Source: Candidatus Woesearchaeota archaeon
GTDB lineage: Archaea; Nanobdellota; Nanobdellia; Woesearchaeales; UBA10216
Assembly (NCBI GenBank): GCA_016211185.1
Contig: JACQST010000028.1
Coordinates: forward strand, 1 to 32,617
Reading direction: 5' to 3'
Length of the DNA: 32,617 nucleotides
Below the pieces are notes generated by a model. It saw only the letters and a list, made by a program, of their open reading frames with translations. It did no database searches and was not told where the DNA came from. Positions 1 through 32,617 of this stretch are shown piece by piece. Both the position numbers and the translations under genes were made by a program. Each line of letters begins with the position of its first letter. Position 1 is the first letter of the stretch.

Positions 1-27
1 CAATTATATTATTCTATTTAATTATTC

Positions 28-1413
28 CTATCTGACAGTTCCGGACTCGGTGCCTGCAGATGCCTCAGTCTTTATCTCAGCTCTGTTATCAGAAATCTCA
101 AGCCTCTTCTCCTCAACCTTTGCCAAGGTTTCATTCCTGCGCTCCTGAACCCGCTCTTTGGCCTGCTCCTTTCTGACCTCAACCTTTTCTCGAACAGCAG
201 CCTTTCTTTCCTCAATCCTATCCTTTGCTTCCTCCCGCTTCTCCTGAACCTTCTCGCGGACATCTTCCCTCTGCTCCTTCTGCCGTTCCCTCAACTTTTC
301 AACAGCCTTCTCTTTCTTCTCCATTATCTTCCCTGCAAGCTCCTTTCTCTTCTCCATGCTGCTTTCCCTAAGCTCAGCCTTTAGCCTACTCCTTATCAAA
401 GGAGCCATAACTATCCTACGAGCCTCAAGGGCAAGAACTCTGGCTCTTGCATAATCATTCGACTGGAAAGCAGACCTCGCCTCAGATAACTTTGCTTCAG
501 CCTCAGCAATTCTTTGCATGGCAACAGTGGCATTCTCAAGGCCAGAAACCCTTTCCTTTGCCTCAGAAATCTTATTTTCAGCAATCCTGATGAACTCCTC
601 AGCAACCCTGCCCTGCCCTGTCACTCCCCTCTGCTCAGCTTCAGCCTCAACCTCCAACTCGTCCTCATCAACCTTCACTCCAGAAGCATTGGCAAGCTCC
701 CTTGCCTTTTCCTTTCTCTCCTTGACCTTCAGCCTCAGCTTGGAGCCCTCCTGCTCAAAAGAGCCCAGCAATGCGTCCAGCTTCTGCCTCTGCTCAGCAC
801 TCAAGTTACCTGAAAGCCTCAGCTTAAGGTCAGAATCAACAGCCCTAACAGCAGCGATGTGCCTGCGAACCTTCAGCTCAAAGGCAACAGCTGCCTTCAG
901 CTGCGAAGTACCATTGCCCGATGCAAGCCTGGCCAAAGCATCCTGAGCCTCAGAAAGCCTCCTTGCGTGCTCCTCCTTTACTTTTTCTGCAGCCTCAAGC
1001 TTGCCCTTCCTCGCCAAAGCACGGGCCTCAAGCAGTCTCTTCCTCGCAAGCTCCAGCCTAATCTCAGCCTTCCTTGCCTCACTTGCGAATGCAACCCTCA
1101 TGTTCTCGCGGAACTTCTTTAAGCCATAGCCAAACTGGTCAGGAAGGGTTCCAACGTCTTCATCAAGGGCAGAGGACTCATGTTCCTCAAGCTCAGAGAT
1201 TACCGTCTCCTCCTCAAGCTCGGCAATAGCCTCATCAGGAACAGACTCGACATCAACAGAGACATCAGCAGAAGCAGAACTCTCCAACATCGCAACAGCT
1301 TCAGCAGAAATTCCTTCTTCAGAAGGCAATGCAGGAATCGGCTCATCTGCAACCGCAGACAGCGAAAGAACAACCGCAATGAAAAAGACAAGCAAAACAT
1401 TAGCGCGCATCAA
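28..1413 (-). CDS. Secreted or membrane-anchored, Lys/Glu/Arg-rich coiled-coil protein of unknown function
   Basis: Long ORF; N-terminal signal-like hydrophobic stretch (MRANVLLVFFIAVVLSLSAVADE), then long charged helical segments with 11-residue repeats near the C-terminus. ATG may be the second Met. Confidence 0.8.
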   Translation of the reverse strand: MMRANVLLVFFIAVVLSLSAVADEPIPALPSEEGISAEAVAMLESSASADVSVDVESVPDEAIAELEEETVISELEEHESSALDEDVGTLPDQFGYGLKKFRENMRVAFASEARKAEIRLELARKRLLEARALARKGKLEAAEKVKEEHARRLSEAQDALARLASGNGTSQLKAAVAFELKVRRHIAAVRAVDSDLKLRLSGNLSAEQRQKLDALLGSFEQEGSKLRLKVKERKEKARELANASGVKVDEDELEVEAEAEQRGVTGQGRVAEEFIRIAENKISEAKERVSGLENATVAMQRIAEAEAKLSEARSAFQSNDYARARVLALEARRIVMAPLIRSRLKAELRESSMEKRKELAGKIMEKKEKAVEKLRERQKEQREDVREKVQEKREEAKDRIEERKAAVREKVEVRKEQAKERVQERRNETLAKVEEKRLEISDNRAEIKTEASAGTESGTVR

Positions 1414-1612
1414 ACCACCTCATTATTGTTATGCGAAACTGGAAAAGCAGAGTTTATCAAGGTTTTGGTTTTTGGTTGTAAAATTGTATAAACTGTGCAT
1501 CAACCCGGCTATATGGTATATGCGAAAAATTTAAATGAGGGTGTCTCTAGAGATTGTTTGCATCCTGTCCATTCGCACAAGCACATGACGTGCAGCATTA
1601 ACAGACAGGCAC

Positions 1613-3745
1613 ATGAATACATCAAAGGGGGCGATTTGCTTGACTACAACACTTACAGACACAACCAGAACTGACTCTTTTCAGCCAGGAACATTAGAGC
1701 ATCACATTCAGGAAGTTCTCAGTGGAAGAAGGCGTTTTGAAACTGCAGCCCAGGCAGTAACAAGGATGATTATTGGCACTCCGGGCTCTGTCGAAAAAGT
1801 AACCGTATGCGGGCAAACAACGTATGACTACAAACTTTTCAGACAAGGAAAAAAGCCTGTAGTAGGTATGTATCATGAAATAAACGACCTTGTCAACTTC
1901 GTGAAAGATGCGGCGCAAGGCGGCTCTTCAAGGGAAAGGGGATTCATATTTGTAGGAGAGCCAGGCAACGGTAAGACTTTCTTCATAGAAACCCTCTGCG
2001 CTCTCTACAGGGATTTCACATCGCTCGATGGAAACAGAAGGTTCACATTCAGGTTCACAGGACTGGACGAAGCTTTAGGATACCCGCAAAAACTCGCCAG
2101 AATAGAAAGCCAGACCTATGAGGACCCAATGGTGCTTGCAATGAACCTTCACGATTCAAGAAGCGCAAACATGGAGCTAATTGCAAGCCGCGGATTTACA
2201 GACACGCAAGTAGAAACAATCTTTGACAGTTACAGAGGGTTTGGAGCATGCACCGAATACATAATCGACCGCCTCAGAGAAAGATACGATGGCGATGTGT
2301 CGAAAGTAATGCAACATATCGTGGTGGTCACAGTTCAAATAAGCGACTCTTCAGGTGTCCTTACAGGGAAATATGCCCCGAAGGACAAGATAACAGCGAC
2401 TGCAGCCGACCTTGTAGGAGCTGAAGAGACAATCCGGCTGCTCCTTGTTCCGGAGCCAGATAACCCCTATAAGCTTAACGTGAGAAAAGGCGCCCTTGCA
2501 AGAGTGGCCGGGGGAGGGGTTCACTTTGTCGATGAAATCCTCAAAAACAAGGTTGACCTGGTCAAAATCTACCTCGGCGTAACCCAAAACAGGGCCATTG
2601 AAATAGACGGCTACAAGTGGCCTTTGGACATACTTGTATTAGCCACTTCTAACAACGACGAATATGAAAGATTCAGAGCACAAAGAAGCGAAGCACCAAT
2701 AACTGACAGGTTCAGCGTCTGCTTCGTTTCTCATAACACAGACTACCGCATGCAAGGACAACTGACAGCGTATGCAATAGGTGGAGAAGTAAAAACAACA
2801 GTCATGGGCCGCAGGCTGCACCAAGACCCCAACCTCAACTATGCAGCATCAGTTGCAGCAGTCCTGACAAGACTTCCCCACGACATCCCAATTGCAAAAG
2901 ACAAAATGACCCCTGTCGAGATGCTGCAGCTTGCCGCAGGAGAGGTTGCTGGAGACAGAAACCTACAAACCCTCAGCGAGATAGTGGATGTATTAAGCAA
3001 AGAACCAGACCCTACCAAAAGGTTCGGCCAAAAAGGAATTGGCCAAAGAGGACTGGGCAAGGCCGTCCAGTATCTTATTGCAATGTCAAAGACAAACGAG
3101 GGTCACTGCATGTGGGCAGGAGATATTTTCAGAGCTTTGGAGCAAGTCGTAGTTGACACTGTAATTGAGGATGCTGACAGGGCAAAATACCTTGCAGACC
3201 TAAAGACTGCTGAAGAATTATACAAAGAAAAAGTCATGGCTGAGCTGTTCGTGGCATACATGGATGACCCTAACGCGATAAAAACGGATGTTATGAACTA
3301 TGTCAACATGGTAGTTGGGATGAGCTCTGCAACAAAAGACAAGACATGGTCATACAAGGATCCGCAGACAGGAGAGCTCAAGGCAATAAAGATAGACACC
3401 ACATACATAGATGCAGTCGAATCCCGACTCGGCTTATCAACAAAAGACCAAAAAGAATCATACAGAGGCACAATACGCAGGACACATGGACAAAAAGTAG
3501 TCACAGACCCCAATTACTTCTTCATGGACAACTTGGAGCTGGTAAAAGCCGTTACAGAAGTGACACTGCAGTCTGATGTGAATGGGGCTGGTTCCCTTAT
3601 TGGCGCACTCGCAAACAGGACAAACGAGAGAAACAGACAGCTATTCAACCGCATGGCCACAGTTATGACTGAGCAACTTGGCTACTGTGAAACATGCGCG
3701 GAGGCAACAATGGAGTATTGCATTCCCAAAGAGAAACTCAACTGA
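1613..3745 (+). CDS. prkA: PrkA-family AAA+ ATPase / serine protein kinase-like protein (PrkA-1)
   Basis: Walker A GEPGNGKT; PrkA-like block GVHFVDEILKNKVDLVKIYLGVTQ...WPLDILVLATSNNDEYERF...DRF; adjacent to YeaH and SpoVR homologues. Confidence 0.85.
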   Translation: MNTSKGAICLTTTLTDTTRTDSFQPGTLEHHIQEVLSGRRRFETAAQAVTRMIIGTPGSVEKVTVCGQTTYDYKLFRQGKKPVVGMYHEINDLVNFVKDAAQGGSSRERGFIFVGEPGNGKTFFIETLCALYRDFTSLDGNRRFTFRFTGLDEALGYPQKLARIESQTYEDPMVLAMNLHDSRSANMELIASRGFTDTQVETIFDSYRGFGACTEYIIDRLRERYDGDVSKVMQHIVVVTVQISDSSGVLTGKYAPKDKITATAADLVGAEETIRLLLVPEPDNPYKLNVRKGALARVAGGGVHFVDEILKNKVDLVKIYLGVTQNRAIEIDGYKWPLDILVLATSNNDEYERFRAQRSEAPITDRFSVCFVSHNTDYRMQGQLTAYAIGGEVKTTVMGRRLHQDPNLNYAASVAAVLTRLPHDIPIAKDKMTPVEMLQLAAGEVAGDRNLQTLSEIVDVLSKEPDPTKRFGQKGIGQRGLGKAVQYLIAMSKTNEGHCMWAGDIFRALEQVVVDTVIEDADRAKYLADLKTAEELYKEKVMAELFVAYMDDPNAIKTDVMNYVNMVVGMSSATKDKTWSYKDPQTGELKAIKIDTTYIDAVESRLGLSTKDQKESYRGTIRRTHGQKVVTDPNYFFMDNLELVKAVTEVTLQSDVNGAGSLIGALANRTNERNRQLFNRMATVMTEQLGYCETCAEATMEYCIPKEKLN

Positions 3746-3762
3746 GCTTGGCCTTACCAATC

Positions 3763-4983
3763 ATGAATTACTCAACATTAGTTCCCCAAACACCCCATTC
3801 TTACTTTGCAGCCTCAACCCTTGACGAACTCCTCCAAAGGGACGCGCAACGAAAAAACGATGGGTTCTTTCCACGAATAAACGTTACCAAGGTGTTGGCG
3901 CCAGGAACAGGGTTTGATATAGTGCTCATACCAACAACAGTTGAAGAAAAGTTCTACCACGACACAAGACCACTACACCCAATGTCCGGACAGGAACAAA
4001 CAGGTTCTGGCGAAGGAGAAGAAGGCGAAATGATAGGATACGAGCCTGCTGAAGGCGAAAGTGGCCAAGGTAGCGGAAAAAAGGAAGGCTCGCAAGCAGG
4101 AGCAGGCGAAGGGGAACATGGGCTGGGAAACGACCCATATGAGATTGGGAAAGTAATTACAAAAAAACTCAGGCTCCCAAACCTAAGGCATAAAGGGAAA
4201 CAGTTCCTCGCAGACAGACAATTCGAACTAACTGATAGGAACAGGGGCTCAGGACAGCTTGTTGACCAAAGAAGAACCCTCGATAATTTAATAAGAACAA
4301 ACATGCTTCTGGGAATAATACCTCCGGACACGACTGACTTCACTACGATACCCTTTGACAACTTGCTGGTAAGCCCCAATGATATAGAATACAGGATACT
4401 GTCAGTAGAGCCTACGTACGAGTCACGGGCACTCGTGTTTTTTGCAAGAGACTACTCTGCCAGCATGCAAGGCTTGCCTGCAGAGCAAGTAGTGAAGCAG
4501 CAGATATTGATATACTCGTGGCTCGTCTATCAATACCAAAGAAAGGTCGAAACCAGATTTTTCTTGCACTCCGAAGTGTCAAAAGAAGTACCTGACTTCC
4601 GCACATATTTCCGACTCTTAACAGAAGGAGGAACAAGGATAGAAAGCGTCTTCAGCCACATAAACGCTGTCGTGGAGGCAGAGAACCTTGCACGGGACTA
4701 CAACATATACATCTTTTACGGAGGAGACGGCGATGATTTGGGAGAAGCATTCTCTAAAAGAGCGGTTGAGGAAATTGAGAAAGCTCTCTCATACGTCAAC
4801 AGGCTCGGAATAACAATTGTAAACGATCAAGAGCGTTCTTTTTCAGCAGTACTCTCACAATCAGGAATCCTGGCCAAAAAGCCAAACCTCATAAGATACG
4901 ACTTAATCTCGAAAGACGCTGACCAGGACAGGCTTATCAAAGGAATAAACAAACTTGTTTCCGAAATAGGTGTCAAAAAGTGA
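3763..4983 (+). CDS. yeaH: YeaH/DUF444 family protein with VWA-like domain
   Basis: Start set at ATG 3763, after the prkA stop. MIDAS-like DYSAS motif in ALVFFARDYSASMQ, Gly/Glu-rich acidic linker, gene order between prkA and spoVR. Confidence 0.85.
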   Translation: MNYSTLVPQTPHSYFAASTLDELLQRDAQRKNDGFFPRINVTKVLAPGTGFDIVLIPTTVEEKFYHDTRPLHPMSGQEQTGSGEGEEGEMIGYEPAEGESGQGSGKKEGSQAGAGEGEHGLGNDPYEIGKVITKKLRLPNLRHKGKQFLADRQFELTDRNRGSGQLVDQRRTLDNLIRTNMLLGIIPPDTTDFTTIPFDNLLVSPNDIEYRILSVEPTYESRALVFFARDYSASMQGLPAEQVVKQQILIYSWLVYQYQRKVETRFFLHSEVSKEVPDFRTYFRLLTEGGTRIESVFSHINAVVEAENLARDYNIYIFYGGDGDDLGEAFSKRAVEEIEKALSYVNRLGITIVNDQERSFSAVLSQSGILAKKPNLIRYDLISKDADQDRLIKGINKLVSEIGVKK

Positions 4984-6674
4984 ATATAATAGACCAGCAC
5001 GCAAAGAAGCTAATGGAGAGATGCAAAGACAGGGCAAGAGAATCAGGGCTGAGATTCAGCGACGAAACCCTCGAAATAATACTTAAAAATGAGGAAATTG
5101 TAAGACTGGAGGCAAAAGGCTTCATTCCAACAATGTATGATTACTGGGTTGACGAAGTCCGAACGCTGCAGGGAATAGGGGCGTATGAAATATTCCCCAG
5201 AAGGACATATGGCATGTTCGAAATAGTTACAAACGCCAGGCCACCAATCTCATACTACAACGTAAATAACCCGGACTGGCTAAACGTCATGATATTCTAC
5301 CATGTGCTTGCACACATAGACTTCTTCCAGAACAACGCCATGTTCAGGAACACATGGAGAGACGATTTTGCTGGGCAGGCACTGGCTGACAAGCGAACGA
5401 TAGCAAAATTGCGAAGAGAACATGGAAGATGGCTGGAATACACGATAGAGTTCGCAAGGGCAATAGACAACCTTGTCGGGTTCCATGCAGAACTTGCCAA
5501 AAGCATGGACAGAACTCCAGAGCCACTTCCAAAAGCAGGGTTCTATTTTGACGTGTTCATACAAGGCAAAGACTTGCCGCAAAGCGAATTCTTTAGAGAA
5601 ATGGAGCTTTACAACCGGTTCGTATCAGAAGATTCTGAGCAAGGCGAACAGAGATTCTTTGCTTTAAAACAGGCAAAATACCCTGAACTCGGTGCGCTAT
5701 ACGAAAGATACAGGAAAGAATGGAAGCAGTCGCCTTCAGATGCTATAGAATTCATAATGCAAAACTCACCATTCCTAAACAAAGCAGAAAATGAATGGAT
5801 GAAACAGGTCATAGAGATTGTAAGAAGAACATCACTGTACTTCCAACCCCAGATAAAGACAAAGATAATGAACGAAGGATGGGCAAGCTACTGGCATGAG
5901 CAGCTGTTCATGCAGAACGAAAGGATAAGCGGCCACGAAGTACAGTTCGCAGTAAACAATGCCCAAATAACCGCGCTGAACCGATTAGGGCTGAACCCCT
6001 ATGCAGTGGGACTCAGGCTGTTCCAATACATCGAGGAGCAGGCAGACCAGGGAAGGCTGTCACACGAGTTCAAAAGATTAAGGGACATAACAGCAAGGGA
6101 TAAATATGACCAGAACACAGGCAATGGGAAACAGTCCGTATTCGATGTGCGGGAACAAATGGATGACTTCCTGTTCATACACTTGTTCCTTGACCAGGAC
6201 TTCGTCGACAGGCACAAGCTATTTGTCTCGGAAAGGAGATTCAACCCCATAGCTAAGAGGTGGGAATACTATGTCAAGAGCAGAAAAGCTGAAGACTACA
6301 AGCGAATGGTTACAGCTACCCTGTACCATCCTCCGAGTGTCACTGCGGAAGATTCCAACGGAACGCTAAGCCTTCACCACCACTTTGAAGGACAAAGGCT
6401 CGTGCCTGAATACATACAAAGCACAATGGTGGGCATAGCGCACCTCTGGGGAGGAACAGTAACCTTAAGGACATACGAACCAACAGTGACCACACAGCCA
6501 TCTGTGGAGATGGCTATTGTGGCTGGCGCTCCCCGCGTTGTTCGCGTTGAGAATCCACAGGCCACATGGCAGGCAGTCAGGTATACTGCAAACGACAAAA
6601 AAGTCACAAAAGAGGCCTTGACAGGCGAACGGGAACTTGCCGAAGTTGCGGCATGGTTTTCGGAGAAAAGGTAA
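4980..6674 (+). CDS. spoVR: SpoVR family protein
   Basis: SpoVR-like YDYWVDEVRTLQGIGAYEIFPRRTYGMFEIVTNARPP...VMIFYHVLAHIDFFQNN; GTG start overlaps the yeaH stop (GTGA). Confidence 0.88.
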   Translation: MNIIDQHAKKLMERCKDRARESGLRFSDETLEIILKNEEIVRLEAKGFIPTMYDYWVDEVRTLQGIGAYEIFPRRTYGMFEIVTNARPPISYYNVNNPDWLNVMIFYHVLAHIDFFQNNAMFRNTWRDDFAGQALADKRTIAKLRREHGRWLEYTIEFARAIDNLVGFHAELAKSMDRTPEPLPKAGFYFDVFIQGKDLPQSEFFREMELYNRFVSEDSEQGEQRFFALKQAKYPELGALYERYRKEWKQSPSDAIEFIMQNSPFLNKAENEWMKQVIEIVRRTSLYFQPQIKTKIMNEGWASYWHEQLFMQNERISGHEVQFAVNNAQITALNRLGLNPYAVGLRLFQYIEEQADQGRLSHEFKRLRDITARDKYDQNTGNGKQSVFDVREQMDDFLFIHLFLDQDFVDRHKLFVSERRFNPIAKRWEYYVKSRKAEDYKRMVTATLYHPPSVTAEDSNGTLSLHHHFEGQRLVPEYIQSTMVGIAHLWGGTVTLRTYEPTVTTQPSVEMAIVAGAPRVVRVENPQATWQAVRYTANDKKVTKEALTGERELAEVAAWFSEKR

Positions 6675-8903
6675 ATGGCAGCAAAACCTTTGCAGCAGCT
6701 GTATGCAGCCCTTGATGGGAAAAGCAGAAGAAGCCTCATCCCGTTTTCACAGACACTCGAAACCGCTGCACAAAACCCCGAGCCTTTCTTCAGGGATGTT
6801 TTCCAGCTGTTCTACGACATGGTCCACCACTATGTCCCTCAAGGAATAAACGAATACCCCGACGACCCTGAAAACGCAGGATACGTGAATTACGATTTCA
6901 CCCGGCTGCTTGTTGAAGGCGCTGACACTCCCTTTTTTGCAGACAGGCTGTTTGCGAACAGATTCATGGCTTTTGTCGACTCCCTAAGCCATCAAAGGAA
7001 AAAAGTCCACTTGTGGGTAGGGCCTCCGGGAAGCGGAAAAAGCACCTTTCTTGATAACCTGCTCGCCAAATTTGAACACTACACGCGCACTCCTGAAGGA
7101 ACAATGTATGAAACCGCATGGCGCATTGACCTGCAAAAACTCGGCCTTGAAGAGCTTGCTGCAGAATCCTGCGAAAAAAACGATCCTCGCGTTCCTAAAC
7201 TAAAAGACTACCTTGTTGTACCCTGCCCAAACCACGACCACCCCATAGTCCATATACCGAAGCAGCACAGGGGGGAATTCCTGGAAGGGCTCCTTGAAGA
7301 CAGCGACTTCAAAGCACAACTTTTCAGTAAACGTGAATACGAATGGGTGTTCAACTCAGTTGCCTGCACAATCTGCTCATCAGTGTACCAGGCCCTCATC
7401 GACAACGGAAAAATCGAAGGGCCTGAAGCGGTGTTAGATATGCTTTTCGCCAGAAGATACAACTTTAGCAGGGCATTGGGCGAGGGAATAAGCGTCTACA
7501 ACCCGGGAGACAAAACAGACGAGGCGCCACAGGAAAACAAAGTCCTCCAGGCATACCTCAACGGCGTCTTCAGGGATGGAAGTGTCCTTTATCTTTTCTC
7601 GGAGCTGGCCCGCACAAACAACGGCATATTTGTAGTTGCAGACGTCAAAGGCAACAATGTGGACCGGCTTAAAAGCCTGCACGGAATAATAAGCGACGGG
7701 GTACACAGGGTAGCCCACATTGAAGAACGCACAAAATCAATCTTCCTCGCGCTCATAAACCCCTCAGACATGAACGGCGCACTTAACGACACCGCCCTCC
7801 GCGACAGGATAATACAAAGAAACGTTCCCTATGTACTTGACTACACTACAGAGATACAGATTTATGCCCACTTTTTTGGAGAAGGAATAAATGCATCATT
7901 CCTCCCCAGAGTGCTGGACAACTTTGCAAAAGTCGTGATATCATCCAGACTCAAATCAAGGTCCCCGAACCTTGCAGAATGGATAAAAAACCCTTCGCAA
8001 TATGCCAAATACTGCGATGACATGCTCACGCTCCTAAAAATGGATGTATACTCAGGCCGCATCCCGACATGGCTGAGCGATGGCGACAGAAAAGCTTTTA
8101 CAGCAGAAAGAAGGAGACAGGTTATAGGAGAAGCAGAGGATGAAGGTAGTTCAGGATTCTCTGGCAGAGAAGCAATCGCACTCTTTAACGATTTTTACAC
8201 AAGGTTCTCACGAAAAGACAGGCTAATAACAATAGACCACATCGTGCAATTCTTCACCCAAAAAAACGGAAACCTCTCAGAAAGACTTCCTGCAAGATTC
8301 CTCGACGCACTTGTCCGCTCATACAATTATTCAATCCTAAAGGAAGTTGAATCCTCCTTGTATAACGACAACCCTGAGAAGATATCAAAAGACATCCTGA
8401 ACTACATCTGGGCAACCAACCATTTGCCCGGAAGCAGGACAGTCTGCCCATTTACAAACGAAGCGATGGAGATTACAGAAGACTACTTCAAAACAATGTT
8501 TGTCAACATTCTGGGCTCAGAAGCTCCAAAAGATCAGGCAGGTCTAACCAAGAAAGCCCACGAACTAAAAGAAGAAACCCAGCAGCAATACCTGGTTGCG
8601 ATGTCTCAAGAAGTAGACGGCCAGAGGCCATTGACACAGACAGAGATGTACAAGTCTCTTTATGAACAGTACGAGAGAAGCCTAAGGGCAAACGTTCTTA
8701 GCCCGTTTGTCAACAGCGAAAGCTTCAGAAGAGCAATAAAGGACTACGGGATGCCTGCATTTGTAGGCGTGGAACCGAGAACACAGCAGGATGTCAGATT
8801 CATGATGGGCAACCTGCAGTCGCGCTTTGGATACACAGAAAAAGGAGCGCGTGAAATCTGCCTATACGTGATAGAAAAGAATCTGGTTGAGGCATTCAAA
8901 TAG
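6675..8903 (+). CDS. prkA: PrkA-family AAA+ ATPase / serine protein kinase-like protein (PrkA-2), divergent from PrkA-1
   Basis: Walker A GPPGSGKSTFLDNLL; CPNHDHP...CTIC cysteine motif; ATG directly follows the spoVR stop. Confidence 0.85.
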   Translation: MAAKPLQQLYAALDGKSRRSLIPFSQTLETAAQNPEPFFRDVFQLFYDMVHHYVPQGINEYPDDPENAGYVNYDFTRLLVEGADTPFFADRLFANRFMAFVDSLSHQRKKVHLWVGPPGSGKSTFLDNLLAKFEHYTRTPEGTMYETAWRIDLQKLGLEELAAESCEKNDPRVPKLKDYLVVPCPNHDHPIVHIPKQHRGEFLEGLLEDSDFKAQLFSKREYEWVFNSVACTICSSVYQALIDNGKIEGPEAVLDMLFARRYNFSRALGEGISVYNPGDKTDEAPQENKVLQAYLNGVFRDGSVLYLFSELARTNNGIFVVADVKGNNVDRLKSLHGIISDGVHRVAHIEERTKSIFLALINPSDMNGALNDTALRDRIIQRNVPYVLDYTTEIQIYAHFFGEGINASFLPRVLDNFAKVVISSRLKSRSPNLAEWIKNPSQYAKYCDDMLTLLKMDVYSGRIPTWLSDGDRKAFTAERRRQVIGEAEDEGSSGFSGREAIALFNDFYTRFSRKDRLITIDHIVQFFTQKNGNLSERLPARFLDALVRSYNYSILKEVESSLYNDNPEKISKDILNYIWATNHLPGSRTVCPFTNEAMEITEDYFKTMFVNILGSEAPKDQAGLTKKAHELKEETQQQYLVAMSQEVDGQRPLTQTEMYKSLYEQYERSLRANVLSPFVNSESFRRAIKDYGMPAFVGVEPRTQQDVRFMMGNLQSRFGYTEKGAREICLYVIEKNLVEAFK

Positions 8904-8923
8904 GCGACTAATAGGCAAAAAAC

Positions 8924-9193
8924 CTAAAGCAGATTCATAACCCCGCTTATGTGGTCTGCTACTTCGCTGCCGGACTTCGTTAAGGTAAGCAGCTTGAGCC
9001 TGCCCTGCTTCTCAAAGTTCACAAGCCCTGCCTTCTGCATCGCCTGAAGAATCTTCACAACATGGGAATAAGTGCAGTCAACGGTCTTTGCCAGGCTTGA
9101 GGCATAAACCTCGCCCTTTGCATTCTTGAGATTAATGAGCATCATAGCAGGCTTCTCTCGAAAAAAGACTCTGAAAATCTCCTTGTTCTGCAC
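8924..9193 (-). CDS. Small winged-helix (MarR-like) transcriptional regulator
   Basis: 89 aa; ASSLAKTVDCTYSHVVKILQAMQKAGLVNFEKQGRLKLLTLTKSG reads as wHTH; GTG start preceded by GGGGTGGTG. Confidence 0.75.
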   Translation of the reverse strand: MQNKEIFRVFFREKPAMMLINLKNAKGEVYASSLAKTVDCTYSHVVKILQAMQKAGLVNFEKQGRLKLLTLTKSGSEVADHISGVMNLL

Positions 9194-9213
9194 AAGACAC
9201 CACCCCTTAACTC

Positions 9214-9230
9214 CAAGAATTGTTTTCTTG
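9214..9230. promoter_or_regulatory. Candidate operator CAAGAA-ttgtt-TTCTTG upstream of the wHTH gene
   Basis: Perfect 6-bp inverted repeat between a TATA-like ATTTAAAT and the GTG start of the regulator. Confidence 0.4.
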
Positions 9231-9253
9231 AAAATCTATATTAAGACGCATAT

Positions 9254-10030
9254 TTAAATCTTTTGATGTGCTGAAGGCATCCACATCGAAAGAGCCTCCT
9301 CTTCTACGAAATGCAGCTCGCCAGGCACGACAAGGCAGTGCGGCTGCATGCCGAAGTCAACATCCAGAAGCTCCCTTGCTGCCCCTGCCCTTATAAAGGA
9401 ATCAGGCCGCCCTATCCTTGCACAGCCCACACAGAGCGTTTCCCCGCTGAAAAGCCGCTCCTTCCGCTTATCCTCGATACCAAGAAGGACCCTCACAGCC
9501 TCGTTAACGGTCATAAGCCTGTTCTCCATGGGCTTCAAATCAAGTATAAGCAGTGTGTGAAGCCCCAGAATCCTGTTCTGCCTCAAAACCTCATAAGCTG
9601 TAACTGGCTGGAAGTTGGCTTCAGGAAACGGGACACTGGTTATCTTGCCAAACTTATAGACCTGAAGTCCGGTTATTCCTATAGACGTTATGATTGAGGC
9701 GTTGTTAATCACATAGAACGGGATATTTCTTTTGTAAGCCCTAAGCATTATATCTATATGAGTTGTTGCAGCCAAAGGGTCCCCGATAACCAAAAGAGCC
9801 ACGTCACAGCCCTGCGCAAGGTCAACAATCTCATTACCCTGCTCAACCATCTCCCGGTCAGCGGCCACTACCTTCTTTCCATAAAACTTCTCAAGCTCCT
9901 CAACGCTGCAGGACAGCACGCTGCTGTAGCTCTCAATGAATACATGGCTGCACTTCCTCACAGCCTCAAGCCCCTTGACAGTTATGTCCTTCTCGTCGTT
10001 GAGGCCTATCCCTATCAGGTAAAGAGCCAT
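9254..10030 (-). CDS. dphB: Diphthine synthase (diphthamide biosynthesis methyltransferase)
   Basis: MALYLIGIGLNDEKDITVKGLEAVRKC...YSSVL...VVAADREMVE...LVIGDPLAATTHIDI...NASIITSIGITGLQVYKFG is characteristic of DphB/Dph5. Start set at internal Met (10030). Confidence 0.93.
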   Translation of the reverse strand: MALYLIGIGLNDEKDITVKGLEAVRKCSHVFIESYSSVLSCSVEELEKFYGKKVVAADREMVEQGNEIVDLAQGCDVALLVIGDPLAATTHIDIMLRAYKRNIPFYVINNASIITSIGITGLQVYKFGKITSVPFPEANFQPVTAYEVLRQNRILGLHTLLILDLKPMENRLMTVNEAVRVLLGIEDKRKERLFSGETLCVGCARIGRPDSFIRAGAARELLDVDFGMQPHCLVVPGELHFVEEEALSMWMPSAHQKI

Positions 10031-10053
10031 CACGGATGGAGGAAACACGCGGT

Positions 10054-11325
10054 TTAAAAAGATTGTTCATTCTCGATAATCCATGCCGGCGCAGGCATAA
10101 CTATTATCTTTCTGCCTTCTATCATAAGCTCATCAGTCTGTTCGAAAGTAAGTATTAAACCTCGGCTTAGCTTGAATGCACGCATCGCATCGATCAGTCC
10201 GCTTATTTCCCGTTCCCTGTTGGAATCATCAATCGAGTAACACACCTGAATCGCTCCTGTTACTTTAGTCCCGTCCTTCACTAAGAAATCACATTCGCTC
10301 CTGTCTGAGTAATAGTAGACCTCGTTCCCTCTTCTTTTCAGTTCTATAAAGACAGCGTTTTCCAAGTTTCTTCCAAGGTCAGGAGCGAATGTTAATCCGC
10401 ATACCTGATGAAACGCTGAATCGACTAGGTATACCTTTCTTGGTGATGCAAGCTGTTTCTTTATTGAGGGGGAAATCTTAAGCAGTTCAAAAAAGAGGTA
10501 GGAATTTCCGAGGTAAGAGATGTATTCCTTTACAGTTATTGCGTTTGAGAGTCCCAGTGTCTTTTTCAAGGAGTTGTAGGTAAACTTTGAAGCGACACTT
10601 GTGGCAAGAATGTTGATGAGTTCTTTCATTGTCTTTTCTCGCTTTATCGAATATCTCGCAATTATGTCCCTGAAAAGTATGTTCTCAAACAGTGTCCTTG
10701 CATACTCCGTATCGTGGTTCTTGAGATACTCCGGCAACCCTCCAATCACAACGTATTCCCTGAAAAGCTTTAGCAGTTCAACTTTTTTCACGATTACGTA
10801 CCACTCCTCTTTTTTTGCAGTTATGCCCCTGAATTTGAGAAATTCTGAAAATGAAAAGGGATATAACTCAAAAGCCTTGTATCTCCCGGTCAGCCTTGTC
10901 CCGAACTCTTTGCTTAGAAGAGATGCGTTTGATCCGGTTATTATGACCTTCTTACCTTCATCATGCAGCCTTCTCACAAAAGTCTCAAACTTGCCGATGT
11001 TCTGTATTTCATCAAAAAAGCAGGTTTTGTTAGTCCCGTATACTTCAACAAGCACTTCGTTGAGCAATTCGAAATCCTCAGCTTCGAAACCGAGCAGCCT
11101 CTCATCTTCGAAACTAATGTAACACCAGTCTGAAGTTTCCTGCATTATCTGCTTCAAAAGTGTTGATTTTCCACATCTTCTCATACCAGTGATTACTATT
11201 ATTCTTTCATCCACCAGCCATTTGAGAACCTCACTGAGTATTTCTCTCTCAACACTGTCTTTTTTGATAACAAGCTCATTCTTCTGTTTTGTTACGATCT
11301 GCCTGAGAACTTCCTTAGCAATCAT
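10054..11325 (-). CDS. Predicted archaeal AAA ATPase with C-terminal DUF4143-like domain
   Basis: VITGMRRCGKSTLLKQI Walker A; CFFDEIQNI Walker B; ITGSNASLLSKEFGTRLTGRYKAFELYPFSFSEFLKF and C-terminal restriction-fold-like segment typical of this family. Confidence 0.88.
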   Translation of the reverse strand: MIAKEVLRQIVTKQKNELVIKKDSVEREILSEVLKWLVDERIIVITGMRRCGKSTLLKQIMQETSDWCYISFEDERLLGFEAEDFELLNEVLVEVYGTNKTCFFDEIQNIGKFETFVRRLHDEGKKVIITGSNASLLSKEFGTRLTGRYKAFELYPFSFSEFLKFRGITAKKEEWYVIVKKVELLKLFREYVVIGGLPEYLKNHDTEYARTLFENILFRDIIARYSIKREKTMKELINILATSVASKFTYNSLKKTLGLSNAITVKEYISYLGNSYLFFELLKISPSIKKQLASPRKVYLVDSAFHQVCGLTFAPDLGRNLENAVFIELKRRGNEVYYYSDRSECDFLVKDGTKVTGAIQVCYSIDDSNREREISGLIDAMRAFKLSRGLILTFEQTDELMIEGRKIIVMPAPAWIIENEQSF

Positions 11326-11344
11326 ACTAATTGTTAGTTAGTAT
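11324..11344. promoter_or_regulatory. Candidate operator ATACTAA-ttgttag-TTAGTAT overlapping the ATPase start codon
   Basis: Perfect 7-bp inverted repeat between a TATA-like TTATATAAATA and the start codon. Confidence 0.4.
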
Positions 11345-11506
11345 TATTATATAAATATTTGCATTTCTGATTAGTATTACGGCTTTTACACAGCTTTATG
11401 AATTTCTTGAAAGCCGCCCGATAAACATCCCATAATAGTAACTTAGCAGTGGTAAAAATAGAAAGGTTTATATATCTGCCTGCCCTGATACTGGTGGGGT
11501 GAAAGC

Positions 11507-12502
11507 ATGATAGCCAAAAGCGTAAGGATGCTTGAAAGGATGCGGCACCAGACAGGGCTCTTCTCTGCCGCAGCCAAAGAAGTCAAGACCGGCTACAACA
11601 AGGCATGGATACGGGATAACGTCTACGCTGCCCTTGGGCTTGAGGCTGCAAGGAACAAGAAGGCAGTTGTGAAGACTTACAGGGCACTCCTTGACATATT
11701 CCTGAAGCACGAATACAAGATAGACTGGATGATAGCCCAGCCCCACCCAAAACACGCCTACAGATACATACACGCAAGATACGACCCCCTCACAATGGAG
11801 GAGATAAGCGAGGAATGGGGCAACAAGCAGAACGACGCAATAGGGGCAGCAATATTCAAGATAGGGGAGCTTGAGTCCAAGGGAATAAAGATAATAAGGA
11901 ACCAGAATGATGAGAGGATACTCCAGAAACTCGTGCAATACCTTGAAGCCATAGAATACTGGCATGACGCGGATAACGGGATATGGGAGGAAAACGAAGA
12001 GATTCATGCATCATCAATAGGAGCGTGCGTGGCAGGCCTAAAGTCAATAAGCAGGATAGTAGATGTTGACCCTGAACTAATACGAAAAGGGACAGACGCA
12101 CTTGACAAACTGCTCCCAAAAGAATCAGAGACAAAGGAAACAGACCTTGCACTGCTCTCACTGATATACCCTTACAGAACAGTCAGCGACAAGCAAAAAA
12201 AGACAATACTCAAGGCAGTTGAGGAACGCCTGGTAAGGGCACGCGGGGTAATAAGATATGAGAATGACCAATACTACAACAACGGCAGCGAAGCAGAATG
12301 GACTTTTGGGTTTCCGTGGCTCGCCATAATCTATAAAGAAATGGGAAGGCCTGACAAATACGCCTTTTACATGGACAAAGCCTATTGCGCAATGAACGAG
12401 AAAGGCGAGCTACCAGAGCTATACTACGCAGGCACTTCAGTGCACAACGAAAACACGCCCCTGGCATGGAGCCAGGCACTGCTGATAGCTGCACAGGTAT
12501 AG
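11507..12502 (+). CDS. GH15-like (glucoamylase/phosphorylase kinase-type) alpha/alpha-barrel protein
   Basis: GYNKAWIRDNVYAALGLEAA, WGNKQNDAIGAAIFKIGEL, IWEENEEIHASSIGACVAGL motifs; preceded by GTTTATATAT and GGTGGGGTGA. Confidence 0.8.
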   Translation: MIAKSVRMLERMRHQTGLFSAAAKEVKTGYNKAWIRDNVYAALGLEAARNKKAVVKTYRALLDIFLKHEYKIDWMIAQPHPKHAYRYIHARYDPLTMEEISEEWGNKQNDAIGAAIFKIGELESKGIKIIRNQNDERILQKLVQYLEAIEYWHDADNGIWEENEEIHASSIGACVAGLKSISRIVDVDPELIRKGTDALDKLLPKESETKETDLALLSLIYPYRTVSDKQKKTILKAVEERLVRARGVIRYENDQYYNNGSEAEWTFGFPWLAIIYKEMGRPDKYAFYMDKAYCAMNEKGELPELYYAGTSVHNENTPLAWSQALLIAAQV

Positions 12503-12613
12503 GGTTAGAGTGCTGATATGCTGACAGGTGGACTTGTAGAAACATTTTTACTATTCTTGAGTTAAAGCAAATCTTTATAAATGCTGCTTTCATAGTGTTA
12601 TCGGGGTGGTAAA

Positions 12614-12724
12614 ATGAAGAACTTTAACAAGCCAGAGCTACTTATAGGCGTGAACGAGTTCAAGTGCTACTGCAAGAAGCGATACATGAAAGATGTTTTC
12701 AGCGCCTTGAGAGGGGATATGTAA
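12614..12724 (+). CDS. Small ORF, 36 aa: MKNFNKPELLIGVNEFKCYCKKRYMKDVFSALRGDM
   Basis: TATA-like CTTTATAAATG about 40 nt upstream, strong GGGGTGG ribosome-binding site, ATG and in-frame TAA; below the length cutoff of the ORF track. Confidence 0.45.
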   Translation: MKNFNKPELLIGVNEFKCYCKKRYMKDVFSALRGDM

Positions 12725-12746
12725 GCCCTTCAAACTCTTCTTTTAT

Positions 12747-14543
12747 TCACTTCTTCTTAAGCTCTTCAGCAAGCTCAATGTGCATGGCGCTGCTCCATGC
12801 CTGCGAAAGGCTGCCCTCAGCGCGCTGCTCCATTGCTGAGCTGAGTTCAGAGCAGGAGCCAAGAGCACCGCTCCACAACAAGTCCTTAGAGCTGGCATCG
12901 TAAACCGCTTTTATGTAGCTCCCGAATGCCTTCCTGTTGACGCGGGCCATGCATATTGCAGCAAGGTTGTTGATCCAGAACCATGAATCACCCCTGTGAT
13001 AGCTGATAGGCGGCTCGCCCGAATGCTCAGCCTTGAACAAGGGATGCAGCTTGTCAATACTGGCAAAGCCCCCCCAGTCGAGCCACAGGCTGCCAATAAG
13101 GCTCCTGAAGCACACAGACCACTCCTCCTTCGAAAGCAAGCCTGGCCAGACATAGGCAGCTATGAATGCATTAGGCCTCGGAGTGAAATCATCAAGCCCG
13201 TCTGCCAGAACAGCCCCGTTCCAGAACCTTGATTTCACCTTCTCAGCCAGCCTGTCCCGAAGCTCTGCGTATTCCTGCTCCTTTGTCAGCCTCAGCAGCA
13301 AGTCATAAACCGAAACATGGAGCGCCTGAATCTCCACCCTGAAGCCTTCCCTCGCATCGTTTGCAACTGCAGTGTCCATCCATGTTTCAAGCGCAGAGTT
13401 GTGAATCAGGCCATCACGCTCATGGCTCCTTCTCACACCCTCAGCCACCTTCTTCATCTGTTCTGCAAGGAACTTCTTCTCGCTGGGAGCAAGCTTGTTC
13501 ATCTGCACAAGCTCCTTCAGCCTGAGCGCAAGCCAGCCAACTCCATCAGCAGAGCCCAAAGGGACATTCCCTGTACTGCAGGAATACCTTGCGCCGAAAA
13601 CATTAGGGATTCTTCCATCAGGGAGAACGCACTTCAGCCTGGATAACAGGTTTGCCTTGACGCCTTTAGCGCCAAGAAGCAGCAGAGCCCTGCTCGCAAC
13701 AGCCTCATCCCTGCTCCAGTGCTGGAAAAACCAGGGTAATCCAGCAAACACGCCATCCTCAGAATAAAGGTCAGAAAGGGACTTCGAAGCGCAGCTATAC
13801 GCTACATCCCTGCTTATGAACCTCCTTGAGTAAGCCTTCTCTTGCTCAAGAAGCTTTTGAGCCTGCCTGAAAACAAAGCCAGACTCATCAACAGCAGCCT
13901 GCCTGTCATCAGACACAGAAACAACCAGCCTCTTCGAAACAACCCGCATGCAGTCAAAAACATACCTCGTATACGGCATGCTGCTCCTCAACTTATCAGA
14001 CTCATACTGCCTGTAGAGCCACTTCCTAACAGGAACAGCCTTTCCGTCATGCCTCACAGCGGCAAACAGCCGATACTCACCTGAGCCATGACTCATGTCC
14101 TCAAACAGATGACTTTTCTTTGCAAAGGAAACAACAGTCAAGCCATCCCCAAAACGGACATCATAATCCCTTCCCCACTGCCTGAAATCATAAGCCTCCC
14201 TCATATCAAAAGTAACCGAAGCCAGATAAGGCTCTGAAAGCTCATAAACCAGAGCGCTTGTGTTCCTCGGGAAGAAAAACCTCTCAACAAGCACACCCCT
14301 CTTCCGCTCAAAACAGAAAAGCCTGTTCACAAGCTCTGAAGCGCGGGGGCTGTTCACAAGCGATACGTCCTCAACAGTCCTGAAAGTCCTGCCGCCCTTA
14401 TGCAGAAACAAACCGCTATACTTGCTGGCAGGGCTGCCACTGATATTGGCAAAGCTCCCCATGCCGTTTGAGAGCAGGAACCCGCATTTATCCGAAACGT
14501 TCCCTGAAACAGACTTCTCACCAACAAAATGCGTAGCCTTCAC
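12747..14543 (-). CDS. Glycogen debranching enzyme-like protein (amylo-alpha-1,6-glucosidase)
   Basis: N-terminal NGMGSFANISGSPASKYSGLFLHK; catalytic region GLPWFFQHWSRDEAVASRALLLLG...GSADGVGWLALRLKEL. GTG start overlaps the galT stop. Confidence 0.85.
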   Translation of the reverse strand: MKATHFVGEKSVSGNVSDKCGFLLSNGMGSFANISGSPASKYSGLFLHKGGRTFRTVEDVSLVNSPRASELVNRLFCFERKRGVLVERFFFPRNTSALVYELSEPYLASVTFDMREAYDFRQWGRDYDVRFGDGLTVVSFAKKSHLFEDMSHGSGEYRLFAAVRHDGKAVPVRKWLYRQYESDKLRSSMPYTRYVFDCMRVVSKRLVVSVSDDRQAAVDESGFVFRQAQKLLEQEKAYSRRFISRDVAYSCASKSLSDLYSEDGVFAGLPWFFQHWSRDEAVASRALLLLGAKGVKANLLSRLKCVLPDGRIPNVFGARYSCSTGNVPLGSADGVGWLALRLKELVQMNKLAPSEKKFLAEQMKKVAEGVRRSHERDGLIHNSALETWMDTAVANDAREGFRVEIQALHVSVYDLLLRLTKEQEYAELRDRLAEKVKSRFWNGAVLADGLDDFTPRPNAFIAAYVWPGLLSKEEWSVCFRSLIGSLWLDWGGFASIDKLHPLFKAEHSGEPPISYHRGDSWFWINNLAAICMARVNRKAFGSYIKAVYDASSKDLLWSGALGSCSELSSAMEQRAEGSLSQAWSSAMHIELAEELKKK

Positions 14544-15496
14544 AAACCATCACCTTGCCCATTCCTGTAAAAAGCCGCGGCATCCTCCGGAAGCACAGAG
14601 TTGATTACGCAGCCAGTAGCAAACTCAAACCCTGCCCAGACAGAAAGCCTGGGCGTGACTTCAAAATGCATATGAAGGTCATCACTTCCTGAGTAATGAA
14701 GCACAAGGTTATAAGGAGCGCCTATTGACTTCAGCCTTCCCAGAACCTTCAGAAGAATATCTGCAAGGTCATCAAGCTCCTGCCCAGACAGAGTTGCCAA
14801 AGAGCGGGCATGCCTCTTTGGAAAAACCCATGCCTCATAATGAAACCGCGAGGCATAAGGAGCAAAGGAAACGAAAGAGCCATTCTCAAAGCACAACCTA
14901 ACCCCTTTTTTCTCAACCTCAATTATCCTGCAGTAAGGACACGAGCCAAACCTGCGGCAGGCCATAACCTCCTCAGCGACTGCAGGAGGATAAACAGCCA
15001 TGCCTATGAGCTGGCTGTGGGAATGCGCAAGCGAAGCACCAGCCTCCAAGCCATGGTTCTTGAACACTGCCACATACCTGATACCAGGGATGCCTGAAAT
15101 CCCCCTTATCCTGTCAGCATACACCTTCAGCACATCAGCAACACCAGCCCTGCCAAAATCCCAAAGCTGCTCACTGTGATTCGGGGTTTCAGCAATTATC
15201 TCATGCCTTCCATAAGCATCAGCAAAAGTAAAAAAGGTGTTGTCAGTCCTGACATCAGGGCTCCCCTTCTCCTCAGCAGCTGGAAACTTGTTGAAGAACC
15301 ACCGCACAGACCAGCCCTTGCCATTACGCGAGGGAAGCCTTCCAATCTCGTCAGGCGTCATTGACTCGTTCCCTGAGCAAAAAAAGCATACCTTTGCATC
15401 AGCGGAAGCACCTTTTTTGTATTCCCGAGGCCTTGAAGCCCTGCCTGCAGCACAAAAGACATACCTGTCGAGGATGTAGTCCTTCCTAAGCTCCAT
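14540..15496 (-). CDS. galT: Galactose-1-phosphate uridylyltransferase-like protein (HIT superfamily)
   Basis: HSHSQLIGM active-site-like motif, FKNHGLEAGASL, CPYCRIIEVEKKG; ATG at 15496 overlaps the glycogen synthase stop. Confidence 0.87.
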   Translation of the reverse strand: MELRKDYILDRYVFCAAGRASRPREYKKGASADAKVCFFCSGNESMTPDEIGRLPSRNGKGWSVRWFFNKFPAAEEKGSPDVRTDNTFFTFADAYGRHEIIAETPNHSEQLWDFGRAGVADVLKVYADRIRGISGIPGIRYVAVFKNHGLEAGASLAHSHSQLIGMAVYPPAVAEEVMACRRFGSCPYCRIIEVEKKGVRLCFENGSFVSFAPYASRFHYEAWVFPKRHARSLATLSGQELDDLADILLKVLGRLKSIGAPYNLVLHYSGSDDLHMHFEVTPRLSVWAGFEFATGCVINSVLPEDAAAFYRNGQGDGL

Positions 15497-17280
15497 CAAT
15501 GCTTCCCCCACTTCCTTAAAGCAGCCATCCTGTGAGCCTCAATATAAAACCTCACGAAGTTCTTCCAGTCAGCATGGCTCGCAATGTGCCGCGCCTCTAT
15601 CTTGTTCCTAACCCTTTCCTCCTTGCTCATCTGGGAATAGTTGTACATAATCTCCGCAAGGTCATGGACAACGTCATCATCTGTCCTGCCAAGCCTCTTA
15701 ATCACGAAAACACCCTGGCCCTTCCTCTTCCTTGACTCCTCGGAAATAAACCTTCCAAAGCCGGCAAGGTCTGTAGTGACAGAAGAGACGCCAAGCGCAG
15801 CAGCCTCGAGAGGAGTATAACCCCACGGCTCGTAAAAGCTCGGGAAAACACCCAGATGGGAACCCTCCATAGCCTCGTAATAATTAAGGTCGATCAGGTG
15901 GTCAGCGCCAGTGAGATAGATAGGATAAAAAACCACCTTAACACGGTCATCAGGGAGGTTATTCAGACCCAAGGCCCTGAACATGCTCAATATAGGGTCA
16001 TTCTCAGACTCATAGATGTCGTGGGTGGAAAGGCTCGGCACACCCTTCTTGAAAAGCCTCATCACCTTGCTCTTCAGCTCAAGGACAAGGTCCTTTCCAA
16101 GAAGCTCCTCCTCATTCAGCTTCCTCTGCGAAATAGTCATGTAAAGCAGCTTCTCTCTAAAGTCAGGTATTGAGTCATCAACAGACTCCCTGATGTCCTC
16201 ATAAAAGGTCTTGCTCTCCAGAAGGTCAGGCTTGATGCCCCTTATGTTGCCGGGAATCCAGAAGAACGCGACAACAGTCTTCGAAGCCTTTTGCTTCTTG
16301 AGTCTGTCATTAAGCCGCGCCAATGCCTTTATGAATATGTCAACTCCCTTGTCATGAAACTCATACCTTCCACTGAGGAAATAAATCAGCGTCTCGTCAA
16401 GGTTAAAGTTGTAGTACGGGAAAAAGTAATATGTGATGAACTCCTTTATCCTGAGCTTGAAGTGCCTGTGCTTGATTGAGGCCTCCTCAATAGTAGGGAA
16501 CTTGTCCATGTTAAGGCCGTTAGGGAGAATGATTTCCGGCTTCCTGCCAAGAAGGCTTTCAGCCTCCATCCCAGTTATCTCGCTGACAGTGCTGAACACA
16601 TCAGCGCTTTGGGCAGAACTCCACTCGACCTGATGCTTGGAATGAACCCTGAACCTGTAGGCCTCCTCCTGCGGGTTAACCTTCCCAAGCATGTTGTAAA
16701 GGTCGATGTCCTTCGAAGCCATAGTCCTGCCAAGAACTGTCGCGTGAGTGGTGAATATAGTGGCGACATCACAGCCCCTGCCCTTAAGATAAAGCAGGCC
16801 TGCTCCTGAAAGCCACTCATGGAACTGCGCTATGACCTTTGTCTTCTTGGAAACCTCCTCAATAAGATGCCCTGCAGAAGAGGCCCACACAACCGGCTCG
16901 TCAAAATCAAAGTACTCTGTGCCAAGAGAATCAATCTTGTAGGAGTTCCAAAGCTCTGTCTTGATTTCGTTTGTCCTTGTGGTGAATCCAGTAAAGTCGA
17001 TAAGTATAGCGTCAGGCTCGCCCTCAACCAGCCAAGTCCCATAATGGCACAGGATGCCCTGGCCAGCCAGCGCCTCAAAAACCTCCTTAAGAAAAGCAGG
17101 GACCAGCTTCTCCTGGAACTCGCCGAGGGCCTTCTTCGCAAAATAAGGCCCAACAACAAAATACCTGCCCTTATACTTCTCAACCATCTGGGCAGCCTTG
17201 GAACGGACAACGGTATAAATCCCGCCAACCTTGTTACAGACCTCCCAAGAAACCTCGAACAAAAATTCCGAAGAGTCCAT
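15496..17280 (-). CDS. Glycogen synthase, GT3 (eukaryote-like) type
   Basis: LFEVSWEVCNKVGGIYTVVRSKAAQMVEKY, AQFHEWLSGAGLLYLK, TTHATVLGR, PSFYEPWGYTPLEAAALGVSSVTTDLAGFG. Confidence 0.9.
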   Translation of the reverse strand: MDSSEFLFEVSWEVCNKVGGIYTVVRSKAAQMVEKYKGRYFVVGPYFAKKALGEFQEKLVPAFLKEVFEALAGQGILCHYGTWLVEGEPDAILIDFTGFTTRTNEIKTELWNSYKIDSLGTEYFDFDEPVVWASSAGHLIEEVSKKTKVIAQFHEWLSGAGLLYLKGRGCDVATIFTTHATVLGRTMASKDIDLYNMLGKVNPQEEAYRFRVHSKHQVEWSSAQSADVFSTVSEITGMEAESLLGRKPEIILPNGLNMDKFPTIEEASIKHRHFKLRIKEFITYYFFPYYNFNLDETLIYFLSGRYEFHDKGVDIFIKALARLNDRLKKQKASKTVVAFFWIPGNIRGIKPDLLESKTFYEDIRESVDDSIPDFREKLLYMTISQRKLNEEELLGKDLVLELKSKVMRLFKKGVPSLSTHDIYESENDPILSMFRALGLNNLPDDRVKVVFYPIYLTGADHLIDLNYYEAMEGSHLGVFPSFYEPWGYTPLEAAALGVSSVTTDLAGFGRFISEESRKRKGQGVFVIKRLGRTDDDVVHDLAEIMYNYSQMSKEERVRNKIEARHIASHADWKNFVRFYIEAHRMAALRKWGKH

Positions 17281-17466
17281 CGCTCACATATCCCCGACAT
17301 CACTTTATAAACTTTTTATACTACTTTTAAGTGCGCATCTTTTACTTAGTCAGGCTTTGAACAAGCATGGCATTTGCCAAAAAAAGACGACAAAAGCAAA
17401 TATTTAAATAGTGTTACAGTGGTGGGATTGAATGACTTGTGAAAAGGAAAAACGGGGTGTCTGTTT

Positions 17467-17598
17467 TTGTACGCGAGCAACATCAAGCATAGAAGAACAT
17501 TCAAGGGCATAAGGCTCGCCATTGCATCCTTTCACGAAGAGAAAAAGAAAAAAAAGACCATAAACATTGCAAAATACCTTTTTCTTGAGGCCTGCTAA
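17467..17598 (+). CDS. Candidate small ORF (43 aa, TTG start) coupled to the downstream glycosyltransferase
   Basis: Reads MYASNIKHRRTFKGIRLAIASFHEEKKKKKTINIAKYLFLEAC and ends TAATG, overlapping the GT start; GGGGTG site 7-8 nt upstream of TTG; TATA-like TATTTAAATA at about 17401. Confidence 0.35.
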   Translation: MYASNIKHRRTFKGIRLAIASFHEEKKKKKTINIAKYLFLEAC

Positions 17599-18779
17599 TG
17601 AAAGTACTCATGTTCGGCTGGGAATTCCCCCCGCAAAGCACAGGAGGTCTCGGAACAGCCTGCTACGGACTCACAAAAGCGCTCAGCCATCTTGGCGTAA
17701 GCATAACACTTGTCCTCCCAACAGCGGAAAACATAAACGCAGACTTCCTAAAGGTAGTAGGAGCAAACGTGAGGGTGAAGGCAATAAAGTCCTCATTAAG
17801 GCCATACGTGAGTGCACAGCACTACTCAAAAAGCTACAGGAAAAGCACGCTTTACGGCAGAAGCCTATTCGAAGAGGTCAAGAGGTATGCAGAGGCAGCA
17901 GGGGAGATAGCTGCAGAAGAGGACTTTGACATAATACACTGCCATGACTGGCTCACATTCGAAGCAGGCCTTGCGGCAAAAAAGGTGTCTGGAAAGCCAC
18001 TCATAGTGCACGTGCACGCAACAGAATTCGACAGGACAGGGGGCTTAGGGGTAAACCAGCACGTATACGACTCAGAGAGGAAAGGCATGGAGAAGGCAGA
18101 CTACGTCATATCAGTAAGCAGATACACAAAAAACAAGATAGTGAGCCACTACGGAATAAGCCCGGACAAGGTGCACGTTGTCCACAACGCAGTTGAAAAA
18201 ACACCCATGAGGCAGCTTGAGGAATTCGCGCTCAAGAAGCACAACAAGATAGTCCTGTTCCTGGGAAGAATCACGCTCCAGAAAGGGCCGGACTACTTCC
18301 TTTATGCGGCAAGAAAGGTGCTTGATGTCGAGCCGTCAGCCAAATTCGTGATATCAGGCTCAGGAGACATGGAGGAATTCATAATACACAAGGCAGCTGA
18401 GATGGGCATGTCCCAAAGCGTGCTTTTCACAGGCTTCCTCACAGGAAAAGACGTTGAGAGGGCATACCAGCTTGCAGACGTCTACGTCATGCCTTCAGTA
18501 AGCGAGCCATTCGGAATAACCGCACTGGAGGCAATGCACAGCAAAACACCCGTAATAGTCTCAAAGAACTCAGGCGTCTCAGAAGTGGCAACACACTGCC
18601 TGAAAGTGGACTTCTGGGACACAGACCAGCTTGCCAACAAGATAATAGGCGTGCTGAGATATAACCCGCTCAGGCAAACAATGACAGAAAACGCAGAGAC
18701 AGAGCTATTAAGGATAAGCTGGATAAACTCTGCCAAGAAATGCGTTGAGCTATACAACAAGGCGACCTCAACAGCATAA
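17598..18779 (+). CDS. Glycosyltransferase, GT4/GT5-like (glycogen synthase-like)
   Basis: MKVLMFGWEFPPQSTGGLGTACYGLTKAL N-terminus; FLGRITLQKGPDYFLYAARKV; VMPSVSEPFGITALEAMHSKTPVIVSKNSGVSE. Confidence 0.92.
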   Translation: MKVLMFGWEFPPQSTGGLGTACYGLTKALSHLGVSITLVLPTAENINADFLKVVGANVRVKAIKSSLRPYVSAQHYSKSYRKSTLYGRSLFEEVKRYAEAAGEIAAEEDFDIIHCHDWLTFEAGLAAKKVSGKPLIVHVHATEFDRTGGLGVNQHVYDSERKGMEKADYVISVSRYTKNKIVSHYGISPDKVHVVHNAVEKTPMRQLEEFALKKHNKIVLFLGRITLQKGPDYFLYAARKVLDVEPSAKFVISGSGDMEEFIIHKAAEMGMSQSVLFTGFLTGKDVERAYQLADVYVMPSVSEPFGITALEAMHSKTPVIVSKNSGVSEVATHCLKVDFWDTDQLANKIIGVLRYNPLRQTMTENAETELLRISWINSAKKCVELYNKATSTA

Positions 18780-18791
18780 AAGGGGGGGACA

Positions 18792-19976
18792 ATGGTAAGC
18801 ATATGCCTATACTTCCAGGTACACCAGCCATTCAGGGTTAGAAACTACACGGTATTCGAAATAGGAAAGAACAGCCACTACTTTGACGAGCACAAAAACA
18901 GCTCAGTCCTCAGAAGGGTTGCAGACAAGTGCTACCTGCCTGCAAACGCAATACTCATGGAGCTGCTTGACAAGCACCCTGAATTCAGGGCAAGCTTCTC
19001 AATGTCAGGCACAGCGCTTGAGCAGTTCGAAAGATATGCGCCAGAGGTCCTTGAGAGCTTCAAGGCACTTGTGGACACAGGCAGAGTAGAAGTACTTGAC
19101 GAAACATACCACCACTCACTTGCATACATATACTCAAAAGAAGAGTTCAAGGAGCAGGTAAGGATGCACATGGAAAAGGTCAGGAAGCTGTTCAGGGCAG
19201 ACCCCAGGATATTCAGGAACACAGAGCTAATCTACAACAACGAGATGGCACACTACATCGAGAAGATGGGCTACAAAGGAGTGCTGGCAGAAGGCGCAGA
19301 CCACATACTTGGCTGGAGAAGCCCCAACTTCCTATACAGGCCCAAGACAACCACACAGCTAAAGCTCCTCCTAAAGAACTACAGGCTGTCTGACGACATA
19401 GCCTTCAGGTTCTCGGAAAAAAGCTGGTCAGAATACCCACTCACAGCAGACAAGTTCGGCTCATGGGTCAGCGCGCTGAACGGCAACGGAGCATGCGTAA
19501 ACCTCTTCATGGACTACGAGACCTTTGGCGAACACCAATGGAGGGAAACAGGGATATTTGATTTCCTCAGGCACATGCCCTCATTCCTGCTCCAGCACCC
19601 TGACAACAGCTTCAAGACCCCTTCAGAGCTGGTAAGCGAGCACGAGCCAGTTGCAGAGCTCGACATACACACCCTAATCTCATGGGCAGACCTCGAAAGG
19701 GACCTCAGCGCCTGGCTCGGGAACAACATGCAGCAGGCAGCGATAAAGACAGTCTACGACATGGAGAACGAAGTAAAGGAAACACAGGACCCCGAACTCA
19801 TAGAGGACTGGAGAAGGCTACAGACAAGCGACCACTACTACTACATGTGCACAAAGTGGTTTGCAGACGGAGACGTGCACAAATACTTCAACCCTTACGA
19901 CAGCCCATACGACGCATTCATATCGTTCATGAACATACTGAACGACCTGAAGATAAGAATCAAGGAAAAAGCATAA
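18792..19976 (+). CDS. GH57 family alpha-amylase-like glycoside hydrolase
   Basis: ICLYFQVHQPFRVRNYTVF, FSMSGTALEQFE, EVLDETYHHSLAYIYSKEEFKEQV, RNTELIYNNEMAHYIEKMGYKGVLAEGADHILGWRSPNFLY, LFMDYETFGEHQW. Confidence 0.94.
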   Translation: MVSICLYFQVHQPFRVRNYTVFEIGKNSHYFDEHKNSSVLRRVADKCYLPANAILMELLDKHPEFRASFSMSGTALEQFERYAPEVLESFKALVDTGRVEVLDETYHHSLAYIYSKEEFKEQVRMHMEKVRKLFRADPRIFRNTELIYNNEMAHYIEKMGYKGVLAEGADHILGWRSPNFLYRPKTTTQLKLLLKNYRLSDDIAFRFSEKSWSEYPLTADKFGSWVSALNGNGACVNLFMDYETFGEHQWRETGIFDFLRHMPSFLLQHPDNSFKTPSELVSEHEPVAELDIHTLISWADLERDLSAWLGNNMQQAAIKTVYDMENEVKETQDPELIEDWRRLQTSDHYYYMCTKWFADGDVHKYFNPYDSPYDAFISFMNILNDLKIRIKEKA

Positions 19977-19994
19977 TGCAAGAGGTGGTTAAGA

Positions 19995-20303
19995 ATGACA
20001 AGACTAACAACTGAACAGGCAAAAAAGATGCTTTCGGACTGCAGCCCAGACAAAAGCTTCTGGGTAAACAACGGCCCGGTGATGCGAAACCTAAACGAGC
20101 TCTCAAACGTCTTGAAAGGGCTCAACGAAGACCAGTTCTGCCACCACGTCAACAAGGAGAAAAGCGACTTCTCCAAATGGGTCGGCGAAGTAATAGGGGA
20201 TGAAACGCTGGCAAAGACACTGCAAAAGGCAAAAACGAAGAGCGCAGCAATAACAAAAATCAACCAAAGGCTCGAAACACTAAGGAAAGCAGCAGCAAAA
20301 TAA
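19995..20303 (+). CDS. DUF5752-like small protein associated with glucan enzymes
   Basis: SFWVNNGPVMRNLNELSNVLKGLNEDQFCHHVNKEKSDFSKWVGEVIGDETLAKTL pattern; located just downstream of the GH57 gene. Confidence 0.65.
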   Translation: MTRLTTEQAKKMLSDCSPDKSFWVNNGPVMRNLNELSNVLKGLNEDQFCHHVNKEKSDFSKWVGEVIGDETLAKTLQKAKTKSAAITKINQRLETLRKAAAK

Positions 20304-20350
20304 AAAAAAGAGAAAAAGAAACAAAAGAATCAGAAGCTGAAACTAAAAAA

Positions 20351-20518
20351 CTAATAGTTTGACTTCTTCTTCTGGTAGCAGTCCCTGCAATAGACAGGCC
20401 TGCCCTCTACCGGCTTAAAAGGCACTTGGGTGTCAGTACCACAGTCAGAGCACTTTGCTGGGTGCATCTCCCTTTGCTGAAAGCCTCCACCACCATTGCC
20501 TCGGTTACCAAATCTCAT
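20351..20518 (-). CDS. Small CxxC...CxxC zinc-ribbon protein
   Basis: Start set at internal Met (20518): MRFGNRGNGGGGFQQREMHPAKCSDCGTDTQVPFKPVEGRPVYCRDCYQKKKSNY; the ORF track over-extends upstream. Confidence 0.85.
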   Translation of the reverse strand: MRFGNRGNGGGGFQQREMHPAKCSDCGTDTQVPFKPVEGRPVYCRDCYQKKKSNY

Positions 20519-20637
20519 TCTACTTTCCTCCAAAAAAACTTTTTCGCCCAAGCACTCAAATGCAAGAGCCATTTGCTTCATAAGAAAAAGCAAACCTCTT
20601 CTTACAAAACAAACAAAAGCAGAATAAGCCAGCACTA

Positions 20638-20665
20638 TATAAACTTTGCTATACAAAGTTTTATA
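20638..20665. promoter_or_regulatory. Near-palindromic divergent TATA element TATAAACTTTG-ctata-CAAAGTTTTATA
   Basis: Inverted repeat with one extra T in the right arm; both arms end in TATA-like boxes; the right arm lies about 25 nt upstream of ATG 20690. Confidence 0.55.
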
Positions 20666-20689
20666 TGCGATACCCAAGCAAAGACTTTC

Positions 20690-21256
20690 ATGCTGATAAC
20701 ACCAGGGTATGAAGCTGAAAGGGGCAGGATATGGCTGTGCCAAGGCACAGTACGATATAGGAGCGGGCTTAGCATACCTAACAGCCCCTTCATGATACAG
20801 CGCTTCAAGCCATACTCTGCAAGCGAATTCATGTTTGCGGCAAGCCACTCGCCAGAACTCAGGGAATACACAATAGAACAGATGCAACTGGAACTTAGAG
20901 CTCAAGGAGAGCGGGAAGTGGGCTATTGTGCTGTCCAGCCTGACAGAAACATGAGGAAACAAATACGCTTCTACACGCCGTTCCAAGCACCTGACGAAAT
21001 AACAGACCTTTTTGCCGAGGCGCGACGAATAATCCGACATCATACAGGACTTATCAGGGAAGGAAAAAAGTACGAAAGCTCTGAAATCAAGGCGCTGGAG
21101 GCAAGAAAACTTGCGTTCTCAAGGTTATGTGAGCAGACACTTGAAGGCATAGTCCGCCAAAACTTGCCTGCGGAGATGACAGGTCATACATCAGCTACCG
21201 ATATAGTTATCGCATACATGCCTAACACACAACAATTAGCGCGGGCACTAAACTAG
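20690..21256 (+). CDS. Hypothetical protein of unknown function
   Basis: ATG at 20690 sits correctly downstream of the TATA arm: MLITPGYEAERGRIWLCQGTVRYRSG...; no family recognised. Confidence 0.65.
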   Translation: MLITPGYEAERGRIWLCQGTVRYRSGLSIPNSPFMIQRFKPYSASEFMFAASHSPELREYTIEQMQLELRAQGEREVGYCAVQPDRNMRKQIRFYTPFQAPDEITDLFAEARRIIRHHTGLIREGKKYESSEIKALEARKLAFSRLCEQTLEGIVRQNLPAEMTGHTSATDIVIAYMPNTQQLARALN

Positions 21257-21302
21257 CATTCTGAACGAAACATTTATACCTTTAGGGCCAAAAACAAGCC
21301 AA

Positions 21303-21590
21303 ATGGCAACCAAGGAAGAAGTAATATCTGCGCTGAAAACCTGCTACGACCCTGAGCTGCAGATAGATGTATGGACGCTTGGGCTAATATACGAGATAAA
21401 CCTGCCTTCTGATGACAAGGCAGAGATAAAGATGACGCTCACAACCCCGTTCTGCCCATACGGGCCGGCACTGCTTGAAGACATCGAGAACGCAGTAAAG
21501 AACGCCTGTGATGTAGATGTTGATATCGAGCTCGTCTTTGACCCGCCATGGCAGCCATCAGAAGAGCTGAGGGCAATGCTTGGGCTTTGA
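21303..21590 (+). CDS. MIP18/DUF59 (SufT-like) iron-sulfur assembly-associated protein
   Basis: ALKTCYDPELQIDVWTLGLIYEINL, MTLTTPFCPYGPALLEDIENAV, FDPPWQPSEELRAMLGL; TATA-like ATTTATACC upstream. Confidence 0.92.
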   Translation: MATKEEVISALKTCYDPELQIDVWTLGLIYEINLPSDDKAEIKMTLTTPFCPYGPALLEDIENAVKNACDVDVDIELVFDPPWQPSEELRAMLGL

Positions 21591-21689
21591 CAGCTTGCCG
21601 GAAAAGTTTATTCTTACAAATATATTCTGCACATTAGAAAAGCTTAAATATTTGTTACATGCTTATTAATGGCAAATTTTAAAAAAACA

Positions 21690-21838
21690 GAAATCGTTGG
21701 CTTGGCTAGTTGAACAAAAAGCTTGATTAAAACCGTTTTTGTTGGCGCTTAAACGGTTTTAAACATCGTTTGGCTTTAAATCGTTGTTAATCGTTGTTTG
21801 TTGGCTTAATTTAATTGGCTTTACTTAATTGGCTTTTT
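21690..21838. repeat. Repeat-rich intergenic leader: five exact TTGGCTT copies, ATCGTTG-type words and a 12-bp inverted repeat
   Basis: TTGGCTT recurs through the region; TTAAAACCGTTT (21727-21738) is the exact reverse complement of AAACGGTTTTAA (21751-21762). Confidence 0.6.
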
Positions 21839-21865
21839 CTGAGCAGGAATAAGAGTAAACTCCTA

Positions 21866-21887
21866 TTTAAACATTTGTGTGTTTAAA
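21866..21887. promoter_or_regulatory. Inverted repeat TTTAAACA-tttgtg-TGTTTAAA upstream of ftsZ
   Basis: Perfect 8-bp inverted repeat containing TATA-like TATTTAAA, 60 nt upstream of the ftsZ ATG. Confidence 0.45.
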
Positions 21888-21946
21888 AGGATGTTTGCCA
21901 GAATATACTTTCAAAAAAGGGGAGACTGAACCGGGGGTCGTGAAAA

Positions 21947-23017
21947 ATGGATTTTATTGTGGAAGATGCATTAAAGGCTGCTGAAGAGCAAAAATACGGT
22001 GGGCTCATAGGCCAGGCAAACATAAAGGTAATAGGCGTAGGAGGCGGAGGAAACAACATGGTTTCCTGGCTCCACAGGAAGGGCATAAAAGGGGCTGAAA
22101 TCATAGCCTGCAACACAGACAAGCAGCACATCGACATATCTTCTGCTGACAAAAAATTCCTGATAGGAAAAGAACTGACAAGAGGCCTTGGCTGCGGCGG
22201 ATTCCCTGAAAGAGGAGCTGAAGCAGCAAAGGAAACAATGCAGGAGATAAAAGACTCCCTAAAAGGTTCAGACATGGTCTTCGTATGCGCAGGCCTCGGA
22301 GGAGGAACAGGAACAGGAGCAGCACCTGTAGTAGCAAAGGTCGCGAAAGAATCTGGAGGAATAGTCATAGGAACAGTAACGATGCCCTTCAAGATAGAGA
22401 GGGCAAGGATAGACAAGGCAGAGTTCGGCCTAAGCCAGCTCAGGCAGGTATCAGACACAGTAATAGTAATAGACAACAACCGCCTGGTCCAGATAGCTGG
22501 AAACCTGCCAATAGAACAGGCATTCGCAGTTGCAAACGAGCTCGTTGCAACAATGATAAAAGGCATAGTTGAGACAATAGCAGTCCCATCCCTGGTAAAC
22601 CTTGACTACGCTGACGTGAAGGCAATCATGACGAATGGAGGCGTTGCAGCCATAGGAGTCGGAAGCTCAGACACCAACAACAGGGTAGAGGAGGCAGTTC
22701 AGGGAGCGCTAAGCAACCCATTGCTCGACATAAACTACAAAGGCGCAACAGGAGCACTCATACACGTATCAGGCGGCCCTGACATGACACTGGATGAAAT
22801 CAACAGGATAGGCGAGCTCGTGACAGAAAGCCTTGATGACGACGCAAACGTAATCTGGGGAGCCAGAGTGAGCGAGAATATGAAGGGCAAAGTAACAGTG
22901 ATGACCATAATCACCGGAGTCAAGAGCCCATGGATACTGGGCAAGCTCGACAAAAAACAGCAGACAGCAAGAAGAACAGAGGTCGAGGACGAACTTGGCA
23001 TAGAGGTGATAAACTAA
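21947..23017 (+). CDS. ftsZ: Cell division GTPase FtsZ
   Basis: IGVGGGGNNMV, ACNTD, GLGGGTGTGAAPVVA tubulin/FtsZ signature, NPLLD, VIWGARV. Confidence 0.97.
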   Translation: MDFIVEDALKAAEEQKYGGLIGQANIKVIGVGGGGNNMVSWLHRKGIKGAEIIACNTDKQHIDISSADKKFLIGKELTRGLGCGGFPERGAEAAKETMQEIKDSLKGSDMVFVCAGLGGGTGTGAAPVVAKVAKESGGIVIGTVTMPFKIERARIDKAEFGLSQLRQVSDTVIVIDNNRLVQIAGNLPIEQAFAVANELVATMIKGIVETIAVPSLVNLDYADVKAIMTNGGVAAIGVGSSDTNNRVEEAVQGALSNPLLDINYKGATGALIHVSGGPDMTLDEINRIGELVTESLDDDANVIWGARVSENMKGKVTVMTIITGVKSPWILGKLDKKQQTARRTEVEDELGIEVIN

Positions 23018-23047
23018 ATCCCAATCACCTTAGGGTGTGTTGAATTC

Positions 23048-23088
23048 TTGCCTTCATTTTACCACCCCCAACAAAATAATGAAGGCAA
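23048..23088. repeat. Hairpin TTGCCTTCATT...AATGAAGGCAA
   Basis: 11-bp perfect inverted repeat between convergent ftsZ and the RIO-type kinase. Confidence 0.5.
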
Positions 23089-23100
23089 AAAGTCAACTGG

Positions 23101-23147
23101 TCTCCAATGCATCCTTCAAACGGATGCATTTGGAGATTCTTTTTTTT
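23101..23147 (+). terminator. Intrinsic-terminator-like hairpin plus T-run downstream of ftsZ
   Basis: TCTCCAATGCATCC-ttcaaac-GGATGCATTTGGAGA (14-15 bp stem, one bulge) followed by TTCTTTTTTTT. Confidence 0.65.
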
Positions 23148-23886
23148 ACCTACTGCCTGTTCTGACGCCCCTTTTCCCTTTAGTAATCTGGCCAAAAACC
23201 CTCTCAACAGAGGCATCAACACCCAGCTTCCTGAAGAAATCAACAACGTTCACAACATCACGCTTAAGCAGTTCACCAGAAGAAGCAGCCTTTACAGGCA
23301 TTGCCTGCGAAAAATCAATAAGGACCGGAGACCCGTTATGGTTAAGGATATTGAACTTTGACAGGTCCCCATGCACAAACCCTGCCCTGTAATACCTGCG
23401 CATATGCTCAGTGACCTTTATGAAGAACTCCTCAGGGTCATTGGGAAAGGCATCCTTCACCTTGGGAGCTACATCATTGTTGCCTATGAACTCCATCACA
23501 AGTATATTCTTCAGGAAAGCAACAGGCAGAGGAGCCCTCACACCTGCCTCACGGGCAACCATAAGATTCCTGAACTCCCGCTGAACCCACGCAAAGATAA
23601 TCTCCCTGCGCCTCTTCTTGAGGCCGGAAAACCTCGGGTCCCCGCTGATATAGGAATACATCCTGTTAAAGTCGCTTGTCTCCAGCCTGTGAATCTTAAC
23701 GATAAGCTTCTGCTTGTCACTCACCCTGGACTCAACAGAAAAAACATTGCTCTCCTTCCCGATGCTGACAGGGCTCAAGGACTCAGGGTCAAAATACTTC
23801 CCCAGCTTGAAGATGTTCTGCAGCGTAAAGCGGTCAAACACAGCCTCATAAGTCTTGAATTTCTCAGGAACAGCCTTCCGCGCCAT
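23146..23886 (-). CDS. RIO-type (Rio1-like) atypical serine kinase
   Basis: GKESNVFSV, MYSYISGDPRFSGLKKRRREIIFAWVQREFRNLMVAREAGVRAPLPVAFLKNILVMEFIG, FVHGDLSKFNILNHNGSPVLIDFSQAM. Start set at internal Met. Confidence 0.9.
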   Translation of the reverse strand: MARKAVPEKFKTYEAVFDRFTLQNIFKLGKYFDPESLSPVSIGKESNVFSVESRVSDKQKLIVKIHRLETSDFNRMYSYISGDPRFSGLKKRRREIIFAWVQREFRNLMVAREAGVRAPLPVAFLKNILVMEFIGNNDVAPKVKDAFPNDPEEFFIKVTEHMRRYYRAGFVHGDLSKFNILNHNGSPVLIDFSQAMPVKAASSGELLKRDVVNVVDFFRKLGVDASVERVFGQITKGKRGVRTGSR

Positions 23887-23912
23887 CGAGCAAAGCAACC
23901 AAGGGCACTATA

Positions 23913-23942
23913 TTAAGGTATTGAGGGTTAAGGTATTGAGGG
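23913..23942. repeat. Two exact 15-bp tandem copies TTAAGGTATTGAGGG
   Basis: Adjacent identical 15-mers spanning the stop codon of the 23928 gene. Confidence 0.9.
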
Positions 23943-24815
23943 CTTTCCCTCTGTCTCAGCAAGCCATTTAAGAAACGCTCTATGATGATCCTCGCGGACC
24001 TGGGAAAAGCCCAAAGGACTCGGGTCGCCAAGCGAAAGCAGCTTTGCTGAAACGTAAACGCTTTCATCAAGACCTGACATCTTGTACGCAGACACGGCAA
24101 AAGCCTCTGCACGCTCCCTGTCTTTTTCATCAAGGACAGCGCTCCTCTCAACTATAACATCCAAGCCATGGGCAATACCAAGAAGGCACATGGCATAATC
24201 AGGAGCTATATGCCAAAACTTCTTCAACTTAACTGACTCGCCATCTACTTCAGCAACATCATTCATAATCGAGGACTCAACAGCAGCCAAATAGTTCTCA
24301 ATGCCGCTTAGACTGTCATAATCCACACTTCGCCTTCCATCAACAAATACAGGAACACGCCTTGTGGCACGTATCATTTCCTTGGAAACCTCAGTGTTAA
24401 GGCCGTTACCAAGATAAAGAATTTCAGGTCTCGGGCCGGACTGGTATTCGGTTCTGCCAGGATTGACAAACAAAAGCACAGCACTTATTAAACCGGAATG
24501 AAAAGGCTTGAGCATACGTGTTTTTTCAAGAGTGCCTGTTTCGAACTTGGCTAAAAAATCATTATAGCTTGCCCGCGCAACATTCCGAAGTTCCAAGCCC
24601 TCAAGTGAAGCAGCAGTTGCAGAAGAGAGGTTATACTCATCCTTAGGCAGCATACCTGCCAGACCCAAAACGTCATCACGCGAGCCAGTGTACGATGACA
24701 GGTTTCTCTCAATGCTGAGAGCGTTGTGCTCCCTGGAAACATCGCCAGCCAACAAATTGCGGATTATCTCGTCCCTACCCAGCCTGAAAACCATCCTCAA
24801 TGCAGACTCAACCAT
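23928..24815 (-). CDS. Protein of unknown function, paralog B of a tandem pair
   Basis: Start set at internal Met (24815), overlapping the upstream stop by 8 bp; shares LKPFHSGLISAVLLFV and RPEILYLGN...VSKEM-type blocks with the upstream neighbour. Confidence 0.75.
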   Translation of the reverse strand: MVESALRMVFRLGRDEIIRNLLAGDVSREHNALSIERNLSSYTGSRDDVLGLAGMLPKDEYNLSSATAASLEGLELRNVARASYNDFLAKFETGTLEKTRMLKPFHSGLISAVLLFVNPGRTEYQSGPRPEILYLGNGLNTEVSKEMIRATRRVPVFVDGRRSVDYDSLSGIENYLAAVESSIMNDVAEVDGESVKLKKFWHIAPDYAMCLLGIAHGLDVIVERSAVLDEKDRERAEAFAVSAYKMSGLDESVYVSAKLLSLGDPSPLGFSQVREDHHRAFLKWLAETEGKPSIP

Positions 24816-25662
24816 GACAATCACTCCTTCCCGGTAACCTTTCAGCCAAAGTGCCTGCCACGGTTCTTCTGACATCAATCAGGCTAGTTACATAAGGCGC
24901 ACTTGAAAACCCTGAGGCCTCATATGCCTGCACAGCCAATGAGTTGAAGCCCAAAGCAGACTTGGTTAGTTGGTTTTTCAAAGCATCCGGCTCTTCTGAA
25001 GTAGCATACACTGCTGCCCGCCCAATTATTATATCAGCGATATTCACTCTACCATAATCTAACCTCCTGTTTGGAAGGTCGGATTCAGCAACCCTTTGGT
25101 GAACGTCAGCAATACTTCCCGCAGCAATCGCATATCCCACCAGATTAAGAGCAAGGGATTCAGCAATCCTTCTATTCCACATATCTGCTTCATCCTCACT
25201 CATATCATCTGGCTTGTCATTAAACAAGTATCGCCCACCTTGCAATTCTGCCTGTATGCTGGTAAATACATCCCTGACGAGTTTTGTTGACACGTCATAC
25301 GGGTTTCTTTGTATATCTCGCAGGTTCCTATCCTTAACTTCTTTAGTGACGTGGCTCCCTCCATACAAGACAGGAACAAATCTAGGCCTCCAACTTACAG
25401 GTATTGCATTTGGGTCTTGAATTATGAATAAAGCAACTATAGATAAGGCGCCGTGGTTAAAAGGCCGTAGAGGCTCTCGCTCGAAGCCGTAACCTTCCCT
25501 GCGGATTTCCCCTTCCTGCGCATCAGCCAAGTTCGTCATCGAAAGGTGTTCTAGATATCTTTTAACTTCAGTTACAGTTCGCTTATCCATCAAGTCGCTG
25601 AAATGAGGTTGCAACTGAGCTACTACTTTCCCCAACACTCTTTCCTCGTGTAATGAATCCAT
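24808..25662 (-). CDS. Protein of unknown function, paralog A of a tandem pair
   Basis: Start set at MDSLHEERVLGK (25662) because a TATA-like ATTTATAAAG lies about 20-25 nt upstream, inside the longer ORF; block similarity to the 23928-24815 product. Confidence 0.75.
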   Translation of the reverse strand: MDSLHEERVLGKVVAQLQPHFSDLMDKRTVTEVKRYLEHLSMTNLADAQEGEIRREGYGFEREPLRPFNHGALSIVALFIIQDPNAIPVSWRPRFVPVLYGGSHVTKEVKDRNLRDIQRNPYDVSTKLVRDVFTSIQAELQGGRYLFNDKPDDMSEDEADMWNRRIAESLALNLVGYAIAAGSIADVHQRVAESDLPNRRLDYGRVNIADIIIGRAAVYATSEEPDALKNQLTKSALGFNSLAVQAYEASGFSSAPYVTSLIDVRRTVAGTLAERLPGRSDCHG

Positions 25663-25769
25663 GAATAGCAAGATAAGCAGCCGCTTTATAAATCTTTCTA
25701 TTTTTACCACTTAACAGTAAATAACGTTTAGGGTTATACAAAGCTTTTTATATCTCCTATTGTTACTCT

Positions 25770-25935
25770 GGCTTATCGCGTCAATAGCCAAATGGGTCCT
25801 TCCAGAGCAGACCTCAAAGGCCGGCCATGAAGGCAAGACACTCTTGGCTATAACAGCCCGTCACGAGAGAACCCTAAAGAGCTAATGACAAAAGTCAAGC
25901 TATGATCCGGGGAGTTAGTGTCACGGGCAACATCC
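25770..25935 (+). ncRNA. Candidate structured non-coding RNA, family unknown
   Basis: No long ORF; TATA-like CTTTTTATAT at about 25744-25753; helices ATAGCCAA/TTGGCTAT (25784-25791 with 25844-25851), GGGTC/GACCT, GCCCGT/ACGGGC (25856-25861 with 25923-25928), and nested AGCT-aat-GAC-aaaa-GTC-a-AGCT. Confidence 0.45.
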
Positions 25936-26110
25936 AAATCATCATTATCAATCAAGCAAAAGGACAAGTAAAGTGCTTTTCACTTTAACATCATTGAAGG
26001 AAAAGAGTATTAAGCGTAATGAAGGCAGCCTGGATTAATCATCCGGCTTCAACTTAATACAGCGCTTGTTCTAATGCTATTGGAAAAACACAGCAACAAG
26101 GTGATACAAA

Positions 26111-27409
26111 ATGGGAAAGATAAGTCCTGTATCGGCAAAATACATCATACACTCTACAATAACAATAGAGGGCGTAGTCGACAGGCCAGATGTCATAGGT
26201 GCAATATTCGGCCAGACAGAAGGCCTGCTTGGAGCTGACCTCGAACTAAGGGAACTCCAAAGGTCAGGAAGGATAGGCAGGATAGAGGTAAACACCGAAA
26301 CGAGAAACGGCAAGACTGCAGGGACAATAATAATACCGTCCTCACTTGACAAGGCAGAAACCTCCATAATAGGAGCAGCCCTTGAAATAATACAGAGGAT
26401 AGGGCCATGCAACGCAAAGATAAAGGTAGACAGCATAGAAGACGTAAGAGTAACCAAGAGGGCATTCATACTGGAAAGGGCAAAAGAGCTCCTGAAACAG
26501 CTCATGGATGACGTCATGCCTGACTCCCAGGAAATAGCCGAAGAAGTAATAAACTCTGTCAGGGCGTCAGAAATAAGGGAATACGGCAAGGACAAGCTGC
26601 CGGCAGGCCCCATGATAGATGAATCAGAGGAAGTGGTCATAGTTGAGGGAAGGGCAGATGTCCTCAACTTGCTGAAGCAAGGCATAAAGAACGGGGTGGC
26701 AATGAACGGCACATCAGTCCCCCAAACCATAATAGAGCTGTCAAGAAAAAAAGTGGTCACGGCATTTGTTGACGGCGACAGAGGAGGAGACCTGATAATA
26801 AAGGAGCTCCTCGAAGTGGCAGACATAGACTACGTCACAAAAGCCCCTGACGGGAAGGAAGTCGAGGAAATAACCAAGAAGGAGATACACAAGGCCCTAA
26901 GAAGCAGGATATCCGCAGAGCAGGCAAAGTTCGAAATATCACCAAGAGGCGAGTCCCGCGAACAAAGGGAAACAAGGGAACAAAGGGCAAGGGAACAAAG
27001 GGAACAGCGCCCTGAAAGATACTTTGAAAAAGACAGCACCCCGCCAATGCCGCAAAGGCGACCTGCTCCACAACCCCCAATCCCGCTGCCTCAGGCAAGG
27101 AAAGACCAGAACCCTTCAATATCGCAAAACGAGAGAAGGACATTCAGGGAGATGTCAGAAGACCTCATAGGCACCAGAGGGGCATACATACTTGACGAGA
27201 CGCTGAACATACTTGGAAAAGTCCCCATAACAGAACTGCAGGGAACCATAAAGGAGCTCAACTCAGCCTATGCAATAGTGTTTGACGGCTCAATAGACAG
27301 GGAACTGGTAAAGGCAGCAGAGACCGCAAACGTCAAATACCTCGTGGCAATGGACGCAAAACAGAAACCAGACACAAGGATAAACCTGCTCACTATAAAC
27401 GAGCTCTAA
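26111..27409 (+). CDS. dnaG: Archaeal DnaG primase-like protein (TOPRIM domain)
   Basis: KISPVSAKYIIHSTITIEGVVDRPDVIGAIFGQTEGLLGADLELRELQRSGRIGRIEV and VVIVEGRADVLNLLKQGIKN...VVTAFVDGDRGGDLI. Confidence 0.96.
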   Translation: MGKISPVSAKYIIHSTITIEGVVDRPDVIGAIFGQTEGLLGADLELRELQRSGRIGRIEVNTETRNGKTAGTIIIPSSLDKAETSIIGAALEIIQRIGPCNAKIKVDSIEDVRVTKRAFILERAKELLKQLMDDVMPDSQEIAEEVINSVRASEIREYGKDKLPAGPMIDESEEVVIVEGRADVLNLLKQGIKNGVAMNGTSVPQTIIELSRKKVVTAFVDGDRGGDLIIKELLEVADIDYVTKAPDGKEVEEITKKEIHKALRSRISAEQAKFEISPRGESREQRETREQRAREQREQRPERYFEKDSTPPMPQRRPAPQPPIPLPQARKDQNPSISQNERRTFREMSEDLIGTRGAYILDETLNILGKVPITELQGTIKELNSAYAIVFDGSIDRELVKAAETANVKYLVAMDAKQKPDTRINLLTINEL

Positions 27410-27474
27410 AACCAACCAAGGGTCCCAACCAACAACCAAGAAAACTTTAAATAAGCTCGAGAAGAAATAAGGCC

Positions 27475-28743
27475 ATGCAAAGGAGCCTCAGAGCAGTCTC
27501 GCACATAGACTGGGTAATGAGCCTCGGCATATTCATGATGTTCCTCGCATGGTTCTTCATATTCATAAAGCCGCTGGCAACTCCGTCCACAAACATGGAA
27601 CCCATACTGAGAGTTGCTTCAGAAAAAATCACTGCAAACACCACATGGGCAGTCGAAACAATCCCCCTAATCATATTCTCGAATATAACAGGCACTGAAG
27701 AGCCACTGATAGTTGACTTCCCATTCGCATGGAACCAGACAAACTTCGCATTCTCGGACAACACCAGCTTCCTGCTTGACGAAGGAAAAATACTATTCAT
27801 GGCAAACATCACGCCCAGAAAAACGCTAATACTTGTACACACAGACCAAAACTACACGCACACACCTCCATACAACTCAGACCTCACAGCCACAAGCGAC
27901 GCAGCCACAGTGAGGGACATGAGAGCCGAGTTCAAGGGCGGCATGATAAAAACGCTGACATACAGGGAGCGCTACCTGATGCAGGTCTTCAACATAACAA
28001 TCAACACCCTGCAGGTCGAGGGCCAGAACACATCGGAATCCATAAACCCTCTCGCTGCAAAATACAAGATGCAAAGCACCCTGATAAACCATACATCCTA
28101 CGTGTTCCCGGCCAAAACAAGGATATACAACCTGATACGGCTTAACAACCCCCTCACAACACCACAGAACTTCTCCCTCCGCACCACAATCTCTAACGTC
28201 ACAGACTACTACTCAGTTCAGGCAAGCGGCGCAATAGACTACAACGGCACATGCACAGACATAATGACAAACTACATCGACCTGCACGACAGCCTCGCAG
28301 GAATATCATTCATCTTCAAGGACAGGCAAAACATAAGCCTGTGCGCAACAAACTCAACACTCAGGATGTCAGCATACTTCACTCTCACAAACGACACATC
28401 CTACGAGATAATGCTTCATGAAGGAGACTACAACGCAACCACGCCTTACATAAGCCCCTATTCTGAAACCTTCGGCGCAACAGAGCTCCAGCAAGGCGTC
28501 TCGTACAAGCTGCTCGCAGAGCTGAACAGGACAAACTACACAGACCTGAAAGCAGCCTGGAAATACCCGGCATCCAGGGAACTGGCATTCACAATACTAA
28601 ATGAGACAGGAGGAGAGATTTACTCATACCAGCCAGTGAACCCAACTGAAACACAGAACATATTCGCAAAGGAAACAGACACCACAGCAATAGACCAGTA
28701 CGGCAAACGGAAAAAAGTAACGATAAGGGTAAGAGCATGGTAA
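27475..28743 (+). CDS. Membrane-anchored surface protein with very dense N-glycosylation sequons
   Basis: Single N-terminal transmembrane helix (WVMSLGIFMMFLAWFFIFI) followed by an extracytoplasmic-looking domain with about 19 N-X-S/T sequons; TATA-like CTTTAAATAAG upstream. Confidence 0.8.
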   Translation: MQRSLRAVSHIDWVMSLGIFMMFLAWFFIFIKPLATPSTNMEPILRVASEKITANTTWAVETIPLIIFSNITGTEEPLIVDFPFAWNQTNFAFSDNTSFLLDEGKILFMANITPRKTLILVHTDQNYTHTPPYNSDLTATSDAATVRDMRAEFKGGMIKTLTYRERYLMQVFNITINTLQVEGQNTSESINPLAAKYKMQSTLINHTSYVFPAKTRIYNLIRLNNPLTTPQNFSLRTTISNVTDYYSVQASGAIDYNGTCTDIMTNYIDLHDSLAGISFIFKDRQNISLCATNSTLRMSAYFTLTNDTSYEIMLHEGDYNATTPYISPYSETFGATELQQGVSYKLLAELNRTNYTDLKAAWKYPASRELAFTILNETGGEIYSYQPVNPTETQNIFAKETDTTAIDQYGKRKKVTIRVRAW

Positions 28744-29117
28744 AGGGGAAAAAGGCATTCCTGAGAACCCTCGAGGCAGCAATAGCCATCATAGTAGCAC
28801 TCACAATAATACTTGCATTCATCCCGCAGTTCAATACAGCCAGAGAACGCATCAGGAGCCAAAACGCCCTCGAGCCCCTTACAAAGGACGAGCAATTCAG
28901 AACCTGCGTGCTCACGGAAAACATCACATGCATCAACACAACCCTCTCCACACCCCTCCAAAACTTCCACTACACAATAAACATCTCAAAAAACCCCCAC
29001 ACAGAAATAAGCGGCCTGCCCACAAAACAAATCCTCTCGGAATCAGCCTACATAGCAGGAAACACAACAACATACTCCCCACGGATAATAAGAATATTCT
29101 ACTGGGCAAGGAACTAA
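28737..29117 (+). CDS. Small pilin-like membrane protein
   Basis: N-terminus MVKGKKAFLRTLEAAIAIIVALTIILAFI resembles a pilin-like positively charged leader plus hydrophobic helix; overlaps the upstream gene by 7 nt; 4 sequons. Confidence 0.7.
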   Translation: MVKGKKAFLRTLEAAIAIIVALTIILAFIPQFNTARERIRSQNALEPLTKDEQFRTCVLTENITCINTTLSTPLQNFHYTINISKNPHTEISGLPTKQILSESAYIAGNTTTYSPRIIRIFYWARN

Positions 29118-29169
29118 AACAAGAAAACCACAATAATCTTTAAATAAAACAACGCAACAAAGACACCCC

Positions 29170-29442
29170 ATGAAGATAACAATAGACACAGAAAAAGACA
29201 GCAAAGAAGAGATACAAGCAGCAATACAGCTGCTCAGAAAAACAATAGGGGACGAACTGCAAAGAGAGGAACCCAGGCATGAACCTCTCAGGACACCTGA
29301 AACAAGCTCAGCAGAGGAACTAATTAAAAAGATAACCTCAGGCAAGCTTGCCAGAAGCCCGCCCTCTGGTGAAGAAATAAAGGGAGTCCCGAAGTCAATA
29401 AGGGAAGCCTACGACCTTTCCGAAAAGTTCGATACTTATTGA
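29170..29442 (+). CDS. Small charged hypothetical protein
   Basis: 90 aa ORF with upstream TATA-like CTTTAAATAAA; ends 6 nt before archease. Confidence 0.65.
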   Translation: MKITIDTEKDSKEEIQAAIQLLRKTIGDELQREEPRHEPLRTPETSSAEELIKKITSGKLARSPPSGEEIKGVPKSIREAYDLSEKFDTY

Positions 29443-29448
29443 AAGGAA

Positions 29449-29877
29449 ATGAAAAATTACGAGTTTCTTGAGCACACAGCAGACGCAAAGTTCAGGGCAT
29501 ATGGCAAAAGCATCGAAGAAGCATTCGCGAACGCAGCCACAGCAATGACCAGCATAATGTTCGAAACAGACACAATAAAGCAGAAAACAAACAAGGCAAT
29601 ACAGGCAACAGGCACAGACCTCAAATCACTTCTTGTAAACTTCCTAAGCGAAATCGTATACCTGCTTGACGCGGAAAGATTCATACCCTCAAGGGTAACC
29701 AGCCTGACTATAAACAAGTCATCAGAAGGATACACACTTGCCGCAATAGCAAAAGGGGACTTCTACTCAGACGAATACGAACACATAGGAGATGTGAAAG
29801 CAGTGACATACGCAGAAATGGAGATAAAGGAAGAAACAAATGGAAAATGCTACGTCCAAGTTGTCGTGGACATATGA
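29449..29877 (+). CDS. Archease (RtcB activation protein)
   Basis: YEFLEHTADAKFRAYGKSIEEAFANAATAM, LLVNFLSEIVYLLDAE, VKAVTYAEMEIKE; immediately upstream of rtcB. Confidence 0.95.
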   Translation: MKNYEFLEHTADAKFRAYGKSIEEAFANAATAMTSIMFETDTIKQKTNKAIQATGTDLKSLLVNFLSEIVYLLDAERFIPSRVTSLTINKSSEGYTLAAIAKGDFYSDEYEHIGDVKAVTYAEMEIKEETNGKCYVQVVVDI

Positions 29878-29922
29878 CCATACGGCACAACTTTTTTATA
29901 TCCCTCCAAAACCAGTGGCAGA

Positions 29923-32617
29923 ATGGAAATAAGAAAAATATCCGAGCACGAATGGGAGCTTCCAAAAACAGCAGGAATGCACGTCCCCGCGAGGATATTC
30001 GCGACAGAAAAGCTAATAGAAAAGATAAAGCAGGACAGAACACTGCAGCAGGCAGCAAACGTCGCACACCTCAAAGGAATACAGAAATACTCATACGTGA
30101 TGCCAGACGCGCATGAAGGCTACGGCTTCCCAATAGGAGGCGTCGCGGCATTTGACATCGAAGAAGGAATAATAAGCCCTGGAGGAATAGGCTACGACGT
30201 GAATTGCATCACAGGCGATTCTGAAATTCTCAGCCCGCTCGGGCATCACAGAAAAATAAGGGAGTTCCATCACCTTTTCAGCGAGAACATTGGAAGAAAC
30301 ACCAGCCTCTTACTGCTACAACAAGGCCCGACTGTGTCCTCATTGGAAGGCACCGAGATAAAGGAAAAGGAAGCACAATTCTTCATAGAGAAGCCAGACC
30401 CTCAGGAAATCTTTGAGATAACAACAGAACTCGGGTTCAGGCTAAAAGCCACTGGCGACCATCCTTTCCTGACAGACTCAGGCATGCAACCACTCACAGA
30501 TTTAAAGAAAGGCTCAACGGTTGCAATACACCCCTTTTCAGGCATTCCTTTCGAAGAACCAGACGCCACAACAATCGTTGACGCGAGCTCAGTGCCAGGC
30601 GCTGTCAGAAACGAGCTGGAGAAAAGAGGCCTGCTGCCACTGAAGCAGAACTCAAAAGCCACGCCGTACCTCGCAAAGATTCTCGGATACATCACCGGAG
30701 ACGGACTGGTATACTTCACCAGAAACAAAGGCCATGTACACGCGTACGGCTCCAAAGAAGACCTCGAGACAATGTCTGACGACATAAAAAAAATAGGCTA
30801 CTCAGCAAGGATATACGCCAGAACAAGAAGCCACAAAATAACTTCACAGTATGGAACAAGGGAATTTTTATCCACAGCATATGAGCTCCACTGCCCATCA
30901 ACATCACTGGCCACCCTGATGACAATCATCGGAATGCCTCTCGGCAGAAAAACCGCAAGCCAGCACACAGTTCCCGAATGGATAAAAAACTCAAAAAGCT
31001 GGATAAAAAGGCTGTACCTTGCAGGACTGTTCGGAGCAGAGCTCAGCACCCCGTCAACGCTTTCAAAAACAGGCTTCTACAGCCCGGTAATCTCCAAAAA
31101 CAAGGAAAAGCCTCATCTGGAAGCAGGGAGGAAATTCCTTATCGACATAATGCTCCTCCTTGAGCAGCTTGGCGTAAAGTGCACAAGGATAAGCCAACGA
31201 AAAGAACACCCGAACAAGCAGAACGACGTATACAGACTGCGCCTTGCAATATCTTCAGAAGAAACAAACCTTCTCAAGCTCTTCAGGACAATAGGGTTTG
31301 AATACAACAAGAAGCTGAGCCTGTTCGCAAACATCGCCACAGTCTACATATTGCGCAAAAAAACCCTCCAGCAGAAGAGAACTGAGATATCATTGAAAGC
31401 AAAAGAACTGAGGAAAAAAGGCCTTAAACTCGTCGAAGCAAAAAAGATACTGGCTTGTGACGAGGCAAACGAAAGATTCATTTATTCCTTCAAAAGATAT
31501 GTTTCCGAAGCGCTAATCCAGATGCAATCAGGCTTCCTCACAGATAAGGTGAAAGAGATACGCAGGCTCGAAACCAAGGAAAAAGTCTATGACTTCACTA
31601 TCCAAGATTCACATAACTTCATTGCAAACGGGCTCATCGTGTCAAACTGTGGAGTGAGGCTCGTGAAAACAGACTTCACAGCAGAAGAAATACTCCCAAA
31701 AAGAACACAGCTCCTTAACGAGCTCTTCAACGAAATACCATCCGGAGTCGGAAAGGGAGGAATAACCAAGCTATCAAAAGACGAGCTCCTCGAGCTCCTT
31801 GAGAAAGGCTCAGAATGGAGCCTCGAACACGGCTACGGAACCAAGGAAGACCTCGAAACAACAGAGGAAAAAGGCAGAATGAAGCAGGCAGAGCCCAACA
31901 CTGTTTCCGAAAGAGCCCTCGCAAGAGGAAAACCCCAGCTTGGCACTCTTGGGGCAGGCAACCACTTCCTCGAGATACAAAAAATAGATGAGATATACGA
32001 CGAGGAAGCCGCAGACGCACTCGGACTCCAGAAAGGAAAGACCACAGTCATGATACACTGCGGTTCAAGAGGGCTCGGGCACCAGATAGCAACAGACTAC
32101 ATACAGCAGATGGAAAGAAGATTCGGCTACGAACACCTTCCAGATAGGGAACTCGTGAACGCACCCCTCAACTCAGAACTCGGCCAGAAATACTTCAAGG
32201 CAATGTGCGCAGGCATGAACTACGCGTTCGCAAACAGGCAGATGATAGCGCACTGGGTAAGGGACTCATTCAAGAAAGTCCTCGGAACAGACCAGGGCAT
32301 GAAGCAGGTATACGACGTATGCCACAACATAGCAAAACTGGAAACACACAAGGTTGACGGCGAAAGAAAAAAGGTCTGTGTGCACAGGAAAGGAGCAACA
32401 AGGGCGTTCGGGCCAGGACATGACGACGTCCCTGAAAGATACAGGAAAATCGGGCAGCCAGTCCTGATACCGGGCAGCATGGGAACAGCAAGCTATGTGC
32501 TTCTTGGAACAAGGTCTGCAGAGGACATAAGCTTCTCAAGCAGCGCACACGGGGCAGGAAGGGAACTCAGCAGGGCAGCAGCAATAAGGCAGTTCAGGGG
32601 CGAAACAGTCGCAAAAG
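29923..32617 (+). CDS. rtcB: tRNA-splicing ligase RtcB, intein-containing, truncated by the window end
   Basis: Exteins read MPDAHEGYGFPIGGVAAFD...SPGGIGYDVN / CGVRLVKTDF...LGTLGAGNHFLEIQ...IHCGSRGLGHQIATDY...HRKGATRAFGPGHDDVP. Open to the window end, so absent from the ORF track. Confidence 0.96.
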   Translation, partial: MEIRKISEHEWELPKTAGMHVPARIFATEKLIEKIKQDRTLQQAANVAHLKGIQKYSYVMPDAHEGYGFPIGGVAAFDIEEGIISPGGIGYDVNCITGDSEILSPLGHHRKIREFHHLFSENIGRNTSLLLLQQGPTVSSLEGTEIKEKEAQFFIEKPDPQEIFEITTELGFRLKATGDHPFLTDSGMQPLTDLKKGSTVAIHPFSGIPFEEPDATTIVDASSVPGAVRNELEKRGLLPLKQNSKATPYLAKILGYITGDGLVYFTRNKGHVHAYGSKEDLETMSDDIKKIGYSARIYARTRSHKITSQYGTREFLSTAYELHCPSTSLATLMTIIGMPLGRKTASQHTVPEWIKNSKSWIKRLYLAGLFGAELSTPSTLSKTGFYSPVISKNKEKPHLEAGRKFLIDIMLLLEQLGVKCTRISQRKEHPNKQNDVYRLRLAISSEETNLLKLFRTIGFEYNKKLSLFANIATVYILRKKTLQQKRTEISLKAKELRKKGLKLVEAKKILACDEANERFIYSFKRYVSEALIQMQSGFLTDKVKEIRRLETKEKVYDFTIQDSHNFIANGLIVSNCGVRLVKTDFTAEEILPKRTQLLNELFNEIPSGVGKGGITKLSKDELLELLEKGSEWSLEHGYGTKEDLETTEEKGRMKQAEPNTVSERALARGKPQLGTLGAGNHFLEIQKIDEIYDEEAADALGLQKGKTTVMIHCGSRGLGHQIATDYIQQMERRFGYEHLPDRELVNAPLNSELGQKYFKAMCAGMNYAFANRQMIAHWVRDSFKKVLGTDQGMKQVYDVCHNIAKLETHKVDGERKKVCVHRKGATRAFGPGHDDVPERYRKIGQPVLIPGSMGTASYVLLGTRSAEDISFSSSAHGAGRELSRAAAIRQFRGETVAK
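30205..31647 (+). mobile_element. Intein (481 aa) with LAGLIDADG-type homing endonuclease domain inside RtcB
   Basis: Starts CITGDSEIL (block A), TGDHPFLT (block B), LGYITGDG and LYLAGLFGAE (dodecapeptide-like motifs), VYDFTIQDSHNFIANGLIVSN then +1 Cys; excision restores GYDVN-CGVRL. Confidence 0.94.

Follow-up and report, generated by a model that had tools for sequence, protein, structure and literature searches.

The operon that occupies positions 1613-8903 of the window (the whole 32,617-nt stretch analysed, from a woesearchaeotal archaeon) is the PrkA(YeaG)-YeaH(YhbH)-SpoVR(YcgB) module in a self-contained form with paired PrkAs. Its gene set and order are conserved, its two PrkAs separated long ago and co-occur almost obligately, and the motifs of the two are asymmetric. 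PrkA, YeaH, and SpoVR are stress proteins of wide distribution, and their enzymology is under dispute (kinase, protease, or neither). Here the system is naturally split, and the complementary divergence of the two ATPases points to features that are likely to be functional.

Four genes on the same strand, in the order prkA1-yeaH-spoVR-prkA2, fill this region, as seen in the list of open reading frames and by direct reading (Table 1). Above the Pfam cut-offs, both PrkAs match the AAA_PrkA and PrkA C-terminal domains, YeaH matches DUF444, and the product of the third gene matches the SpoVR domain; the gene set that defines the module, PrkA plus DUF444 plus SpoVR, lies side by side. The tight packing described in the initial annotation can be read directly: yeaH and spoVR overlap in a GTGA at 4980-4983, and no gap separates spoVR from prkA2, the TAA of one being followed at once by the ATG of the other (6672-6677). 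Since alignments of homologues begin at about this point, yeaH probably starts at the ATG at 3763, 17 nt past prkA1, rather than at the ATG at 3694. The genes flanking the operon are on the opposite strand, leaving the cluster isolated, and no fifth gene recurs beside most relatives; the commonest neighbour family adjoins only 7 of 83 loci. PADLOC returned no match, and a reading of the operon as a defence system was rejected. A scan for sigma-70 promoters did no better than on shuffled sequence, as expected since the host is an archaeon. The family scores, together with retention of the order in the 53 loci considered below, exclude a chance arrangement.

Table 1. Genes and motifs of the paired-PrkA operon, in window coordinates
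Feature	Position	Strand	Description and basis
prkA1	1613..3745	+	Glu-type PrkA AAA+ ATPase, 710 aa; open reading frame and Pfam PF06798, PF08298 above cut-off
PrkA-1 Walker A GEPGNGKT	1955..1978	+	identical motif in other type-A PrkA-1
PrkA-1 Walker B GVHFVDE, catalytic Asp-Glu	2516..2536	+	motif comparison and direct reading
PrkA-1 C-terminal CxxC (YCETC)	3683..3697	+	motif comparison and direct reading
yeaH	3763..4983	+	VWA protein of the DUF444/YhbH family; longer open reading frame 3694-4983
YeaH MIDAS-like DYSAS	4450..4464	+	motif comparison and direct reading
spoVR	4980..6674	+	YcgB family, 564 aa; GTG start overlaps yeaH stop; open reading frame and Pfam
SpoVR HVLAHIDFFQNN, candidate metal-binding helix	5301..5336	+	conservation; metal binding inferred
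SpoVR NEGWASYWH, candidate metal-binding helix	5871..5897	+	conservation; metal binding inferred
prkA2	6675..8903	+	Asp-type PrkA AAA+ protein, 742 aa; open reading frame and Pfam
PrkA-2 Walker A GPPGSGKS	7020..7043	+	motif comparison and direct reading
PrkA-2 cysteine insert CPNHD...CTIC, zinc-like	7224..7376	+	motif comparison; zinc binding inferred
PrkA-2 Walker B GIFVVAD, Asp at catalytic Glu position	7623..7643	+	motif comparison and direct reading

The order prkA1-yeaH-spoVR-prkA2 is kept in 53 complete loci, and 26 further loci cut by contig ends are consistent with it; there are 4 exceptions, locus L029 being counted among them. The operon of Desulfacinum hydrothermale (L081), a cultured bacterium, likewise has this order. 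PrkA-1 is present in 47 of the 50 genomes that have PrkA-2, including some in which the two genes lie apart, and was not detected in the other 3. An ordinary PrkA almost never accompanies the pair in these genomes, and within a sample of 148 Desulfobacterota genomes the pair is found in 7, a lone half in 0, and the pair together with an ordinary PrkA in 0. prkA1 and prkA2 are also the only PrkA genes found in the host genome. The support for synteny and for co-inheritance of the two prkA genes, as the earlier reading of this DNA had proposed, is strong.

The label "archaeal operon" given in that reading is misleading and not supported, since the cluster is mainly bacterial. Only 2 of the 80 closest PrkA-2 loci (drawn with a narrow PrkA-2 alignment and consequently biased towards type A, the type of the window) are archaeal; the others are bacterial, chiefly from Desulfobacterota. 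In the host's archaeal phylum, PrkA-2-like matches are patchy (8 of 371 genomes), and the operon in archaea is probably of horizontal origin. That the relatives are mostly bacterial could also be explained by a mis-binned bacterial contig, but this is very improbable: the window carries genes for a diphthine-synthase-like methylase, archease, a RIO kinase, and a eukaryote-type glycogen synthase, the G003 operon adjoins the same methylase gene, and the G133 operon, on a contig of 107 kb, lies next to genes of archaeal appearance. Given these genes and contexts, a contaminant contig was rejected.

Phylogeny places PrkA-1 and PrkA-2 in separate clades with support of 100/100. In profile comparisons the A1-A2 match is 1.6e-8, whereas each of the two matches single PrkA at 1e-37 to 1e-39; the split is ancient, and each protein is nearer to ordinary single PrkA than to its partner. 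Both miss the NCBIfam PRK15455 equivalog cut-off of 576 bits (scoring 47 and 23 bits) and, judged by sequence, are divergent subfamilies and not YeaG equivalogs. Tree, profiles, and gene order agree with the earlier description of two clearly divergent PrkAs bracketing YeaH and SpoVR. The presence of two members of one family in a single operon could suggest that the second prkA arose by recent duplication, or only adds dosage, without a new role. However, the deep, fully supported clades and the profile distances already refute a recent, lineage-specific duplication, and the motif differences are fixed across phyla; the idea retains essentially no probability. The paired PrkA may descend from one ancient duplication, as the data do not reject a single clade of Asp-type proteins (p-AU 0.14).

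The asymmetry of the pair in active-site and cysteine motifs is a new observation of the present analysis. Walker A, an Asp-Arg segment, and an acidic Walker B are kept by both proteins. The Walker B of PrkA-1 has the full DE (54/54 sequences); that of PrkA-2 has Asp only, an Asp replacing the catalytic Glu. The cysteine motifs are reciprocal, PrkA-1 lacking the CxxH...CxxC insert and having a C-terminal CxxC, and PrkA-2 showing the opposite. Single-PrkA modules, such as Bacillus prkA/yhbH/spoVR and E. coli yeaG-yeaH plus ycgB, contain the same three protein families, and Thermomicrobium roseum prkA-yhbH-spoVR (L107) has the same order as prkA-yeaH-spoVR of the window. These modules have one PrkA, with the Walker B Glu and, in most, both cysteine motifs; their YeaH contains DVSxS, whereas type-A YeaH contains DYSxS. 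A consistent one-residue catalytic difference between two ATPases suggests an unequal two-part machine, and the asymmetric motif changes make a physical PrkA-1/PrkA-2 hetero-oligomer more plausible. A structural model of PrkA-2 (pLDDT 85.7) gives weak matches to many AAA+ proteins, including BchI and NorQ (E above 0.005). Counting against an unequal machine, some hydrolysis is still possible when Asp occupies the catalytic Glu position.

Machines that combine an AAA+ ATPase with a MIDAS-bearing VWA protein include the BchI-BchD magnesium chelatase, NorQ-NorD, CbbQ-CbbO, and RavA-ViaA. In BchI/BchD, a strong ATPase subunit is paired with a weak or inactive one, and BchD has its weak AAA+ domain fused to its VWA domain; in contrast, PrkA-2 and YeaH are encoded by separate genes in the window. 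The ATPases of all four machines belong to AAA+ families other than PrkA, the structural match of PrkA-2 being weak only. A feature in common with BchI-BchD-like motors is the YeaH VWA domain, whose MIDAS residues (DxSxS...T...D) are present and nearly invariant across homologues.

The chances are about even that the operon encodes an unequal two-subunit AAA+ motor, whose assembly and function we infer, acting through the VWA protein YeaH on SpoVR. PrkA-1, with Walker A, Walker B Asp-Glu, sensor Asn, and Arg, would be the main ATP-hydrolysing subunit. PrkA-2, with an intact Walker A, Asp for the catalytic Glu, and the cysteine insert, would hydrolyse slowly, in a role of ATP holding, regulation, or docking. 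Both proteins would co-assemble in a mixed ring or in stacked rings, on the pattern of BchI and BchD in magnesium chelatase. YeaH would then link the motor to SpoVR through its MIDAS-like VWA domain, and SpoVR would be the protein that is remodelled or activated in starvation or stress. The His and Glu residues of SpoVR are nearly invariant (the set HVxxH...NEGWAxxWH), which suggests a bound metal and makes SpoVR a likely candidate metal-binding protein. Since the SpoVR fold has no PDB match, this site is read from sequence. A gluzincin-like peptidase fold, prompted by HVxxH...EGWA, was rejected (no PDB match, and no Pfam peptidase match among 26 members), and what is retained for SpoVR is solely a possible metal site, one that lacks the catalytic Glu of HExxH.

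It is conceivable, if rather doubtful, that PrkA-1 and PrkA-2 are instead separate homo-oligomers, working sequentially or with different substrates or signals and having YeaH and SpoVR in common. The two are very distant in sequence, each keeps Walker A and the Asp-Arg segment, and B. anthracis PrkA can oligomerise by itself with ATP (PMC13001217). Furthermore, prkA1 and prkA2 of Desulfonema magnum lie about 25 kb apart, so co-translation is not required. However, a shared assembly better explains the near-strict co-occurrence, the rarity of a lone half, and the complementary loss of motifs.

Stress or starvation functions are known for B. anthracis PrkA (PMC13001217) and for E. coli YeaG/YeaH, for which yeaG and yeaH deletions share a phenotype (PMC4664914). 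The family name and older reports would make both PrkAs serine/threonine kinases with different targets, and K426 in the C-terminal domain of E. coli YeaG is required in vivo (PMC4664914). This is improbable: neither kinase nor protease activity was detected in purified B. anthracis PrkA, whose kinase-like domain has no P-loop (PMC13001217), and the strong constraint in the present comparison falls on the AAA+ motifs. Because B. anthracis PrkA is also a monomer when purified under one condition (PMC13001217), the molecular activity of the whole PrkA family is uncertain.

In haloarchaea, two PrkA genes, one DUF444 gene, and one SpoVR gene always occur together (PMC3102087), as the initial annotation had mentioned for the paired prkA genes. 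Since this same gene set was already reported there, the operon of the window is a variant of a known module. By the published description, the haloarchaeal prkA genes are adjacent (PMC3102087), whereas those of the window bracket yeaH-spoVR; plasmid searches for the haloarchaeal pair found only a remnant and no intact copy. Once a peculiarity of haloarchaea, the two-PrkA system becomes a module common to many bacterial phyla and DPANN archaea.

Two PrkAs together with YeaH and SpoVR are also present in four other, divergent operons, L021/L024 (type B), L122 (Desulfobacterota), L123, and L124, whose proteins have very low identity to those of the window; each contains one Glu-type and one Asp-type PrkA. 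Tentatively, an obligate Glu-type/Asp-type pair could be a recurrent bacterial and archaeal design, an asymmetric AAA+ motor that would act through a VWA adaptor to remodel SpoVR, which would be a previously unrecognised metal-binding protein. The two prkA genes adjoin each other in L123 and L124, whereas those of the window flank yeaH-spoVR.

The PrkA pair of the window consists of two long-separated proteins that travel together in one operon. Open reading frames, direct reading and Pfam confirm the four packed genes with the GTGA overlap and zero gap described in the initial annotation (see table). The archaeal genome carrying them, as its contig C13, is roughly 1 Mb (84 contigs, 90.65% complete), and a search of it for a third PrkA gene found none. 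NCBIfam scores of the two PrkAs, 47 and 23 bits versus an equivalog cut-off of 576, show by sequence that both have drifted far from the equivalog; YeaH lies narrowly above the cut-off of NCBIfam subfamily NF003712. Upstream of prkA1, GCGAAAAATTTAAATG (1524-1545) resembles an archaeal BRE/TATA promoter, by eye only.

Genes of the window operon and other paired-PrkA operons
Feature	Position	Strand/arrangement	Basis or source
prkA1	1613-3745	same strand as other three	ORF; Pfam PrkA C-terminal + AAA_PrkA
yeaH	3763 (likely start)-4983	same strand	ORF; Pfam DUF444
spoVR	4980-6674	same strand, GTGA overlap with yeaH	ORF; Pfam SpoVR
prkA2	6675-8903	same strand, zero gap to spoVR	ORF; Pfam PrkA C-terminal + AAA_PrkA
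L021, L024 (type B)		bracketed	
L122	2031-9645 of L122	very divergent bracketed prkA-yeaH-spoVR-prkA	Desulfobacterota genome
L123, L124		divergent, adjacent prkA-prkA-yeaH-spoVR	DPANN genomes

A PrkA pair alongside DUF444 and SpoVR is already known: it was reported in all haloarchaea in 2011 (PMC3102087), in line with the initial annotation. What appears new is the bracketed bacterial type and the Glu/Asp and cysteine asymmetry of the paired PrkAs, since we found no description of either in the open-access literature searched.

In the tree, all PrkA-1 sequences group in a single clade and all PrkA-2 sequences in another (both 100/100), each spanning phyla. Profile comparisons with single PrkA give E-values of about 1e-39 and 1e-37, versus 1.6e-8 between PrkA-1 and PrkA-2; each is thus far nearer single PrkA than its partner, which, with the separate clades, rules out recent duplication and upholds the claim that the two are clearly divergent. 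Co-inheritance is also borne out. The complete loci that preserve the order prkA1-yeaH-spoVR-prkA2 number 53, and another 26, cut by contig ends, are consistent with it. In 47 of 50 PrkA-2 genomes, another PrkA gene scores like PrkA-1; G549, also among these 50, additionally holds an ordinary-looking PrkA. In a sample of 148 Desulfobacterota genomes, with classes assigned from scores, the pair occurs in 7 (one being the centre genome), ordinary PrkA only in 10, a divergent pair in 1, and a lone half in none. Across 52 loci, correlations between the four proteins in pairwise distance are 0.87-0.91, which, with no species-tree control, shows co-transmission, not interaction. Gene order departs from the rule in L027, L029, L040 and L048; L029 is counted here since its prkA1 sits roughly 25 kb off on a complete chromosome. 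Pairing is broken chiefly by L040 (a record titled chromosome), which has PrkA-2 alone, with no PrkA-1 detected in the genome and no YeaH or SpoVR in the fetched locus. No further family adjoins the operon in more than 7 loci. One genome (L046) carries two complete tandem copies about 280 bp apart.

All type A (window-like) sequences, 54/54 PrkA-1 and 85/85 PrkA-2, have Walker A. Walker B reads G-[IV]-H-F-x-D-E in 54/54 PrkA-1; the PrkA-2 pattern, matched by 83/85, ends each time in a lone Asp (typically GIYALMD; GIFVVAD in the window), and the two misses, L063 and L092, have Asp there too in a separate alignment. In two independent alignments this Asp aligns with the catalytic Glu of single PrkA, and Glu is present in all single PrkAs examined. 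The cysteine motifs are sorted oppositely: PrkA-2 has the CPxHD...CTIC insert (82/85) and never the C-terminal CxxC (0/85), while PrkA-1 lacks CxxH (0/54) and has the C-terminal CxxC (53/54). Most single PrkAs (n=6) have both; E. coli YeaG has neither by the pattern used.

Further paired operons have remote similarity only (see table); the adjacent prkA genes of L123 and L124 resemble the arrangement reported for haloarchaea. In each pair one PrkA has Glu and the other Asp at the Walker B position, a pattern spotted post hoc in the same sequences and less certainly aligned for L123_E1 and L124_F1, PrkAs of those two loci with long branches and about 24% identity. A single Asp-type clade was not rejected (p-AU 0.14), so the Glu/Asp pairing may derive from one ancient duplication or from two origins.

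Initially called archaeal, the operon is mainly bacterial. A genome-contig scan with PrkA-2 gave 269 relatives, and the best 80, examined by taxon, are mostly Desulfobacterota, with two Woesearchaeota and, as minor taxa, Desulfuromonadales/Geobacter, Aminicenantes, Fibrobacterota, Krumholzibacteriota, Gemmatimonadota, Acidobacteriota and Lentisphaerota. Within the window's phylum, paired PrkA is rare and patchy (type A in genomes G000, G003, G133 and G341, partly in G033). G003 belongs to the same GTDB family as the window's genome, and the diphthine-synthase-like methylase gene that follows the window's operon also follows the one in G003; thus, their common ancestor probably acquired the operon once. 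The four-gene concatenated tree separates archaeal and Lentisphaerota copies from the remaining bacteria (100/99), and a single archaeal clade was not rejected (p-AU 0.15).

YeaH retains a VWA MIDAS-like residue set. SpoVR has near-invariant stretches, HVxxHxDFFxNN and NEGWA..WH, each on a predicted helix (structure model, pLDDT 77), making a candidate metal site a reasonable guess; comparison of the model with solved structures gave no match. The best fit would be an unequal AAA+ motor, with PrkA-1 as the main engine and PrkA-2 as a slow or regulatory partner, that YeaH would couple to SpoVR. AAA+/VWA machines such as BchI/BchD, NorQ/NorD and similar systems offer an analogy, with weak fold matches. 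A stress role is known for single-PrkA relatives only: in nitrogen starvation in E. coli (PMC4664914), and in sporulation and osmotic stress in B. anthracis (PMC13001217). Three PDB entries (9xip, 9xiq, 9xir) cover a single-type relative; no describing paper was found.

Elsewhere in the window, 11507-19976 holds a glycogen-type cluster (GH15, amylo-alpha-1,6-glucosidase (GDE_C), GalT-like, GT4 transferase, GH57) that includes a eukaryote-type glycogen synthase (PF05693), in a DPANN genome of this small size. Between 20351 and 32617 lie typical archaeal genes (FtsZ, RIO kinase, Toprim protein, archease, FeS assembly protein), interspersed with several long ORFs that have no Pfam match, e.g. 23928-24878 (-), 24808-25710 (-) and 27475-28743 (+). 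SpoVR-like coding regions also occur in the roughly 600 kb genomes of uncultured phages (LR745206.1, LR756502.1, LR756511.1), and the Ralstonia jumbo phage RsoM2USA encodes SpoVR (ORF28) and PrkA (ORF30) two ORFs apart (PMC8504454).
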